NCBI RefSeq assembly: GCF_000013365.1
Contig: NC_007778.1
Coordinates: 2,356,001-2,420,000, forward strand
Direction of reading: 5' to 3'
Source of the DNA: Rhodopseudomonas palustris HaA2
GTDB lineage: Bacteria; Pseudomonadota; Alphaproteobacteria; Rhizobiales; Xanthobacteraceae
DNA: 64,000 bases
Below, one piece after another: positions 1-64,000 of this stretch (within the stretch, counting starts at the first letter, position 1; each line of letters opens with the position of its first letter). A program made the position numbers and the translations under genes. Below the pieces are notes generated by a model. That model was not told where the DNA came from and searched no databases. It saw only the letters and a program-made list of their open reading frames with translations.

Positions 1-1686
1 GCGGAGATCTGCGACAGCGTCGCCACCTTCGGCTCGGACTTCACGCTGTCGCGCGAATTTCTCGGCATCGAATATCTCGCGGCGACGCTGCGGCGCGACG
101 GCCGCATCGTCCGCGTGCTGTCCGCCGCCAATGAGGGGCTGGACGACGATGCGCTGCTCGCCGAACTACTGGCCTTCGCGCCGCGCATCGTCGGCCTCTC
201 GGTGCTGTACGATCTGCAACTCGGCAATGCGCTGGTGCTGGCGCGGCGGCTGAAGGCGGCGCGGCCCGGTCTTGCCATCGTGTTGGGCGGTCCGCTCGCC
301 ACCGCGCTGTCGCAGGAACTGCTCGGCACCTTCGCCTTCGTGGACTACGTCGTCGAAGGCGAGGGCGAGGCGGCGTTGAGCCGGCTCGCTGATGCGATCG
401 AACGCGGCGAGGCGCCGAGCGACGTGCCGGCGCTGGCGCATCGCGGCCCGGGCGGCATCGTCCGCAATCCGCGCGGCGCGCCGCTCGATCTCGACCGCCT
501 GCCGCATCCGGCGCGCGACGGCCTCGCGTCGATCCGCGCCCGCGGCCTGCCGGCGCCGAGCGCCTATCTCACCACCTCGCGCGGCTGCAAGGCGTTCTGC
601 ACCTTCTGCACTGTGCCGGGCAGCGTGCGGAGCCTGAAGAGCGGCGTCTACCGGATGCGCGATCCGGTCGACGTGGTCGACGAGATCGAAGAGTTGGTGC
701 GCGATCACGGCGTCAGCCGCTTCTACATGGCCGACGACAATTTCCTCGGCTATGGCGAGGACAGCAACGCGCGGATGCATCGCTTCGCCGACGAGATCCT
801 GCGCCGCCGGCTCGCGATCCATTTCCACGCCGAATGCCGCGTCGACTCGCTGATCCCGGAGACTCTGGTCAGACTGCGCGCCGCCGGCTTCGACCAGATC
901 CTGTTCGGCCTGGAATCCGGCTCGGCGCGGACGCTGAAGCGCTGGGCCAAAGGCCAGACGGTGGCGCAGAACGAGGCCGCGATCGCGCTGGCGCGGCGGT
1001 TGCGCATCGAGATGATGCCGAGCCTGATCCTGCTCGACTGGGAGTCCGACCTCTCCGAGATCGAAGAGACGATCGGCTTCATCGAGCGCAACCAATTGTG
1101 GCGCAGCGGCCAGCCGCTGTGGCTGGTCAACAAGCTCAAGGTCCATTGCGGCACCGCCGCCGCGCGCCGCTACGACAGCGTGCACGGCCGGCCGACGCCG
1201 CCCGCGGTCGGCTATTCCGACGCCGATATTCATCGTTGGTGCGAGACCGTGACCTATCAGCACGTCGGCATCGACGATGTCTATGTCGCGGCGTTCTGGC
1301 GCGCGCTCAACGCCGCCGCCAATCGCTGGTCGGTGCTGATCGACGAGGTGCTGCCGCCGTTTCTGAAGAGCCTGCGCAGCGAGGCGCGCCGCGGCGACCG
1401 GACCGATCGCCTCGAACTGGTGCGCCGGCTCGCCGCGTTCCGCCGCTCGATCGGGGCGTCGCTCGCCGCGCTGATGCGGCTGCTGATCGATCAGGCGATC
1501 GCGATGCAGCAGGCGCGCGCGCCGCAGCCGGATCTGCGCGGGCTCGCGCTGGCTCATGTCGAGGCGCAGGAGCGCCGCTTCTTTCCGGAGGGTCTGCATG
1601 TGGCCTTGCAGGATACCGGCCGCCGCCGCGCCGTTGCTGGTCATGCCATCGGCGCGCGGCTGGGCGAGATCGTTTCGACCGCGTGA
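1..1686 (+). CDS. Cobalamin-binding radical SAM enzyme, 5' end outside window
   Basis: The frame is open from base 1, so the true start lies upstream; 561 residues are visible. The first part resembles a B12-binding Rossmann domain (GIEYLAATL, then LGGP and VVEGEGE, as in BchE/HpnP-type proteins). The radical SAM core follows, with its [4Fe-4S] motif CKAFCTFC at about bases 589-612 and a downstream FGLESGS segment. The C-terminal third is helical and unassigned. The family does methyl transfers or ring and skeleton rearrangements on unactivated carbon using SAM, with or without cobalamin. The substrate cannot be read from sequence. The stop overlaps the ATG of the glycosyltransferase by one base (TGATG), so the two are probably co-translated. 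The family is firm; the reaction is unknown. Confidence 0.9.
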   Translation, partial: AEICDSVATFGSDFTLSREFLGIEYLAATLRRDGRIVRVLSAANEGLDDDALLAELLAFAPRIVGLSVLYDLQLGNALVLARRLKAARPGLAIVLGGPLATALSQELLGTFAFVDYVVEGEGEAALSRLADAIERGEAPSDVPALAHRGPGGIVRNPRGAPLDLDRLPHPARDGLASIRARGLPAPSAYLTTSRGCKAFCTFCTVPGSVRSLKSGVYRMRDPVDVVDEIEELVRDHGVSRFYMADDNFLGYGEDSNARMHRFADEILRRRLAIHFHAECRVDSLIPETLVRLRAAGFDQILFGLESGSARTLKRWAKGQTVAQNEAAIALARRLRIEMMPSLILLDWESDLSEIEETIGFIERNQLWRSGQPLWLVNKLKVHCGTAAARRYDSVHGRPTPPAVGYSDADIHRWCETVTYQHVGIDDVYVAAFWRALNAAANRWSVLIDEVLPPFLKSLRSEARRGDRTDRLELVRRLAAFRRSIGASLAALMRLLIDQAIAMQQARAPQPDLRGLALAHVEAQERRFFPEGLHVALQDTGRRRAVAGHAIGARLGEIVSTA

Positions 1687-2594
1687 TGGCGATGTCGCAG
1701 CCGCCGGCGATCTCGATCATCATCCCGACCCGCGACAAGCCGGAGCGGTTGGTGCTGATGCTGTATGCACTGCTGTGCCAGCGCAGCGGCAATGCACGCC
1801 GCATCGAGACCATCCTGGTCGATGACGGCAGCGCCGCGCCGATCGAACCCTTGCTGGCGCCGCTGCGCGCGCAGGGTCTCGAGGTCGAATTGATCCGGAC
1901 CGCAGGCATCGGCCAGGCGGCGGCGCGCAATCGCGGCGCGGCGGCGGCGCGCGGCGAGTTGCTGCTGTTCGTCGACGACGACGTGCTGCTGTCGCCGGAC
2001 TATGTCGCGCGTTGCGTGACGTTGTGCGGCGGCCGTCCCGATCGCGTCGTCCGCGCGCCGGTGTATCAGCTGCGCTATCTCGCGGCGTTTCGCGATCCCG
2101 AGCGCGGCCTGCGCTACGACGGCCGCGCGGCGGACGCGCGGCTTTTCGGCGAGCGCATCTCCCGCGCGATGATCACCGATGACTGGCCCGCCATCACGCG
2201 AAAATGCCGGCATCGCAATCGCTTCGAGCGGCTGGTGTCGGCGGCGCTGGCGCAGCGGCCGCCGCGGTTTCCATGGCTCGGCTATTCCGGCTCCGGCGTC
2301 GCGCTGTCGCGCGCGCTGTTTATGCAGAGCGGCGGTTATGACGAGGCATTCGGCCTGCGCTGGGGCGCCGAGGCGATCGAGCTCGGCTACCGGCTGTGGC
2401 GCGGCGGCGCGCGCTTCGTCGAGGCCGACGGGATCTACTCGGCGCATCTGGATCATCCGCGTGGCGCCTCGCTGTCGAGCTTCGACGACAGTTTCGATCT
2501 GTTTTTCGCCAAGCACCGCGACCCCGCGATCCGCGAGGTGCAGGCGCTGATCCTCGCCGACGACCGGCGCCCGGCGCTGTCAGCGGCGGGCTGA
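1686..2594 (+). CDS. Family 2 glycosyltransferase
   Basis: The 302-residue protein has the GT-A fold pattern: SIIIPTRDK at the N terminus, LVDDGS, an AARNRGAAAARGE segment, the metal-binding motif FVDDDV, and an acceptor-side segment WGAEAIELGYR. Such enzymes transfer a sugar from a nucleotide sugar to an acceptor in the cytosol or at the inner membrane face; no membrane helix is evident. In many relatives the acceptor-side motif reads ED; here it reads EA, so the usual catalytic Asp may be missing. It starts inside the stop codon of the radical SAM gene. Its end overlaps the oppositely oriented aminotransferase by 15 bases. Donor and acceptor are unknown. Confidence 0.88.
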   Translation: MAMSQPPAISIIIPTRDKPERLVLMLYALLCQRSGNARRIETILVDDGSAAPIEPLLAPLRAQGLEVELIRTAGIGQAAARNRGAAAARGELLLFVDDDVLLSPDYVARCVTLCGGRPDRVVRAPVYQLRYLAAFRDPERGLRYDGRAADARLFGERISRAMITDDWPAITRKCRHRNRFERLVSAALAQRPPRFPWLGYSGSGVALSRALFMQSGGYDEAFGLRWGAEAIELGYRLWRGGARFVEADGIYSAHLDHPRGASLSSFDDSFDLFFAKHRDPAIREVQALILADDRRPALSAAG

Positions 2595-3980
2595 CGCGGC
2601 GTCGAGGAAGTGCGCGAGACGATCGACGCCGCGTTCGAACATGTCGGGCTCGGCGGCGCAGGAGACCCGGACCCAGAAGTCTGTCGAGGAGGCGTCGTCG
2701 TGATCGGCAAACACCGTCTCGGTGTAGAAATCGGTGCCCGCCTGGTCGAAAGCGGCGGTGACGAAGTCCCATTCGGTCATCCCGGTCGCGAGCCGGACAC
2801 AATGGTTGAAGCCGGACTGCAAGGCGATGCGGTGCGCGAGATACGGGCCGATCCGCTGTTCGAAGTCACTCCAGTTGGCGCGGCAGGTCGCGCCGATGGT
2901 GGCGAGGTCGGCCGTGTAGCTCTCCAGCGCCGTCGGCCAGTCCAACTCGCCGTCGAGAAAGCGCCAGATCCCGTCGAAGCGGGCGAAATCGTCGGAGAAC
3001 GGCGCGAACAGTTCGAGATAGTGCCGGGCGTCGCGCGCGGTGCGGGCGACGATGCGCTGCGCGTCGCGGCCCGGCGAGCGGCGCAGCCGCCGCGCCATCA
3101 CCCGCAGGATCATGTCGGCGGTCAGCGCGCTGGAGCCGGCATTGACCGGCGACCAGGATTGCCGCTCATTGTGCTTGCGGACGAAATCCACCACCGGCTG
3201 CGCCGCCAGCAGATAGCCGGCGCGCAGGCCGGCGAGGCTGCGCGATTTCGAGTAGCTGCCGATCCAGATCAGCCGCGGCGGAAACGTCGCGAGCGTGTCG
3301 TCCGCAAGCGGCGCCGGCAGATCGTCCTCGTCGGCGGCGGCGAGCGACGGCACCTCGTCGAACACCAGCCAGCCGCCGGCCTGCGCGACGGCGTCGACGA
3401 CACGGCGCAATTCGCCGGAGTCGTAGGTCTCGCCGGACGGATTGGTCGGCTGCGACAGCACGACGACGTCCGGCCGCTCCGCGGCGATCCGCGCGCAGGC
3501 CTCGTCGGCGGTCGGCAGCAGGCGGTCGCGCAGCTCGGACCGCGCGATGCGATAGGCGATGCCGACCTCGTCGCAGACGATGGAGAAGAAGCTGTAGTTC
3601 AGCCCCAGCACCAGCGCGCTGCGGGCACAGACTTCGTCTGCCAGATAGCGGAAGGCGCCGGCGAGCGCGCCGGTGGCGCCGACGGTGAGGCAGACATTGG
3701 CGGGCGCGATCGCACCGCGGGCCGGGCGGCCGAGCCGGTCGTGCATCTCGAAGGCGATCGCCGCGCCGATGCCGAGCGCGCCGCCGGGCGCGGTGTAGTT
3801 CTCGATCAGCCGCCGCTCGCGCAATTCGCGCGCGGCGAGATCGAGCAGCACGCGCGGCGTCTGCAGATGATTGACGCCCGAGGACAGATAGCCGACGCCG
3901 CCATGGCGCGCGATCACCGCGCGGCGCCGCGCCGGATCGTAGAAGTAAGCGTTGGCGCGTTCCAGCGAGCGATAGGTCAT
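2580..3980 (-). CDS. PLP-dependent aminotransferase, class I/II fold
   Basis: A 466-residue fold-type I PLP enzyme. Visible are the QPTNPSGETYD segment, a FDEVPSL segment with the PLP-pyridine Asp, and the Schiff-base lysine motif GSYSKSRSLAGLRAGYL. An N-terminal HLQTPRVLLDLAARE segment recalls capreomycidine-synthase-like members. The start at MTYRSLERAN was chosen because it gives a normal N terminus; an upstream in-frame start at 4043 adds a basic, unlikely extension. The gene is the only minus-strand member of the cluster, convergent with the glycosyltransferase and divergent from the caspase-like gene. It probably makes or modifies an amino-acid-derived building block (inference). Confidence 0.85.
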   Translation of the reverse strand: MTYRSLERANAYFYDPARRRAVIARHGGVGYLSSGVNHLQTPRVLLDLAARELRERRLIENYTAPGGALGIGAAIAFEMHDRLGRPARGAIAPANVCLTVGATGALAGAFRYLADEVCARSALVLGLNYSFFSIVCDEVGIAYRIARSELRDRLLPTADEACARIAAERPDVVVLSQPTNPSGETYDSGELRRVVDAVAQAGGWLVFDEVPSLAAADEDDLPAPLADDTLATFPPRLIWIGSYSKSRSLAGLRAGYLLAAQPVVDFVRKHNERQSWSPVNAGSSALTADMILRVMARRLRRSPGRDAQRIVARTARDARHYLELFAPFSDDFARFDGIWRFLDGELDWPTALESYTADLATIGATCRANWSDFEQRIGPYLAHRIALQSGFNHCVRLATGMTEWDFVTAAFDQAGTDFYTETVFADHDDASSTDFWVRVSCAAEPDMFERGVDRLAHFLDAASARR

Positions 3981-4084
3981 CGCGACGATCCGGGAGAGCG
4001 GACGACGCTTGCGGTACGCGCGTCGATGAGGAAATACTCGCAAAGATTGTGCAGATGCGCAACTTCAATCGCGATGATCGCAGC

Positions 4085-5794
4085 ATGATCCGCGCGTCGT
4101 GTAGCAGCGGAGACGAACTGCTGATCGAAGTGCGCGGCGCAGGTGTAGCTCGGCCCGACGCAGGCGACATCGTCGCCCTCGGCGACGAGGCTGTGTCCGC
4201 AGCGGCGCTGTATGCGGAGCTGACGGGTCGCCGATACATGGTCACGACGACGGCCGGCGCGGATGCGCTCGCCCGCTGCAAGGTCATCGTCGCGCTGACC
4301 GCGCGGATCGACGACGAAATGATCGACGCGCTGTACGGTGAACGCCGCGACGCCTATCCGGGCCTGATCATCGGCGCGACGCCGGAGCGGCTGCGCCGCC
4401 GTTTGCTGAGCTGCGCCGCGGCGCTCGCCGCCGGCGGCGAGGATCGGCCGCATCGGGTCGAGCTGATTCCGGGCCTCGACATCGAGACCATGACGGCCGC
4501 GGACTCGACGCTGCTCGGGCGCAGGTCACGCCCCGACGAGATCCGCACCGCGCTCGGCCGCGGCGACAGCGTGGTGCTGATCCACGGCCATGGCGACGGC
4601 ATCGACGGCGATCTCGGGCCGCTGATCCTGTGCCCGGTCGACGACGTGTGGCGCGCGCGGCCCCCCGACGCTGCGCCGGTGTGCCGGATCACCGCGCGCT
4701 GCTATCGCAACCGGCACCACCTCGGCTCCGATGCGCATCGCGCGGCGCAGCTCACCGTCTCGCAGATCGCCGCGCGGGTGCTGATCTGGAACACCTGCAT
4801 CGGCTTTCCGTCGCAGCACGGGCTGGTCGGGCGGGTGTGGGGCGCGGGCGTGCTGCTCGCGGAAAGTCCGTCGATCGCGGCGCTGCTGACGACATGGCGG
4901 ATCACGATGGCGCCGGCGACGCTGCCGGCCGCTTTGCTCGATCGGCTGATGGCGGGTGCGACCGTCGGTGAGGCGCTCGCCGCGGTCAATGCGCGCGCCG
5001 ATGCGCAGCGCGCGGCTTATCAGCTCTGTCTGTTCGGCGATCCGGATCTGCGGATCGCGCCGCTGCGCACTGAGGCTCCGCAGCCGCGGGCGGCGCGGCC
5101 CCGCAGGCCGCCGCGCGGCGTGCAGCTCGCCGCCGCCGATCCGGCGGCGCGTCTGATCGAACTCTGCGTGCGCGACGGGCCGGTGTCGCAGATGCTGCCG
5201 AAGCCGGCGCGGCGTGAGGCGAGCCTGCGGCGATATCTGCGCAGCGCGCTGCAGGGCTATCGGCAGTCGCAGGATGCGGCGACGCGGGCGCGCCTGCGCC
5301 GCGCTTGCGTTGCCTACGCCGCCGCCCGCGGCAGCTTGCGCGATCTGTGGATTCCACACGCCACCATGGCGGCGGACGGCAAGGAGGCCTGTCCGCATTG
5401 CGGCGCGCCGGCGCTGCGATTTGCGGCGGACCTCGATCATCTCGGCATCGCGCCGCGCGTGCTGCTGAATTGCGGCCGCTGCGAGATCGTGGCCGATCGT
5501 CCCGCGGCGCTACCCGTCACCGCGACCGTGACGCATGACGGCGTCGCGCTGCGCGCCGAGGTCGAGGCCGGGGGCTGGGACGCGATGCTGGTGGCGTCGT
5601 CGCGCTGGCCGGTGGCGCCGCGAATCCGTCGCTGGCCGGCGGCGGCCGACGGCGGACCTGCACCGTTTCTGTCGCTGGCGGATTGGCGCTGGCCGTATCC
5701 GTCCGAAGTCGCGGTCGTGGTCGCCGCCGGCCTCGACATCGCCGTGCTGGCGCGCACGCTGCGGCTGCGGCCCGGCGACGAGCCACCGCGATGA
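4085..5794 (+). CDS. Caspase/gingipain-like protein with C-terminal zinc ribbon
   Basis: With the ATG at 4085 the product has 569 residues; in-frame starts at 4049 (GTG) and 4055 (ATG) are possible, and no ribosome site decides. The central part has the layout of clan CD cysteine peptidases: a strand ending in His (IHGHGDG, H167/H169), a strand ending in Cys (IWNTCIG, C238), then LCLFGDPDLRI, a signature seen after the catalytic domain in gingipain-type (C25) proteins. Near the C terminus C436-x2-C439 and C463-x2-C466 form a probable zinc ribbon. No signal peptide is seen, so it is probably cytosolic. It overlaps the decarboxylase start by four bases. It could cleave a precursor peptide or act as a scaffold; activity is inferred only. 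Confidence 0.7.
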   Translation: MIRASCSSGDELLIEVRGAGVARPDAGDIVALGDEAVSAAALYAELTGRRYMVTTTAGADALARCKVIVALTARIDDEMIDALYGERRDAYPGLIIGATPERLRRRLLSCAAALAAGGEDRPHRVELIPGLDIETMTAADSTLLGRRSRPDEIRTALGRGDSVVLIHGHGDGIDGDLGPLILCPVDDVWRARPPDAAPVCRITARCYRNRHHLGSDAHRAAQLTVSQIAARVLIWNTCIGFPSQHGLVGRVWGAGVLLAESPSIAALLTTWRITMAPATLPAALLDRLMAGATVGEALAAVNARADAQRAAYQLCLFGDPDLRIAPLRTEAPQPRAARPRRPPRGVQLAAADPAARLIELCVRDGPVSQMLPKPARREASLRRYLRSALQGYRQSQDAATRARLRRACVAYAAARGSLRDLWIPHATMAADGKEACPHCGAPALRFAADLDHLGIAPRVLLNCGRCEIVADRPAALPVTATVTHDGVALRAEVEAGGWDAMLVASSRWPVAPRIRRWPAAADGGPAPFLSLADWRWPYPSEVAVVVAAGLDIAVLARTLRLRPGDEPPR

Positions 5795-7077
5795 GCGCCC
5801 CGGCCGCGTTCGATCCCGATCGGGTCGCGACGCTCGCCGCGCGCCACGGCACGCCGCTGTTCATCTACGACGCGCCGGCGATGCGCGCCGCCGCGGCGCG
5901 ATTGCAGGAGGCGCTGCCGCCGGGCGCGCGATTGTTCTTCGCGGTGAAGGCCAATCCCGCGCCCGATGTGATCCGGCTGTTCGCCGGCGAGGGCCTCGGC
6001 GCCGAAGTGGCGTCGGGCGGCGAATTGCGGCTCGCGCTCGCCTGCGGCGTCGCGCCGGATCGCATCGTGTTCTCCGGCCCGGCGAAGACCGCGCCGGAGC
6101 TGCGCTGCGCGATCGAGGCCTGCATCTTCGCGGTGCAGGCGGAATCCGTCGCCGAGCTCGACACGCTGCAGGCGCTGTGCGTCGCGCGCGGCGCGACGGT
6201 GCGCGTCGCCCTGCGCGTCAATCTCGGGCCGGGCGGCGAACGCCGCGGCGGCTGGGGCGGGCCTTCGCCGTTCGGCATGGATACCGACGCGCTGGACGAG
6301 GTCACAGCGCGCGCCGCGCGGCTCGATCGTCTGCGCATTGTCGGCCTGCACAATCACCAGGCGTCGCAGACGCTCGATCCGGCGAAGCTGATCGCGCGGT
6401 TCGACGCCTTTGCGCGCGTGGCGGCGTCGCTCGGGTCGCGCTTCGATCTGCAGTTCGTCAATTTCGGCGGCGGCTTCGGTGCGCCGTTCTACGCCGACGA
6501 CGCGCCGCTCGATCTCGCGCCGGTCCGCGCGTGTTTCGCCGCGCTCGCCGGCGTGTTCGGCGACCGGCCGCTGCAGTTCGCCGCCGAATCCGGGCGCTAT
6601 CTCGTCGGGCCCGCGGGCTGCTACGTCGCGCGCGTGGTCGATGTGAAGCGGTCGTTCGGCGTGCGCTACGCGCTGCTCGACGGCGGCATTCATCACGTGC
6701 TCGGCCTGTCCGGAACGATGCGGTCGCTGCGCCGGCCGGTGGCGGTGGCGCGGGTCGGCGCGCGATCGGGGGAGCCTTGCGAGCCGACCGAAATCGCCGG
6801 GCCGCTGTGCACGCCGATCGATCGCCTCGCCGGCGCCGCCGAGCTGCCGTGCGATCTCGCCGCCGGCGACCTGCTGGCGTTCGCCAATTGCGGAGCCTAT
6901 GCCAAGCACGCGAGCCCGCTGAACTTCCTCGGCCACGACTGGCCGGCCGAACTGATGATCGACGGCGCGCGCGTCATCGTCCTGTCGCCGCAAATTGCAT
7001 TCGGGCCGGCGCTGTGGCAATCACGCGAGGTACTCCAGCGATTTCGATGCGATGGCAAAATCCCCACGAGCTCCTGA
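5791..7077 (+). CDS. PLP-dependent decarboxylase, LysA/ornithine-type (fold III)
   Basis: The 428-residue protein has the alanine-racemase-like barrel with the PLP lysine K53 in FFAVKANP, a GVAPDRIVFSGPAK segment, HNHQASQ, a glycine-rich FVNFGGGFG phosphate-binding segment and the C-terminal ANCGAYAKH motif that carries the cross-subunit Cys. It groups with diaminopimelate/ornithine decarboxylases and with secondary-metabolism members such as those acting on carrier-bound amino acids. The ATG overlaps the preceding stop (ATGA), so it is co-translated with the caspase-like protein. This makes a lysine-biosynthesis housekeeping role unlikely. The substrate is unknown. Its 3' end overlaps the GntR regulator by 26 bases. 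Confidence 0.87.
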   Translation: MSAPAAFDPDRVATLAARHGTPLFIYDAPAMRAAAARLQEALPPGARLFFAVKANPAPDVIRLFAGEGLGAEVASGGELRLALACGVAPDRIVFSGPAKTAPELRCAIEACIFAVQAESVAELDTLQALCVARGATVRVALRVNLGPGGERRGGWGGPSPFGMDTDALDEVTARAARLDRLRIVGLHNHQASQTLDPAKLIARFDAFARVAASLGSRFDLQFVNFGGGFGAPFYADDAPLDLAPVRACFAALAGVFGDRPLQFAAESGRYLVGPAGCYVARVVDVKRSFGVRYALLDGGIHHVLGLSGTMRSLRRPVAVARVGARSGEPCEPTEIAGPLCTPIDRLAGAAELPCDLAAGDLLAFANCGAYAKHASPLNFLGHDWPAELMIDGARVIVLSPQIAFGPALWQSREVLQRFRCDGKIPTSS

Positions 7078-7789
7078 TCGCGGCGCGGTCATCTACAAGG
7101 CGTTGTGGCACGCCATCATCGAGCAGGCGCTGCAGCCCGGCGCCAAGCTTCCCGAAGACGCGATCGGCGAGAAATTCGGCGCCAGCCGCACCATCGTCCG
7201 CGCCGCGCTGGGCCGGTTGGCCGCGGAAGGGCTGGTCGAACTGCGCCGCAATCGCGGCGCCGCGGTCGCGACCCCGAGCTGGAACGAGGCGCGCGACATC
7301 TTCGACGTCCGGATCGGGCTGGAGCGGCTGGTGGTGGCGCGGCTCGCCGGCCGGCTGACGCGCGAGCAGATCAGGCAACTCGAGCAGCATGTCGACGCCG
7401 AGCAGCAGGCGAGGGGCAGCAATGTGCCGCTGTCGATCCGGCTCGCCACCGCGTTCCATATCCGGCTCGCCGAGATGACCGGCAATCCGGTGCTGGCGCG
7501 CTATGTCAGCGAGGTCGCCTCGCGCTGCGGACTGATTCTCGCGCTGTACAGCCGGCCGCATTCGGCCGATTGCGCCGTCAGCGAGCATCGCGCCATCATC
7601 GCCGCATTGGCGTCGGGCGACGCCACCCGCGCCACCGCGCTGATGGATCATCATCTCGACGCAGTGGCCGAGCGCGCGCTGATCGTGCCGCACGCCCCGG
7701 AAGCGCGCGACATCCAGGACATCCTGTCGCCCTATGCGAAAGAGGCCGCGTTGCCGAAGACCAGGAAAGCCGGCGCGAAGAAGCGTTGA
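7052..7789 (+). CDS. GntR-family transcriptional regulator, FCD (FadR) subfamily
   Basis: A 245-residue repressor-type protein. The N-terminal winged helix contains LPEDAIGEKFGASRTIVRAAL. The C-terminal all-helical FCD ligand domain carries the metal/ligand histidines in FHIRLAEMTGN, EHRAIIAAL and MDHHL. A Lys/Arg-rich tail ends the protein. The start MAKSPRAP was preferred to an upstream GTG because it removes a non-conserved leader. It sits just before the NTF2-like gene and the Liv-type transporter, so it more likely controls those than the cluster it overlaps. A near-palindromic GTATAC site lies in that intergenic region. Confidence 0.9.
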   Translation: MAKSPRAPDRGAVIYKALWHAIIEQALQPGAKLPEDAIGEKFGASRTIVRAALGRLAAEGLVELRRNRGAAVATPSWNEARDIFDVRIGLERLVVARLAGRLTREQIRQLEQHVDAEQQARGSNVPLSIRLATAFHIRLAEMTGNPVLARYVSEVASRCGLILALYSRPHSADCAVSEHRAIIAALASGDATRATALMDHHLDAVAERALIVPHAPEARDIQDILSPYAKEAALPKTRKAGAKKR

Positions 7790-7830
7790 GCCGCGCCAAC
7801 AGCGTCATGACTTCGCTTCGCTCGCAATGC

Positions 7831-8262
7831 TTACGCCTCGATGCCGTGCCGGGTCAGCAACCGCTCGGCGCTGTCGTTCCAGACGTCCATCTTGACGATC
7901 TTGCCGTCGCGCACCACGAAACGGTCGACATAGCGATTGCCCTCGAACGGCGTGCCGTCGGGCCATTCGCCGTACAGCGTGCCGGTGTTGTAGACGATGG
8001 TCTCGCCGTTTCCGGGCGCGACGTCGGTGCGCTCCATCTTCTTCTTCACCCATTTGTAGCGGCCGGCGTTGAACGCGGTCGCCTCGCGCGGATGCTGGAA
8101 TTTGCGGCCGCCGGTGAAGGTGATCGCCACGTCGGGAGCCATGAAGGTGCCGGCCGTCTCGGGGTCGGGAACCATCGACGCCACGAGAAAACGTTCGACC
8201 AGCGCCGCGGCTGCGGCGGTCTGATCCATGGACGGCGCGGTTTCGGCGCGGGATGATGACAC
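7831..8262 (-). CDS. NTF2-like (SnoaL/DUF4440-type) small protein
   Basis: The 143-residue product has the cone-shaped alpha+beta fold typical of nuclear transport factor 2-like proteins: an N-terminal helix AAALVERFLVASM, then strands including VAITFTGGRKF and RYVDRFVVRDGKIVKMDVW. These proteins bind small hydrophobic ligands or act as isomerases or cyclases. A clear AGGAGA ribosome site six bases upstream decides the GTG start at 8262 rather than ATG 8229 or ATG 8280. It is divergent from the Liv-type operon. The exact role is unknown; a link to the imported compound is inferred from position. Confidence 0.75.
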   Translation of the reverse strand: MSSSRAETAPSMDQTAAAAALVERFLVASMVPDPETAGTFMAPDVAITFTGGRKFQHPREATAFNAGRYKWVKKKMERTDVAPGNGETIVYNTGTLYGEWPDGTPFEGNRYVDRFVVRDGKIVKMDVWNDSAERLLTRHGIEA

Positions 8263-8343
8263 GGGAATTCTCCTGAACATGCGACAACGGGCGGGGCGGT
8301 CCAAGCAAGCCCGGTGCCAGATATCGTATCCGTTTCCAACAAA

Positions 8344-8357
8344 AATTGTATACGATT
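8344..8357. promoter_or_regulatory. Candidate GntR/FCD operator
   Basis: AATTGTATACGATT is an inverted repeat matching at 12 of 14 positions around a perfect GTATAC core. A related half site (TCGTAT) occurs 15-20 bases to the left, at 8324-8329. It lies between the divergent NTF2-like gene and the transporter operon, next to an FCD-type GntR gene. FCD regulators commonly bind short palindromes of this TTGTATACAA type. Binding is inferred. Confidence 0.4.
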
Positions 8358-8510
8358 TGTGCGGGCGCTGTCTGGATAATGGGCAGCGGTCGCGAAAAAC
8401 GGCGGTCTCAGTGGGCTTTCTCGCGAATTCCGGCGGCTTGGCGCCGATCTCCGGGATGGCACAGCGCTTGCTAGCCAGGATGCGATCTTTCATCCTGCGA
8501 GGAGCCCGTG

Positions 8511-9695
8511 ATGAGTTTCGCTTCCCATATTTCGCGTCGCCTGTTGCTCGCGGCCGGCGCCGCGTCGCTGGCACTGATCGCTGTCGGGCCGGCATCGGCC
8601 CAGGAGACCCTGAAGGTCGGCCTGGTGGCGGCGATGTCCGGCCAGTCGGCGAAGTCCGGCGAGGCCATCGTCCGCGGTCTGTCGCTGGCGCTGGACGAGA
8701 TCAACGCCAAGGGCGGCGTGCTCGGCAAGAAGCTGGAACTGGTGGTGCGCGACGACGAGAGCAATCCCGCCAAGGGCGTGATCGCCGCGCGCGAGCTGGT
8801 GCAGCGCGAGAAGGTCGCCGCTTACTTCGGCGGCATCGATACGCCGGTGTCGATGGCGATCGTGCCGTTCGCCAATCAGTCCAAGGTGCCGTTCATCGGC
8901 GTCTGGGCCGCCGGTACCAAGATCACCCGCAACGGCGCGCCGGAGAACTACGTGTTCCGCGTCTCCGCGGTCGACGAACTGGTCGACATCGCGCTGGTCG
9001 ACTACGCGGTCAAGAAATACGGCGCCAAGAAGCCGGGCATGATCCTCATCAACAATCCCTGGGGCGAATCCAACGAGGCCGGGCTGAAGAGCGCGCTCGA
9101 CGCCAAGAAGATGACCGCCGCCGGCATCGAGAAATTCGAGACCGGCGACGTCGACGTCGTGCCGCAGCTCACCCGGCTGAAGGACGCCGGCGCCGACACG
9201 CTGTTCATGGTCGCCAATGTCGCGCCCTCCGCGCAGGTGGTGAAGTCGCTCGACCGGATGGGCTGGAGCGTGCCGGTGGTGTCGCATTGGGGCCCGGCCG
9301 GCGGGCGTTTCACGGAGTTGGCCGGCCCCAGCGCCGAGAAGGTCCACTTCATCCAGACCTTCAGCTTCTCCGGCAACACCAGCCCGAAAGCCGTGGCGCT
9401 GTTCGACGCGCTGAAGAAGAAATATCCCGAGGTCAAGACGGCCGCCGACGTCACCCCCGCGGTCGGCATCGCCAATGCCTACGACGCCATGCATCTCACC
9501 GCGCTGGCGATCGCCAAGGCCGGCTCGACCGAAGGCCCGAAGGTCCGCGAAGGCTTCTACCAGATCGGCAGCTATGACGGGCTGATCAAGACCTACAACA
9601 AGCCCTTCACCGCCGACAATCACGACGCGCTGTCGCCCTCGGACTATCTGTTCACCTACTTCAAGGGCGCCGAGATCCTGCCGCTGACGAACTGA
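8511..9695 (+). CDS. Periplasmic substrate-binding protein of a Liv-type ABC transporter
   Basis: A 394-residue type I periplasmic binding protein. It begins with a signal peptide containing a twin Arg (SRRLLLAAG) and a likely cut after PASAQ. The mature part starts LKVGLVAAMSGQSA and continues with SLALDEINAKGGVLG and a VVRDDESNPAKG segment, typical of LivJ-like proteins (Peripla_BP_6). It delivers ligand to the downstream permease. The ATG at 8511 has GGAG six bases upstream; a GTG three bases earlier is less likely. The ligand is unknown; the amidohydrolase and amidase downstream suggest an amide, ureide or heterocycle rather than an amino acid. Confidence 0.92.
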   Translation: MSFASHISRRLLLAAGAASLALIAVGPASAQETLKVGLVAAMSGQSAKSGEAIVRGLSLALDEINAKGGVLGKKLELVVRDDESNPAKGVIAARELVQREKVAAYFGGIDTPVSMAIVPFANQSKVPFIGVWAAGTKITRNGAPENYVFRVSAVDELVDIALVDYAVKKYGAKKPGMILINNPWGESNEAGLKSALDAKKMTAAGIEKFETGDVDVVPQLTRLKDAGADTLFMVANVAPSAQVVKSLDRMGWSVPVVSHWGPAGGRFTELAGPSAEKVHFIQTFSFSGNTSPKAVALFDALKKKYPEVKTAADVTPAVGIANAYDAMHLTALAIAKAGSTEGPKVREGFYQIGSYDGLIKTYNKPFTADNHDALSPSDYLFTYFKGAEILPLTN

Positions 9696-9705
9696 CGGCC
9701 CTCTT

Positions 9706-9927
9706 CCCTCTCCCCGCTCTTGGCGGGGAGAGGGTGGCTCGAAGCGGCGAAGCCGGTTCGAGTCGGGTGAGGGGCCAGGCACGGCGCCGACCGATCGGAT
9801 AGCTTTCGGGTCGGATGGTGCGCAGACCGGGTGACCCGAGAGACTGGTTGCAAGGCGGCTTCGTGCCTGGCCCCTCACCCGACCGGCTTCGCCGGTCGAC
9901 CTCTCCCCGCAAAGGGCGGGGAGAGGT
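9706..9927. repeat. Composite palindromic repeat, family A, copy 1
   Basis: Two GC-rich hairpins of the CTCTCCCCGC...GCGGGGAGAG type (9706-9734 and 9904-9927) flank perfect 22-base inverted arms at 9762-9783 and 9862-9883. The whole block lies between the binding-protein gene and livH. It may lower expression of the downstream permease genes or protect the upstream mRNA. A second copy of the family is at 24352-24492. Confidence 0.8.
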
Positions 9928-9958
9928 TGGTACCAAACGTTCTCTCCTAAGGATTCCC

Positions 9959-10828
9959 ATGCTCACCTCCGCCATCATCTCGGGCATCGGCCTCGGCAGC
10001 ATGTACGGGCTGATCGCGCTGGGCTTCCACATCACTTACGTGGTGTCCAATACGGTCAATTTCGCGCAGGGCTCGGCGATGATGCTGGGCGCCGTGCTGG
10101 GCTACACGTTCGGGGTCAGATATGGCTGGCCGATGCCACTGGCGATCGTCGCGGCGCTCGGGGTCTGCGCGCTGTTCGGCCTGGTGGTCGAGCGCATCCT
10201 GGTGCGGCCGTTCGTGGTGCGCGGCTCCAATGCCTGGCTGATGGCGACCGTCGCGGCCGGCATCGTGCTCGACAATGCGGTAATGTTCACCTTCGGCAAG
10301 GAGCCGCGCGGCTTTCCCTCCGACTGGGCGAGCCAACCGATCCGGCTTTTCGGCGCCGGCGTGTATCCGCTGCAACTGGTGATCCCGCTGGTCGGGATCG
10401 GCGCCGCCGCGGTGATGCATCTGCTGCTGCGCCATACGCGGCGCGGCAAGGCGTTGCTGGCGGTGGTGCAGAACCCCGACGCCGCGCGGCTGATGGGTAT
10501 CAACGTGCATCGCACGATCGCGATCTCCTTCATGGTGTCGACGGCGCTCGCCGGTCTCGCCGGCCTGCTGATCGCGCCGTTGTTCAGCGTCAGTTCGGAG
10601 ATGGGCACGCTGTTCGGCATCAAGGCGTTTGCGGTGGCGATCCTCGGCGGCATGGGCTCGGCTTGGGGCGTGGTGATCGCCGGTCTCGCCTACGGCCTGA
10701 TCGAGGCGCTGGTCACCTCGTTCCTCGGCTCGGTCTACACCCAGATCGTGGTGTTTTCGGTGGTGATCCTGGCGCTGGCGCTGCGGCCGAACGGCCTGTT
10801 CGGCCACGCCGCGATCAACAAGGTCTGA
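9959..10828 (+). CDS. livH: Liv-type ABC transporter permease LivH
   Basis: A 289-residue inner-membrane permease with about eight hydrophobic segments. The N terminus GIGLGSMYGLIALGFHITYV and the segment VNFAQGSAMMLGA are standard for LivH, as are the late GIKAFAVAILGGMGS and GLIEAL segments that contact the ATPases. The ATG at 9959 is chosen because AAGGA lies five bases upstream; the longer in-frame reading would translate the repeat. It forms the channel together with the LivM part of the next protein, whose ATG follows two bases after this stop. Confidence 0.92.
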   Translation: MLTSAIISGIGLGSMYGLIALGFHITYVVSNTVNFAQGSAMMLGAVLGYTFGVRYGWPMPLAIVAALGVCALFGLVVERILVRPFVVRGSNAWLMATVAAGIVLDNAVMFTFGKEPRGFPSDWASQPIRLFGAGVYPLQLVIPLVGIGAAAVMHLLLRHTRRGKALLAVVQNPDAARLMGINVHRTIAISFMVSTALAGLAGLLIAPLFSVSSEMGTLFGIKAFAVAILGGMGSAWGVVIAGLAYGLIEALVTSFLGSVYTQIVVFSVVILALALRPNGLFGHAAINKV

Positions 10829-10830
10829 CG

Positions 10831-13329
10831 ATGACGCTTCCGACGAAATTGCGCAGCTACGCGATGCCGGCGACAGTGCTGATCCTCACCGCGATCGCCG
10901 CGCTCTACGCCGCGCGGGCGGAAGGCTATTTGCCGTTCGTGCTGGCGATGGTGGCGCTCACCTGCATCGTAGGCGTCGGTCTCAATGTGCTGGTCGGGCT
11001 CACCGGGCAGATCTCGATCGGCCATGTCGGCTTCTACGCGATCGGCGCCTATACGGTGGCGATCCTGACCCTGCAGGGACTGAGTTTCTGGCTGGCGCTG
11101 CCGCTTGCGGGCGTGATCGCCGGCGCCATTGGTCTGCTGCTGTCGCTGCCGGCGCTGCGCGTCAGCGGGCCTTATCTCGCGATGATCACCATCGCCTTCG
11201 CCTTCATCGTTCAGCATCTCACCATCGAATGGCGCGGCCTCACCGGCGGCTCCAACGGCCTGATGGGGCTGCCGCCGCCGACGCTGGCCGGCACCATGTT
11301 CACCGAGCGCGAGATCGCCCTGCTGGCGATCGGGCTGGCCGGTGCTTCGACCTATCTGTTCTATCGGCTCGCCGGCTCGGCCTGGGGCAAGGCGATGGTC
11401 GCGGTGCGCGACGCCGAGATCGCGGCACGCTCGATCGGGCTCAATCCGGTCAGCGTCAAGGCGGCGGCGTTCGTGCTGTCGGCGGCGCTGGCGGGCATCG
11501 CCGGTGGCATCTTCGCGGCGCTGATCGCCTTCGTCGCGCCGGACTCGTTTCCGTTCTCGCAGTCGATCCTGTTCCTGTTCGCCTGCATCGTCGGCGGCGC
11601 CGGATGGGTGCTCGGCCCGGTGGTCGGCGCCGCCATCACCGTGGTGCTGCCGGAGATGCTGTCGCAACTCGCCGAATATCGGCTGCTGTTCTTCGGGCTG
11701 CTGCTGCTGCTGGTGCTGTGGCTGGCGCCGGAGGGTATCCTCGGCACGCTGGCGCGGCTGGTGCGCCGGATCGATCCGCGGCCGGCGCAGCCCGGCGATG
11801 TCGCCGCGTTTCTCGCCGCGTCGCCCGAGCGCGGCGCGCTCGAGGTGAGCGGCATCGGCATCAGCTTCGGCGGCATCCGCGCGGCCTCGCAGGTGTCGTT
11901 CATCGCCGAGCCCGGCATGGTCACCAGCGTGATCGGCCCGAACGGCGCCGGCAAGACCACCGTGCTCAACATGATCGGCGGCTTCTACAAGCCCGACGCC
12001 GGCAGCATCCGGCTTGGCGGGCAGGAACTCGCCGGCGAGCCGGCGTGGAAGGTGGCGCGCGCCGGCATCGGCCGCACCTATCAGACCACCAAGCTGTTCG
12101 AGACCATGAGCGTGCGCGACAACGTGCTGATCGCGATGCGCCGCGGCCGGCTCGGCTCGATGCTGGCCTTCGCCGCCAACGACGCCGACGAGGCCGCGGC
12201 CGAAGCGCTGATCGATTTCGTCGGCTATCGCGGCGCGCTGGCCGCGGTCGCCGGCGATCTGCCGCATGTCGATCGCCGGCTGGTCGAGATCGCCCGCGCG
12301 CTGGCGATGCGGCCGCGCGTGCTGCTGCTCGACGAGCCCGCCGCCGGGCTGATGGCGGCCGACAAGGACGCGCTGAGCGGCCTGCTGCGCCGGATCGCCG
12401 ATCTCGGAATCGCCGTCATTCTGGTCGAGCACGACATGCGGCTGGTGATGGGGATTTCCGACCACGTCGTGGTGCTCGACGCCGGCACGCCGATCGCGGC
12501 CGGCACCGCCAACGTCATCCGCCGCGATCCGAAGGTGCTGGCCGCCTATCTCGGCGGCGCCGAAATGCGCGCGCGCGGCCGCGAGACGCCGTGGGACGGC
12601 TCGCGCGACGCGGTGCTGGACGTGATCGATCTGGTCGCCGGTTATGGCGCCGCGCCGGTGCTGCAAAAGGTCAATCTGCAAGTGCGGCCCGGCGAGATGG
12701 TGGCGCTGATCGGCGCCAATGGCGCCGGCAAATCGACCATGATGCGCGCGCTCTCCGGCCTGCTGCGCCCGGTGCAGGGCGACGTCATTCTCGACGACGA
12801 ACGCATCGAGACGATCGAGGCGCATCGTATCGCCGCGCGCGGCCTCGCGCTGGTGCCGGAAGGCCGCCAGGTGTTTCCCGAACTCAGCGTCTACGACAAT
12901 CTCGAACTCGGCGCCAACACGCGGACCAACGTCGACTACGCCGCCGAGATCGAAGCCGTGCTGAAGCGGTTTCCGCGGCTGCGCGAACGGCTGAACAGCC
13001 GGGCAGGGCTGTTGTCCGGCGGCGAGCAGCAGATGCTGGCGATCGCGCGCGGCATGATGGCGAAGCCGCGCATCCTGCTGCTCGACGAGCCGTCGCTGGG
13101 GCTTGCGCCCGCAATGATCAACGAACTTTACGACGTGCTCGCCGATCTGCGCGACGAGGGCATCACCATCCTCCTGGTCGACCAGATCGCCGTGCTGGCG
13201 CTGGCGGTGTCCGACCGCGGCTATGTGATCGACAGCGGCCGCATCGTCCGCGACGACAGCGCCGCGGCGCTCGCCAGCGATCCCGAGGTCGAGGCCGCTT
13301 ATCTCGGCCATGCCGAAGCTGCGCAGTGA
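10831..13329 (+). CDS. LivM-LivG-LivF fusion: ABC permease plus two ATPase domains
   Basis: One uninterrupted frame of 832 residues holds three normally separate subunits. Residues 1-315 or so are a LivM permease (GLNVLVGLTGQISIGHVGFY). Residues about 335-590 are a LivG ATPase with Walker A GPNGAGKTT near residue 369 and Walker B LLLDEPAAGL. Residues about 600-832 are a LivF ATPase with Walker A GANGAGKST near 628, signature LSGGEQQ near 728, and Walker B LLLDEPSLGLAP. The LivG signature is degenerate: the expected LS-G-Q stretch reads LPHVDRR near residue 477. LivM-LivG fusions are known in this group; a triple fusion is rarer as far as I know. Confidence 0.92.
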   Translation: MTLPTKLRSYAMPATVLILTAIAALYAARAEGYLPFVLAMVALTCIVGVGLNVLVGLTGQISIGHVGFYAIGAYTVAILTLQGLSFWLALPLAGVIAGAIGLLLSLPALRVSGPYLAMITIAFAFIVQHLTIEWRGLTGGSNGLMGLPPPTLAGTMFTEREIALLAIGLAGASTYLFYRLAGSAWGKAMVAVRDAEIAARSIGLNPVSVKAAAFVLSAALAGIAGGIFAALIAFVAPDSFPFSQSILFLFACIVGGAGWVLGPVVGAAITVVLPEMLSQLAEYRLLFFGLLLLLVLWLAPEGILGTLARLVRRIDPRPAQPGDVAAFLAASPERGALEVSGIGISFGGIRAASQVSFIAEPGMVTSVIGPNGAGKTTVLNMIGGFYKPDAGSIRLGGQELAGEPAWKVARAGIGRTYQTTKLFETMSVRDNVLIAMRRGRLGSMLAFAANDADEAAAEALIDFVGYRGALAAVAGDLPHVDRRLVEIARALAMRPRVLLLDEPAAGLMAADKDALSGLLRRIADLGIAVILVEHDMRLVMGISDHVVVLDAGTPIAAGTANVIRRDPKVLAAYLGGAEMRARGRETPWDGSRDAVLDVIDLVAGYGAAPVLQKVNLQVRPGEMVALIGANGAGKSTMMRALSGLLRPVQGDVILDDERIETIEAHRIAARGLALVPEGRQVFPELSVYDNLELGANTRTNVDYAAEIEAVLKRFPRLRERLNSRAGLLSGGEQQMLAIARGMMAKPRILLLDEPSLGLAPAMINELYDVLADLRDEGITILLVDQIAVLALAVSDRGYVIDSGRIVRDDSAAALASDPEVEAAYLGHAEAAQ

Positions 13330-13360
13330 CGCGCGCCCGTTCTTGTTCAGGAGTCCTTCC

Positions 13361-14596
13361 GTGACGTTCGATCTCATTCTCCGCAACGCCGCCGTCGTCG
13401 ATCGTCCCGAGACGGCGCTCGACATCGGCATCAAGGCCGGACGCTTCGCCGCGATCGAGGCGGGCCTGCCGGCGACCGGCGCGCCGGAGCACGATTGCGG
13501 CGGCCGCCTCGTCGTGCCGGGCTTCGTCGAAACCCATATCCATCTCGACAAATCCTGCCTGCTCGGCCGCTGCAATTGCGAGAAGGGTACGCTCGACGAG
13601 GCCATCGCCGAAGTGGTGAAAGCCAAGCGCGGCTTCACCGAGGAGGACGTGTACCAGCGCGCGTCGCAGACGCTGGAAAAGGCGATCAAGAACGGCACCA
13701 ATCAGATGCGCACCCACGTTGAAGTGGACCCGCGGGTCGGGCTCACCAGCTTTCGCGCGCTGAAGCAATTGAAGCTGGACTATGCCTGGGCGATCGATCT
13801 GCAGCTCTGCGTGTTTCCGCAAGAGGGCCTGCTCGACGATCCCGGCTGCGACGCGGTGATGCTGCAGGCGCTGCGCGAGGGCGCCGACGTGGTCGGCGGC
13901 GCGCCCTATATGGACAAGGATTCCCACGGCCAGATCGGCCGCATCTTCGAGATGGCCAAACAGTTCGGCGTCGATATCGACTTCCATCTCGATTTCGGCC
14001 TCGACCCGGCGCATCTCGATCTCGACGAGGTCTGCCGGATGGCGGACGCCACCGGCTGGGGCGGCCGCGTCGCGATCGGGCATGTGACGAAGCTGTCGGC
14101 GATGCCCAAGGCCGCATTCGACGCCGCGGCCAAGCGCCTTGCGGACGCCGGCGTCGCCGTCACCGTGCTGCCGGCGACCGATCTGTTTCTCACCGGCCGC
14201 GACGCCGAGTTCAACGTGCCGCGCGGCGTGACGCCGGCGCACTGGCTGCGTCATCACGGCGTCAATTGCAGCATCTCGACCAACAACGTGCTCAACCCGT
14301 TCACGCCGTTCGGCGACTGCTCGCTGATCCGGATGATCAATCTCTACGCCAACATCACCCAGGTCGCGGCGACCGCCGATCTCACGGGCTGCCTCGACAT
14401 GGTGACGTCGGGCTCGGCGAAGCTGATCAACCGCGCGGATTACGGCATCGCCGTCGGCCATCCGGCCGATCTCGTGGTGCTGGATTGCGCCACCAAGGCG
14501 CAGGCGGTCTGCGAGATCGCGCAGCCTTTGTTCGGGCTGAAGCGCGGCCTGCGCACATTCGACAAGCCCGCCGCAATCCTGCACAAGCCGAACTGA
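13361..14596 (+). CDS. Amidohydrolase, cytosine-deaminase-like
   Basis: A 411-residue TIM-barrel metal hydrolase. The strand-1 motif HIHLDK, the strand-5 His in DFHLDFGLD and the strand-6 GHVTKLSAM segment fit the CodA-like branch. Two positions differ from E. coli cytosine deaminase as I recall it: the catalytic Glu of HCDEID is Phe here (HLDFG), and the metal Asp of GHDDVFDP aligns with STNNVLNP (Asn). Plain cytosine deaminase activity is therefore doubtful. The GTG at 13361 has AGGAG seven bases upstream. It follows the transporter and precedes an amidase, suggesting stepwise ring opening and deamidation of an imported cyclic amide (inference). Confidence 0.85.
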   Translation: MTFDLILRNAAVVDRPETALDIGIKAGRFAAIEAGLPATGAPEHDCGGRLVVPGFVETHIHLDKSCLLGRCNCEKGTLDEAIAEVVKAKRGFTEEDVYQRASQTLEKAIKNGTNQMRTHVEVDPRVGLTSFRALKQLKLDYAWAIDLQLCVFPQEGLLDDPGCDAVMLQALREGADVVGGAPYMDKDSHGQIGRIFEMAKQFGVDIDFHLDFGLDPAHLDLDEVCRMADATGWGGRVAIGHVTKLSAMPKAAFDAAAKRLADAGVAVTVLPATDLFLTGRDAEFNVPRGVTPAHWLRHHGVNCSISTNNVLNPFTPFGDCSLIRMINLYANITQVAATADLTGCLDMVTSGSAKLINRADYGIAVGHPADLVVLDCATKAQAVCEIAQPLFGLKRGLRTFDKPAAILHKPN

Positions 14597-14637
14597 TCTC
14601 GCCGCGCGGCGACAACAAGAAACTCACGGAGATGACG

Positions 14638-15831
14638 ATGCCGGTCGACGACAATCTGAACGCGTTCTGCACCCATGGCCGGGGCGATCGGCGGACGCAG
14701 GACAGCGGCGCGCTGGCCGGGCTGACCTTCGCGGTGAAGGATTTCTTCGACGTCGCGGGTCTGCCGACCGGCGCCGGCAGCCCGGAATGGCTGGCGACCC
14801 ATCCGGTGCCGACGCAATCCTCGCCCGTGGTCGACCGGCTGTTCGCCGCCGGCGGCACCATGGTCGGCAAGACCCACACCGACGAGATGGCGTGGAGCCT
14901 CAATGGCGAGAACGCGCATTACGGCACGCCGATCAATCCGGCCGCGCCGGGGCGGATTCCGGGCGGCTCGTCGAGCGGCTCGGCCGCGGCCACCGCCGGC
15001 GGGCTGGTGGATTTCGCGATCGGCTCGGACACCGGCGGCTCGGTGCGGCTGCCGGCGAGCTATTGCGGCGTCTACGGCATCCGCACCACGCATGGGCGGA
15101 TTCCGCTCGACGGCGCGGTGCCGCTGGCGCCGAGTTACGACACCGTCGGCTGGTTTTCGCGCAGCGCTGCGCTGATGGCGCGGGTGGGTGAGGTGCTGCT
15201 CGACGGCGTCCGCGCGCCGCGGCGGCCCAAGCGCGTGCTGATCGCGCGCGATCTGTTCGCCGCGCTCGAGCCGCGCGTCGTCGAGGTGTTGCAGCCCGGG
15301 CTCGCGCAGCTCGCCGCGATGCTCGGCGAGCCCGAGCCGGTCGAGGTCGCGGGCGATCAGCGCCCGGCATGGCGCAATGCGTTTCGCGTGCTGCAATCCG
15401 CCGAGGCCTGGGCGGCGCATGGCGCGTGGGTGAACGCGGTGAAGCCGGCGTTCGGCCCCGGCGTCAAGGAACGCTTCGCCGCCGCCGCGGTGCTCGATCC
15501 GGCCGAAGTCGTCGCAGCGAAAGCGCTGCGCGACACCATCACGGCGACGATGCGGACGCTGCTGCAGGACGACGCCGTGCTGATCGCGCCGACCGCCCCC
15601 GGCATCGCGCCGCTGCGCAACAGCACGGGCGAGGCGCTGGAAACCTTCCGCGCCCGCTCGCTCGAACTGCTCTGCCCCGCCGGCCACGCCGGCCTGCCGC
15701 AACTGTCGCTGCCGCTCGCCACGCTCGACGACTGCCCGATCGGCCTCTCGCTGATCGGCGGTCGCGCCTGCGACGAGGATCTGCTGGCGCTCGCGGCGGA
15801 GCTGGAGGCGGGGAGCACGAAGCCGCGCTGA
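14638..15831 (+). CDS. Amidase signature family hydrolase
   Basis: A 397-residue amidase with the Ser-cisSer-Lys triad: the Lys in LTFAVKDFFDVAG, the Ser-rich loop PGGSSSGSAAATAGG, and the nucleophile Ser in GSDTGGSVRLPASYCG. It hydrolyses a carboxamide to acid and ammonia in the cytosol. It is shorter than the usual 450-500 residues of the family because the C-terminal part is compact. The start at 14638 is set by GGAG six bases upstream; an ATG six bases earlier overlaps that site. It is the last gene of the transporter operon and probably finishes nitrogen release from the imported compound. Confidence 0.9.
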   Translation: MPVDDNLNAFCTHGRGDRRTQDSGALAGLTFAVKDFFDVAGLPTGAGSPEWLATHPVPTQSSPVVDRLFAAGGTMVGKTHTDEMAWSLNGENAHYGTPINPAAPGRIPGGSSSGSAAATAGGLVDFAIGSDTGGSVRLPASYCGVYGIRTTHGRIPLDGAVPLAPSYDTVGWFSRSAALMARVGEVLLDGVRAPRRPKRVLIARDLFAALEPRVVEVLQPGLAQLAAMLGEPEPVEVAGDQRPAWRNAFRVLQSAEAWAAHGAWVNAVKPAFGPGVKERFAAAAVLDPAEVVAAKALRDTITATMRTLLQDDAVLIAPTAPGIAPLRNSTGEALETFRARSLELLCPAGHAGLPQLSLPLATLDDCPIGLSLIGGRACDEDLLALAAELEAGSTKPR

Positions 15832-15951
15832 GGCCGGCGTCGCGCGTCTCACCGCTTCGCCGCGCACCGCGTCGGCCTCGCGCGCCGCTTGACTCGATAA
15901 GAACATAGTGTGAACAATTTCGCCGCGCAGTCAGGCCCGGAGGGCGATTCG

Positions 15952-16200
15952 ATGGCCGATCTCACCTACTACGTGGCGCTGCCCTTCGCTGCGGCGGACG
16001 ACGGCGTGGTGCCGGGTGAGCCGGCGGAGTGCCAGAGCGCATCCGCTGCCATCCGCAGGGCCGAGGTGCTGGCGCGGACCAGCGGCAATGCCGGCGCAGT
16101 CGCGTTCAGCCGCACCGGCGATCCCTTGATCGGCGAGTTTCACGACGCGGTGCTGCTCAAGGCGTTCGGCGATGTGCCGAGCGATCTGTCGGAGCTGTAG
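15952..16200 (+). CDS. Small conserved-type protein of unknown function
   Basis: An 82-residue soluble protein without a signal peptide or membrane segment. It begins MADLTYYVALPFAAADDG and has the pattern AAIRRAEVLA...GAVAFSRTGDP, ending acidic. GGAGGG about seven bases upstream of ATG 15952 supports this start over the GTG at 15910. I do not recognise a characterised family. The SRTGDP...IGEF segment recalls small rhizobial proteins found singly. It stands alone between the amidase gene and tRNA-Gln. Confidence 0.7.
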   Translation: MADLTYYVALPFAAADDGVVPGEPAECQSASAAIRRAEVLARTSGNAGAVAFSRTGDPLIGEFHDAVLLKAFGDVPSDLSEL

Positions 16201-16363
16201 GGAGAGCGGGTGATTGCGCTGAGGTGGAGCCGGCGGGTACGTGTCGTGTGGTGCTGGCCGCATCACGGGGCGGCTGGCCCTGCAGTGACTCACGAAAACC
16301 TCTCCGGTCGATCGCGGCCACGGCCGGGTGCTGAATGCGTCGAGGCGGCTGCTCGATCCGGAA

Positions 16364-16437
16364 TGGCTGGGGAACTAGGATTCGAACCTAGACAAACAGA
16401 GTCAGAGTCTGTTGTGCTACCGTTACACCATTCCCCA
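16364..16437 (-). tRNA. tRNA-Gln (anticodon CTG)
   Basis: The reverse complement folds as a complete cloverleaf of 74 bases with encoded CCA. The acceptor arms are TGGGGAA and TTCCCCA, the anticodon loop is CTCTGAC with anticodon CTG reading CAG, and the T loop is TTCGAATC. No duplicated 3' end, integrase or att-like sequence is visible nearby. Confidence 0.96.
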
Positions 16438-16745
16438 CCGGAAAATGCCTCACGAAATCAGGCATTTACGCTGGTGCCGGGGCGCGGGCTGAATCGATCT
16501 GCCGGGCGCCTCGGATGTGGGGCGACTTCTAACGGGCTCGGCCGGTCCCCGCAAGGGCTTCCTGATGGCGAATGCCGGCTCGGCTGTGCAGAGGCGGGCG
16601 CCTCCCTTCGCCGCCAGCGCGACCTCGGCCGACAGGGGCGACCGTGGCAGTTGAGAACTCTTCCAATTGTCTGCAGGGCCGCGCTCGGTCATATCCGCCG
16701 CAGCGGGTGTGGCCATTTCGTCGCCGCGGCCCCTCGGAGCGCTGT
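16438..16745. other. Gap between tRNA-Gln and a small gene
   Basis: This 308-base stretch should contain the tRNA promoter (reading leftward) and the promoter of the small gene at 16746. I see no coding region, repeat family member or clear hairpin terminator in it. The plus-strand open frame across it is an artefact that reads through the tRNA. Confidence 0.5.
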
Positions 16746-16991
16746 ATGGAAGAGCTGAACGGGCGAATGATCGCGTGCCAGATTCTGATCACCGGCCTGA
16801 TCGCGCGGGTCGCCAATGATCAACCTGACCCGCTGCGCTTCCTCAGCGAATTTCGCGACGAGATCCGCGCGGTGGTGAGCGGAATCAGAATCGGCGGAGC
16901 CCTCGATGCCGACCGCGTCCGCATCATCGCGCAGCAGACCGTCGACGAATTGTTCTCGCTGATGAAGCCGCCGAGCCCGCCGTCCGAGTGA
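16746..16991 (+). CDS. Small helical protein of unknown function
   Basis: An 81-residue, mostly alpha-helical protein starting MEELNGRMIACQILITGLIA, then a FLSEFRDEIRAVVSGIRIGG segment and a helix DRVRIIAQQTVDELFSLM, with a proline-rich end. GGAG six bases before the ATG supports the start; a much longer in-frame reading upstream has no such support. The first helix is moderately hydrophobic but not a convincing membrane anchor. I do not recognise the family. It precedes the TonB-dependent operon but is separated from it by over 200 bases. Confidence 0.65.
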   Translation: MEELNGRMIACQILITGLIARVANDQPDPLRFLSEFRDEIRAVVSGIRIGGALDADRVRIIAQQTVDELFSLMKPPSPPSE

Positions 16992-17199
16992 CACCAGGCC
17001 TCACTATCCGCGCACCGCATGCCGACGCGCAAGGATTGCGCAAATGCTTGTCTGTTCGGCACAATCCGATTTTTCGGCCGGTCGTCTCCGGATGTTTGCG
17101 GAGGTGTTTGTTTAGAACCATTTTGATCTTGAGTGATTCCAATGCGACAAAGGCGCGCGCAAGTTGACCCTCAAAATGGCGGCCGATACCACGGGAAGC

Positions 17200-17220
17200 T
17201 GCAGGTAATTAGCAACTGCA
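17200..17220. promoter_or_regulatory. Candidate iron-responsive operator palindrome
   Basis: A 21-base imperfect palindrome (TGCAG arms, AATTA centre, seven of ten pairs matching) ends 13 bases before the receptor ATG. Iron regulators of the Fur/Mur/Irr type bind 19-21-base palindromes, and TGCA-ended ones occur in alphaproteobacteria. Position and length fit; the sequence match is only suggestive. A weaker TTTAGAA half-site-like sequence is at 17111-17117. Confidence 0.35.
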
Positions 17221-17233
17221 CTTTTCGGGGGCG

Positions 17234-19624
17234 ATGGGCGATATGAATGGGGCAAAGGCGCCGAGATCGTTGCGCGCGGAAGCATCGATCCGGACTTTCA
17301 ACGACGAACTCGACAATCACTACGGCCGCAAAGTGTCGGCCGTCGCCGGCATGATCGCGGTGGCGTCGATCGGCGGCGCCGAGGCGCAACAATCCAGCCT
17401 TCCGGCGGTCACCGTCGACGCCCCGGTGGCGCGACCGCGTCCGGCGGCGAAGCCGACGCCCGACCAGGTCCGTGCCCGCACCGCGCTGCGTCGCGCGGCG
17501 CGGCGGGCTCAGCCGGCTCAGGTGGCGCCGGTACCGTTCCCGAATGCCGGCGCGCTGTCGGCGGATCGCAACCCCTATGCCGACGCGGATGCGCCCTACA
17601 AGGTCGACCGGCTGTCGGGCACCAAGTTCACCGAGCCGCTGCTGAACACGCCGCGCACCGTGACCGTGCTGAGCAAAGAGATCCTGGAAGACAAGAACGC
17701 CACCTCGCTGCGCGACATCGCGCGCTCCACCGCCGGCGTCACGCTCGGTACCGGGGAGGGCGGCAACGCCTTCGGCGACCGCTTCTTCATCCGCGGCTTC
17801 GATGCCCGCAACGACGTGTTCATCGACGGCATCCGCGATCCCGCGATCTCGATCCGCGAGAATTTCTTCACCGAGCAGGTCGAGATCCTGCGCGGCCCGG
17901 CCTCGACCATGGCCGGCCGCGGCACCGCCGGCGGCGCCATCAACATCGTCACCAAGCAGGCCACCACCGCCGGCAATTTCACCAAGGCCGAGACCACCTT
18001 CGGCACCGACGCCACCAAGCGCGTCACCGTCGACGTCAACCAGGTGATCAGCCCGACGCTCGCGGTGCGGTTCGACGGCCTGTATCAGAAGGCCAATGTC
18101 GCCGGGCGCAACTACGTCTATGACGACCGCTGGGGCACGCTCGCCGCGGTGAAGTGGACGCCGACCGACGCCGTCAAGGTCACCGCCAACTACGTCCACA
18201 CCGATCTCGACGGCCTGCCGGATTTCGGCGTGCCCTACAACACCACGCTGCGGAAGCCTTCGACCAGCGTCAACGTTCCGCGCGACACCTATTACGGCTT
18301 CATCAATCGCGACTTCCAGAAGGCGCAGCAGGATTTCGGCACCGTGATCGGCGAGTTCGCCATCACCCCCGATCTGACGCTGAGCAATCGTTCGCGCGCC
18401 GGCCGTTCGGTGCTCGACTACATCGGCACACTGCCGAGCAATCCGACCGCGACCACCGTGCAGCTCGCCTCGCAGAGTCGCTATCAGGTCACCAACGTGC
18501 TCGCCAACCAGACCGACCTGACCTACAAATTCGACACCGGTCCGGTGAAACACGCGCTGATCGGCGGCGCCGAAATCTCGCGCGAGAGCGTGATGCGCGA
18601 CACCTATGCGGGGCTGACCTCGGAACTGACCGGGTTCCAGACCGGCGGCCGCATCACCGTGCCGCTGCTGTCGCCGCCGAACGAGTTCGAGTTCGCCAGC
18701 ACGCCGCAGCGCGCCTACAACCCGACCTTCATCACCGTCGACACCAAGTCCGCTTACCTGATCGAAACCGCGAACTGGAACGATTTCGTCATCCTCAACG
18801 GCGGGGTGCGCTACGATGACTACAGCATCACCGGCCACACCGCGAGCACATCGACCGGCGTGCAGTCCGGGATGTGGAACTACAATGTCGGCGGCGTGGT
18901 CAAGCCGCTGCCTTACGCCAGCCTCTACGCCGCCTACGCCACCTCGAGCAATCCGGTCGGCGCCGAACTCGACGCTTCGGGCACCGCCTATGGCGGCCTC
19001 GTGGTCAACAACACCACCTTCCAGGCGCTGTCGCCCGAATTGAACAAGGCGGCGGAGGTCGGCACCAAATGGGAACTGTTCGATCGGCACCTGCTGGTGA
19101 CCGGGGCGCTGTTCCAGACCGAGAAATCGAACGCGCGCGAGACCCAGGGCAGCACCATCCTGTCCACCGGCGTCTATCGCGTGCGCGGCATCGACCTCGG
19201 CGTCTCCGGCAAGCTGACCGAGCGCTGGAGCGTGTTCGGCGGTCTGGTGCTGATGGAGAGCGAGGTGCTGCAATCGATCGATCCGACCCAGGTCGGCGCC
19301 AAGCTCGCCAACATCGCGCACCAGTCGTTCAACGTGCTCACCAAATATCGCATCGGCGAGCAGTGGGAGGTCGGCGGGCAGGCGACCTACGCCTCGAAGA
19401 TCTACGGCGGCACCTTCGGCGCCATCAACGGCAACGTGCTGCCGGAGCATTGGCGGTTCGACAGCTTCGTCGAATTCAAGGTCGACAAGCACCTGACCGC
19501 CAAGCTGTCGGTCAACAACATCTTCAACACGACCTATTACGACGCGTTCTATCGCAGCAACTCGCCGTTCGTGTTCATCGCGCCGGGCCGTTCGGTCTGG
19601 CTCAGTTTGCGCGCCGCGCTCTGA
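17234..19624 (+). CDS. TonB-dependent siderophore receptor, Fiu-like
   Basis: A 796-residue outer-membrane receptor. An extended N terminus of about 32 residues precedes the hydrophobic signal segment [19 protein letters not shown] TonB box (LPAVTVDAP), a Pro/Ala/Arg-rich linker and the plug domain follow ([53 protein letters not shown]). The rest is the 22-strand barrel with [15 protein letters not shown] near the end. It imports ferric catecholate or similar siderophores using energy from the TonB-ExbB-ExbD complex encoded just downstream. The last residue is Leu rather than the usual Phe. The extended leader could mean a later start. Confidence 0.93.
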
Positions 19625-19649
19625 CACGCGCGTCGCCACCGGAGCTGCC

Positions 19650-20339
19650 ATGCTGGTTTGCATTCCCGATGTGTTGTCCAGGCATGAGGTGGCGGAGTTC
19701 CGCCACGTCATGGATGCCGCGGATTGGGAAGACGGCCGTTCCACCGCCGGCGCGCAGTCGGCCATGGTCAAGCGCAACGAGCAGCTTCCGCCCGACGGCG
19801 AGCTCGCCCGTGCGCTCGGCCGTCGCATCATCCAGGCGCTGACCGCCAATCCGAAATTCGTTTCGGCGGCGGTGCCGCTGCAGATCTTCCCGCCGCTGTT
19901 CAACCGCTATGCCGCGGCGGGCAATCATCATTTCGGCATTCACGTCGACAACGCGGTGCGCGGCGATCCGCTCACCGGGCTGCGGATCCGTACCGATCTG
20001 TCGGTGACGTTGTTCCTCTCCGAGCCGGACGAATACGACGGCGGCGAACTGGTGATCGAAGACACCTACGGCTCGCACGAGATCAAGCTGCCGGCGGGAG
20101 ATTGCGTGCTGTATCCGTCGACCAGCCTGCACATGGTCACGCCGGTCACGCGCGGTGCGCGGGTCGCGTCTTTTTTCTGGCTGCAGAGCATGATACGAGA
20201 TGCCCATGCGCGCAGCATGATCTACGACCTCGACGGGGCCATTCAGGCTCTCGTCGAGCGGCTGGGACGAGATGACCCTGAAACGGTCAAATTGACCGGT
20301 ATCTATCACAACCTCATCCGCTACTGGGCCGAAGTATGA
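19650..20339 (+). CDS. piuC: Fe(II)/2-oxoglutarate-dependent PKHD-type hydroxylase (PiuC/YbiX)
   Basis: The 229-residue protein matches the PiuC/YbiX family in length. It has the iron ligands of the jelly-roll fold: His and Asp in [11 protein letters not shown] and the distal His in [13 protein letters not shown], followed by an Arg that would hold 2-oxoglutarate. The segment [20 protein letters not shown] is characteristic. PiuC proteins are encoded beside catecholate siderophore receptors and are thought to modify the siderophore or its iron complex in the cytosol. GGAG five bases upstream supports the start. The stop overlaps the exbB ATG, so it is coupled to the energy-transducing genes. 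Confidence 0.93.
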
Positions 20340-21277
20340 AACTGTCGAAAATTCGATCGATCACCGTCGCATTGGTTGCCGCGATCATGCTCGCGCCGAT
20401 GGCGTCGGTGTTTGCGCAGCCGGCGCCCGCGCAACCGTCTCCGGCGATGTCGACGCCCTCCGCCGCACAGCCGGCGGCCGCCCCGGAGAGGACGACCGCG
20501 CCCGAGACCACCGGCGCGACCCAGGCCGCAACCCAGGCCTTGCCTGCCTCCGGGACCACGCCGAACGGCAGCGTGGCGCCGGGTCTCACGGAACTGTCGC
20601 CGTGGTCGATGTTCCTGCAGGCCGATATCGTCGTGAAGGCGGTGATGGTCGGTCTGGCGCTCGCCTCGATGATCACCTGGACCATCCTCATCGCCAAGAA
20701 GATCGAACTCGGCCGCGCTCGCTGGCGGCTGCGCTCGGCGCTGAAGCAGATCGCCGACGCGCGATCGATGTCCGAAGCGCAGCTCGCGCTCGGCGACAAG
20801 ACCAGCCCGGTGTCGATGCTGCTCGCGGCGGCGCTGCGCGAGGCGCGGGTCTCGGCCGGGCTCGCCAGCGACGAGGGCATCAAGGAGCGCGCCGCGTCGA
20901 GCTTCAGCGAAATCGTCCGCGCCGAGTCGCGGCACATGCGCCACGGCATGGGCTTCCTCGCCACCATCGGCGCGACCGCGCCGTTCATCGGCCTGTTCGG
21001 CACGGTGTGGGGCATCATGAACAGCTTCATCGGCATTTCGAAATCGCAGACCACCAATCTGGCGGTGGTGGCGCCCGGTATCGCCGAGGCGCTGCTCGCC
21101 ACCGCGATCGGCCTGGTCGCGGCGATTCCGGCGGTGATCATCTACAATCACTTCTCGCGCGAGATTAAGGTCTATCTCGAAATGGTGGCGCGGGCGTCGG
21201 GCGCGGCGTTGCGGCTGTTGTCGCGCGATCTCGATCGCAGCCACGGCACCGGCCGGCACGCGCGCGCGGCGGAGTAG
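20336..21277 (+). CDS. exbB: TonB-system proton channel ExbB
   Basis: The 313-residue protein starts with a cleavable-looking signal ([20 protein letters not shown], cut near VFAQ). A Pro/Ala/Thr-rich periplasmic extension of about 60 residues follows, and then the MotA/TolQ/ExbB core with three membrane helices. The core includes [26 protein letters not shown] and [16 protein letters not shown]. The N-terminal extension is usual for the ExbB of alphaproteobacterial siderophore operons. It forms the inner-membrane proton channel with ExbD. Its ATG overlaps the piuC stop by four bases, and exbD follows after three bases. Confidence 0.95.
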
Positions 21278-21280
21278 GCG

Positions 21281-21730
21281 ATGGCGGTCTCGCTCAACGA
21301 TTCCGACGGCCTCGACGACGATTTCGACGAGACCCACGAGATCAACGTCACGCCGTTCATCGACGTGATGCTGGTGCTGCTGATCATCTTCATGGTCGCG
21401 GCGCCGCTGTCGACGGTGGATCTGCCGGTCAGCCTGCCGACCTCGACCGCGACGCCGCAGAAGCGCCCGGACAAGCCGACCTATGTCAGCATCAAGCCGG
21501 ATCTGGCGGTGGCGATCGGCGAGGAGCAGGTCAAGCGCGTCGATCTGGTGCGGACGCTGGATGCGATGCCGGATATGACCAAGGACCGCTTCATCTTCCT
21601 GCGCGCCGACCGTGCTGTGCCGTATGGCGAACTGATGGACGTGCTGGAAATGCTGCGCACCGGCGGCTACGCCAAGATCAAGCTGGTGGCGCTGGAAGGC
21701 GTGCCAGGGCGAACTCCGGAGGCGCAGTAG
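21281..21730 (+). CDS. exbD: TonB-system component ExbD
   Basis: The 149-residue protein has one N-terminal membrane helix preceded by the conserved stretch EINVTPFIDVMLVLLIIF. This stretch contains the single Asp thought to carry protons in the ExbB channel. The periplasmic part, including PTYVSIKPDLAVAIG and FLRADRAVPYGELMDVLE, matches TolR/ExbD. It lies between exbB and tonB with three-base gaps on each side, so all are expected on one mRNA. Confidence 0.95.
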   Translation: MAVSLNDSDGLDDDFDETHEINVTPFIDVMLVLLIIFMVAAPLSTVDLPVSLPTSTATPQKRPDKPTYVSIKPDLAVAIGEEQVKRVDLVRTLDAMPDMTKDRFIFLRADRAVPYGELMDVLEMLRTGGYAKIKLVALEGVPGRTPEAQ

Positions 21731-21733
21731 CGC

Positions 21734-22528
21734 ATGACCGAGTACGATTTCTCCCACCAGTCCTCGCGCACGCTCTGGCTGATCGCCGGCGTCGCCGCGG
21801 TCGCGCTGCATGTCGGCGGCGTCGCGCTGGCGATGGCGAATCGGGATGTGGAGGTCGACGACGACGCGCTCGGCGCGCCGGCGATCGAGGTCGGCCTCGA
21901 GATGATGTCGCCGAAGCACGAGGCGACCGATCTGCCGCCCGGTCCGGACACCGATGCGTCGGCCGCGTCACCGGCGCTCAACGAGCAGAAGGCCGAGGTG
22001 CAGGAAACCGACCTGCCCAAGGACGTCCCGCAGGAGACCGAAGAGGCCGATCGGGTCGTCACCACGCAGGAGGTGAAGAAGCCCGACGAGGAGGTCAAGG
22101 AAAAGGCCGTGGTGCAGCAGCAGGCCTCGACCGAGTCGGTCGCCGCCGAAGCCACCGCGATGCCGAGCAACGAGACCGCCAAGGAAGGCCCGCGCTCGGT
22201 CGCGCCCGCCCAGGGCGTCGGTCAGGCCGCGCAGCGCATCCGCGCCACCTGGCAGAAGGAGCTCGTCGCCTATCTCGACAAGCACAAGCGCTATCCGAAG
22301 GACGGCAGCCAGAAGAACGTGCGGATCGTGGTCAGCTTCGAGCTCGACCGGGTCGGCCACGTGCTCTCGACCCGGATCGTCGAAGGCTCCGGCGACGCCG
22401 CCTTCGATCAGGCCGCCCTCGACATGATCAAGCGCTCCGACCCGGTCCCAGCCCCGCCGCCGCTGATCGCCGACGAAGGCCTGACCTTCAGCCTGCCGGT
22501 GATCTTCAGGACGAAGGGCAGGGGGTAG
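21734..22528 (+). CDS. tonB: Energy transducer TonB
   Basis: The 264-residue protein has an N-terminal membrane anchor (LWLIAGVAAVALHVGGVALA), a long acidic Glu/Asp/Lys/Pro periplasmic spacer and a C-terminal TonB domain (RYPKDGSQKNVRIVVSFELD, then FDQAALDMIKRSDPVPAPPP). The spacer is charged rather than built of plain Glu-Pro/Lys-Pro repeats. It carries inner-membrane proton energy to the receptor encoded at the head of the operon. This is the last gene of the iron operon; a palindromic repeat follows about 50 bases later. Confidence 0.94.
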   Translation: MTEYDFSHQSSRTLWLIAGVAAVALHVGGVALAMANRDVEVDDDALGAPAIEVGLEMMSPKHEATDLPPGPDTDASAASPALNEQKAEVQETDLPKDVPQETEEADRVVTTQEVKKPDEEVKEKAVVQQQASTESVAAEATAMPSNETAKEGPRSVAPAQGVGQAAQRIRATWQKELVAYLDKHKRYPKDGSQKNVRIVVSFELDRVGHVLSTRIVEGSGDAAFDQAALDMIKRSDPVPAPPPLIADEGLTFSLPVIFRTKGRG

Positions 22529-22580
22529 TTCGACCCGTTCCCCTGACGCGCCGTACCGCGCCCCGCACAACACTTGATCT

Positions 22581-22636
22581 CGTTCGTCATTCCGGGTTCA
22601 CGCCAGCTTCGCTGTCGTGCCCCGGAATGACGAACG
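22581..22636. repeat. Palindromic repeat, family B, copy 1
   Basis: CGTTCGTCATTCCGGG on the left pairs with CCCGGAATGACGAACG on the right around a 24-base middle. It lies between the convergent tonB and SDR genes and could terminate both. Other B copies are at 31416-31523, 38121-38225 and 59881-60100. Confidence 0.8.
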
Positions 22637-22656
22637 GTTGGTCGTACAGCCTTCGT

Positions 22657-23406
22657 TCAGTACGTCGCCCGGCCGCCCGAAATGTCGAACACCGCGCCGG
22701 TCGAGAACGCGCAGTCTTCCGACGCTAGCCACGCCACCATCGCGGCCAGTTCTTCCACCAGCACGAAGCGGCCCTTGGGGATTTTCGACAGCATGAAGTC
22801 GATATGCTGTTGCGTCATCTGATCGAAGATCGCGGTCCGCGCCGCCGCCGGCGTCACCGCGTTGACGGCGATGTCATAGGACGCCAGCTCCTTGCCGAGC
22901 GATTTGGTCAGCGCGATCAGCCCGGCTTTCGAGGCCGAGTAGTGCGCCGCGTTGGGGTTGCCTTCCTTGCCGGCGATGGAGGCAATATTGACGATGCGGC
23001 CGTATTTGTGCGCGATCATCAACGGCACGATCGACTTGCAGACGATGAACGGACCGTCGAGATTGATCCGCAGCACCTTACGCCATTCCTCGTAGTCGGT
23101 GTCCCACACCGTCTTGTTGATGCCGGCGATGCCGGCATTGTTGACCAGAATGTCGATCTTGCCGAACGCTGCCATCGTCGCGTCGCGCGCCTTGTCGACC
23201 GCGGCTGGATCGGTGACGTCGACCTGATAGGCGGTGACGACATCGTCGCCGATTTCCTTGGCGGTGGTCTCGGCCAGCGCGATGTCGTGATCCCAGATCG
23301 CCACCCGCGCACCCGACGCCGCAAACCGCTCGGCGATCGCCCGCCCGAACCCCTGCGCGCCGCCGGTGACCACGGCGCAGCGATGGTTGAGATCGATGGT
23401 GTTCAT
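22657..23406 (-). CDS. Short-chain dehydrogenase/reductase
   Basis: A 249-residue classical SDR. It has the cofactor loop TGGAQGFGRAIAE, the NNAG motif, a catalytic Ser in IVNIASIAGKEG and the YSASK motif with catalytic Tyr and Lys. The acidic residue in AIWDHD after the second strand suggests NAD(H). It oxidises or reduces a hydroxyl group on an unknown substrate; its neighbours (a second SDR, a sugar-acid dehydratase and a sugar transporter) suggest a sugar, polyol or sugar acid. The start MNTIDLNHR is chosen; the in-frame extension upstream translates a repeat. The C terminus ends in ISGGRATY. Confidence 0.9.
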   Translation of the reverse strand: MNTIDLNHRCAVVTGGAQGFGRAIAERFAASGARVAIWDHDIALAETTAKEIGDDVVTAYQVDVTDPAAVDKARDATMAAFGKIDILVNNAGIAGINKTVWDTDYEEWRKVLRINLDGPFIVCKSIVPLMIAHKYGRIVNIASIAGKEGNPNAAHYSASKAGLIALTKSLGKELASYDIAVNAVTPAAARTAIFDQMTQQHIDFMLSKIPKGRFVLVEELAAMVAWLASEDCAFSTGAVFDISGGRATY

Positions 23407-23444
23407 GGTTGACGCGCCTTTCTGTCCAATTCTCAGTATCTCTC

Positions 23445-23528
23445 CGTCATTGCGAGCGAAGCGAAGCAATCCCGCGGCACGTGCTCGGCGCTATGGATTG
23501 CTTCGTCGCTTCGCTCCTCGCAATGACG
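23445..23528. repeat. Palindromic repeat, family C, copy 1
   Basis: CGTCATTGCGAG...GAAGCAATCC on the left is mirrored by GGATTGCTTCG...CTCGCAATGACG on the right. It lies between the two SDR genes. Copy 2 is at 29081-29201, and a fragment resembling the right arm is at about 7807-7829. Confidence 0.8.
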
Positions 23529-23550
23529 GTCTCCAATCATTGAGAGAGCC

Positions 23551-24285
23551 TTACAACGTCCAGCCGCCGTCGATGATGTGCGCGACGCCGGTGGTGAAGG
23601 CGCTTTCGTCGCTGGCGAGATACACCGCGAGTGCTGCGATTTCCTCGGCGGTGCCGAGCCGACCCATCGGCTGGCGCGCCACGAACATCTCGCGGCCCTG
23701 AGGGCCCGCGGCGGCGGCGCGACCGAGCATCGACGGCGTCTCGATCGTGCCCGGGCAGATCGCGTTGCAGCGGATGCCGCGGGTGATGAAGTCGGCGGCG
23801 ATCGCGCGCGTGAGTGCTGCGACCGCGGCTTTGGTCGCGCCATAGACGTAGCGGTTCGGCGCCGCCTTGAAGACGCCGGCGGCGGACGAGATGTTGACGA
23901 TCGAACCGCCGCCTTTCTCCAGCATCCCCGGCAGGAACGCGCGGATGGTGCGGTGCATCGACTTGACGTTGAGGTCGAACGAAAAGTCCCAATCGGCGTC
24001 CGAACAGTCGAGCACGGTGCCGTGATGCACGAAGCCCGCGGCGTTGAGCAGGATGTCGACGGCGCCGACCTGCTTTGCGATCGCGGCCACCGCGTCGCTG
24101 TCGCGTACGTCGAGTTTCGCCGCTTCGCCGATGCCTTCCTTGGCGAGCGAGGCGAGCCCGGCCTCGTCGATGTCGGTGGCGAACACCTCGGCGCCCTCGC
24201 GCACGAACGCGATCGCCGACGCCCGGCCGATCCCCGCCGCCGCTGCCGTGACGAATGCGCGCTTGCCTTTCAGTCGGTCGGACAT
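23551..24285 (-). CDS. SDR, 2-keto-3-deoxy-L-fuconate dehydrogenase-like
   Basis: The 244-residue protein closely follows the DHRS6/BDH2-type SDR branch, including the diagnostic FVHHGTVLDCSDADWDFS stretch, TAAAAGIGRASAIAF, YGATK with catalytic Tyr/Lys, and CNAICPGTIETPS. This branch contains the bacterial NAD-dependent 2-keto-3-deoxy-L-fuconate dehydrogenases and mammalian cytosolic BDH2. Next to a sugar-acid dehydratase it most likely oxidises the 2-keto-3-deoxy acid formed by that enzyme (inference). AGAGGAAA upstream supports the ATG at 24285. Confidence 0.9.
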   Translation of the reverse strand: MSDRLKGKRAFVTAAAAGIGRASAIAFVREGAEVFATDIDEAGLASLAKEGIGEAAKLDVRDSDAVAAIAKQVGAVDILLNAAGFVHHGTVLDCSDADWDFSFDLNVKSMHRTIRAFLPGMLEKGGGSIVNISSAAGVFKAAPNRYVYGATKAAVAALTRAIAADFITRGIRCNAICPGTIETPSMLGRAAAAGPQGREMFVARQPMGRLGTAEEIAALAVYLASDESAFTTGVAHIIDGGWTL

Positions 24286-24351
24286 GGTGTTTCCTCTCGT
24301 GCATTTCTTGCTTGAGCTAGGTGTTGGCCCTCGCCGCGCATGAGGTGCGCT

Positions 24352-24492
24352 CCCTCGCCCCGCGTGCGGGGAGAGGGCTGGGGTGAGGGGGCGTCTCGGC
24401 GAGGCCGAGCGGCTCGGCCGTGTCGAAGCGCCCCCTCACCCGGAAGTCGCGCTGCGCGCAACTTCCGACCTCTCCCCGCACGCGGGGAGAGG
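24352..24492. repeat. Composite palindromic repeat, family A, copy 2
   Basis: Hairpins CCCTCGCCCCGC...GCGGGGAGAGGG (24352-24377) and CCTCTCCCCGCACGCGGGGAGAGG (24469-24492) surround inverted GGGTGAGGGGGCG and CGCCCCCTCACCC segments, the same architecture as 9706-9927. It separates the dehydratase and dehydrogenase genes of one minus-strand operon. Confidence 0.8.
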
Positions 24493-24536
24493 TTCGGCTG
24501 CTACGCGAGGAGAGGTCCTTCGTCAGCACGGGCGCA

Positions 24537-26345
24537 TCAATGATTATGCCGCGCCACGCCGACCGTGCCGGCGATGTCGTGGTAGCGCGTCGCGAGTTCG
24601 AGGCAGGCGCCGGTGGCCTGTTGGCCCACGGTCTGGCGATACAGTTCCTGCCACGGCGTCTGGTGCTTCGGGTAGGCGAAGCCGCCATGCGCCTCGAGTT
24701 CGGCGCGGCGCTGCTTCAACTCGTCGTCGCTGATCAGAATATTGGCGCTGCCCGTGTTCAGATCGATGCGGACGCGGTCGCCGGTCTTCAGGATCGCGAG
24801 CCCGCCATTGGCGGCGGCCTCCGGCGTCGCGTTGAGGATCGACGGCGAGCCCGAGGTGCCGCTCTGGCGTCCGTCGCCGATGCAGGGCAGGGAGTGAATG
24901 CCGCGCTTGATCAGCGCCGCCGGCGGCTGCATGTTCACGACTTCGGCGCCACCCGGATAGCCGATCGGCCCGGTGCCGCGCACGAACAGGATGCAGTGCT
25001 CGTCGATCTTCAGCGCCGGATCGTCGATCCGGTCGTGATAATCCTCCGGCCCCTCGAACACGATGGCGCGGCCCTCGAACGCGTTGGGGTCGTTCGGGCT
25101 GGACAGATAGCGCTCGCGGAATTCGAGGCTGATCACGGATGTCTTCATGATCGCGGACTCGAACAGATTGCCGCGCAGCACCAGGAAGCCTGCGTCCTGC
25201 ACCAGCGGTCCGTCGTAGGACTTGATCACGTCGCCGTCGGGCGCGGGCGCGCCGGCACAGTTCTGGCCCATGGTGAGGCCGTTCACCGTCAGCGCGTCCG
25301 TGTGAATCTTGCCGTGCTGCATCAACTCGCGCACCACCGCCGGCACGCCGCCGGCGCGGTGATATTCCTCGCCGAGATAGAATCCCGCCGGCTGCATGTT
25401 GACCAGCAGCGGAATTTTGTGGCCGATGCTCTGCCAGTCGTCGATCGAAAGCTCGACGCCGATGTGGCGCGCCAGCGCGTTGAGATGGATCGGCGCGTTG
25501 GTCGAGCCGCCGATCGCCGAATTGACCACGATGGCGTTTTCGAACGCCTCGCGCGTCAGGATGTCGGACGGCTTCAGATCCTCCCACACCATCTCGACCG
25601 CGCGCACGCCGGTGGCGTAGGCGATCTGGCCGCGCTCGCGATACGGCGCCGGGATCGCGGCGCAGCCGGGCAGCGACATGCCGAGCGCTTCGGCCAGCGA
25701 GTTCATCGTCGACGCGGTGCCCATGGTGTTGCAATGGCCGACCGACGGCGCCGACGACGCCACGATCTCCATGAATTCCTCGTAGTCGATCTCGCCGGCG
25801 GCGAGACGCTCGCGTGATTTCCACACCACCGTGCCGGAGCCGGAGCGCTCGCCATTGTGCCAGCCGTTCAGCATCGGCCCGCCGGACAGCACGATCGCCG
25901 GGATGTTCACGGTCGCCGCCGCCATCAGGCAGGCCGGCGTGGTCTTGTCGCAGCCGGTGGTGAGCACCACGCCGTCGAGCGGATAGCTGAACAGCACCTC
26001 GACGAGACCGAGATAAGCCAGATTGCGATCCAGCGCCGCGGTCGGCCGCTTGCCGGTTTCCTGGATCGGGTGCACCGGGAATTCCATCGCGATGCCGCCG
26101 GCGGCGCGGATGCCTTCGCGCACGCGCTGCGCCAGTTCCAGATGATGGCGGTTGCACGGCGACAGGTCGTTGCCGGTCTGGGCGATGCCGATGATCGGCT
26201 TGCCGGACTGCAGTTCGCCGCGCGTCAGTCCGTAGTTCAGATAGCGCTCGAGATACAGCGCGGTCATCGCCGGATTGTGCGGATCGTTGAACCATTCGCT
26301 GGAACGCAGTTTGCGTCGGGCGGTCCCCGGGGTGATCTTGGTCAT
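24537..26345 (-). CDS. IlvD/Edd-family sugar-acid dehydratase, xylonate dehydratase-like
   Basis: The 602-residue protein has the [Fe-S] Cys positions TGCDKTTPA and [11 protein letters not shown] and the IlvD/Edd pattern throughout. Its N terminus ([34 protein letters not shown]) is very like the Caulobacter D-xylonate dehydratase as I recall it, and both end in RHNH. The family turns an aldonic acid into the 2-keto-3-deoxy acid. D-xylonate, L-arabonate and fuconate are all possible substrates. It shares its strand with the two dehydrogenases and is divergent from a sugar ABC transporter. GGGAGAAACG upstream supports the start. Confidence 0.93.
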
Positions 26346-26364
26346 CGTTTCTCCCGCAGCGCAC

Positions 26365-26383
26365 ACGCCCGTTGTTCGGGCGT
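26365..26383. promoter_or_regulatory. Perfect hairpin upstream of the dehydratase
   Basis: ACGCCCG and CGGGCGT form a perfect seven-base stem with a five-base loop, 20 bases upstream of the dehydratase ATG in the divergent control region. It could be an operator or a 5' leader hairpin. No regulator gene lies beside it, so which protein would bind it is open. Confidence 0.3.
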
Positions 26384-26583
26384 CTCGAGCTTATTGATGG
26401 TGATTCATTCGGCGGCGGCGCATGCTGACATGCCGTGTGCGGCTCCGCAATTGGCGGAGATGCCGATGGCGCGAGTTAATTTGTCGGCGCGACAGCTCTG
26501 CAAAAGTCTGGTAAGAGCTTCGTCAACAAACATCCGGCCTGCGGCAACGACCGCATTCAACAGGCCGGCCCGGGAGGTGACGT

Positions 26584-27648
<1,065 letters not shown>

Positions 27649-27748
27649 CCGTTCCGATCGAACGGCGTTCCGGATCGACGAAGGAAGTGACAAGACGAGT
27701 ACGATCGCAATCAGGACCAAATAAGCAATACAGAGGAGTGAACGGACG

Positions 27749-29074
27749 ATGACTGACTTCACATTCGATCGCCGCTCGTTGCTGAAAGGTGGCGCGCTGA
27801 CACTGGCCGCGGCGGCGACCATGTCGGCGGATCAGTTGCTGGGCTACGCCAAGGCCTGGGCGCAGACCTCGCCGTGGAAGCCGGAAGCCGGCGCTAAGAT
27901 CAATCTGCTGCGCTGGAAGCGCTTCGTCGAAGCCGAGGACTTGGCTTTCATGAAGATCGTCGACGCGTTCCAGAAAGCCAACAACGTCACCATCAACGTC
28001 TCCAACGAATCCTACGACGACATCCAGCCGAAAGCCTCGGTTGCGGCCAACACCGGGCAGGGGCTCGACATGGTGTGGGGGCTGTATTCGCTGCCGTTCC
28101 TGTTCCCCAGCAAATGCGCCGACGTCACCGACGTCGCCGATCATCTCGCCAAGAAATGCGGCGGATGGACGGAGTCGGGCAAGGCCTACGGCATGTACAA
28201 CGGCAAGTGGATCGGCATTCCGGTCGCCGCCACCGGCGGCCTCGTCAACTACCGGATCAGCGCCGCCGAGAAGGCCGGCCACAAGGAATTCCCCAAGGAT
28301 CTCGCCGGCTTCTCCGACCTGATGAAGGCCATGAACAAGAACGGCACGCCGGGCGGCATGGCGCTCGGCCACGCCTCGGGCGACGCCAATGGCTGGGTGC
28401 ACTGGGCGCTGTGGGCGCATGGCGGCAAGCTGATCGACAAGGACAACAAGGTCGTCGTCAATTCGCCGGAGACCGCCAAGGCGCTGGACTACGTCAAGGG
28501 CCTGTACGAGAACTTCATTCCCGGCACCGCGTCGTGGAACGACGCCTCCAACAACAAGGCGTTCCTCGCCGGCCAGCTCTATCTCACCGTCAACGGCATC
28601 TCGATCTACGTGGCGGCGAAGAAGGACAACAAGGAGATGGCGGCGGACATCGGCCACGCGCATCTGCCCGCCGGCGTCAGCGGCAAGACCCGCGAGCTGC
28701 ATCTCGGCTTCCCGATCCTGATCTACAACTTCACCAAGTTCCCGCAGACCTGCAAGGCGTTCACCGCCTTCATGATGGAGCCGGAACAGTTCAACCCGTG
28801 GGTCGAGGCGGCGCAGGGCTATCTGTCGCCGTTCCTGCTCGACTTCGAGAAGAACCCGATGTGGACCGCGGACCCGAAGAACACGCCGTATCGCGACGTC
28901 GGCCGCACCGCCTCCACGCCCGCCGGCGACGGCCAGATGGGCGAGAACGCGGCGGCGGCGATCGCCGACTTCGTCGTCGTCGACATGTTCGCCAACTACT
29001 GCACCGGCCGCGAAGACGTGAAGACGGCGATGAGCAGCGCCGAACGCGCGGCGAAGCGCATCTTCCGGGCTTAG
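27749..29074 (+). CDS. Sugar ABC transporter substrate-binding protein, Tat-type leader
   Basis: A 441-residue extracytoplasmic binding protein of the MalE/UgpB type. The leader FDRRSLLKGGALTLAAAATM has a twin-arginine motif, with cleavage expected near KAWAQ. The mature part has the cluster B outline (KINLLRWKRF, FQKANNVTINV) and an aromatic-rich ligand area. Ligand identity is unknown; a pentose, polyol or aldonic acid would fit the adjacent enzymes. GAGGAGTG upstream supports the start. Two repeats separate it from the permeases, which may let it be made in excess. Confidence 0.92.
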   Translation: MTDFTFDRRSLLKGGALTLAAAATMSADQLLGYAKAWAQTSPWKPEAGAKINLLRWKRFVEAEDLAFMKIVDAFQKANNVTINVSNESYDDIQPKASVAANTGQGLDMVWGLYSLPFLFPSKCADVTDVADHLAKKCGGWTESGKAYGMYNGKWIGIPVAATGGLVNYRISAAEKAGHKEFPKDLAGFSDLMKAMNKNGTPGGMALGHASGDANGWVHWALWAHGGKLIDKDNKVVVNSPETAKALDYVKGLYENFIPGTASWNDASNNKAFLAGQLYLTVNGISIYVAAKKDNKEMAADIGHAHLPAGVSGKTRELHLGFPILIYNFTKFPQTCKAFTAFMMEPEQFNPWVEAAQGYLSPFLLDFEKNPMWTADPKNTPYRDVGRTASTPAGDGQMGENAAAAIADFVVVDMFANYCTGREDVKTAMSSAERAAKRIFRA

Positions 29075-29080
29075 GGGAGG

Positions 29081-29201
29081 CGTCATGGCGAGCGCAGCGA
29101 AGCAATCCAGAGCCACGCGTAACGAGCCCCTGGATTGCTTCGTCGTGGAGCCTGTGCCCGGACGGCGCGAAGCGCCGATCCGGGTGCTCCTTGCAATGAC
29201 G
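29081..29201. repeat. Palindromic repeat, family C, copy 2
   Basis: CGTCATGGCGAGCGCAGCG at the left and TGCAATGACG at the right, with internal AGCAATCC/GGATTGCT arms as in the copy at 23445. It lies directly behind the binding-protein gene. Confidence 0.75.
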
Positions 29202-29215
29202 GGTTAAGAACGCAC

Positions 29216-29301
29216 CGTCATGGCCGGGCTTGTCCCGGCCATCCACGGCAACGGGCATGGCGACTCAGTACGTGGATGCCCGGGACGAGCCCGGGTATGA
29301 C
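29216..29301. repeat. Palindromic repeat, family D, copy 1
   Basis: CGTCATGGCCGGGCTTGTCC opens the element, which closes with GGATGCCCGGGACGAGCCCG then GGTATGAC, so its right end is slightly diverged. Other D copies are at 32544, 33901 and 61064. Confidence 0.75.
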
Positions 29302-29364
29302 CAAGAGCAACAACGGGTCGGTGATGATGAACCAGCCTAGTCCGCCACCAGAAAGAACCCCGCG

Positions 29365-30318
29365 ATGACCAGCATCCAGACATCGGTGCCGGCGCGGTCG
29401 CAGGGGAGCGCGTCCGCGTGGCAGCGGCTCTCGACCAACCGCAACTGGCTGGCGCTGTGGTTCATGATGCCGGCGGCGGCGTTCCTGATCCTGTTCCTGG
29501 CCTATCCGTTGTTCCTCGGCGTCTGGATGAGCTTCACCGACGCGCGGATCGGCCGCGACGGCGTCTATGTCGGCGTCGAGAACTACGAATGGCTGTGGGA
29601 CGATTCGATCTTCTGGCTGTCGGTGTTCAACACCATCCTCTACACGACGGTCGCCAGCGCCATCAAATTCGCCGTCGGGCTGTATCTGGCGCTGCTGCTC
29701 AACCGGCACATGCCGTTCAAGGCGATGATCCGCGCCGCGGTGCTGGTGCCGTTCATCGTGCCGACCGTGCTGTCGGCGATCGCGTTCTGGTGGATCTACG
29801 ATTCGCAGTTCTCGATCATCTCCTGGTCGCTGATCAAGCTCGGCCTGATCGACCAGAACATCAATTTCCTCGGCGACCCCAATTGGGCGCGCGCATCCGT
29901 GATCTTCGCCAATATCTGGCGCGGCGTGCCGTTCGTGGCGATCACGCTGCTGGCAGGTCTGCAGACGGTGTCGCCGTCGCTGTACGAGGCGGCGACACTC
30001 GACGGCGCCACCGCGTGGCAGCGCTTTCGCTACATCACCTATCCGCTGCTGACGCCGATCATCGCCGTGGTGATGACGTTCTCGGTGCTGTTCACCTTCA
30101 CGGATTTCCAGTTGATCTGGGCGCTGACCCGCGGCGGGCCGGTCAACGCCACGCATCTGATGGCGACGCTGAGCTATCAGCGCGGCATTCTCTCCGGCCG
30201 GCTCGGCGAGGGCGCGGCGATCGCCACCGCGATGATCCCGTTCCTGCTGGCGGCGATTTCGATCTCCTGGTTCGGCATGCAGCGCCGCAAGTGGCAGCAA
30301 GGAACCGACAATGATTGA
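29365..30318 (+). CDS. Sugar ABC transporter permease, MalF-like
   Basis: A 317-residue membrane protein with six predicted helices. It has the EAA loop YEAATLDGATAWQRFRYITY that docks with the ATPase, and a typical N-terminal helix LALWFMMPAAAFLILFLAYP. It pairs with the next gene product as a CUT1 heterodimer. The ribosome site is weak. The reading ends eight bases before the ATG of the second permease. Confidence 0.93.
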   Translation: MTSIQTSVPARSQGSASAWQRLSTNRNWLALWFMMPAAAFLILFLAYPLFLGVWMSFTDARIGRDGVYVGVENYEWLWDDSIFWLSVFNTILYTTVASAIKFAVGLYLALLLNRHMPFKAMIRAAVLVPFIVPTVLSAIAFWWIYDSQFSIISWSLIKLGLIDQNINFLGDPNWARASVIFANIWRGVPFVAITLLAGLQTVSPSLYEAATLDGATAWQRFRYITYPLLTPIIAVVMTFSVLFTFTDFQLIWALTRGGPVNATHLMATLSYQRGILSGRLGEGAAIATAMIPFLLAAISISWFGMQRRKWQQGTDND

Positions 30319-30326
30319 GGCGCGCC

Positions 30327-31250
30327 ATGACTGAAACCACCGCCTCCGACCCGCGCCTCGCGGTCAAGGCCGCGACCGTCGCCCGGGACGACGACAGCGA
30401 GGGCATGAGCTATCTGGAATCGCTGCCGCGCCGGCTGGTGACGCTGTATTTGCCGCTGTTCATCATCGTCGTGATCCTGCTGTTCCCGTTCTACTGGATG
30501 GCGCTGACCTCGATCAAACCCGACGAGCAGCTGATCGACATGGACACCTACAACCCGTTCTGGGTGGTCAAGCCGACGCTGAAGCACATTTCCAAGCTGC
30601 TGTTCGAGACGCAATATCCGCGCTGGCTGTGGAACACGATGTATGTCGCCGCCGCCGCGACGACGTTGTCGATCGTCGCCAGCGTGCTCGCCGCCTATGC
30701 GATCGTGCGGCTGCGGTTCCGCGGCGCCGACAGCGTCGGCGGCGCGATCTTCCTCGCCTATCTGGTGCCGCCGTCGATCCTGTTCATTCCGCTGGCCTCG
30801 GTGATCCAGGCCTACGGCCTGTTCGACTCGCCGCTGTCGCTGATCCTGGTGTATCCGACGCTGCTGATCCCGTTCTCGACCTGGCTGCTGATGGGCTATT
30901 TCAAGACCATCCCGTTCGAGCTCGAGGAATGCGCGCTGATCGACGGCGCCTCGCGCTGGCAGATCCTCACCAGGATCATCGTGCCGCTCGCTGTGCCCGG
31001 GCTGATCTCGGCCTTCATCTTCTCGTTCACGCTGTGCTGGAACGAGTTCATCTACGCGCTGACCTTCCTGCAGTCGACGCCGAACAAGACCGTGCCGGTG
31101 GCGATCGTCAACGAATTCGTCGACGGCGACATCTACAAATGGGGCTCGCTGATGGCCGGCGCTCTGGTCGGCTCGCTGCCGCTGGTGATCCTCTATGCGT
31201 TCTTCGTCGAGCACTATGTGTCGGCGATGACCGGCGCGGTGAAGGAATAG
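30327..31250 (+). CDS. Sugar ABC transporter permease, MalG-like
   Basis: The 307-residue protein has six membrane helices and the EAA loop ELEECALIDGASRWQILTRI followed by PLAVPGLIS. A 30-residue charged N-terminal tail precedes the first helix. The start MTETTASDP is supported by GAGG seven bases upstream. It is the last gene of the transporter operon and completes it with the ATPase, binding protein and MalF-like partner. Confidence 0.93.
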   Translation: MTETTASDPRLAVKAATVARDDDSEGMSYLESLPRRLVTLYLPLFIIVVILLFPFYWMALTSIKPDEQLIDMDTYNPFWVVKPTLKHISKLLFETQYPRWLWNTMYVAAAATTLSIVASVLAAYAIVRLRFRGADSVGGAIFLAYLVPPSILFIPLASVIQAYGLFDSPLSLILVYPTLLIPFSTWLLMGYFKTIPFELEECALIDGASRWQILTRIIVPLAVPGLISAFIFSFTLCWNEFIYALTFLQSTPNKTVPVAIVNEFVDGDIYKWGSLMAGALVGSLPLVILYAFFVEHYVSAMTGAVKE

Positions 31251-31274
31251 TCGCTCGTGCAGAACATGCCGCCG

Positions 31275-31370
31275 CCCTTCGAGGCTCGCCCGAGCGGGCG
31301 AGCACCTCAGGGTGACGGCTCCAACCACAGCGTCATCCTGAGGTACGAGCGCAGCGAGCCTCGAAGGATG
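31275..31370. repeat. Palindromic repeat, family E, copy 1
   Basis: CCCTTCGAGGCTCGCCCGAG then CACCTCAGGGTGACG, followed by a second unit CGTCATCCTGAGGTACGAGC ending in CTCGAAGGATG. Other E copies are at 35612 and 57965. Confidence 0.75.
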
Positions 31371-31415
31371 GTGACGAGTCACCAAGGCATGATAAGTACG
31401 CCCAGCATCTCAAGC

Positions 31416-31523
31416 CGTCATTCCGGGGCGCGCGCCGCGCGAACCGGGAATCTGACACGAGCACACTAGCATCTCTCCCCGGAAGAGATTCCGGGTTCGC
31501 GCTTCGCGCGCCCCGGAATGACG
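31416..31523. repeat. Palindromic repeat, family B, copy 2
   Basis: Opens CGTCATTCCGGGGCGCGCG and closes CGCGCGCCCCGGAATGACG, with two internal CCGGGAAT/ATTCCGG segments. The right end contains the ATG at 31518 that gives the next gene a misleading longer reading. Confidence 0.8.
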
Positions 31524-31544
31524 AACGATAGGGAAACATCAACC

Positions 31545-32531
31545 TTGCACATCCTCATCCTCGGCGCCGCCGGCATGGTCGGGCGCAAACTCACGGAGCG
31601 GCTGCTCGCCGACGGTCGCCTCGGTGATCGCGAGATCACCCGGATGACGCTGCAGGACGTGGTCGCGCCGGCCACGCCCGCCAAGGCGGCGATGCCGATC
31701 ACGACGATCGTCAGCGATCTCGCCGAGCCGGGGCAGGCGGCGGCGCTGGTGGCGCATCGGCCGGAGGTGATCTTCCATCTCGCCGCGATCGTCTCCGGCG
31801 AGGCCGAGGCCGATTTCGACAAGGGCTACCGCATCAATCTCGACGGCACGAGGCATCTGATCGACGCGATCCGCGCGGAAGGCGACGACTATCATCCGCG
31901 GCTGGTGTTCACCTCGTCGATCGCGGTGTTCGGCGCGCCGTTCCCCGAGAAAATCGGCGACGAATTCCTCTCCGCGCCGCTCACCAGCTACGGCACCCAG
32001 AAGGCGATCTGCGAACTCTTGATCGCCGACTATACCCGCAAGGGCTTTCTCGACGGCGTCGGCATTCGCCTGCCGACGATCTGCGTCCGCCCCGGCACGC
32101 CCAACAAGGCGGCCTCCGGCTTCTTCTCCAACATCATCCGCGAGCCGCTCGCCGGCCACGAGGCGGTGCTGCCGGTCTCCGACGACGTGATGCACTGGCA
32201 CGCCTCGCCGCGCTCCGCGGTCAGCTTCCTGATCCATGCCGGCACGATGGACACGCAGGCGATCGGCCCGCGCCGCAATTTGTCGATGCCCGGTCTCGCC
32301 GCCACCGTCGGCGAACAGATCGCGGCGCTCGAACGCGTCGCCGGCAAGGGCGTCGTGGCGCGGATCAGGCGCGAGCCCGATCCGGTGATCATGGGCATCG
32401 TCGCCGGCTGGCCGCGCAATTTTGCGACCGACCGCGCGCTCGCGCTCGGCTTCACCACCGCGGAACAGAGCTTCGACGACATCATCCGGATTCACATCGA
32501 GGACGAACTGGGCGGGAATTTTGCCGCCTGA
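31545..32531 (+). CDS. denD: NAD-dependent epimerase-family protein, D-erythronate dehydrogenase (DenD)-like
   Basis: An extended-SDR protein with the N-terminal HILILGAAGMVGRKL Rossmann loop, SSIAVFG and YGTQK with the catalytic Tyr/Lys, and the segment IRLPTICVRPGTPNKAASGF typical of DenD. DenD oxidises D-erythronate to 2-oxo-erythronate with NAD. I place the start at the TTG at 31545, preceded by AGGGAAA, because DenD proteins begin just before this motif. The ATG at 31518 lies inside a palindromic repeat. With the TTG start the protein has 328 residues. It suggests that four-carbon sugar acids are used near this transporter, but no Otn-type partners are in view. Confidence 0.82.
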   Translation: MHILILGAAGMVGRKLTERLLADGRLGDREITRMTLQDVVAPATPAKAAMPITTIVSDLAEPGQAAALVAHRPEVIFHLAAIVSGEAEADFDKGYRINLDGTRHLIDAIRAEGDDYHPRLVFTSSIAVFGAPFPEKIGDEFLSAPLTSYGTQKAICELLIADYTRKGFLDGVGIRLPTICVRPGTPNKAASGFFSNIIREPLAGHEAVLPVSDDVMHWHASPRSAVSFLIHAGTMDTQAIGPRRNLSMPGLAATVGEQIAALERVAGKGVVARIRREPDPVIMGIVAGWPRNFATDRALALGFTTAEQSFDDIIRIHIEDELGGNFAA

Positions 32532-32543
32532 CTAACGCACAGG

Positions 32544-32617
32544 CGTCATCGCCGGGCTTGACCCGGCGATCCAGCTTCTTCGTGTGATGGATGCCCGGGT
32601 CAAGCCCGGGCATGACG
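32544..32617. repeat. Palindromic repeat, family D, copy 2
   Basis: CGTCATCGCCGGGCTTGACC is mirrored by GGTCAAGCCCGGGCATGACG around a short spacer. It lies between the DenD-like and thiolase genes. Confidence 0.8.
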
Positions 32618-32706
32618 AGTCTTTATGCGTCCCACGGGGGGATGCTTTTGGCTGACGGTCGTCCTATATTCCGGCCAAACCAGCAACCCGATCGAGGAGA
32701 AACGCC

Positions 32707-33876
32707 ATGACCGCCAGCATCGTTGGATGGGCGCATATGCCCTTCGGCAAGTTCGACGCCGAGACCGTCGAGAGCATGATCGTCCGCGTCGCCAATGAGG
32801 CGATCGCCGATGCCGGCATCGCCGCCGGCGATGTCGATGAAATCGTGCTGGGGCATTTCAACGCCGGCTTCTCGCCGCAGGATTTCACCGCCGCTCTGGT
32901 GCTGCAGGCCGATCCGGCGCTGCGCTTCAAGCCCGCCACCCGGGTCGAGAACGCCTGCGCCACCGGCTCCGCCGCCGTGCATCAGGGCATCCGCGCGATC
33001 GAGGCCGGCGCCGCCAAGGTGGTGCTGGTGGTCGGCGTCGAGCAGATGACGCGGACGCCGGGCCCGGAAATCGGCAAGAACCTGCTGCGCGCCTCCTATC
33101 TGCCGGAAGACGGCGAGACGCCCGCGGGCTTCGCCGGGGTGTTCGGCATCATCGCGCAACGATACTTCCAGAAATACGGCGACCAGTCCGACGCCCTCGC
33201 CATGATCGCCGCCAAGAACCACCACAACGGAGTGGCCAATCCCTATGCGCAGATGCGCAAGGATTTCGGTTTCGAGTTCTGCCGCGCCGAGGGCGAGAAG
33301 AACCCGTTCGTCGCCGGCCCCCTGAAGCGCACCGACTGCTCGCTCGTCTCCGACGGCGCCGCCGCGCTGGTGCTGACTTCGGCGGAGAACGCCAAGACCA
33401 TGGGCAAGGCCGTCAACATCCGCGCCCGCGCCCATGCGCAGGATTTCCTGCCGATGTCCAAGCGCGACATCCTGCAGTTCGAAGGCTGCACCGTCGCCTG
33501 GCAGCGCGCGCTGGCCGACGCCGGAATCACGCTCGATGATCTCTCCTTCGTCGAGACCCACGATTGCTTCACCATCGCCGAACTGATCGAGTACGAAGCG
33601 ATGGGGCTGACCACGAAGGGGCAGGGCGCCCGCGCCATCAAGGAAGGCTGGACCCAGAAGGACGGCAAGCTGCCGATCAATCCGTCCGGCGGCCTCAAGG
33701 CCAAGGGCCATCCGATCGGCGCCACCGGCGTGTCGATGCACGTGCTGACCGCGATGCAGCTGCTCGGCCAGGCGCCGGAAGGCATGCAGATCAAGGACGC
33801 CAAGCTCGGCGGCATCTTCAACATGGGCGGCGCCGCCGTCGCCAACTACGTCTCGGTGCTCGAGCCGGCGAAGTAA
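32707..33876 (+). CDS. Thiolase family protein, catalytically complete
   Basis: A 389-residue thiolase of the SCP-x-like type. The nucleophile C84 is in ENACATGSA, HDCFT supplies the mid-region residues, and NPSGGLKAKGHPIGATG carries the catalytic His. It should cleave a 3-ketoacyl-CoA with CoA, or run the reverse reaction. GAGGAG upstream supports the start. Downstream AMP ligase, CoA-transferase and second thiolase genes imply CoA-dependent breakdown of a branched or cyclic acid, which SCP-x-type thiolases often handle. Confidence 0.92.
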   Translation: MTASIVGWAHMPFGKFDAETVESMIVRVANEAIADAGIAAGDVDEIVLGHFNAGFSPQDFTAALVLQADPALRFKPATRVENACATGSAAVHQGIRAIEAGAAKVVLVVGVEQMTRTPGPEIGKNLLRASYLPEDGETPAGFAGVFGIIAQRYFQKYGDQSDALAMIAAKNHHNGVANPYAQMRKDFGFEFCRAEGEKNPFVAGPLKRTDCSLVSDGAAALVLTSAENAKTMGKAVNIRARAHAQDFLPMSKRDILQFEGCTVAWQRALADAGITLDDLSFVETHDCFTIAELIEYEAMGLTTKGQGARAIKEGWTQKDGKLPINPSGGLKAKGHPIGATGVSMHVLTAMQLLGQAPEGMQIKDAKLGGIFNMGGAAVANYVSVLEPAK

Positions 33877-33900
33877 TCCAACGCGATGGCTCTCTCGCCC

Positions 33901-33988
33901 GTCATGCCCGGGCTTGTCCCGGGCATCCACGCCTTCGGCGGTGGACGCGGCAAAGACGTGGATGGCCGGGACAAGCCCGGCCATGACG
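33901..33988. repeat. Palindromic repeat, family D, copy 3
   Basis: GTCATGCCCGGGCTTGTCCC (preceded by C) is mirrored by GGGACAAGCCCGGCCATGACG. The left arm reads GCCCGGG and the right GGCCGGG, so the two halves come from slightly different subtypes. Confidence 0.8.
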
Positions 33989-34043
33989 GCAAGCGGGCCG
34001 GCAGTCGCGTCCCCATTGAACACTCGATTTGCGGGGGCTTGCG

Positions 34044-35570
34044 ATGAATCTGTCCGAATGGCTCGCCGCGAGCGCACGGCTGCGGCCGTCCGCGCCGGCC
34101 TTGCTCACCGGCACCACGATCGAGGCGGACTACGCGACGTTCGCGCAGCGCGCCGCCTCGTTCGCTGCAGCGCTGCAGCGCGACTACGGCATCGTCTCCG
34201 GCGACCGCGTCGCGCTGTTCGCGCATAATTGCACGCAATATCTCGAGGCACTGTACGGCATCTGGTGGGCGGGCGCGGTGGCGGTGCCGATCAACGCCAA
34301 GCTGCACGGCAAGGAAGCGGCGTGGATCTGCAGCAATTCCGGCGCCAAGCTGGCGCTGATCTGCGACGACACCGCGGACACTTTCAACGAGGCCGCGGGC
34401 GAATTGCCGGCCCGCATGGCGACGCTGGCGCTCGACAGCGACGCCTACATTCGCGCCCGTAGCGGCGACGGGCCGGCGGCGCCGGCGGCGCGCGAGGACG
34501 GCGATCTCGCCTGGCTGTTCTACACCTCCGGCACCACCGGCCGGCCGAAGGGGGTGATGCTCAGCCACGGCAATCTGATCGCGATGTCGCTGTGCTATTT
34601 GGCCGATGTCGACACGGTGTCGTCCGATGACGCCGCGCTCTATGCCGCGCCGATCTCGCACGGTGCCGGGCTCTACAACATGATCCACACCCGGTTCGGC
34701 GCGCGTCACGTCGTGCCCGCCTCCAAGGGCTTCGACCCCGACGAGGTGCTGACGCTCGGCAAGCAGCTCGGCAACGTCGCGATGTTCGCCGCGCCCACCA
34801 TGGTGAAGCGGCTGGTCGAGGCCGCAAGGCGCCGCGGCGAGCGCGGCGAGGGACTGCGCACCATCGTCTACGGCGGCGGCCCGATGTATCTCGCCGACAT
34901 CCGCGACGCGCTCGACGTGATGGGCCAGCGCTTCGTGCAGATCTACGGCCAGGGCGAATCGCCGATGGCGATCACGTCGCTGAAGCGCGAGTTGCACGCC
35001 GATGTCGATCATCCGCGCTATCTGCAGCGGCTGGCCTCGGTCGGCACCGCGCAGAGCGCGCTGTCGGTGCGGATCACCGGGCCTGACGGCGAGGTGCTGC
35101 CGGCCGGCGAGACCGGCGAGATCGAGGCCAAGGGCCCGACCGTGATGCTCGGCTACTGGAACAATTCGGACGCCAACGCCGAGACGCTGAAAGACGGCTG
35201 GCTGCGCACCGGCGATGTCGGGCGCCTGGACGAGGACGGCTTTCTCACGCTGTCGGACCGCTCCAAGGACGTGATCATCTCCGGCGGCACCAACATCTAT
35301 CCGCGCGAAGTGGAAGAAGCGCTGCTGACGCATCCCGCGGTGCGCGAGGTCTCGGCGATCGGCGTCGCCGATCCGGAATGGGGCGAGACCGTGGTCGCCT
35401 GTGTGGTGCTGGCGGACGGATCGGAGCCCAGCGACACTGCGCTCGACGCGCATTGCCTCGCCGCCATCGCCCGCTTCAAGCGGCCGAAGCGCTACGTCTA
35501 TCTGGAAGCGTTGCCGAAGAACAATTACGGCAAGGTGCTGAAGACCGAGCTGCGCAAGATGGTGACTTAG
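34044..35570 (+). CDS. AMP-forming acyl-CoA ligase
   Basis: The 508-residue protein has the adenylate motif FYTSGTTGRPKGVMLSH, the A5 segment YGQGE, the A7 segment GWLRTGDVGRLDEDG and the A10 lysine in PKNNYGKVLK. It activates a carboxylic acid with ATP and CoA. The acid is unknown; the neighbouring thiolase and hydratase suggest it feeds a beta-oxidation-like route. Start at MNLSEW, 15 bases inside a longer reading. As in many ligases, the A10 lysine could be controlled by acetylation; this is known for the family, not shown here. Confidence 0.92.
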   Translation: MNLSEWLAASARLRPSAPALLTGTTIEADYATFAQRAASFAAALQRDYGIVSGDRVALFAHNCTQYLEALYGIWWAGAVAVPINAKLHGKEAAWICSNSGAKLALICDDTADTFNEAAGELPARMATLALDSDAYIRARSGDGPAAPAAREDGDLAWLFYTSGTTGRPKGVMLSHGNLIAMSLCYLADVDTVSSDDAALYAAPISHGAGLYNMIHTRFGARHVVPASKGFDPDEVLTLGKQLGNVAMFAAPTMVKRLVEAARRRGERGEGLRTIVYGGGPMYLADIRDALDVMGQRFVQIYGQGESPMAITSLKRELHADVDHPRYLQRLASVGTAQSALSVRITGPDGEVLPAGETGEIEAKGPTVMLGYWNNSDANAETLKDGWLRTGDVGRLDEDGFLTLSDRSKDVIISGGTNIYPREVEEALLTHPAVREVSAIGVADPEWGETVVACVVLADGSEPSDTALDAHCLAAIARFKRPKRYVYLEALPKNNYGKVLKTELRKMVT

Positions 35571-35611
35571 TCTCCGCCGTCATTGGGGCAGCGGCCCAGC
35601 CTATCCACGAG

Positions 35612-35727
35612 CGTCATCCTGAGGTGCCTGCCACGCCGCGTCGCGGCGTGGCAGGCCTCGAAGGATGAGCCGCAGTCCCTGTCACCGCATCCTTCGAGGC
35701 TCGCTACGCTCGCACCTCAGGATGACG
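35612..35727. repeat. Palindromic repeat, family E, copy 2
   Basis: Opens CGTCATCCTGAGGTGC and closes GCACCTCAGGATGACG. Inner arms are TGCCACGCCGCG and CGCGGCGTGGCA, then CCTCGAAGGATG and CATCCTTCGAGG. It lies between convergent genes (acyl-CoA ligase and MaoC-type), where it could act as a two-way terminator. Confidence 0.8.
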
Positions 35728-35760
35728 GCTGCGGACGGGAGTCACTCTGGAGTAACAGGA

Positions 35761-36645
35761 TCAACGCATCACGCCCACCATCGCCGGCCGTTCGTCGCCG
35801 TCGACCCACAGCGCGAAATCGTCGCCGTCGTCGCCCGCGGCCTGCCGCAGCGTGACGGCGCGGCCGTAATACACCGGGCCTTTCAGCCACAGATCGAGCT
35901 GGCGCGGCGGCGCCTGTGTCGGCGCGAGGTGCCCGAGGCATTGCGCGGCGATCCGCTGCGGATGCGCGGAGGCCGCGGCGAAGCCGGCCCGGCGCGCATA
36001 GGCGTCGAGCAGATGCAGCGGATTGGTATCGCCGGTGAGCCGCGTGAAGCGCAGCCGCTGGCCGCCCTCGACCGTCCAATGCGCGACCGGCGGCAGCGCG
36101 GGATCGACCACGGGCGACGCGGACGGCGCACCATCCGCTGCGCCGCGCGAAAACAGCGGCGTGAAGCGGCCGCGATAATAGAACGTGGTGATGCTTTCCC
36201 AGGGGCAATCGGCGCCCTGCAGCAATCGGGCGTGGACGTCCAGTTCGATGCCTTTGCCATGGACGCGCCAGGCGATCGCCCGCGCGATCAGGTCGGACGG
36301 GAACGCGACCTTGACGTCGCCATGACGGATCATCCGGTTGCGCAATTGTAGTGCGCGCCAGATCGGGATCGGCCAGCGCGGATGCATCAGCATCGCCAGC
36401 GTCAGGCGGAATCCGGTGACGTGCGGCGCCAGCAGCAGCAGCCGCTCGGTGGTGACGTCGTCGTTGCGCCCGGCGAGGCGCTGCAGCACGTCGAGCGCCT
36501 GTCGGCTGATGCGGTAGTCGCGCCAGATGAAGCTGAATTCGGGGAAGCCCTGCTCGGCGTGCCAGCCGGACGACGGCCACAAAGCGCCGAGGCCCATCGC
36601 CGGCAAGGACGGCGGCGCGAGGAACGTCTTGTGGTGCGTCGTCAT
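35761..36645 (-). CDS. MaoC/FAS1-like double hot-dog hydratase
   Basis: A 294-residue protein long enough for two hot-dog domains. The C-terminal half contains FTRLTGDTNPLHLLDAYA, the MaoC hydratase motif with the Asp/His pair. The N-terminal half, with a YYRGRFTPLF junction, resembles the FAS1-like dehydratase region. Proteins of this shape (HTD2 or mesaconyl-CoA hydratase type) add or remove water from an enoyl thioester. The start at 36645 leaves 221 bases to the divergent CoA-transferase gene. Its pairing with the acyl-CoA genes suggests it supplies the hydratase step. Confidence 0.8.
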   Translation of the reverse strand: MTTHHKTFLAPPSLPAMGLGALWPSSGWHAEQGFPEFSFIWRDYRISRQALDVLQRLAGRNDDVTTERLLLLAPHVTGFRLTLAMLMHPRWPIPIWRALQLRNRMIRHGDVKVAFPSDLIARAIAWRVHGKGIELDVHARLLQGADCPWESITTFYYRGRFTPLFSRGAADGAPSASPVVDPALPPVAHWTVEGGQRLRFTRLTGDTNPLHLLDAYARRAGFAAASAHPQRIAAQCLGHLAPTQAPPRQLDLWLKGPVYYGRAVTLRQAAGDDGDDFALWVDGDERPAMVGVMR

Positions 36646-36866
36646 CTGGCGGTCTCTGGCGGTGTGGTCGCGCGGGGGCCGGACCGCTCAATGCAGACAT
36701 CCGCCGTCGCGGTCAATGTCCGCACGCGATTCCGTGTCGCGGAACATCGCCGGCCGGCTGGGCGCCATGCGGCCGGGCGCGCTTGATCTTCGCGCGCGCT
36801 CCACGCTACACGGGAACGACGGCGCCCCGAGAGCGCCGCTATCCGCACCGGGGAGCGATCGCGACG

Positions 36867-38081
36867 ATGGGGCCACTCGCAGGCGTGACGATCGTCGACA
36901 TGACGTCGGTGCTGATGGGGCCTTACGCGACCCAGATGCTGGGCGATTACGGCGCGGATGTCGTCAAGATCGAGTCCCCCGACGGCGACGTCACGCGGCA
37001 GATCGGCCCGGCGCGGAATCCCGGCATGGGACCGGTGTTCCTCAATGCCAACCGCAACAAGCGCAGCATCTGCCTCGATCTCAAACACGCCGCCGGCCGC
37101 GACGCCGCGCTGCGGCTGATTGCGGGCGCCGACGTGCTGGTGTACAACGTGCGTCCGCAGGCGATGGCGCGGCTGCGGCTCGGCTATGACGAGGTCGCGG
37201 CGATCAATCCGCGGCTGATCTATGCCGGGCTGTTCGGCTTCGGCCAGGACGGACCCTATGCGGCCAAACCCGCTTATGACGATCTAATCCAGGGCGCGAC
37301 AGCGCTGCCGGCGCTGAACGCGCGTATCGGTGACGGCACGCCGCGCTACGTGCCTAACGCGCTGGTCGACCGCATCGTCGGGCTCACCGCGGTCGGCGCG
37401 ATCTGCGCCGCGCTGGTGCATCGCGACCGCACTGGACAGGGGCAGCGCGTCGGCGTCCCGATGTTCGAGACGATGGCGGGCTTCGTGATGGGTGATCATC
37501 TCGGCGGGCTCACCTACGAGCCGCCGCTCGATCGCGGCGGCTATGCCCGGCACCTGTCGCCGGACCGCCGGCCGTACCAGACCGCCGACGGCTACATCTG
37601 CGCGATGGTGTACAACGACAAGCAGTGGGGCAGCTTCCTGCGCGCGATCGGCCGCGACGATCTGCTGAGCGACGAGCGTTACACGTCGTTCGCCAAGCGC
37701 GCCGTGAACATCGACGTGGTCTATGCCGAGCTGGCGCGGATCTTCCTGACGCGCAGCACGGCGGAGTGGACGGAACTGCTCGATGCCGCCGACGTGCCGG
37801 CGATGCGGATGCACGATCTCGAAAGCCTGCTCGACGATCCGCATCTGGTCGCGACCGATTTCTTCCCCGTCGTCGATCATCCGAGCGAAGGCCCGATCCG
37901 CGACATGAGAGTCTCGGCGACCTTTGCGGCGACGCCCGTCGCGCGCCAGCGCCTCGCGCCGCGCTTGGGCGAGCAGGGGGCGGAGGTGCTGCGCGAGGCC
38001 GGCTACAGCGACGACGAGATCGAGGCGCTGGCTGGATGCGGCGCGTTGAAGCTGCCGGCGGCGGGCAAGGTGGCGAGTTGA
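36867..38081 (+). CDS. CaiB/BaiF family CoA-transferase
   Basis: A 404-residue family III CoA-transferase. The N-terminal GVTIVDMTSVLMGPYATQML, the FLNANRNKRSICLDLK block and the catalytic Asp region PAYDDLIQGATAL are characteristic. It moves CoA between carboxylates such as succinate or formate and a degradation intermediate. Start at MGPLAGV with GGGGAG upstream, rather than the longer reading from 36783 that has a basic leader. It precedes the thiolase-like, DUF35 and ADP-forming ligase genes; a family B repeat separates it from them. Confidence 0.92.
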   Translation: MGPLAGVTIVDMTSVLMGPYATQMLGDYGADVVKIESPDGDVTRQIGPARNPGMGPVFLNANRNKRSICLDLKHAAGRDAALRLIAGADVLVYNVRPQAMARLRLGYDEVAAINPRLIYAGLFGFGQDGPYAAKPAYDDLIQGATALPALNARIGDGTPRYVPNALVDRIVGLTAVGAICAALVHRDRTGQGQRVGVPMFETMAGFVMGDHLGGLTYEPPLDRGGYARHLSPDRRPYQTADGYICAMVYNDKQWGSFLRAIGRDDLLSDERYTSFAKRAVNIDVVYAELARIFLTRSTAEWTELLDAADVPAMRMHDLESLLDDPHLVATDFFPVVDHPSEGPIRDMRVSATFAATPVARQRLAPRLGEQGAEVLREAGYSDDEIEALAGCGALKLPAAGKVAS

Positions 38082-38120
38082 ATCGATGCGCGTGATCGCT
38101 GACCATCGCAGACACCCTCT

Positions 38121-38225
38121 CGTTCGTCATTCCGGGGCGCGCGTAGCGCGAACCCGGAATCCATACTCCCGGCGGTGGCTATGGATTCCGGGTTCGCGCC
38201 AAGGGGCGCGCCCCGGAATGACGAA
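38121..38225. repeat. Palindromic repeat, family B, copy 3
   Basis: CGTTCGTCATTCCGGGGCGC at the left, GGCGCGCCCCGGAATGACG at the right, with internal CCCGGAATCC/GGATTCCGGG arms. It lies between the CoA-transferase and the thiolase-like genes. Confidence 0.8.
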
Positions 38226-38258
38226 AGTGAGGATGATGCCAAGCGTCGGACGTTCATC

Positions 38259-39395
38259 ATGAGCTACATCACCGGCGTCGGCCTCACGCCGTTCGGCAAG
38301 ATCGATGGTTCGACGACGCTGTCGCTGATGCGCGACGCTGCCGAGCAGGCGCTCGCCGATGCGGAACTGACCCGCTCCGACATCGACGGGCTGCTGTGCG
38401 GCTATTCGACGACGATGCCGCACATCATGCTGGCCACCGTGTTCGCCGAGCATTTCGGCATTCGTCCCGCCTACTGCCACGCCGTGCAGGTCGGCGGCGC
38501 CACCGGGATGGCGATGGCGATGCTGGCGCATCAGCTGGTCGAGAGCGGTGCGGCGAAGAACATTCTGGTGGTCGGCGGCGAAAATCGCCTGAGCGGGCAG
38601 AGCCGCGACGCCTCCGTGCAGGCGCTGGCGCAGGTCGGCCACCCGGTCTACGAAGTGCCGCTCGGCCCGACCATCCCCGCGTATTATGGCCTGGTCGCGT
38701 CGCGCTACATGCACCAGCACGGCGTCAGCGAGGAAGACCTCGCCGCATTCGCCGTGCTGATGCGCGCGCACGCGGCCCTCCATCCCGGTGCGCAGTTTCA
38801 CGAGCCGATCAGCATCGCCGAGGTGATGGCGTCGAAGCCGATCGCCACGCCGCTGAAACTGCTCGATTGCTGTCCTGTGTCCGATGGCGGCGCGGCGCTG
38901 ATCGTCAGCCGCGAGCCGACCACGACTCATCGTATCAAGGTCCGCGGTTGCGGCCAGGCGCATACCCATCAGCACGTCACCGCGATGCCGGCGGACGGCC
39001 CGTCCGGCGCGGAGCAGTCGATCGCGCGTGCCAAAGCTGCGAGCGGCGTGGCACTCGGCGATATTCGCTACGCCGCGGTGTATGACAGCTTCACCATCAC
39101 GCTGCTGATGCTGCTGGAAGATCTCGGCCTCGCGCCCCGCGGCGAGGCGGCGGCGCGCGCCCGCGATGGTTACTTCTCGCGCGACGGCGCGATGCCGCTC
39201 AACACCCATGGCGGGCTGTTGTCCTACGGCCATTGCGGCGTCGGTGGCGCGATGGCGCATCTGGTCGAGACCCATCTGCAGATGACCGGTCGGGCCGATG
39301 ATCGCCAGGTCCGCGACGCCTCGCTGGCGTTGCTGCATGGCGACGGCGGCGTGCTGTCGTCGCATGTCAGCATGTTCCTGGAGCGGGTGCGATGA
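38259..39395 (+). CDS. Thiolase-like protein lacking the nucleophilic cysteine
   Basis: The 378-residue protein has the thiolase fold outline (MSYITGVGLTPFGKIDG, DCCPVSDGGAALIVS, THGGLLSYGHCGVGGA). The loop that carries the active Cys in true thiolases reads VQVGGATGM, with Gly at position 80. The C-terminal His remains. Cys-less members coupled to DUF35 proteins include retro-aldolases of steroid side-chain degradation, so a C-C lyase role on an acyl-CoA is more likely than thiolysis. Start MSYITG is preferred over a reading that begins in the upstream repeat. It overlaps the DUF35 gene by four bases. Confidence 0.88.
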   Translation: MSYITGVGLTPFGKIDGSTTLSLMRDAAEQALADAELTRSDIDGLLCGYSTTMPHIMLATVFAEHFGIRPAYCHAVQVGGATGMAMAMLAHQLVESGAAKNILVVGGENRLSGQSRDASVQALAQVGHPVYEVPLGPTIPAYYGLVASRYMHQHGVSEEDLAAFAVLMRAHAALHPGAQFHEPISIAEVMASKPIATPLKLLDCCPVSDGGAALIVSREPTTTHRIKVRGCGQAHTHQHVTAMPADGPSGAEQSIARAKAASGVALGDIRYAAVYDSFTITLLMLLEDLGLAPRGEAAARARDGYFSRDGAMPLNTHGGLLSYGHCGVGGAMAHLVETHLQMTGRADDRQVRDASLALLHGDGGVLSSHVSMFLERVR

Positions 39396-39760
39396 GTGAG
39401 CCGGCGATGATCTCCGACTGGACCGCCGGCGACGAGGCCATCAGCGATCAGCGCTGCACCGCCTGCGGCGGCGTGCAGTATTTCCGCCGCGACTTCTGCG
39501 CCGCTTGCGGCAGCAACGATCTCGCCACGCTGCGCGCCAGCGGCGAGGGCGTCGTCCACGCCGCGACGCTGGTGCATCGCGCCGCGACGCCGGAGGCGCG
39601 TGAACATGTGCCCTTCAAGATCGTTCTGATCGACACCGCGGAAGGTTTCCGCATGATGGCGCACGGCGCCCAAGATCTCGCCATCGGCGACCGGGTGCGC
39701 GCGCGGTTTGCGCGCTTCACCGGCCGCCTCGTTCCCTATTTCGAAAGGACCTCTGCATGA
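39392..39760 (+). CDS. DUF35 Zn-ribbon/OB-fold protein
   Basis: A 122-residue protein with a rubredoxin-like zinc ribbon (C22-x2-C25, C36-x2-C39) followed by an OB fold (ASGEGVVHAATLVHR, VPFKIVLIDTAEGFRMMA, IGDRVRARF). DUF35 proteins bind acyl-CoA and form obligatory complexes with thiolase-like partners. The ATGA overlap with the upstream thiolase-like gene supports a stoichiometric complex. Its own stop overlaps the start of the ADP-forming ligase. Confidence 0.93.
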   Translation: MSEPAMISDWTAGDEAISDQRCTACGGVQYFRRDFCAACGSNDLATLRASGEGVVHAATLVHRAATPEAREHVPFKIVLIDTAEGFRMMAHGAQDLAIGDRVRARFARFTGRLVPYFERTSA

Positions 39761-41865
39761 GCCGTCTCCGCGCCGCCCTCGATCCGAAATCCGTGGCCAT
39801 CATCGGCGCCTCGGACAATCCCAACAAGGTCGGCGGACGGCCGGTGCATTTTCTCGGCAAGTTCGGCTTTGCGGGCAAGATCTATCCGATCAATCCCAGC
39901 CGGCCCGAAATCCAGGGCCACAAGAGCTACGCGTCGCTGCAGGATCTGCCGGAAGCGCCCGAGATGGTGATCGTCGCGGTCGCCGGTGACAACGCCATCG
40001 CCGCGGTCGAAGATTGCGCGGCGTTCGGTGTCAAGATCGCGGTGGTGATGGCGTCGGGCTTCGGTGAGGTCGATGCGGGCGAAGGCAAGGCGAAAGAGCG
40101 CCGCATGGTCGCTGCCGCGCACAAGGCCGGGATGCGCATCGTCGGTCCGAACTCGCAGGGCCTCGCCAATTTCGGCACCGGCGCGATCGCGTCGTTCTCG
40201 ACGATGTTCATGGACATGGACCGCGCCGCGGAGGACGCCAAGGGCCACGTCGCGATGCTGAGCCAGTCCGGCGCGCTGTCGACGGTGCCGGTCGGCTTCC
40301 TGCGCCAGAAGGGCATCGGCGTCCGCCACACCCACGCCACCGGCAACGATTCCGACATCACCGTCGGCGAACTGGCCTGCGCGGTCGCCGAGGACTCCGA
40401 AGTCAAGCTGATGCTGCTGTACCTCGAAAGCATCCCGGACAAGCGCTATCTCGAAGAGCTGGCGTCGATCGCACTCGATCGCGACCTGCCGATCATCGCG
40501 CTGAAGTCGGGCCGCACCGACGCCGGCAAGGCGGCGGCGCAATCGCACACCGGCGCGCTCGCCAACGAGGACCGCGTGGTCGACGCGTTCTTCGAACATC
40601 ACGGCATCTGGCGCGCGCCGGACATGCGCGGCCTCGTCGAGGCGACCGAGCTGTATCTCAAGGACTGGAAGCCGCAGGGGCGGCGGCTGGTGGCGATCAG
40701 CAATTCCGGCGCCGTCTGCGTGCTCACCGCGGATGCCGCAACCTCCGTCGGCATGCCGATGGCGAAGCTGGCGCCGCAGACCGACGCGAAGCTGAAAGGC
40801 ATCCTGCCGAGCTTCGCCACCACCACCAATCCGATCGATCTCACCGCGGCGCTGCTGTCGAACAGCGCGCTGTTCGGCGACATTCTGCCGGTGATCGCCG
40901 AGGACCCCGCCGCCGATGCGTTCCTGATCGGCGTGCCGGTGGCGGGGCCGGGCTACGACGTCGAAGCGTTCTCGCGCGATGCGGCGGCGTTCGGCAAACA
41001 GACCGGCAAGCCGCTGGTGGTGGCGGCGACGCAGCCGAGCGTGGCGCAGGCCTTCGCGGCGAACGGCACCTCGGTGTTTCCGACCGAAGTCGAGGCGGTC
41101 ACCGCGCTGCATCAGTTCCTCGCGCATCGCGAACTGATGGCCAAGACACGCGCGCGCCGCACGGCGCTGGCGCCGGGCGAGGCGCTGATCGCATCGCCCG
41201 CCGCGGAGACCACGATGCTGAACGAGGCGGACAGTCTCGGTCTGCTGGCCGCGCGCGGCATTCCGGTGGTGCCGCATCGGTTGTGCCTGTCGCGCAACGA
41301 GGCGATCGCGGCGTTCAACATCATCGGCGGTCCGGTGGTGGTGAAGGGCTGTTCGGCCGATATCGCCCACAAATCCGAACTCGGCCTGGTGCGGCTCGGC
41401 GTCAATTCGGCCGATACCACCGGCGACATCTTCACCGAGATGGAGCAGATCATCGCGAAAAACGGCTCGCGCTTCGACGGCGTCATCGTCGCTTCGATGG
41501 CCGGCGGCCGCCGCGAGATGATGATCGGCGCGCATCGCGATCCGGTGTTCGGGCCGGTGGTGGTGGTCGGCGACGGTGGCAAATATGTCGAGATCGTCAA
41601 GGACACGAGATTGCTGCTGCCGCCGTTCACGGCGCAGGATGTGCGCGACGCATTGCAGTCGCTGCGGATCGCGCCGCTGTTCGCAGGCGTCCGCGGCGAG
41701 CCGCCGATGGATCTCGACGCGCTGGTCGACGCAGTGGTGAAGGTCGGCGCATTGATGCGCGATCCCGCCGCGCGCGTCGCCAGCCTCGACCTCAATCCGG
41801 TGATGCTCGGCAGCGAAGGTCAGGGCTGCGTCGTGGTCGACGCCGTGGTGTTCCACGGCGTCTGA
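39757..41865 (+). CDS. ADP-forming acyl-CoA synthetase (fused alpha-beta)
   Basis: A 702-residue protein with the acetate-CoA ligase (ADP-forming) layout. A CoA-binding domain comes first (SVAIIGASDNPNKVGGRP). A succinyl-CoA-ligase-like part carries the phosphohistidine in AAAQSHTGALANED. The ATP-grasp domain is last (GGPVVVKGCSADIAHKSELG). It interconverts acyl-CoA plus ADP and phosphate with acid plus ATP. In this operon it may activate the substrate or recover energy from a product such as acetyl- or propionyl-CoA. It is translationally coupled to the DUF35 gene. Confidence 0.92.
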   Translation: MSRLRAALDPKSVAIIGASDNPNKVGGRPVHFLGKFGFAGKIYPINPSRPEIQGHKSYASLQDLPEAPEMVIVAVAGDNAIAAVEDCAAFGVKIAVVMASGFGEVDAGEGKAKERRMVAAAHKAGMRIVGPNSQGLANFGTGAIASFSTMFMDMDRAAEDAKGHVAMLSQSGALSTVPVGFLRQKGIGVRHTHATGNDSDITVGELACAVAEDSEVKLMLLYLESIPDKRYLEELASIALDRDLPIIALKSGRTDAGKAAAQSHTGALANEDRVVDAFFEHHGIWRAPDMRGLVEATELYLKDWKPQGRRLVAISNSGAVCVLTADAATSVGMPMAKLAPQTDAKLKGILPSFATTTNPIDLTAALLSNSALFGDILPVIAEDPAADAFLIGVPVAGPGYDVEAFSRDAAAFGKQTGKPLVVAATQPSVAQAFAANGTSVFPTEVEAVTALHQFLAHRELMAKTRARRTALAPGEALIASPAAETTMLNEADSLGLLAARGIPVVPHRLCLSRNEAIAAFNIIGGPVVVKGCSADIAHKSELGLVRLGVNSADTTGDIFTEMEQIIAKNGSRFDGVIVASMAGGRREMMIGAHRDPVFGPVVVVGDGGKYVEIVKDTRLLLPPFTAQDVRDALQSLRIAPLFAGVRGEPPMDLDALVDAVVKVGALMRDPAARVASLDLNPVMLGSEGQGCVVVDAVVFHGV

Positions 41866-41869
41866 CGTG

Positions 41870-41897
41870 GCGGCGCGCCGGACGGACGACGCGCCGC
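41870..41897. terminator. GC-rich hairpin between convergent genes
   Basis: GCGGCGCG (41870-41877) and CGCGCCGC (41890-41897) form a perfect eight-base stem with a 12-base loop, starting five bases after the acyl-CoA synthetase stop. There is no T run. It may stop transcription from both sides. Confidence 0.4.
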
Positions 41898-41908
41898 AAT
41901 CTCCGTCG

Positions 41909-42460
41909 TTACCCGAACCAGACCCGCACGATCCGTTCGGTGGTGGGCGACAGTTCGATATTGGCGCGGTCCGGCCGATAGTCGAGCGTCAAGATGTCGC
42001 CGGAGTGATACACGCGCAGCGACTTGCCGGTCAGCCCGCAGTCGGACGACCGGCCGGGCAGCAACCACGGCCATGGCGTGGCGTCGCCGCCGAACAGGGC
42101 GACCGCCTGCATGGCCTTGTCCGAGGTGTCCAGTAACGCCTCCTTGGCGTTGCCGCGGGCGTGGATGCGGACGCCGCGCAGCGGCTGGCCCGGCCCCCAA
42201 TAGTCGGCCGGATCGCGCGGGATGGTCGTCTCGGCGACGACCGTGGTGATCACTTCGAGCACGATGCCGCCCGGCTCCTCGGCGACGAAGTCGAAGTCCT
42301 GAATGCCGTCGTCCGGCGGGCGGACGTAGAACCACGGCGACAATTCGGGGGTCTTCCATCCCGACGTCGGGACGGTGCCGTGGGCGACGATGAGGATTTG
42401 CGGAGGCTTGGTCTTGACCAGGCTGATATCAACCGAAGTCACTTCCATTATGCGCTGCAT
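41909..42460 (-). CDS. Two-part protein with C-terminal I78-inhibitor-like domain
   Basis: The 183-residue protein has no signal peptide. The N-terminal part (PPQILIVAHGTVPTSGWKTP, then PPDDGIQDFDF) is a domain I cannot name. The last 50 residues (CGLTGKSL, LTLDYRPDRANIEL, IVRVWFG) follow the peptidase inhibitor I78 pattern, whose hallmark is DYRPDR near the C terminus. I78 proteins are small fungal or bacterial serine-protease inhibitors, usually exported. Here the domain is inside a cytosolic-looking protein, so inhibition is uncertain. It is the third gene behind the TAXI-TRAP transporter on the same strand, with 79 bases between. Confidence 0.7.
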   Translation of the reverse strand: MQRIMEVTSVDISLVKTKPPQILIVAHGTVPTSGWKTPELSPWFYVRPPDDGIQDFDFVAEEPGGIVLEVITTVVAETTIPRDPADYWGPGQPLRGVRIHARGNAKEALLDTSDKAMQAVALFGGDATPWPWLLPGRSSDCGLTGKSLRVYHSGDILTLDYRPDRANIELSPTTERIVRVWFG

Positions 42461-42539
42461 TGCAAAACTCCCGGCTATGAAATGCCGAGATGCTCCGCCG
42501 ACGGCCCGAGGCTGTCCAGTGAAATAATCGCGAAAATCT

Positions 42540-44609
42540 TCACCGCAGCGACGGACTTGCGATATTTCGCGATCGTCCGCCGCGCCGCACCAGCAGCAGC
42601 GCGATCAGTACGGTCGGCGCGAGGATGCACAGCCCGAGCCCGGTGATCTGCGTCTGCGACAGCGGGTTGATGCCGCCGCCCGGCGTCGCCAGCACGAAGC
42701 CGCCGATCACCAGCGCCACGCGCAGCGGCCATTGCAGCGCGCCGGCGCGGCGCAGATCGCCGATACCGACCTGATAGCCCTGGATGCCGCCGCAGATGAA
42801 CAGCGTGCCGAGCGCCGCCAGCGCCATCAGGCCGAGCGCGGCGGCATAGGGGTCCGGTCCCTGCAGCACCAGCGCCGGGTTCATCACGAAGAAGAACGGG
42901 ATGAAATAGATGATGCTGCCGACCCACATCGATTCCCAGCCGGTCTTCATCGCCGGCGAGCCGGCGATGCCGGCGGCGGCGAAGGAGGCGATCGCCACCG
43001 GCGGCGTGATCGACGACAGCATGCCCCAGTAGAAGATGAACATGTGCACCGCCATCCGGTTCAGCCCGAGCTTCTCCAGCGCCGGCGCCACCAGGATGGC
43101 GAGGAAGATGTAGCAGGCGGTCGTCGTCAGGCCGAGGCCGAGGATGAGGCTGGTCACCGCGCACATCACCAGCAGCAGGAACACGTCGTCGCCGGCGATC
43201 CGCAGCAGGTCGCCGGCGAGGCTGGAGATCACGCCGGTCATCGAGAACGCGCCGATCAGCAGGCCGCAGCCGGCGAGAATGCCGATCAGCTCGACGAAGG
43301 TTCGGCCGTTGACCTCGAAGAACCGGGCGATCGTCGCCGGCGTCCAGCGCGTCTCGCGGGAAAAGATCTGGTTGAGCACCAGCAGTAGCGCGGTGGCATA
43401 GAACGGCGCGTGGCTCTCGCGCTTGAAGTGCAGCAGCATCACCACCAGCAACGCGATCACGAAGACGTAGTACCAGCCTTCCTTCAGCGTCTGCCCCAAG
43501 GCAGGCAGCTCGCTGCGCGGAATGCCTTCCAGCCCGTGCCGCGCGGCGTAGGAGTCCACCTGCATGAACAGGCCGATATAGAACAGAGCGGCCGGGATGA
43601 TCGCGGCGAGCGCGACCTCGGCGTAGGAGACGTTGAGGAACTGCGCGATGACGAAGGCGGTGGCGCCCATCACCGGCGGCGCCAGCACCGCGCCGGTCGA
43701 GGCGCAGGCCTCGATCGCCGCCGCATAGGAGGCGCGGAAGCCGCTCTTCTTCATCACCGGAATGGTCATGGTGCCGGCGGTCAGCACGTTGGAGATGATC
43801 GAGCCGGACATCATGCCGAGCAGGGCGGAGGCGAAGATGCAGACCTTGGCGGCGCCGCCGCGGAACGTGCCGCAGATCGCGAACGACAGGTTGATGAAGA
43901 ATTTGCCGGCGCCGGTCATCATCAGCGCGGTGCCGAACACCAGAAAGCCGATCACGGTGTCGGCGAAGGCCTGGATCGGGATGCCGAGCAGGCTTTCGCC
44001 GGACAGCACGTGATAGGCGGTCGCCTGTTCCAGCGTCGATTGCGAGCCGCCGAGCGGGCCGAGCCATCCGGCGCCGGCGAACAGCGGATACACCGTGAAC
44101 GGGAACACGCAGAGCACGAGGCTCCAGCCGCCGGTGCGGCGCAGCGCCTCCATCAGCAGCGCCCACATCACCAGCCCAGCGACGAACACCTGCGTCGGCG
44201 CGCCGCCGAACTCCCAGCCGGCCTCGGCGGCCTTGCGGACATAGGCCATCAGCACCAGCGCGGAGACGGCGGTCAGCGCGAACAGCACGATATCGTACCA
44301 CGGCACGCGGTCGAGCCGGGCCCGCGCCGAGCCGGGGAAGATCAGGAAGGTGAACGGCAGCATCAAGGCGATCAGGAGATAGAAATACTCGGTGTTGAGC
44401 TGGGTGTAGCCGACGAAGAACCGCAGCGAGAATTGCTGGTTGATGCACAGCAGGATCGTCGCCGCCGCGGCGGCGATCAGCGCCCAGCGCCAGGCGCCGC
44501 GCAGGGAGCGGACCCGCGTGACTTCGGCTTCCTGCATGTTGTCGACCGAATGCGGATCGTCGAACACGATCCGCTTGGTCGGCCGCGAGGCGTGCTGGTC
44601 TCGGCGCAT
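42540..44609 (-). CDS. TRAP transporter fused permease (DctQM type)
   Basis: A 689-residue inner-membrane protein in which the small and large TRAP permease subunits are fused, as is normal for TAXI systems. The N-terminal four-helix part is followed by the large DctM-like domain (LLGMMSGSIISNVLTAGTMT, GAVLAPPVMGATAFVIAQFL). It uses the sodium or proton gradient to import a ligand bound by the TAXI protein encoded upstream. About 26 bases separate the two genes. A charged N-terminal tail of some 40 residues precedes the first helix. Confidence 0.94.
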   Translation of the reverse strand: MRRDQHASRPTKRIVFDDPHSVDNMQEAEVTRVRSLRGAWRWALIAAAAATILLCINQQFSLRFFVGYTQLNTEYFYLLIALMLPFTFLIFPGSARARLDRVPWYDIVLFALTAVSALVLMAYVRKAAEAGWEFGGAPTQVFVAGLVMWALLMEALRRTGGWSLVLCVFPFTVYPLFAGAGWLGPLGGSQSTLEQATAYHVLSGESLLGIPIQAFADTVIGFLVFGTALMMTGAGKFFINLSFAICGTFRGGAAKVCIFASALLGMMSGSIISNVLTAGTMTIPVMKKSGFRASYAAAIEACASTGAVLAPPVMGATAFVIAQFLNVSYAEVALAAIIPAALFYIGLFMQVDSYAARHGLEGIPRSELPALGQTLKEGWYYVFVIALLVVMLLHFKRESHAPFYATALLLVLNQIFSRETRWTPATIARFFEVNGRTFVELIGILAGCGLLIGAFSMTGVISSLAGDLLRIAGDDVFLLLVMCAVTSLILGLGLTTTACYIFLAILVAPALEKLGLNRMAVHMFIFYWGMLSSITPPVAIASFAAAGIAGSPAMKTGWESMWVGSIIYFIPFFFVMNPALVLQGPDPYAAALGLMALAALGTLFICGGIQGYQVGIGDLRRAGALQWPLRVALVIGGFVLATPGGGINPLSQTQITGLGLCILAPTVLIALLLVRRGGRSRNIASPSLR

Positions 44610-44634
44610 GTGGCCCCCGTCGATGTCGGGGCGG

Positions 44635-45795
44635 CTACTGCGCGAATCCGTTCGGCATCTTCGCCTTCTGCAGCGCCGCGGCGCGCGCGGCCGTCCAGCC
44701 GTCGACGAACTCCTTGTCGCCGGACGGCGCGGAGGCGGTATAGTCCTTCCATGCTGCGGCGAGCACGGCCTGGCGCTTGATCAGGGCGTCATTGTGCGCC
44801 TGATCCTCGGGGCTCCATTGCCCGGCCTCCTGCAGCGCCTTCACCGCGCCGGGGTGGAACGGCACCACCCATTTCATGGTCTGGGTCTTCACCGCGAGGC
44901 CGGTGGCGCCCGGGGCGCTGTCCTTGTAGACGTCGTAGTTCACGATCATCGCCTTGGTGATGGCGTGGACCTGATCCGCCGGCTGCGTCGCATAGACGGT
45001 CGCGATCGGGTAGGGGTAGTTCGACAGTTCGATCGGCTTGCCCGGCTGATGCGCGGCGCCACAGGTCGACATGTGCGGATTGAAGAACGGCGCGACCTTC
45101 TTGACGCGCTCCCACGCCGCCTTGTCGGCGTGCGGCATCGGCGGCCAGATCAGCCCGCGCGGCGAGTTCTCGGCTTCCTTCGCCGGCCCGGTGATGGTGG
45201 TGCCGAAGGCGGCGTCGACGTCGTTGTTGACAAGGCCTTTCCACATCGCGCCGTAGCTGGCGAATTCGACGATCTTGACGTCCTTCTGGGTGAGATCGCC
45301 GAAGGCGATGATGCCGAGCGCGTTCTGGTTCAGCGCCGGCGAGCCGACCACGAAGCCGACGCGCTTGCCGCGCAGGTCCTTGATCTCCTTGACGCCGGCG
45401 TCCTTGGCGACGCCGAGCGACGAGCCGTTGCAATCGACCACGCTGAGGGTGATCTGCAGCGGCTGCGGGCCCCATTCCTTGGCGCCGAATTCAAACACGC
45501 CTTCCTGCGCGAAGTAGGTGCCAGATCCCATCCACGCCAGTTGCGCGCGGCCGGCGCGCAGCGGCGCGAGGCGGGCGACGTCGTTGCCGGCCGGCAGCAC
45601 GCGCACGTCGGTGGCGAGCTTGTCCTTCATCATCTTGCCGACGGCGACCGCGATGTTGAAGCCCGCGGTACCGGTGTCATAGGCGGTAAACGCCAACGTC
45701 GCCGGCAGTTTCGCTTCGTCGGCACGCGCTGGAGTTGCAATCACAGTCGCGCACGTGACGGCGATGGACGCCAGCGGACCGAACCGTCGGATCAT
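44635..45795 (-). CDS. TAXI-family TRAP substrate-binding protein
   Basis: The 386-residue protein has a signal peptide (IRRFGPLASIAVTCATVIA, cut near ARADE) and the TAXI outline: FTAYDTGTAGFNIAVAVG, the RVGFVVGSPALNQNA segment, and GLVNNDVDAAFGTT. TAXI proteins deliver organic acids or amino acids to fused TRAP permeases. GAGGGGGAG upstream supports the ATG at 45795. It is longer than the usual 320-330 residues of the family because of its C-terminal helices. The ligand is unknown; a divergent IclR regulator suggests an aromatic or organic acid. Confidence 0.92.
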   Translation of the reverse strand: MIRRFGPLASIAVTCATVIATPARADEAKLPATLAFTAYDTGTAGFNIAVAVGKMMKDKLATDVRVLPAGNDVARLAPLRAGRAQLAWMGSGTYFAQEGVFEFGAKEWGPQPLQITLSVVDCNGSSLGVAKDAGVKEIKDLRGKRVGFVVGSPALNQNALGIIAFGDLTQKDVKIVEFASYGAMWKGLVNNDVDAAFGTTITGPAKEAENSPRGLIWPPMPHADKAAWERVKKVAPFFNPHMSTCGAAHQPGKPIELSNYPYPIATVYATQPADQVHAITKAMIVNYDVYKDSAPGATGLAVKTQTMKWVVPFHPGAVKALQEAGQWSPEDQAHNDALIKRQAVLAAAWKDYTASAPSGDKEFVDGWTAARAAALQKAKMPNGFAQ

Positions 45796-46309
45796 GTTTC
45801 TCTCCCCCTCATGCATTCGCTCGGGCGAATTGCGTTTCGACGATCATGTCACTGCGGATTCGCGATAGCAACGACGCAGCGCGAACGGTGCGCAGCGGCG
45901 CGTGGCGGATCGCCGTCTGGCGATGCGGCAATAGGTCGCCGCCGCGGCGACGGCGGACGCCAGCGGGCATTCGGCGCGGACGCCCGCCGCCGACCAGCAG
46001 CACGGCGAGAGCGACGGCGGCGACGAAGCGGCCGAATGCCAAGTCGATCGGCGACGCCGGCGGGGCGCCGGCCGGATCGCGGGTTTTTCCGCTTCGCGGC
46101 ATCTGCCGAAAATCTTGCGTCGAGTAGCTGCAACGCCGTCGAACTGCGGAACGAGTTGAGGTTGTCGTCGCTGATCGGCTGATGTAGCTTCGTCCGTAAG
46201 TGGAATTTCATTCCGCAGAGTGAAATCAAAAAATGTGCATCGTGGCGGGGCTGATGGGCGCTTCCGTCATGGGGCATTCGGCATCAAGAACCACGCGGGA
46301 AAAACAAAA
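45796..46309. other. Divergent control region between TAXI-TRAP and IclR genes
   Basis: This 514-base stretch holds both promoters. The right half is AT-richer and contains a palindrome at 46201-46215. The left half has overlapping GC-driven open frames on both strands. One, 45809-46102 on the minus strand, encodes a possible single membrane helix (FGRFVAAVALAVLLVGGG) and ends 13 bases before the TAXI gene, but its composition looks like non-coding sequence, so I do not call it. Confidence 0.5.
46201..46215. promoter_or_regulatory. Candidate IclR operator
   Basis: TGGAATTTCATTCCG contains perfect GGAAT/ATTCC arms around TTC. It resembles the TGGAAAT-type palindrome bound by E. coli IclR. It lies about 95 bases upstream of the IclR gene, in the region shared with the transporter promoter. 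Confidence 0.4.
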
Positions 46310-47278
46310 ATGGGACGACGCTCGGAACGGCTCTGCAGACAGGCCAGCGGTGACCCCGCCGGCGAAAGCGATGTGATTCAGGTGGTGTCGCGCGCCTTCG
46401 ACGTGCTGCGCTGCTTCGAGGGGGCGGAGACCCGCCTCGGCAATCTCGAAATCTCCAACCGCTGCGGCTTGCCGCGCTCGACGGTGTCGCGCCTGACCCA
46501 CACGCTGACCCGGATGGGGCAGCTGGTGTATCTGCCGCGCGACCAGAAATATCGCATCGGCCCGAGCGCGGTGGCGATGGGCACGGCGATGATGCGCGGG
46601 CTGCAATTGCGCAATCTGGTCCGGACGCGGCTGCAGGAAGTCGCCGAGCAGATCCCCGGCACGATCGGGTTCCTGATCCCCGACCGGTTTCATCTGGTGT
46701 ACTTCGAATACGCCCGCGCGCCGCATGCGCTCGGCCTGCATTCGACCACCGGCAGCCGCATCGCGATGGCGCAGACCGCCGGCGGCCACGCCTACACCGC
46801 GGCGCTCGACGAGGATGTCGCCAACGCGTTGCTGACGGAGATGAGCCGCGAGTTTCCGCAGCACGCGCCGCTGCTGCGCGATCGTCTCGAGGCCAACCGC
46901 GCGATGCTGCGCGAACGCGGCTACGTGGTCTCCTGCGGCCTGTTCAGCCCGCATATCAACGGCATCGCGGTGCCGATGTGGTCGCCGCAGTACCAGACCT
47001 ATGTGGTGGTCAATATCGGCCTGCTGGCGGCGATGTATGACGAGCAGCGTATCCACGACGAGGTCGCGCCGGTGCTGCTGCGGCTCAGCGCGGCGATCGA
47101 TGCCCTGATCCAGAACGCCGATGGCGGCCTGATGACGGTCGGCACCGCCGGCAAGGCGACCAGCCGGCCGCGGCCTGCGAGCAGTCTGGCCGCCGACGTC
47201 CGGCCCGACGTCCGGCCCGCCGGCCGGGCGCGCGAACTGGGCGCGGCGGAACCCCGACGGCAAGGTCAACCGGCATAG
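46310..47278 (+). CDS. IclR-family transcriptional regulator
   Basis: A 322-residue regulator. The N-terminal winged helix (VVSRAFDVLRCFEG, ISNRCGLPRSTVSRLTHTL) is followed by the GAF-like ligand domain (GTIGFLIPDRFHLVYFEYA, then a ERGYVVSCGLF segment). A 50-residue Pro/Arg-rich tail extends beyond the usual 260-280 residues. Start at MGRRSERL with GGGA nine bases upstream; the longer in-frame reading from 46220 has no such site. It is divergent from the TAXI-TRAP operon and most likely controls it in response to an organic acid. Confidence 0.92.
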   Translation: MGRRSERLCRQASGDPAGESDVIQVVSRAFDVLRCFEGAETRLGNLEISNRCGLPRSTVSRLTHTLTRMGQLVYLPRDQKYRIGPSAVAMGTAMMRGLQLRNLVRTRLQEVAEQIPGTIGFLIPDRFHLVYFEYARAPHALGLHSTTGSRIAMAQTAGGHAYTAALDEDVANALLTEMSREFPQHAPLLRDRLEANRAMLRERGYVVSCGLFSPHINGIAVPMWSPQYQTYVVVNIGLLAAMYDEQRIHDEVAPVLLRLSAAIDALIQNADGGLMTVGTAGKATSRPRPASSLAADVRPDVRPAGRARELGAAEPRRQGQPA

Positions 47279-47302
47279 CCGGGCAGGCTTCGGGCGCCGC
47301 GG

Positions 47303-47333
47303 GCAAGGCTCGCGCGCGCCCGCGCGGCCTTGC
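47303..47333. terminator. Strong hairpin between convergent IclR and MFS genes
   Basis: GCAAGGC pairs with GCCTTGC and, after one bulged T, CGCGCG pairs with CGCGCG around a CGCC loop. It lies 24 bases after the IclR stop and 9 bases past the MFS stop. No T run follows, so the terminator call is tentative. Confidence 0.45.
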
Positions 47334-47342
47334 GCTGCTCGC

Positions 47343-48626
47343 TCAGGCCGCCGCCGGCCGCGGGTGCTTGCTGATCGTCAGCACGATCAGCGCCGCGACG
47401 ATGCACAGCGCGCCGGCGACGAAGAACGCCGGCAGGTAGCTGAGCAGGACGGTGCGGGACAGTCCGGCGCCGAACGCCGCGGTGGCGGCGCCGAGCTGAT
47501 GGCCGGCGAAGATCCAGCCGAACACGATCCCGGCGCGCTCCGGGCCGAATTTCTGCGCGGTGAGCCGCACCGTCGGCGGCACCGTGGCGATCCAGTCGAG
47601 CCCGTAGAACAGCGCGAACAGCGACAGCCCGTAGAAGGTGAAATCGCTGAACGGCAGGAACAGCAACGACAGCCCGCGCAGGCCGTAATACCAGAACAGC
47701 AGCCAGCGATTGTCGTAGCGGTCCGACAGCCAGCCCGACAGGATGGTGCCGACGAAATCGAAGATTCCCATCGCCGCGAGCAGCCCGGCCGCCTGCACCT
47801 GCGGGATGCCGAAATCGGCACATAGCGGAATCAGGTGCACCTGGATCAGGCCGTTGGTCGATGCGCCGCAGATGAAGAACGTCGCGAACAGGATCCAGAA
47901 CACCCGGGTCTTCGCGGCGTCGCGCAGCGCGCCCAGCGCCGCCGCCATGATCGGGGCATTGGCGGGCGGCGGCGGCGGCAGCGGCTCGCTCCCGGTATCG
48001 CCGAACGGCCGCAGCCCGAGATCGCCCGGCCGGTCGCGCATCATCAGCAGCACGCCCATCGCGGCGACGCCGAGGCCGCCGCACAGCAGCAGCAGCGCGA
48101 CGCGCCATCCGTAACGTTCGGTGAGGCTCGCCAGCATCGGCAGGAACACCAATTGCCCGGTGGCGACGCTGGCGGTGAGGATGCCGACGACGAGGCCGCG
48201 GCGATGATTGAACCAGCGTGCCGCCACGGTGGCGCCGAGCACCAGTGCCGTCAGGCCGGTGCCGATCCCGACCGCGACGCCCCACAGCAGCACCAGCTGC
48301 CAGACCTGGCTCATCGCCACCGAGCCGATCAGGCTCGCGGCGATGATCACTTGTCCGGCGAGCGCGACATTGCGCAGGCCGTAGCGGTTCATCAGCGCCG
48401 CCGCGAACGGCGCCATCAGCCCGAACAGGATGAAACGGATCGACAGCGCCGAGGAAATCTCGGCGGTGGTCCAGCCGAATTCCTGCTGCAGCGGCAGAAT
48501 GAAAACGCCCGGCGCGCCGACCGCGCCGGCCGAGACCAGCGCCGTGAGGAAGGTCACGCCGACCATCACCCAGCCGTAATGAATGTCGCGGCGGGCCAGG
48601 GCGGCGGACAGCCAGGTCGAGATCAT
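47343..48626 (-). CDS. Major facilitator superfamily transporter
   Basis: A 427-residue protein with 12 predicted helices and a central cytosolic loop rich in proline (PLPPPPPANAP). HYGWVMVGVTFLTALVSAGA at the N terminus, the SGWLSDRYDNRW loop and overall shape resemble the monocarboxylate/oxalate-formate-antiporter-like group. Start MISTWLSAALARRDIHYG is chosen over a longer reading lacking support. It probably imports an organic acid; the neighbouring IclR and TAXI-TRAP genes would fit. It is convergent with the IclR gene. Confidence 0.9.
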   Translation of the reverse strand: MISTWLSAALARRDIHYGWVMVGVTFLTALVSAGAVGAPGVFILPLQQEFGWTTAEISSALSIRFILFGLMAPFAAALMNRYGLRNVALAGQVIIAASLIGSVAMSQVWQLVLLWGVAVGIGTGLTALVLGATVAARWFNHRRGLVVGILTASVATGQLVFLPMLASLTERYGWRVALLLLCGGLGVAAMGVLLMMRDRPGDLGLRPFGDTGSEPLPPPPPANAPIMAAALGALRDAAKTRVFWILFATFFICGASTNGLIQVHLIPLCADFGIPQVQAAGLLAAMGIFDFVGTILSGWLSDRYDNRWLLFWYYGLRGLSLLFLPFSDFTFYGLSLFALFYGLDWIATVPPTVRLTAQKFGPERAGIVFGWIFAGHQLGAATAAFGAGLSRTVLLSYLPAFFVAGALCIVAALIVLTISKHPRPAAA

Positions 48627-49013
48627 GCGTCGGGTCCTGATGGATGGGAGGCGCTGCAGCGGCTCGCGGGCGAATGTATGATGCGGATCATATAATCCCA
48701 CGCCCGCATTGCAAGGCGTCACCGCGCAACACGGCGTGATGAGATCAGCGTTTGCGTAATGTTGGAGCGGAATGGCTCATCTTCAAATCTTTATCCCGCT
48801 CCAGCTTCTCATCGGGCACGATCTTTTCCGAATCCAGTCGTCACTTTTCGGGACCATGCTCTGCCGCTTCCGATCGAGAAAGGCCATCAGCGTTTGCTGC
48901 TTGCGGGTAAAGCTGCTCTAGAATCTTAGTTTAAAAACCTGTTGCAACTTAATCGCGAATAGATAATCTCTTTCATATTTTAAGGAACGCATTTCAGTAT
49001 TGGAGGCGTTGCA
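48627..49013. other. AT-richer intergenic stretch with a RIME-like element
   Basis: These 387 bases separate the divergent MFS and secreted-protein genes. I see no coding sequence. The left part contains one diverged rhizobial intergenic element (48815-48862). The right part is AT-rich and ends in TTGGAGGCGTTGCA before the ATG of the secreted protein, a strong ribosome site. Confidence 0.55.
48815..48862. repeat. Diverged RIME-type intergenic element
   Basis: GGCACGATCTTTTCCGAA on the left and CACTTTTCGGGACCATGCTC on the right match, with changes, the widespread Rhizobiales element that reads GCATGATCTTTTCCGAAAAC then TTTCCACTTTTCGGGATCAT. The two halves form an imperfect hairpin. Confidence 0.6.
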
Positions 49014-50711
49014 ATGAAAAGATTTGCCGTTTTTGCGGTATCAGTGATGTTTGTGAATTCCATCTCAGCCGCAGTCGCAGCAGGGGACAAAGCTTGCCAG
49101 GTTGGAAAGCTTGCCGAATGGCAACGCAACGTCGTGATTGCCGGGACCGACCGCGCGATTTTCATTGAAAAGAACAAGCTAAAGGCCGGCGAGAAAGCGG
49201 AGGATTTCGATTTCTCTTTCGGCGCAACTATCGGACAGATTTTGAGATCCGCCAATCAGTCCGACAGCAAGGCCAACAGGGTAGCCGTCGTCAAGAGTCT
49301 GATCGACAGTTTCAAGCTCACCAAAGCGCCGCACCCGCTCGGTAGTCGCGAGGTGGCGATATCACCTCGACTCAAGGAGTCTTCGATCGATCCGGCAAAG
49401 CTGCTCGACGAGAGCAGTCCTGAAGGACTGCATCCGATCGGTCTTTTCAACCGTTTCGATCAGGCTCCTGAGGATTGGCAGTATTGCGGCGAACATCGCA
49501 TCGTGTTCGCCCAGGGCCAGCGCGGTGCTGATGGACTGCTGACGGGGCCGCTCGGCACACTCAATCGGTTTTTTCTGATTTTCGAAGCGGCGGTCGCCAA
49601 TCCCCGTCCGGATCTTCAGAAAGAGGGATGTCGACCGGCGGCGGATCTCTGGTTAGGCTTGAAGCAGTTAGGAACCGATACGCACAAGGTCGCCGAACGG
49701 CTCCATCGGTTCTATTTCAAGGGCCTCAGCGCGCCGAATGGCGTCGTTATTCCTCCGGTGATCCACGCAAGGCACTACGGCAATCCATTCGGGCAGGTTC
49801 GCGGCAACACATTCAAGCAGCTCCCTTGGGAATTGCGAGAGTGGCACGTGGAATTGTCGACCGGGAAGTTCCTGCCGGCTCCGGTGGGAACCAATCCCCA
49901 GCCGGCGTTCTACACCCCGCCGGAGACGAATGTTTCAGGGATTGATCCCGCAGTGAAGAAGGCATTCCAGGAAGTGTTTGTAAAGAGAGTGGTCGCAGAT
50001 GCGGTTGCATCGAACCAAGGTTTGGCCGACCGGCCCGCAGACGAGCAGCAGACTCATCTCGTCAACCGCAATGGGGTGCGTGGCAATTTGATCGCCGCTT
50101 TCAACGATTTTGTCAGCGATGCTGGCCCGCCACCACGCAACGATGATCCGAACCAAAGCGAAAACCGTACTGGCGCTTTTCGGGAAGCGGTCAAGAATAA
50201 GATTGATGAGTTGAAACCGCCGACGGCCGGTGGCTCGGCCTCCGGGGTCAGTATCGATGAGGTCATGAACCGCGTCGGCGCGACATCGTGCGGAGGCTGT
50301 CATCAGTTTTCGGCGAAGCAGCCGGCGAATCCGGCGGATCAAATCGGGACGAGCAGCGATAACAAGCCCATTGTATGGCCTCGAAGTCTCGGCTTCGTTC
50401 ATATCGATGAGACAAGCCGACTGTCGCCGCTGCTCACCGATTTTTTCCTGGCAGACCGCTGCGAAAACTTGAACGAACTGTTTGGGAAACCGGCTCCGCC
50501 TTTCGACGAGCTGGCAGCCCGGACCCTATTCTTGACCGAAAGAACCAAGTTGCCGACTGAGATTCTGCAGGAGTTTGCCAAGACGGTGCCCAATCTCAAT
50601 CAAAATCAAGTCCGCGCGCTCAACTCTGCGACCTCTCAGTTGAACAGGGATGCGCGCCAAGATGACCGCGCGCGTTTGGGCGCCTCGGGACGTATCCGAC
50701 AGGCCGATTGA
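49014..50711 (+). CDS. Secreted protein of unknown function with a CxxCH heme-type motif
   Basis: The 565-residue protein begins with a Sec signal peptide (RFAVFAVSVMFVNSISAAVA, cut near AGDKAC). It contains one CGGCH motif (C426, C429, H430) that would bind c-type heme in the periplasm. Other segments with conserved-looking Cys or aromatic residues are IGLFNRFDQAPEDWQYCGEH and RIVFAQGQRG. Similar large single-CxxCH proteins occur scattered in proteobacteria without assigned function, as I recall. Base composition and codons are clearly more AT-rich than in neighbouring genes, and no partner gene is nearby, which suggests acquisition by transfer. GGAGG upstream fixes the start. Confidence 0.8.
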   Translation: MKRFAVFAVSVMFVNSISAAVAAGDKACQVGKLAEWQRNVVIAGTDRAIFIEKNKLKAGEKAEDFDFSFGATIGQILRSANQSDSKANRVAVVKSLIDSFKLTKAPHPLGSREVAISPRLKESSIDPAKLLDESSPEGLHPIGLFNRFDQAPEDWQYCGEHRIVFAQGQRGADGLLTGPLGTLNRFFLIFEAAVANPRPDLQKEGCRPAADLWLGLKQLGTDTHKVAERLHRFYFKGLSAPNGVVIPPVIHARHYGNPFGQVRGNTFKQLPWELREWHVELSTGKFLPAPVGTNPQPAFYTPPETNVSGIDPAVKKAFQEVFVKRVVADAVASNQGLADRPADEQQTHLVNRNGVRGNLIAAFNDFVSDAGPPPRNDDPNQSENRTGAFREAVKNKIDELKPPTAGGSASGVSIDEVMNRVGATSCGGCHQFSAKQPANPADQIGTSSDNKPIVWPRSLGFVHIDETSRLSPLLTDFFLADRCENLNELFGKPAPPFDELAARTLFLTERTKLPTEILQEFAKTVPNLNQNQVRALNSATSQLNRDARQDDRARLGASGRIRQAD

Positions 50712-50793
50712 GGTTCTGAACCGATGACGTTTCATGTGCTGCGATCATCCGCGACGCGTGCGATGCGAGGCGCAGGAATCCGGTTCTGATCGC

Positions 50794-51639
50794 CTACGTC
50801 AACTGTTGCGCTTCATCGGGCGCGGTGGCTGACGTAGACCGAGCGGCTGAAGATCCGCCGTCGCCGCCTCGCCGCTTCCGGTTGAGGAATTCGCCCATCA
50901 GCCTCTGCGGTTCGCCGGTGAGGTAGGATTCCCCGAACACCTTGACCGAGAGTTCGACCGACTCGCGCAGTGGCATATCGTGCCACGCGGTCAGCAGCGC
51001 CTTCTGCGCCCGAAGCGCCTGCGGCGCGCCGGCGAGCAGCGAGGCGACCAGGCTCTCGACGGCGTCGTCGAGCGCGTCCGGCGGCGCGATCTTGTCGATC
51101 AGGCCCCAGCCCAGCGCGGTCGGCGCGTCGATCGTGTCGCCGGTCATCAGCAGCCAGCGGGTGCGGCTCCAGCCGATCAGCCGCGGCAGCAGCGCGGCGT
51201 GGATCACCGAGGGAATCCCGACCCGCACCTCCGGCATGGCGAATTTCGCGTCCGCGGTGGCGACGCGGAAGTCGCAGGCGGCGGCGACTTCCAGCCCGCC
51301 GCCGAGGCACCAGCCCGGGATTCGCGCGATCACCGGATACGGCACGGTGCGTATCGTTTCGCACAGATCGGCGAGCCCGGTGATGAAACGCTCGGCGGAG
51401 GCCTGATCCAGCGTCGCCATTTCCTTGATGTCGGCGCCGCCGATCATGCTGCGGCCGCTTTCGCCGGCGAGGATCAGCACGCGGTTCGACGCATCGGCTG
51501 CGAGTTGCGCGACACCCTGGCGCACCGCGTCGATCACCTGCGAATTCAGGATGTTGAGCGGCCCGGCGTCGCAGATCGTCAGCCGGACGACGCCGCGATC
51601 GTCGGCGGCCACGCCGCAATGGGAGTTGATCATCCGCAT
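50794..51639 (-). CDS. Enoyl-CoA hydratase/isomerase family protein
   Basis: A 281-residue crotonase. Oxyanion-hole segments are visible in IGGADIKEMATLD and PGWCLGGGLEVAAACDFRV, followed by FAMPEVRVGIPSVIHAALLP. The C-terminal 25 residues are Ser/Ala-rich and probably disordered. It acts on an enoyl-CoA or related thioester. It is divergent from a TetR gene (150 bases apart) and next to the valine pathway operon, where a hydratase for methacrylyl-CoA is needed; this assignment is only positional. An in-frame ATG six bases inside the called start is an alternative. Confidence 0.9.
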   Translation of the reverse strand: MRMINSHCGVAADDRGVVRLTICDAGPLNILNSQVIDAVRQGVAQLAADASNRVLILAGESGRSMIGGADIKEMATLDQASAERFITGLADLCETIRTVPYPVIARIPGWCLGGGLEVAAACDFRVATADAKFAMPEVRVGIPSVIHAALLPRLIGWSRTRWLLMTGDTIDAPTALGWGLIDKIAPPDALDDAVESLVASLLAGAPQALRAQKALLTAWHDMPLRESVELSVKVFGESYLTGEPQRLMGEFLNRKRRGGDGGSSAARSTSATAPDEAQQLT

Positions 51640-51788
51640 GGCTTTTTGGCTCTTCTCACGTTTCCCCGAGGCGCATGTCCCGGCGAAGCCGGCTGTTTGT
51701 CAAGCGCAGCCGCCCGGTCGGCGGTTTCGGCGGTGGCGTTTGCGCCGAACCGCGCTATGATATGATCAGGAACATCTGATCGGACCCG

Positions 51789-52445
51789 ATGCGCTATTCC
51801 AAGGAACACAAGCTCGAGACCCACGCCCGCATCGTGCGGAAGGCCTCCGTGCGGCTGCGCGAGAAGGGCGCCCACGGCATCGGCGTCGCCGACCTGATGA
51901 AGGACGCCGGCCTCACCCATGGCGGGTTCTACGCGCATTTCGCTTCACGCGAGCAATTGGTGATCGAGGCGTTCGCTTACGCGATGGACCGCGCCAACGA
52001 GCGCTGGCGCAAGCTCGCCGAAGACACGCCACCGCGCGAGATGCTGGCGATCGTCGTCAACAACTACCTCTCTGCGGCACATCGCGACGACCCCGGGCGC
52101 GGCTGCGCGGTGCCGGCACTGGGCGCCGAGATCGCCCGCGAGAGCCCGAAGACGCGCCGCGCCTTCGCCGCCAAGCTCGAGCAGATGATCGCGACGATGG
52201 CGACGCGGTTCGACGACGTGCCGCCGAAAATTGCCCGCAAGCAGGCGATGGCGACGCTCGCCACCATGATGGGGGCGCTGCTGATGTCCCGTGTCGCCGG
52301 CACCGGGGAACTGTCCGACGCGATCCTCGAAGCCGGCCGTGACGCCGTGCTGGGCCGGGCGACGCCGGCGAAACCGCGCCCGGCGCGGAAGCCGGCGGCG
52401 ACGGCGGTGTCCCGAACCCGCAGCAAAGCCGCTTCACCGCGCTGA
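51789..52445 (+). CDS. TetR-family transcriptional regulator
   Basis: The 218-residue protein has the helix-turn-helix segment GIGVADLMKDAGLTHGGFYAHF typical of TetR proteins with a long second half. The ligand domain (GCAVPALGAEIARESPKTRRAF) resembles the group that senses acyl or hydrophobic compounds. A Lys/Arg/Ala tail ends the protein. It lies between the divergent crotonase gene and mmsA, so it probably represses one or both. Two TGATC boxes at about 51762-51781 in the intergenic region are possible operator pieces. Confidence 0.9.
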   Translation: MRYSKEHKLETHARIVRKASVRLREKGAHGIGVADLMKDAGLTHGGFYAHFASREQLVIEAFAYAMDRANERWRKLAEDTPPREMLAIVVNNYLSAAHRDDPGRGCAVPALGAEIARESPKTRRAFAAKLEQMIATMATRFDDVPPKIARKQAMATLATMMGALLMSRVAGTGELSDAILEAGRDAVLGRATPAKPRPARKPAATAVSRTRSKAASPR

Positions 52446-52593
52446 TCGCCGTCCGTCCCGCACCGGGATGCCGCCACTGTGCGGGCGCGGCAAGCGTTGC
52501 ATTTTGGCAGGCGTCGGGCGCGCGCAGGCTCTTCCCAAAGCCCGAAAAAGCCTGTTCAAGGAAGTCCAGAAAACAGCGTTTCAGGAGGAATGG

Positions 52594-54090
52594 ATGCGCA
52601 CCATCGGGCACTTCATCGGCGGCAAAGAGGTCGAGGGGAAGTCGGGCCGTTTCGCCGACGTGTTCGAGCCGATGACCGGCGAGGTCAAGGCCAAGGTCGC
52701 GCTCGCCACCAAGGCGGAGATGCGCGCCGCGATCGAAAACGCCAAGGCCGCGCAGCCGGAATGGGGCGCCACCAACCCGCAGCGCCGCGCCCGCGTGCTG
52801 ATGAAGTTCCTCGACCTGGTGCAGCGCGACTACGACAAGCTCGCCGAGTTGCTGGCGCGCGAGCACGGCAAGACCATTCCCGACGCCAAGGGCGACATCC
52901 AGCGCGGCCTCGAAGTCGCCGAATTCGCCTGCGGCATTCCGCATCTGATGAAGGGTGAATACACCGAGGGCGCCGGCCCGGGCATCGACATCTATTCGAT
53001 GCGGCAACCCCTGGGAGTCGTCGCCGGCATCACCCCGTTCAACTTCCCGGCGATGATCCCGATGTGGAAGTTCGCGCCCGCCATCGCCTGCGGCAACGCC
53101 TTCATCCTGAAGCCGTCGGAGCGCGATCCCGGCGTGCCGATGGCGCTGGCCGCCCTGATGCTCGAAGCCGGCCTGCCGCCGGGCATCCTCAACGTCGTCA
53201 ACGGCGACAAGGAAGCGGTCGACGCCATTCTCGACGACGCCGACATCCGCGCCGTCGGCTTCGTCGGCTCGTCGCCGATCGCGCAATACATCTACGAGCG
53301 CGCGGCGGCGACCGGCAAGCGCGCGCAGTGCTTCGGCGGCGCCAAGAACCACGCCATCATCATGCCCGACGCCGACCTGGACCAGACCGTCGACGCGCTG
53401 ATCGGCGCCGGCTACGGCTCGGCCGGCGAGCGCTGCATGGCGATCTCGGTCGCGGTGCCGGTCGGCAAGTCGACCGCCGACAGGCTGATGGAAAAACTGA
53501 TCCCGCGCGTCGAGGCGCTGAAGATCGGTCCCTCGACCGATCCGTCCGCCGATTTCGGCCCGCTGGTCACCAGGGAAGCGCTGGAGCGCGTCAAGACCTA
53601 CGTCGAGATCGGCGTCCAGGAAGGCGCCACGCTCGCCGTCGACGGTCGCGGCTTCAAGATGCAGGGCTACGAGAACGGCTTCTACATGGGCGGCTGTCTG
53701 TTCGACAACGTCACGAAGGATATGCGGATCTACAAGGAAGAGATCTTCGGTCCGGTGCTCAGCGTGGTCCGCGCCCACGACTACGCCGAAGCGCTGGCGC
53801 TGCCGTCCGACCACGACTACGGCAACGGCGTCGCGATCTTCACCCGCGACGGCGACGCCGCGCGCGACTTCGCCGCGAAGGTGAATGTCGGCATGGTCGG
53901 CATCAACGTGCCGATCCCGGTGCCGATCGCCTACTACACGTTCGGCGGCTGGAAGAAGTCCGGCTTCGGCGACCTCAACCAGCACGGCCCGGATTCGGTG
54001 CGGTTCTATACCAAGACCAAGACCGTGACCTCGCGCTGGCCCTCCGGCGTCAAGGAAGGCGCGGAGTTCTCGATCCCGCTGATGAAGTGA
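52594..54090 (+). CDS. mmsA: Methylmalonate-semialdehyde dehydrogenase (CoA-acylating)
   Basis: A 498-residue aldehyde dehydrogenase of the MmsA type. It has MRTIGHFIGGKEV at the N terminus, the GITPFNFPAMIPMWKFAPAI segment, the catalytic Cys in SAGERCMAISVAVP, and GCLFDNVTKDM. It converts methylmalonate semialdehyde with NAD and CoA to propionyl-CoA, the last dedicated step of valine breakdown. AGGAGGAATGG directly upstream fixes the start at 52594. The following genes supply the preceding steps, with a toxin-antitoxin pair in between. Confidence 0.95.
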   Translation: MRTIGHFIGGKEVEGKSGRFADVFEPMTGEVKAKVALATKAEMRAAIENAKAAQPEWGATNPQRRARVLMKFLDLVQRDYDKLAELLAREHGKTIPDAKGDIQRGLEVAEFACGIPHLMKGEYTEGAGPGIDIYSMRQPLGVVAGITPFNFPAMIPMWKFAPAIACGNAFILKPSERDPGVPMALAALMLEAGLPPGILNVVNGDKEAVDAILDDADIRAVGFVGSSPIAQYIYERAAATGKRAQCFGGAKNHAIIMPDADLDQTVDALIGAGYGSAGERCMAISVAVPVGKSTADRLMEKLIPRVEALKIGPSTDPSADFGPLVTREALERVKTYVEIGVQEGATLAVDGRGFKMQGYENGFYMGGCLFDNVTKDMRIYKEEIFGPVLSVVRAHDYAEALALPSDHDYGNGVAIFTRDGDAARDFAAKVNVGMVGINVPIPVPIAYYTFGGWKKSGFGDLNQHGPDSVRFYTKTKTVTSRWPSGVKEGAEFSIPLMK

Positions 54091-54147
54091 GGTATGGTTC
54101 CGGCTGGATCGCAAACGCGATCCGGTCGGGTTTCGAGGAGACCTGCG

Positions 54148-54375
54148 ATGGCCGATGCCAAAACGCGTAGTCGCGTCGCTGAAATGGAAGCCGCCTTCGA
54201 ACGCCGCGCCCGTGCCAACGGACGGACGTTCGAACAGGAGGTCGAATTTCTGATCGAACGCCAGCAGCCGCTCACGCCCGAGGAGCGCGTCGCGACCATT
54301 CGCTATCTGCATTCGCGGTGTAATGGCATTCAGCCGTCCCTGACGCTCGACGAAATCAGGGAAGGTTTGATGTGA
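54148..54375 (+). CDS. Type II antitoxin of a VapBC-like pair
   Basis: A 75-residue small helical protein (MADAKTRSRVAEMEAAFERR, then a FEQEVEFLIERQQPLTPEER segment). Its length, composition and a GTGA overlap with a PIN-domain gene mark it as the antitoxin; the exact DNA-binding fold (FitA-like ribbon-helix-helix is possible) is not certain. GAGGAG seven bases upstream fixes the start. It would neutralise the toxin and repress their shared promoter. It sits only 57 bases after mmsA. Confidence 0.82.
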   Translation: MADAKTRSRVAEMEAAFERRARANGRTFEQEVEFLIERQQPLTPEERVATIRYLHSRCNGIQPSLTLDEIREGLM

Positions 54376-54800
54376 CGACGTTGGTTGTCGATGCCAGCGT
54401 CGCCGTCAAATGGCTTGTCCCCGAAGAATGGTCAGATCTGGCGAGAGAACTGTCCGGCGTTCCGGACCGTCTCGTCGCACCTCGGCTGATCATGACCGAG
54501 GTGGCCAATGCGCTGGCCCGCAAAACCATGCAAGGTTTGCTCGATCGTCAGGAGGCGGCGTATCACTATCACACCTTAGCGGTCATGCTGCCCGACCTGA
54601 TCGCCGTCGACGACCTGATCGCGCCAGCGTTGAACAACGCCTGCGCTCTGCGGCATCCGATCTACGACCTGATCTATCTTGAAACGGCGCGCAAGCTGGA
54701 TGCCCAATTGGTCACCGCGGACCGCCGCTTCGCCGCCAAGCTCGCCGGCACCGAACACGCCCGCTACGTGACTCTTCTCTCCGACTGGCAACCCGCATGA
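54372..54800 (+). CDS. PIN-domain toxin (VapC family)
   Basis: The 142-residue protein has the acidic active-site pattern of PIN ribonucleases: Asp in [11 protein letters not shown], Glu in [12 protein letters not shown], and Asp residues in [11 protein letters not shown] and LVTADRRF. These coordinate metal for RNA cleavage, typically of tRNA or rRNA in VapC proteins. It begins at a GTG overlapping the antitoxin stop. Its own stop overlaps the ATG of the acyl-CoA dehydrogenase (ATGACA), coupling a toxin to a catabolic enzyme. Confidence 0.9.
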
Positions 54801-55945
54801 CAATGTTCGACCTCAACGAAGACCAACGCGCCATCCGCGACATGGCGCGGGATTTCGCGGCCGAGAAGATCGCGCCGCACGCGCTGCAATGGGACGAGGA
54901 CAAGCACTTGCCGCTGGACGTGATCCGGCAGGCGGCGGCGCTCGGGATCGGCGGCATCTACATCCGCGATGATGTCGGCGGCAGCGCGATGACGCGGTTC
55001 GACGCGGCGCTGATCTTCGAGGCGCTGGCGGAAGGCTGCCCGGCGATCTCCGCCTTCATCTCGATCCACAACATGGCGGCGTGGATGATCGACAGCTATG
55101 GCTCCGAGGCGCAGCGGCAGCAATGGCTGCCCAAGCTGTGCAGCATGGAGCTGATCGCCAGCTATTGCCTGACCGAGCCGGGCTCGGGCTCGGACGCCGC
55201 GGCGTTGCGCACCCGCGCGGTGATCGACGGCGATCATTACGTGCTCAACGGCCAGAAGCAGTTCATCTCCGGCGCCGGCGCCAACGATCTCTATGTTGTG
55301 ATGGTGCGCACCGGCGGCGACGGCCCGGGCGGGATCTCGACGCTCGTCGTCGACAAGGACACCCCCGGTCTCAGCTTTGGCGCCAACGAGCGCAAGATGG
55401 GCTGGAACGCGCAGCCGACGCGCGCGGTGATCTTCGAGAACGCCCGCGTGCCGGTCGCCAACCGGCTCGGCGACGAGGGCATCGGCTTCAAGATCGCGAT
55501 GGCCGGGCTCGACGGCGGACGGCTCAACATCGGCGCCTGTTCGCTCGGCGGCGCCCAGGCGGCGCTCTCCAAGGCGCTGGACTACATGAAAGAGCGCAAA
55601 GCCTTCGGCAAACGTCTCGACGAATTCCAGGCGCTGCAGTTCCGGCTCGCCGACATGGCGACCGAGCTGGAAGCCGCGCGGACGCTGCTGTGGCGCGCCG
55701 CCGCCGCGCTCGACCGCAAGGATGCCGACGCCACCAAGCTGTGCGCGATGGCCAAGCGCTTCGCCACCGACACCGGCTTCAACGTCGCCAACGACGCGCT
55801 GCAGATGCACGGCGGCTACGGCTATCTCGCCGAGTACGGCGTCGAGAAGATCGTGCGCGATCTGCGCGTGCACCAGATCCTCGAAGGCACCAACGAGATC
55901 ATGCGGCTGATCGTGTCGCGCAAGCTGCTCGAGGAGAACCGATGA
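54797..55945 (+). CDS. Acyl-CoA dehydrogenase, isobutyryl-CoA dehydrogenase-like
   Basis: A 382-residue flavoprotein with [18 protein letters not shown], the [13 protein letters not shown] region, and the catalytic Glu in [12 protein letters not shown]. Its context between mmsA and 3-hydroxyisobutyryl-CoA hydrolase fits isobutyryl-CoA dehydrogenase (ACAD8-like), which makes methacrylyl-CoA in valine breakdown. The ATG at 54797 overlaps the VapC stop; a second ATG six bases later is possible. The stop overlaps the next start. Confidence 0.92.
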
Positions 55946-57015
55946 ATATAGCGGTCACTGAGCCGGACCTGATCGTCCGGCGCGAGGGCGCAGCCGGCGT
56001 GGTCCGCCTCAACCGGCCGAAAGCGCTGAATGCGCTGACGCTGGAGATGGCGCGCGGCCTCGACGCCGCGTTGACCGAGTTCGAGGCCGATCCGGCCATC
56101 GCGTTGATCCTGATCGAAGGCGCCGGTGAGCGCGGCCTGTGCGCCGGCGGCGACATCGTCGGGCTGTACAACAGCGCGCGCGAAGGCGGCGATCTCGGCA
56201 AAGTGTTCTGGCGCGAAGAATACGTCATGAACGCGCGGATCGCGAAATTTCCCAAGCCCTATGTCGCCTATATGGATGGCTTCGTGATGGGCGGCGGCGT
56301 CGGCATCGCTGGTCACGGCAGCCATCGCATCGTCACCGACAAGACCAAGATCGCAATGCCGGAAGTCGGCATCGGCTTCTTCCCCGATGTCGGCGGCACC
56401 TGGCTGCTGTCGCGCGCGCCCGGCGAGATCGGCACCTATTTCGGCCTCACCGGCGAGACCATGAACGGCGCCGACGCGATCCACACGAGGTTTGCGGATG
56501 CGTTCGTGCCGGCATCCGCATGGCCTGAACTCCGCGCCGCGCTGACGACGGCGTCGGCCGACGCCCACGCCGACAATGTCCGCGGCATTCTCGCGCGATT
56601 CACGATGACACCCGAAGCCGGGCCGGCGCAGCGTCACGCGCAGCAGATCGACCAATGGTTCGCCCACGATACCGTCGAGGCGATCTTCGCGGATCTCGAG
56701 CGCGACCGCTCGGACTTCGCGCAGGCGACGCTGAAAGCGCTGCGGGCCAAGTCGCCGACCAGCCTCAAGGTCGCGCTGAAGCTGTTGCGGATCGCGCGTG
56801 ACGCGGCGTCGCTCGAAGACTGCCTGGTGCACGAATATCGCGCCGCGCTGCAGGTGTTCGTGAGCTATGATTTCGTCGAGGGCATTCGCGCCGCGGTGAT
56901 CGACAAGGACCGCGCGCCGAAATGGCGGCCGGCGACGATCGAGGAGGTGACGCCGGACATCGTGGCGCGCTACTTTGACGATCGCGGCGACGACGAGCTG
57001 AAATTGCCGGACTGA
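55942..57015 (+). CDS. 3-hydroxyisobutyryl-CoA hydrolase
   Basis: The 357-residue crotonase-fold protein has the longer HIBCH form: [38 protein letters not shown], and the hydrolase signature [19 protein letters not shown]. It cleaves 3-hydroxyisobutyryl-CoA to free acid, which is needed because the next step uses the uncharged acid. The ATG overlaps the preceding stop (GATGA). mmsB follows after 36 bases. Confidence 0.94.
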
Positions 57016-57051
57016 AGAGCCGGGCCCGCCGACAACAAGAAGGGGAGGACT

Positions 57052-57939
57052 ATGACGACAATCGCATTCATCGGTCTCGGCAATATGGGCGGGCCGATGG
57101 CCGCCAATCTGGTCAAGGCCGGGCGCACCGTCACCGGCTTCGATCTGTCGGCCGACTCCTGCGACGCAGCCAAGGCCGACGGCGTCGCGATCGCGAATTC
57201 CGCGGTCGACGCGGTGCAGGGCGCCAGCGTGATCGTCACCATGCTGCCCGCCGGCAAGCACGTGCTCGCGGTCTGGAACGAAATCCTGCCGCATGCGGCC
57301 CCGGGCTCGCTGATCATCGACTGCTCGACCATCGACGTCGAAAGCGCCGTGCAGGCGCATACGCTGGCGGCGAAGGGCGGCATCGCCTCGATCGACGCGC
57401 CGGTCTCCGGCGGCACCGGCGGCGCCAAGGCGGCGACGCTGACCTTCATGGCCGGCGGCAGCGAGGCGGCATTCGCCGCGGCCAAGCCGGTGCTGGAACA
57501 GATGGGCAAGAAGATCGTGCATTGCGGCGGCGCCGGCGCCGGGCAGGCGGCGAAGATCTGCAACAACATGATCCTCGGCATTTCGATGATCGCGGTCGGC
57601 GAGGCGTTCACGCTGGCCGAAAAGCTCGGCCTGTCGCATCAGGCGCTGTTCGACGTCGCCTCGACCTCCTCGGGGCAGTGCTGGTCGCTGACGACCTATT
57701 GCCCGGTGCCCGGCCCGGTGCCGACCTCGCCGGCCAACAACGGCTACAAGCCCGGCTTCGCGGCGGCCTTGATGCTGAAGGATCTGAAGCTGGCGCAGGA
57801 GGCCGCGCAGACCTCCGGCGCCGCGACGCCGCTCGGCGCCCACGCCGCCGAGCTCTACGCCGCGTTCGAACAGGCCGGCAACGGCGGCACCGATTTTTCC
57901 GGGATCATCAACTACCTGCGCGAGCAGGGGCGGAAGTAA
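57052..57939 (+). CDS. mmsB: 3-hydroxyisobutyrate dehydrogenase
   Basis: The 295-residue protein has the N-terminal NAD motif GLGNMGGPMAANLVKAG, the substrate motif DAPVSGGTGGAKAATL and the catalytic Lys segment GQAAKICNNMILG. It oxidises 3-hydroxyisobutyrate to methylmalonate semialdehyde, the MmsA substrate. AAGGGGAGG upstream gives a strong start. The operon thus covers isobutyryl-CoA to propionyl-CoA except a clearly assigned methacrylyl-CoA hydratase. Confidence 0.95.
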   Translation: MTTIAFIGLGNMGGPMAANLVKAGRTVTGFDLSADSCDAAKADGVAIANSAVDAVQGASVIVTMLPAGKHVLAVWNEILPHAAPGSLIIDCSTIDVESAVQAHTLAAKGGIASIDAPVSGGTGGAKAATLTFMAGGSEAAFAAAKPVLEQMGKKIVHCGGAGAGQAAKICNNMILGISMIAVGEAFTLAEKLGLSHQALFDVASTSSGQCWSLTTYCPVPGPVPTSPANNGYKPGFAAALMLKDLKLAQEAAQTSGAATPLGAHAAELYAAFEQAGNGGTDFSGIINYLREQGRK

Positions 57940-57964
57940 TTGGTCGCTGCCGCTACCACTGAAT

Positions 57965-58088
57965 CGTCATCCTGAGGTGCGAGCCCGTTTGGGCGAGCCT
58001 CGAAGGATGCGGAGAAGAGTGCAGGCGGCCCATCCTTCGAGACGCCCGGCCTCGCTCTGCGAGCGACGCCAGGCTCCTCAGGATGACG
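57965..58088. repeat. Palindromic repeat, family E, copy 3
   Basis: Opens CGTCATCCTGAGGTGCGAG and closes CTCCTCAGGATGACG, with inner CCTCGAAGGATG and CATCCTTCGAG arms. It separates mmsB from the acyl-CoA ligase gene. Confidence 0.8.
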
Positions 58089-58131
58089 CCGGTTTGCGTA
58101 GCAGATGCTGTCTCCTTGCGACGAGGGCGCC

Positions 58132-59850
58132 ATGACGACATTCCAACAGGCCCGTTCCTTCCTGCTCGACCATCGCACCGACTACTCCGCCGCCGTCGCG
58201 GGTTTCCGCTGGCCCGATCCGGTGCCGTTCAACTGGGCGCTCGACTGGTTCGATGCCGAGTTGGCGACGTCCGGCAGCCGTAACCGTCCCGCGCTGTGGA
58301 TCGTCGACGGCACCACCGGCCGGGAGGAGAAGCCGAGCTTCGCGCATCTGTCGAAGCGCTCGAACCAGGTCGCGAACTATCTGCGTGCCAAGGGCCTGAA
58401 GCGCGGCGATCACCTGCTGCTGCTGCTCGGCAACGTCGTGCCGTTGTGGGAGGTGATGCTGGCGGCGATCAAGCTCGGCCTCGTCACCATCCCGGCGACC
58501 ACGCTGCTGACGCCGGACGAGTTGCGCGACCGGCTCGAGCGCGGCCGCGCCAAGGCGGTGGTCGCTGCGCCCGACCAGATCGCCAAATTCAAGGGCCTCG
58601 GCGGCGACGATCTGCTGCGCGTCGTGGTCGGCGACGCCCAGGACGGCTGGCTCAATTACGACGGAACCGCGCTGCAGCCCGACGTCTTCACGCCGGACGG
58701 GCCGACGCAGGCTGACGATCCGATGCTGCTGTATTTCACCTCCGGCACCACGGCGAAGCCGAAGCTGGTGCGGCACAGCCAGCGCAGCTATCCGGTCGGC
58801 GCGCTGTCGACGATGTTCTGGCTCGGGCTGCAGCCCGGCGACGTGCATCTCAACATCTCGTCGCCGGGCTGGGCCAAGCACGCCTGGAGCTGCTTGTTCG
58901 CGCCGTGGAACGCCGGCGCCACCGTGTTCGTCGTCAACCAGCCGCGGTTCGACGCCAAGAGTCTCTTGGCGACGATCGGCCGCTGCGGCGTCACCACGCT
59001 GTGCGCGCCGCCGACGGTGTGGCGGATGTTCATTCAGGAGAAGCTCGCGGACTATCAAGTGTCGCTGCGCGAGGTCTGCGGCGCCGGCGAGCCGCTCAAT
59101 CCGGAAGTGATCGATCAGGTCAAGGCCGCCTGGGGCCTCACCATCCGCGATGGCTACGGCCAGACCGAGACCACCGCGATGGTTGGCAATTCGCCGGGGC
59201 AGGCAGTGAAGATCGGCTCGATGGGCCGGCCGATGCCGGGCTACGTCGTCAAGATCACCGATGCGGACGGTCATCCGGCCAAGGAAGGCGAGATCACGCT
59301 GGCGCTGGGCGACGCGCGCCCGGCCGGCCTGATGCAGGGTTATCAAAGCGAGGGCGGCAAGCTCTCGGGCGCCGACGGCGACATCTATCGCTCCGGCGAC
59401 GTCGCCTTCGCCGACGACGACGGCTATCTCACCTTCGTCGGCCGCACCGACGACGTGTTCAAATCGTCGGACTATCGGATCTCGCCGTTCGAACTGGAGA
59501 GCGTGCTGCTCGAACACGATGCCGTCGCCGAAGCCGCGGTGGTGCCGAGCCCGGACCCGATCAAGCTGGCGATCCCGAAGGCCTATGTGCTGCTGACGGC
59601 GGACGCGGAGCGCTCGCGCGACACCGCGCTGTCGATCTTCCGCCACATGCAGGCGCGGATGGCGCCGTTCAAGCGCATCCGCAAGCTCGAACTGGTCACC
59701 GAACTGCCGAAGACGATCTCGGGCAAAATCCGCCGCGTGCATCTGCGCCGCATCGAGCACGAGCACGACCAGACCGACTCGTTGCGCGGCGTCGAGTTTC
59801 GCGAAGAGGATTTCCCCGAGTTGAAAGCCGCGCCGACGCAGGAGGGGTGA
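58132..59850 (+). CDS. AMP-forming acyl-CoA ligase, short or branched-chain acid type
   Basis: A 572-residue ligase of the acetyl/propionyl/butyryl-CoA synthetase branch. The adenylate motif is LLYFTSGTTAKPKLVRH, A5 is DGYGQTETTAMVGN, A7 lies in RSGDVAFADDDGYLTF, and the A10 lysine is in LPKTISGKIRRVHLR. Its place right after the valine operon makes isobutyrate a good candidate, and an isobutyryl-CoA synthetase is known in R. palustris; the match is inferred, not shown. The A10 lysine of such ligases is a known acetylation site. GAGGG lies a few bases upstream of ATG 58132. Confidence 0.92.
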   Translation: MTTFQQARSFLLDHRTDYSAAVAGFRWPDPVPFNWALDWFDAELATSGSRNRPALWIVDGTTGREEKPSFAHLSKRSNQVANYLRAKGLKRGDHLLLLLGNVVPLWEVMLAAIKLGLVTIPATTLLTPDELRDRLERGRAKAVVAAPDQIAKFKGLGGDDLLRVVVGDAQDGWLNYDGTALQPDVFTPDGPTQADDPMLLYFTSGTTAKPKLVRHSQRSYPVGALSTMFWLGLQPGDVHLNISSPGWAKHAWSCLFAPWNAGATVFVVNQPRFDAKSLLATIGRCGVTTLCAPPTVWRMFIQEKLADYQVSLREVCGAGEPLNPEVIDQVKAAWGLTIRDGYGQTETTAMVGNSPGQAVKIGSMGRPMPGYVVKITDADGHPAKEGEITLALGDARPAGLMQGYQSEGGKLSGADGDIYRSGDVAFADDDGYLTFVGRTDDVFKSSDYRISPFELESVLLEHDAVAEAAVVPSPDPIKLAIPKAYVLLTADAERSRDTALSIFRHMQARMAPFKRIRKLELVTELPKTISGKIRRVHLRRIEHEHDQTDSLRGVEFREEDFPELKAAPTQEG

Positions 59851-59880
59851 GGGCGGAGCGTACGTGCACCGTACTCTCGT

Positions 59881-60100
59881 TCGTCATTCCGGGATGCGCC
59901 CGCAGGGCGCAGGCCCGGAATCCATAACCCCCATCCTATCGTTTTGATCAAAGTGTGCCACCGCCATGCCTCACCGCCACTGCTGCGGCGGATGGATTCC
60001 GGGCTCGCCGCTGCGCGGCGCCCCGGAATGACGGGGTGAGGTGTCACTAGCACGGCGAGATTCCGGGTTCGCGAGCTGGCGCTCGCGCCCCGGAATGACG
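59881..60100. repeat. Palindromic repeat, family B, copies in tandem
   Basis: A long composite: TCGTCATTCCGGGATGCGCC opens it; inner GGAATCCAT and ATGGATTCCGGG arms follow; CCCCGGAATGACG occurs at 60021-60033 and again near 60088-60100. It appears to be one and a half units and fills the gap between convergent genes. No coding sequence is evident in it. Confidence 0.75.
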
Positions 60101-60139
60101 GCGATTGTTGCCGGTCCGCTCGATGAGCGCGCTTGCCGC

Positions 60140-61030
60140 TTACTTGTATTCCCGTTCGTCCCACCACGGGAAATACGCCGGCATGTCGCTCGTCACCTTG
60201 TTCTTGAACTGCGCCGGGCGTTTCTCCAGGAACGAGCTGACGCCTTCCTTGACGTCGTCGGAGCGGCCGCGCTCGTAGATGCCGCGGCTGTCGATCTTGT
60301 GGGCTTCCATCGGATCGTCGGCGCCGAGCATCCGCCACATCATCTGCCGGATCAGTGCCACCGACACCGGCGCGGTCTTGGCGGCGATCTCCTTGGCCAG
60401 CGTGCGCGCGGTCGCGAGTAACTGATCGGCCGGCACCACGCGGCTGACGAGCTTGCCGTCGAGCGCTTCCTGCGCCGGGAACACGCGGCCGGTGTAGCAC
60501 CACTCCAAAGCCTGAGCGATGCCGACGATGCGCGGCAGGAACCAGCTCGAGGCGGCCTCCGGCACGATGCCACGCTGCGAGAACACGAAGCCGAACCGCG
60601 CGGCTTCGGAGGCAATGCGGATGTCCATCGCCAGCTGCATGGTGACGCCGATGCCGACCGCGGGGCCGTTGACGGCCGCGATCACCGGCTTCAGGCATTT
60701 GAAGATCCGCAGCGTCACCTGGCCGCCGCCGTCGCGCACCTGCGGGTCGGCGTAGTCGACCGAACCGTCGGCATTGCGCCGCACCGGGCCGCGGCGGGCG
60801 TCGCGATCGAAGGTGTCGGCGCCGGACGACAGATCGGCGCCGGCACAGAACGCACGGCCTTCGCCGGTGACGATCACGGCGCGAATATCGTCGTCGGCAT
60901 CGGCCCTGTCGAACGCCTCGATCAGCTCGCGCTGCATCGCCGGGTTGAACGCGTTGAGCTTCTCCGGCCGGTTCAGCGTGATGGTGAGAATCTGCTCGGC
61001 GACCTCGTATTTGATCGTCTCGAACGGCAT
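60140..61030 (-). CDS. Enoyl-CoA hydratase/isomerase family protein
   Basis: A 296-residue crotonase with AFCAGADLSSGAD and NGPAVGIGVTMQLAMD oxyanion segments and a Glu in the GIVPEAASSWFLPRIVG loop that could act as a general acid or base. The PEAASSW loop and longer C terminus differ from plain fatty-acid hydratases and occur in crotonases acting on bulky substrates. AGGAAACCAG directly before the ATG fixes the start. A family D repeat separates it from the amidase on its upstream side. Confidence 0.92.
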   Translation of the reverse strand: MPFETIKYEVAEQILTITLNRPEKLNAFNPAMQRELIEAFDRADADDDIRAVIVTGEGRAFCAGADLSSGADTFDRDARRGPVRRNADGSVDYADPQVRDGGGQVTLRIFKCLKPVIAAVNGPAVGIGVTMQLAMDIRIASEAARFGFVFSQRGIVPEAASSWFLPRIVGIAQALEWCYTGRVFPAQEALDGKLVSRVVPADQLLATARTLAKEIAAKTAPVSVALIRQMMWRMLGADDPMEAHKIDSRGIYERGRSDDVKEGVSSFLEKRPAQFKNKVTSDMPAYFPWWDEREYK

Positions 61031-61063
61031 CTGGTTTCCTCCAGCGTGTTCTTGTTTATGAAT

Positions 61064-61138
61064 CGTCATGGCCGGGCTTGACCCGGCCATCCATCCTTTA
61101 TGAAGGAGATGGATGCGCGGGTCGAGCCCGCGCATGAC
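61064..61138. repeat. Palindromic repeat, family D, copy 4
   Basis: CGTCATGGCCGGGCTTGACC at the left, GGGTCGAGCCCGCGCATGAC at the right; the right arm has changed bases. It lies between the crotonase and amidase genes. Confidence 0.75.
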
Positions 61139-61163
61139 ACCGTGCGTGCGGCGAAACGCGTGC

Positions 61164-62579
61164 CTAGCGCGGCACGGTCGGCCACGGCTTCTGCGCCTCG
61201 CGCAGGCCCTCGAACGCCTTCGCCATCCGCAGCACGCCGAGATCGTCGAAGCGTCGGCCGACGATCTGCACGCCGATCGGAAAGCCGTTCGAACTGTAGC
61301 CGCCATTGATCGACGCCGCCGGATTCTCCGACATATTCCACGGCACGGTATAGAGGATGTGGTCGAACGGAATCTCCGGATCGTCGAGCGGCGAGGGCAG
61401 CTCGGCAGGGAAGCTCACCACCGGCGCCACCGGCGAGATCAAATAGTCGATCTCGGCGAACAGTTTCGCCGCCATCGCCCGCACCGCCATGGTCTGGTTG
61501 AAGCCGCGCATCACCTCGACGCCGCTGAGCGTCGCGCCGCGCTCGGCCCAGCGCACGATGTAGGGCAGCACCTGCGCGCGCTGCGCCTCGCTGAGCTTGG
61601 AGACGTCGTCCCACATCCGCGCCCGCCAGAAATTGTCGAGCCCGTCCATCATCTCGCGGGTGAAGCCGAGCGACACCTCGCGCACGATCGCGCCCTGCGC
61701 CTCGAAGGTTCGCGCGGCATCGGTGACGACGCGGCGCACCTCGTCGTCGAGCTTCATGCCGAAGCCGAGATCGGTGACGAGGCCGATGGTCTTGCCGCGC
61801 AGATCGGTCGCCAGATCGTGCCAGGCGAAATCGTTCGGCGGCAGGTTCATGCCGTCGCGCGCATCGGGCAGCGACAGCACGCTCATCATCAGCGCGGAAT
61901 CGTCGACGGTGCGTGTCATCGGCCCGGCGCAGCGGCCGACATAAGGCGGATCGATCGGCACGCGGCCGAGCGACGGCTTCAGCGCGAACAGGCCGCACCA
62001 GTTCGCCGGCAGCCGCACCGAGCCGCCGATGTCGGTGCCGAGATGCAGCGGCCCGTAGCCCGCAGCCCCCGCTGCGCCCGCGCCGGAGGACGAGCCGCCG
62101 GTGTTTTGCGTGGTGTCCCACGGATTGCGGGTGACGCCGTGGAAGCTCGACAGGCCGGACGACAGCATGCCGAAATCCGGCATCGTCGTCTTGGTCCAGA
62201 GGATCGCACCGGCCTCGCGCAGCCGCGCCGCCGGTGGCGCATCGACCGACGCCGGCGTCGGCGCGGTGACCGGCACGCCGAGCGGAATCGGCACGCCCTT
62301 GGTCGCGACGTTCTCCTTGATCGTCACCGGCACGCCGTCGAGCACGCCCTGCGGTTCGCCCTTGTGCCAGCGCTCGGTCGATTGCTTCGCCGCGGCGCGG
62401 GCGCCGTCCGGATCGAACGCATACAGCGCGTTGAGATGCGGCTCCCAGCGCTGCGCCTGGGCGATGACGTCGTCGATCACCTCCGACGGCGAGAACTGTT
62501 TGGCGTAGTAGCCGGCCAGCAGTTCGGTGGCGCTGAGGTCGTGCAGCGCGGTGGTCTTGCTCGTCAAACCGTCAGACAT
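61164..62579 (-). CDS. Amidase signature family hydrolase
   Basis: The 471-residue amidase has the catalytic Lys in GVPVTIKENVATKG, the cis-Ser loop NTGGSSSGAGAAGAAG and the nucleophile Ser in GTDIGGSVRLPANWCG. It hydrolyses an amide in the cytosol; specificity cannot be told. The ATG lies eight bases inside the end of the M20 gene, so the two are made together. The combination of an amidase and an M20 amidohydrolase suggests sequential cleavage of an N-acyl amino acid or amide. Confidence 0.92.
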   Translation of the reverse strand: MSDGLTSKTTALHDLSATELLAGYYAKQFSPSEVIDDVIAQAQRWEPHLNALYAFDPDGARAAAKQSTERWHKGEPQGVLDGVPVTIKENVATKGVPIPLGVPVTAPTPASVDAPPAARLREAGAILWTKTTMPDFGMLSSGLSSFHGVTRNPWDTTQNTGGSSSGAGAAGAAGYGPLHLGTDIGGSVRLPANWCGLFALKPSLGRVPIDPPYVGRCAGPMTRTVDDSALMMSVLSLPDARDGMNLPPNDFAWHDLATDLRGKTIGLVTDLGFGMKLDDEVRRVVTDAARTFEAQGAIVREVSLGFTREMMDGLDNFWRARMWDDVSKLSEAQRAQVLPYIVRWAERGATLSGVEVMRGFNQTMAVRAMAAKLFAEIDYLISPVAPVVSFPAELPSPLDDPEIPFDHILYTVPWNMSENPAASINGGYSSNGFPIGVQIVGRRFDDLGVLRMAKAFEGLREAQKPWPTVPR

Positions 62580-63744
62580 TGGCGGCCACCGGCAGACGGG
62601 TTTCGATGATCCGCGCGAACATCGATGCGCCGATCGGCAGGATCTTGTCGTCGAGCACGTAGCCGGGATTGTGCACCGGCACGTCGCCGTCATGGCCGAC
62701 CCAGAAGTAAGCGCCGGGGATCGCCTGCAGCATGTCGGCGAAATCCTCGCTGCCCATCTTCGGCTGCGAGCGGGTGATGACATTGGCCTCGCCGACCACG
62801 CTGCGCGCGACTTCGGCGACCACCTCGCTCTGCGCCTGCTGATTCACCAGCACGCTGAAGATGTCGCGGATCTCGACCTTGATTTCGACGTCGAACGCCG
62901 CCGCGATGCCGGCGGCCAGCGCCCGCATCCGCTCGCGCACCAGCTTGCGCACGTCGTCGGAGAAGGCGCGGACGGTGCCGGCGAGCCGCGCTTCGCCGGG
63001 GATGACGTTATAGGCCGAGCCGGAATGGATCTGGGTGATCGACAGCACCGCCGATTGCAACGGATCGACGTTGCGGCTGACGATGGTCTGCAGCGCTTGC
63101 CCCAGCGTCATCGCGATCACCACGGGGTCCTTGGAGCGCTCCGGCATCGCGCCGTGGGCGCCGTAGCCCGAGATGGTGATGTCGAAGAAGTCGGCTCCGG
63201 CCATTGCCGGCCCGGGCAGGATCGCGATCTCGCCATGGGCCAGGTCGGGGGCGTTGTGCAGGCCGTAGAGTTCGTCGCAGGGGAATTTCTGGAACAGCCC
63301 GTCCTTCAGCATCGCGCGCGCGCCGCCGAGGCCTTCCTCGGCCGGCTGGAAGATGAAATGCACGGTGCCGTCGAAATTGCGGGTCTCGGCGAGATACCGC
63401 GCGGTGCCGAGCAGCATGGTGGTGTGGGCGTCATGGCCGCAGCCGTGGAAGCGGCCGGGAATGGTCGAGCGCCACGCCAGATTGGTGTGCTCCTCCATCG
63501 GCAGCGCATCCATGTCGGCGCGCAGGCCGATGCGGCGGCCTGCCGAGCCTTTGCCCTTCAGCACGCCGACCACGCCGGTGCCGCCGAGCCCGCGATGCAC
63601 CTCGATGCCCCATTGGTCGAGCTTTTCGGCGACGATGTTGGAGGTGCGGACCTCCTCGAAGCCGATTTCCGGATGCATGTGGAGATCGCGGCGGATCGCG
63701 GTCAGTTCGTCGGCGAAGGCATCGATACGGTCGATGGTCGGCAT
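62572..63744 (-). CDS. M20-family amidohydrolase (hippurate/N-acyl amino acid hydrolase type)
   Basis: A 390-residue metal-dependent amidohydrolase. Metal ligands are in GCGHDAHTTMLLG, the FQPAEEGLGGARAML Glu pair and QPKMGSEDFADML near the end. The dimerisation domain lies between. The family removes acyl groups from amino acids such as hippurate or acetyl-amino acids. Start at MPTIDRIDAF; a longer in-frame reading adds a non-homologous leader of 39 residues. It is the first gene of a minus-strand pair with the amidase. Confidence 0.92.
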   Translation of the reverse strand: MPTIDRIDAFADELTAIRRDLHMHPEIGFEEVRTSNIVAEKLDQWGIEVHRGLGGTGVVGVLKGKGSAGRRIGLRADMDALPMEEHTNLAWRSTIPGRFHGCGHDAHTTMLLGTARYLAETRNFDGTVHFIFQPAEEGLGGARAMLKDGLFQKFPCDELYGLHNAPDLAHGEIAILPGPAMAGADFFDITISGYGAHGAMPERSKDPVVIAMTLGQALQTIVSRNVDPLQSAVLSITQIHSGSAYNVIPGEARLAGTVRAFSDDVRKLVRERMRALAAGIAAAFDVEIKVEIRDIFSVLVNQQAQSEVVAEVARSVVGEANVITRSQPKMGSEDFADMLQAIPGAYFWVGHDGDVPVHNPGYVLDDKILPIGASMFARIIETRLPVAANV

Positions 63745-63926
63745 GTCGGGGGTCACCTTTGGGGTCGCAGATGTGAATCGCGGGTTGCTGCGCAGCGTGC
63801 GGCCGAGAGCGGCTGCGGCCTGCATGCAAGGATCGGGCAAAGCGCCGGAGGCGTCCCGCAATCGAAGCGGGACGCCGGCCCGGCGCGGGGGACGACGGCC
63901 GGCATCTCAGCCGATAATGCGGGGCA

Positions 63927-64000
63927 ATGTCAAAACACGAGGGCGGCGCAGCCACGGCGCCGCTGCAACCCCGCTTTGCGTTGCGCCGCGCCCTCGACTA
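63927..64000 (+). CDS. Possible gene start, cut by window end
   Basis: An open frame starts at ATG 63927 (MSKHEGGAATAPLQPRFALR...) and runs off the window after 24 codons. It is divergent from the M20 gene, as a new operon would be. The ribosome site (GCGGGGCA) is weak and the fragment too short to recognise. The remainder of 63745-63926 shows no gene or repeat. Confidence 0.3.
   Translation, partial: MSKHEGGAATAPLQPRFALRRALD

What the first reader, a model, noticed from the sequence alone, without database searches (positions are those of the whole stretch)
1..7077. Unassigned biosynthetic cluster combining B12/radical SAM, glycosyltransferase, PLP enzymes and a caspase-like protein
Five adjacent genes encode enzyme types that are common in natural product pathways, and the four plus-strand ones overlap by one or four bases where adjacent. 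The set (rSAM, GT2, aminotransferase, fold III decarboxylase, gingipain-like peptidase) matches no pathway I know. No precursor peptide or carrier protein is visible, but the cluster runs off the left edge. The peptidase could process a ribosomal peptide or a carrier-bound product.
Basis: partly seen in the sequence, partly recalled or inferred. Interest (0 to 1): 0.7.

Follow-up and report, generated by a model that had tools for sequence, protein, structure and literature searches.

The report
Peptide-linked biosynthetic cluster with gingipain-fold protease
The five genes are one end of a rare 19-kb bacterial pathway that also encodes a small peptide always ending in Leu-His-Trp, a carrier protein and amino-sugar enzymes, plus a protease shaped like the gingipains, so it probably makes an unknown natural product on or from that peptide.

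The parts
1..1686 (+). B12-binding radical SAM protein; gene starts 111 bases left of the window (L005:17890), 598 aa
   Evidence: in one 924-codon ORF with the GT2 in G050. The other cluster genes lie left of base 1 and are listed with coordinates in the full report
1686..2594 (+). GT2 glycosyltransferase
   Evidence: PF00535; present in 7 of 7 genomes
2580..3980 (-). Fold-type I PLP enzyme
   Evidence: PF00155; PLP Lys motif S[YF]SKS in 7 of 7; best NCBIfam hit GntC 79 bits, cut-off 415
4085..5794 (+). Gingipain-fold (clan CD) cysteine peptidase with a four-Cys zinc-ribbon-like stretch and a C-terminal beta domain
5791..7077 (+). Fold-type III PLP decarboxylase, BtrK-like
   Evidence: BtrK 208 bits, next diaminopimelate decarboxylase 138

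Best explanation
This is a dedicated natural-product pathway of a RiPP-like hybrid kind. Shown: a ribosomal peptide with an invariant C-terminal D-[E/S]-L-H-W is inherited together with an AsnB amidotransferase, two radical SAM proteins (one B12-binding), a GT2, a RifK/L/N(/M)-like aminosugar set, a PIG-L deacetylase, an acyl-AMP ligase, an ACP, a BtrK-like decarboxylase, a fold-type I PLP enzyme and a gingipain-fold protease. Inferred: the sugar set makes (UDP-)3-amino-3-deoxyglucose; the ligase loads an acid onto the ACP; the decarboxylase removes a carboxylate from the carrier-bound unit; GT2, radical SAM, AsnB and the other enzymes modify the peptide's C-terminal residues or attach these units to it; finally the gingipain-fold protease cuts the modified end off the leader, possibly after the invariant Asp.
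Against: No modified peptide or product is known. No leader-binding (RRE) domain is shown: Pfam gave none in the PIG-L N-terminal domain of 4 members, and the fold search barely tested it. A carrier-protein pathway next to a precursor peptide is unusual, so the peptide might have another job. In the window's genome and G050 the peptide lies at the far end from the peptidase. No transporter is common to the clusters. The peptidase has no Pfam C25 match in 7 members at E up to 10.
Confidence: 0.5

Rival explanations
1. A mitomycin-like carrier pathway: an AHBA-type aryl acid is loaded on the ACP by the ligase, glycosylated by the GT2, deacetylated by PIG-L and remodelled by radical SAM enzymes, as MitE/MmcB/MitB/MitC/MitD do; the peptide is an accessory.
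For: The same enzyme types recur: AHBA-synthase-like DegT, aryl-AMP-ligase-like ligase, ACP, GT2, PIG-L and radical SAM. The Mit steps are described in PMC8621148 (part 1 of 5 of the text read) and PMC9570651 (passages).
Against: Only one DHQ synthase in each of 5 genomes, so no dedicated aminoDHQ synthase. No Mit protein sequence was available to compare. It gives no role to the LHW peptide, the peptidase, AsnB or the decarboxylase.
Confidence: 0.15
2. The peptide is a re-usable carrier (as in pearlins): a small molecule is built on its C-terminus and clipped off by the peptidase, which regenerates the carrier.
For: Invariant C-terminus with variable positions just upstream; in pearlins the carrier peptide guides the enzymes and a protease releases the product (PMC9303977, passages).
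Against: No PEARL-type ligase among the Pfam families hit by the 16 non-peptide genes; the Trp is genetically encoded, not added.
Confidence: 0.2
3. The peptide and the gingipain-fold protease form a self-protection or control module (for example an inhibitor or switch), and the metabolite is a non-ribosomal aminosugar/polyamine compound.
For: The polyamine genes SpeD/BpsA/GNAT accompany the cluster; BpsA is in 6 of 198 family genomes, including the 3 that have the cluster.
Against: The peptide is invariant at its last residues, which fits a substrate end better than an inhibitor. BpsA also occurs in 3 family genomes in which no cluster peptidase was found (G125, G003, G005).
Confidence: 0.1
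4. Cell-surface polysaccharide or exosortase-A-type polymer decoration genes.
For: The decarboxylase scores 275 bits on TIGR03099 (cut-off 478.45), AsnB 224 on TIGR03108 (816.9), ligase 40 on TIGR03098 (592.35).
Against: All below the cut-offs; one single GT2; no flippase, polymerase or exosortase among the families hit in the own cluster.
Confidence: 0.04

Closest known systems
Gingipains RgpB/Kgp (clan CD)
   Different: 12% identity, no Pfam C25 match, extra four-Cys zinc-ribbon-like stretch, sits in a biosynthetic cluster
Butirosin BtrK/BtrI
   Same: Decarboxylase nearest to BtrK and an ACP in the same cluster; BtrK acts on glutamate bound to BtrI (PMC7857480, passages)
   Different: No 2-deoxystreptamine route: no second DHQ-synthase-family protein in 5 of 5 genomes
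Rifamycin AHBA/kanosamine genes rifK/L/M/N
   Same: DegT best match is AHBA synthase; HAD best hit is AHBA_synth_RP; Gfo/Idh and ROK present; roles from PMC8788734 (passages)
   Different: No aminoDHQ synthase; the HAD was found in 3 of 7 clusters
Mitomycin MitE/MmcB/MitB/MitC/MitD
   Same: Matching enzyme types and ACP-based logic (PMC9570651, passages)
   Different: Adds peptide, peptidase, AsnB, BtrK-like and PLP enzymes; direct homology not testable here
Pearlins and RiPPs
   Same: Small conserved peptide, B12-radical SAM, protease (PMC9303977, passages)
   Different: No PEARL; no RRE shown; a review of RiPP leader proteases holds none of the words C25, gingipain, caspase, clan CD, C11 or clostripain (PMC10885120, term search)

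Membership tests
RiPP | Ribosomal precursor peptide encoded with modifying enzymes | tested here: met
   10 copies in 7 of 7 genomes; that it is a precursor is inferred
RiPP | Peptide is actually modified into the product | not testable with these tools
   needs mass spectrometry
RiPP | Leader recognition domain (RRE) | tested here: inconclusive
   the PIG-L N-terminal domain is modelled as four strands, two helices, strand; no family hit; fold barely tested
Pearlin | PEARL (LanB-like peptide aminoacyl-tRNA ligase) in the cluster | tested here: not met
   no such Pfam family among the 16 non-peptide genes of the own cluster
Clan CD peptidase, gingipain-like | Caspase/gingipain fold | tested here: met
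   on a predicted model with mean pLDDT 73
Clan CD peptidase, gingipain-like | Conserved Cys and His | tested here: met
   7 of 7; their equivalence to the gingipain dyad rests on motif and fold, not on a residue superposition
Peptidase family C25 by sequence | Match to the Pfam C25 profile | tested here: not met
   none of 7 members at E up to 10 (HMMER's filters drop most matches above 0.1)
AHBA pathway (ansamycins, mitomycins) | Second DHQ-synthase-type enzyme (aminoDHQ synthase) | tested here: not met
   one copy in each of 5 genomes (own, G050, Mangrovicella, A. endophytica, A. marina)
2-Deoxystreptamine aminoglycosides | 2-Deoxy-scyllo-inosose synthase (DHQ-synthase family, recalled) | tested here: not met
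   same 5 genomes
BtrK-type carrier-bound amino acid decarboxylase | Nearest to BtrK rather than to DAP decarboxylase, with an ACP in the cluster | tested here: met
   activity not tested
RifK/L/N-type aminosugar formation | UDP-glucose converted to UDP-kanosamine | not testable with these tools
   inferred

The most novel reading that the evidence does not exclude
A new class of hybrid pathway in which an encoded Leu-His-Trp peptide end is joined to carrier-protein-borne, aminosugar and perhaps polyamine units and is released by a gingipain-fold protease, a fold for which the searches made here showed no role in maturing a ribosomal natural product.
Probability: 0.35. Interest if true: 0.88.

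Novelty: new variant of a known kind. Interest (0 to 1): 0.74.

Why it matters
It would add a peptide-based natural product class in Hyphomicrobiales that links thioester carrier chemistry and aminosugar synthesis to a ribosomal peptide, with a protease fold not mentioned in the RiPP-protease review searched (PMC10885120, term search). At least one carrier is a named, deposited strain (Aurantimonas endophytica DSM 103570, record title), so the product can be sought directly.

Tried and rejected
AHBA as the end point of the sugar genes: set aside because each of 5 genomes has one DHQ synthase (G068 and A. coralicida were not searched). 2-deoxystreptamine aminoglycoside: same result. Exosortase/polysaccharide: scores below cut-offs. 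Guanitoxin-like arginine chemistry: the desaturase and the fold-type I PLP enzyme have GntB and GntC as best NCBIfam hits, but far below the cut-offs (50 of 380 and 79 of 415 bits); kept only as a hint. Anti-phage defence: no PADLOC hit for the 4 proteins tried. Plasmid-borne copies: no tblastn match of the B12-rSAM at E 1e-30. Peptide homologues elsewhere: in 385 class genomes 8 match; only the window's own copy is a full match, the other 7 (E 0.0017 to 0.0087) are partial, none reaching the C-terminal Trp, and were judged chance. Fold of the PIG-L N-terminal domain and of the 277-aa protein: not resolved; no RRE listed, which barely tested that domain; the 277-aa protein was aligned but not modelled. 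Direct comparison with Mit proteins: no sequences available. Transporter: EamA-type ORF beside the peptide in the three Aurantimonas clusters, no match in the own, G050, G068 or Mangrovicella stretches, so not counted as a part. Literature: searches found no paper with the terms asked; others (8 listed of 8; 12 listed of 2,012; 10 listed of 40) listed none whose title or abstract start concerns this cluster; the library is open-access only.
Full report
Observation. The five genes are present at the stated places. The window is G000:C1:2356001-2420000 of a single-contig 5.33-Mb genome. Reading leftwards (L005) showed that the five genes are the right end of one gene set that begins about 11.6 kb left of base 1. 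It has 17 genes in about 18.7 kb. Of the plus-strand neighbours, ten pairs overlap by 1 to 13 bases and one by 70.

Parts left of base 1, in L005 coordinates (L005 position minus 18000 gives the window position): peptide 6378-6557 (+); di-iron desaturase-family protein 6727-7638 (+; Pfam FA_desaturase 131.6 bits); AsnB 7626-9374 (+; TIGR01536 317.6 bits, over its cut-off of 267.1); HAD phosphatase 9371-10021 (+; TIGR01454 106.4 bits, below its cut-off of 246.65); Gfo/Idh oxidoreductase 10018-11094 (+; PF01408); ROK kinase 11091-12035 (+; PF00480); DegT aminotransferase 11966-13183 (+); acyl-AMP ligase 13180-14550 (+; PF00501; best PDB matches salicylate- and DHB-AMP ligases, 63 and 61 bits); PIG-L deacetylase with an extra N-terminal domain 14547-15563 (+); radical SAM protein 15560-16744 (+; PF04055); conserved 277-aa protein 16576-17409 (-; no Pfam hit); ACP 17558-17893 (+; PP-binding E 0.0029 and PRK12449 23.2 bits, both below cut-off); B12-radical SAM protein 17890-19686 (+). 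RifL and RifN are assigned by context only.

Conservation. A relative of the gingipain-fold protein was found in 3 of 198 family genomes: own, G050 and G068. The fold-type I PLP enzyme was found in 1 of 347 order genomes (E up to 1e-50) and 1 of 398 phylum genomes (E up to 1e-30), the window's own each time; these samples overlap. A scan of GTDB contigs with that enzyme gave 7 loci: a Hyphomicrobiales MAG (the same genome as G068), Mangrovicella endophytica and five Aurantimonas genomes; both genera are Aurantimonadaceae, Hyphomicrobiales. That makes 9 genomes in all. Seven were read in detail: own, G050, G068, Mangrovicella, A. marina, A. endophytica and A. coralicida. A. marianensis and the uncultured Aurantimonas (L019, L018) were not read for the peptide or peptidase. 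Present in 7 of 7: AsnB, ROK, DegT, radical SAM (frame-broken in Mangrovicella), the 277-aa protein, ACP, B12-rSAM, GT2, fold-type I PLP enzyme, gingipain-fold protein and decarboxylase. Ligase and PIG-L were seen in 6 of 7; in A. coralicida the cluster is split over two contigs, so they could not be judged there. The desaturase was seen in 6 of 7 (not Mangrovicella), Gfo/Idh in 6 of 7 (not G068), HAD in 3 of 7 (own, G050, G068). Most catalytic motifs looked for are kept; the patterns used for the ligase failed in several divergent members.

The peptide. A search with the own 60-aa ORF found 10 copies in the 7 genomes. Every one ends in LHW followed directly by the stop codon, with an invariant Asp two residues before the Leu and Glu or Ser between them. 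Pairwise comparison gave dN/dS of about 0.25 (own/G050) and 0.02 (A. marina/A. coralicida, copy 2), and dN below dS in 8 of 8 pairs; the A. marina/A. coralicida copy-1 pair is the weakest (0.13 against 0.25). The Leu codon varies silently. In the three Aurantimonas the peptide ends 2-15 bases before the assigned peptidase start, in G068 and Mangrovicella about 0.4 kb upstream of it; in own and G050 the peptidase is at the other end. The Glu form occurs in the three genomes in whose held stretches no FkbH gene matched, the Ser form in the four with FkbH and a second ACP; this is one phylogenetic split and proves nothing by itself.

Polyamine partner. SpeD, BpsA (Pfam BpsA_C 146.6 bits) and a GNAT sit next to the peptide in G050 and inside the cluster in Mangrovicella, A. 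marina and A. endophytica, and 20-22 kb left of the peptide in the own genome (G000:C1:2322488-2324604, matched ranges). For A. coralicida only SpeD and GNAT were seen in the locus held; in G068 BpsA is on another contig. BpsA is in 6 of 6 cluster genomes searched and in 6 of 198 family genomes: the 3 with the cluster and 3 in which the peptidase search found nothing. Linkage is therefore suggestive, not strict.

History. The two host flanks are 23.8 kb apart in own but 6.9 and 6.3 kb apart in G1236 and G1235, the only two of the 15 other genus genomes in which both flanks matched close together. In G1236 the left flank, 131 bases before the peptide, joins directly to the last 44 codons of the decarboxylase ORF; their first ten or so resemble the same place in G050, G068 and A. 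endophytica. In G1235 only about four of these codons stay in frame. The simplest reading is that the block peptide-to-decarboxylase was present and then lost at this site in the sister lineage. A copy elsewhere in G1236 or G1235 was not searched for.

What is shown and what is inferred. Shown: the gene set, its co-inheritance, the peptide and its invariant end, the gingipain fold (on a model), the BtrK and AHBA-synthase affinities and the lack of a second DHQ synthase in 5 genomes. Inferred: every reaction, the cleavage site, the order of steps and the product. The paper searches listed nothing on this cluster; only open-access text was searched, and the listings were capped.

Noticed in passing
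L065 (G1236) around reverse-strand position 7370; L066 (G1235) around 7118: Scar of a lost cluster: the left flank is joined to the tail of the decarboxylase gene.
   Followed up: yes
G000:C1:2322488-2324604 (left of the window): SpeD, BpsA and a GNAT: branched-chain polyamine genes, said to occur mostly in thermophilic bacteria and euryarchaea (PMC12979288, abstract start in a search listing), here in alphaproteobacteria.
   Followed up: partly
L011/L012 (G050), joined positions 17992-20766: B12-radical SAM and GT2 in one 924-codon ORF.
   Followed up: partly
L044:17939-19211 (Mangrovicella): Radical SAM gene appears in two frames, a frameshift or assembly error.
   Followed up: no
L046:2146-4229 and equivalents in A. 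marina, A. coralicida, Mangrovicella: FkbH-domain protein and a second ACP inserted in the cluster of the four Aurantimonadaceae read.
   Followed up: partly
L041:8558-9553, L045:9259-10137, L047:8954-9928: EamA-type transporter beside the peptide gene in the three Aurantimonas; family shown by Pfam for the first two, by tblastn for the third.
   Followed up: partly
L005:16576-16744: The conserved 277-aa minus-strand gene overlaps the 3' end of the radical SAM gene by 169 bases on the other strand; overlaps also occur in relatives.
   Followed up: no
window 8508-13329: A periplasmic binding protein (Pfam Peripla_BP_6) and what read by eye as the rest of a branched-chain amino acid ABC transporter, just right of the cluster; the first part lies in the host flank conserved in sister species.
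   Followed up: partly
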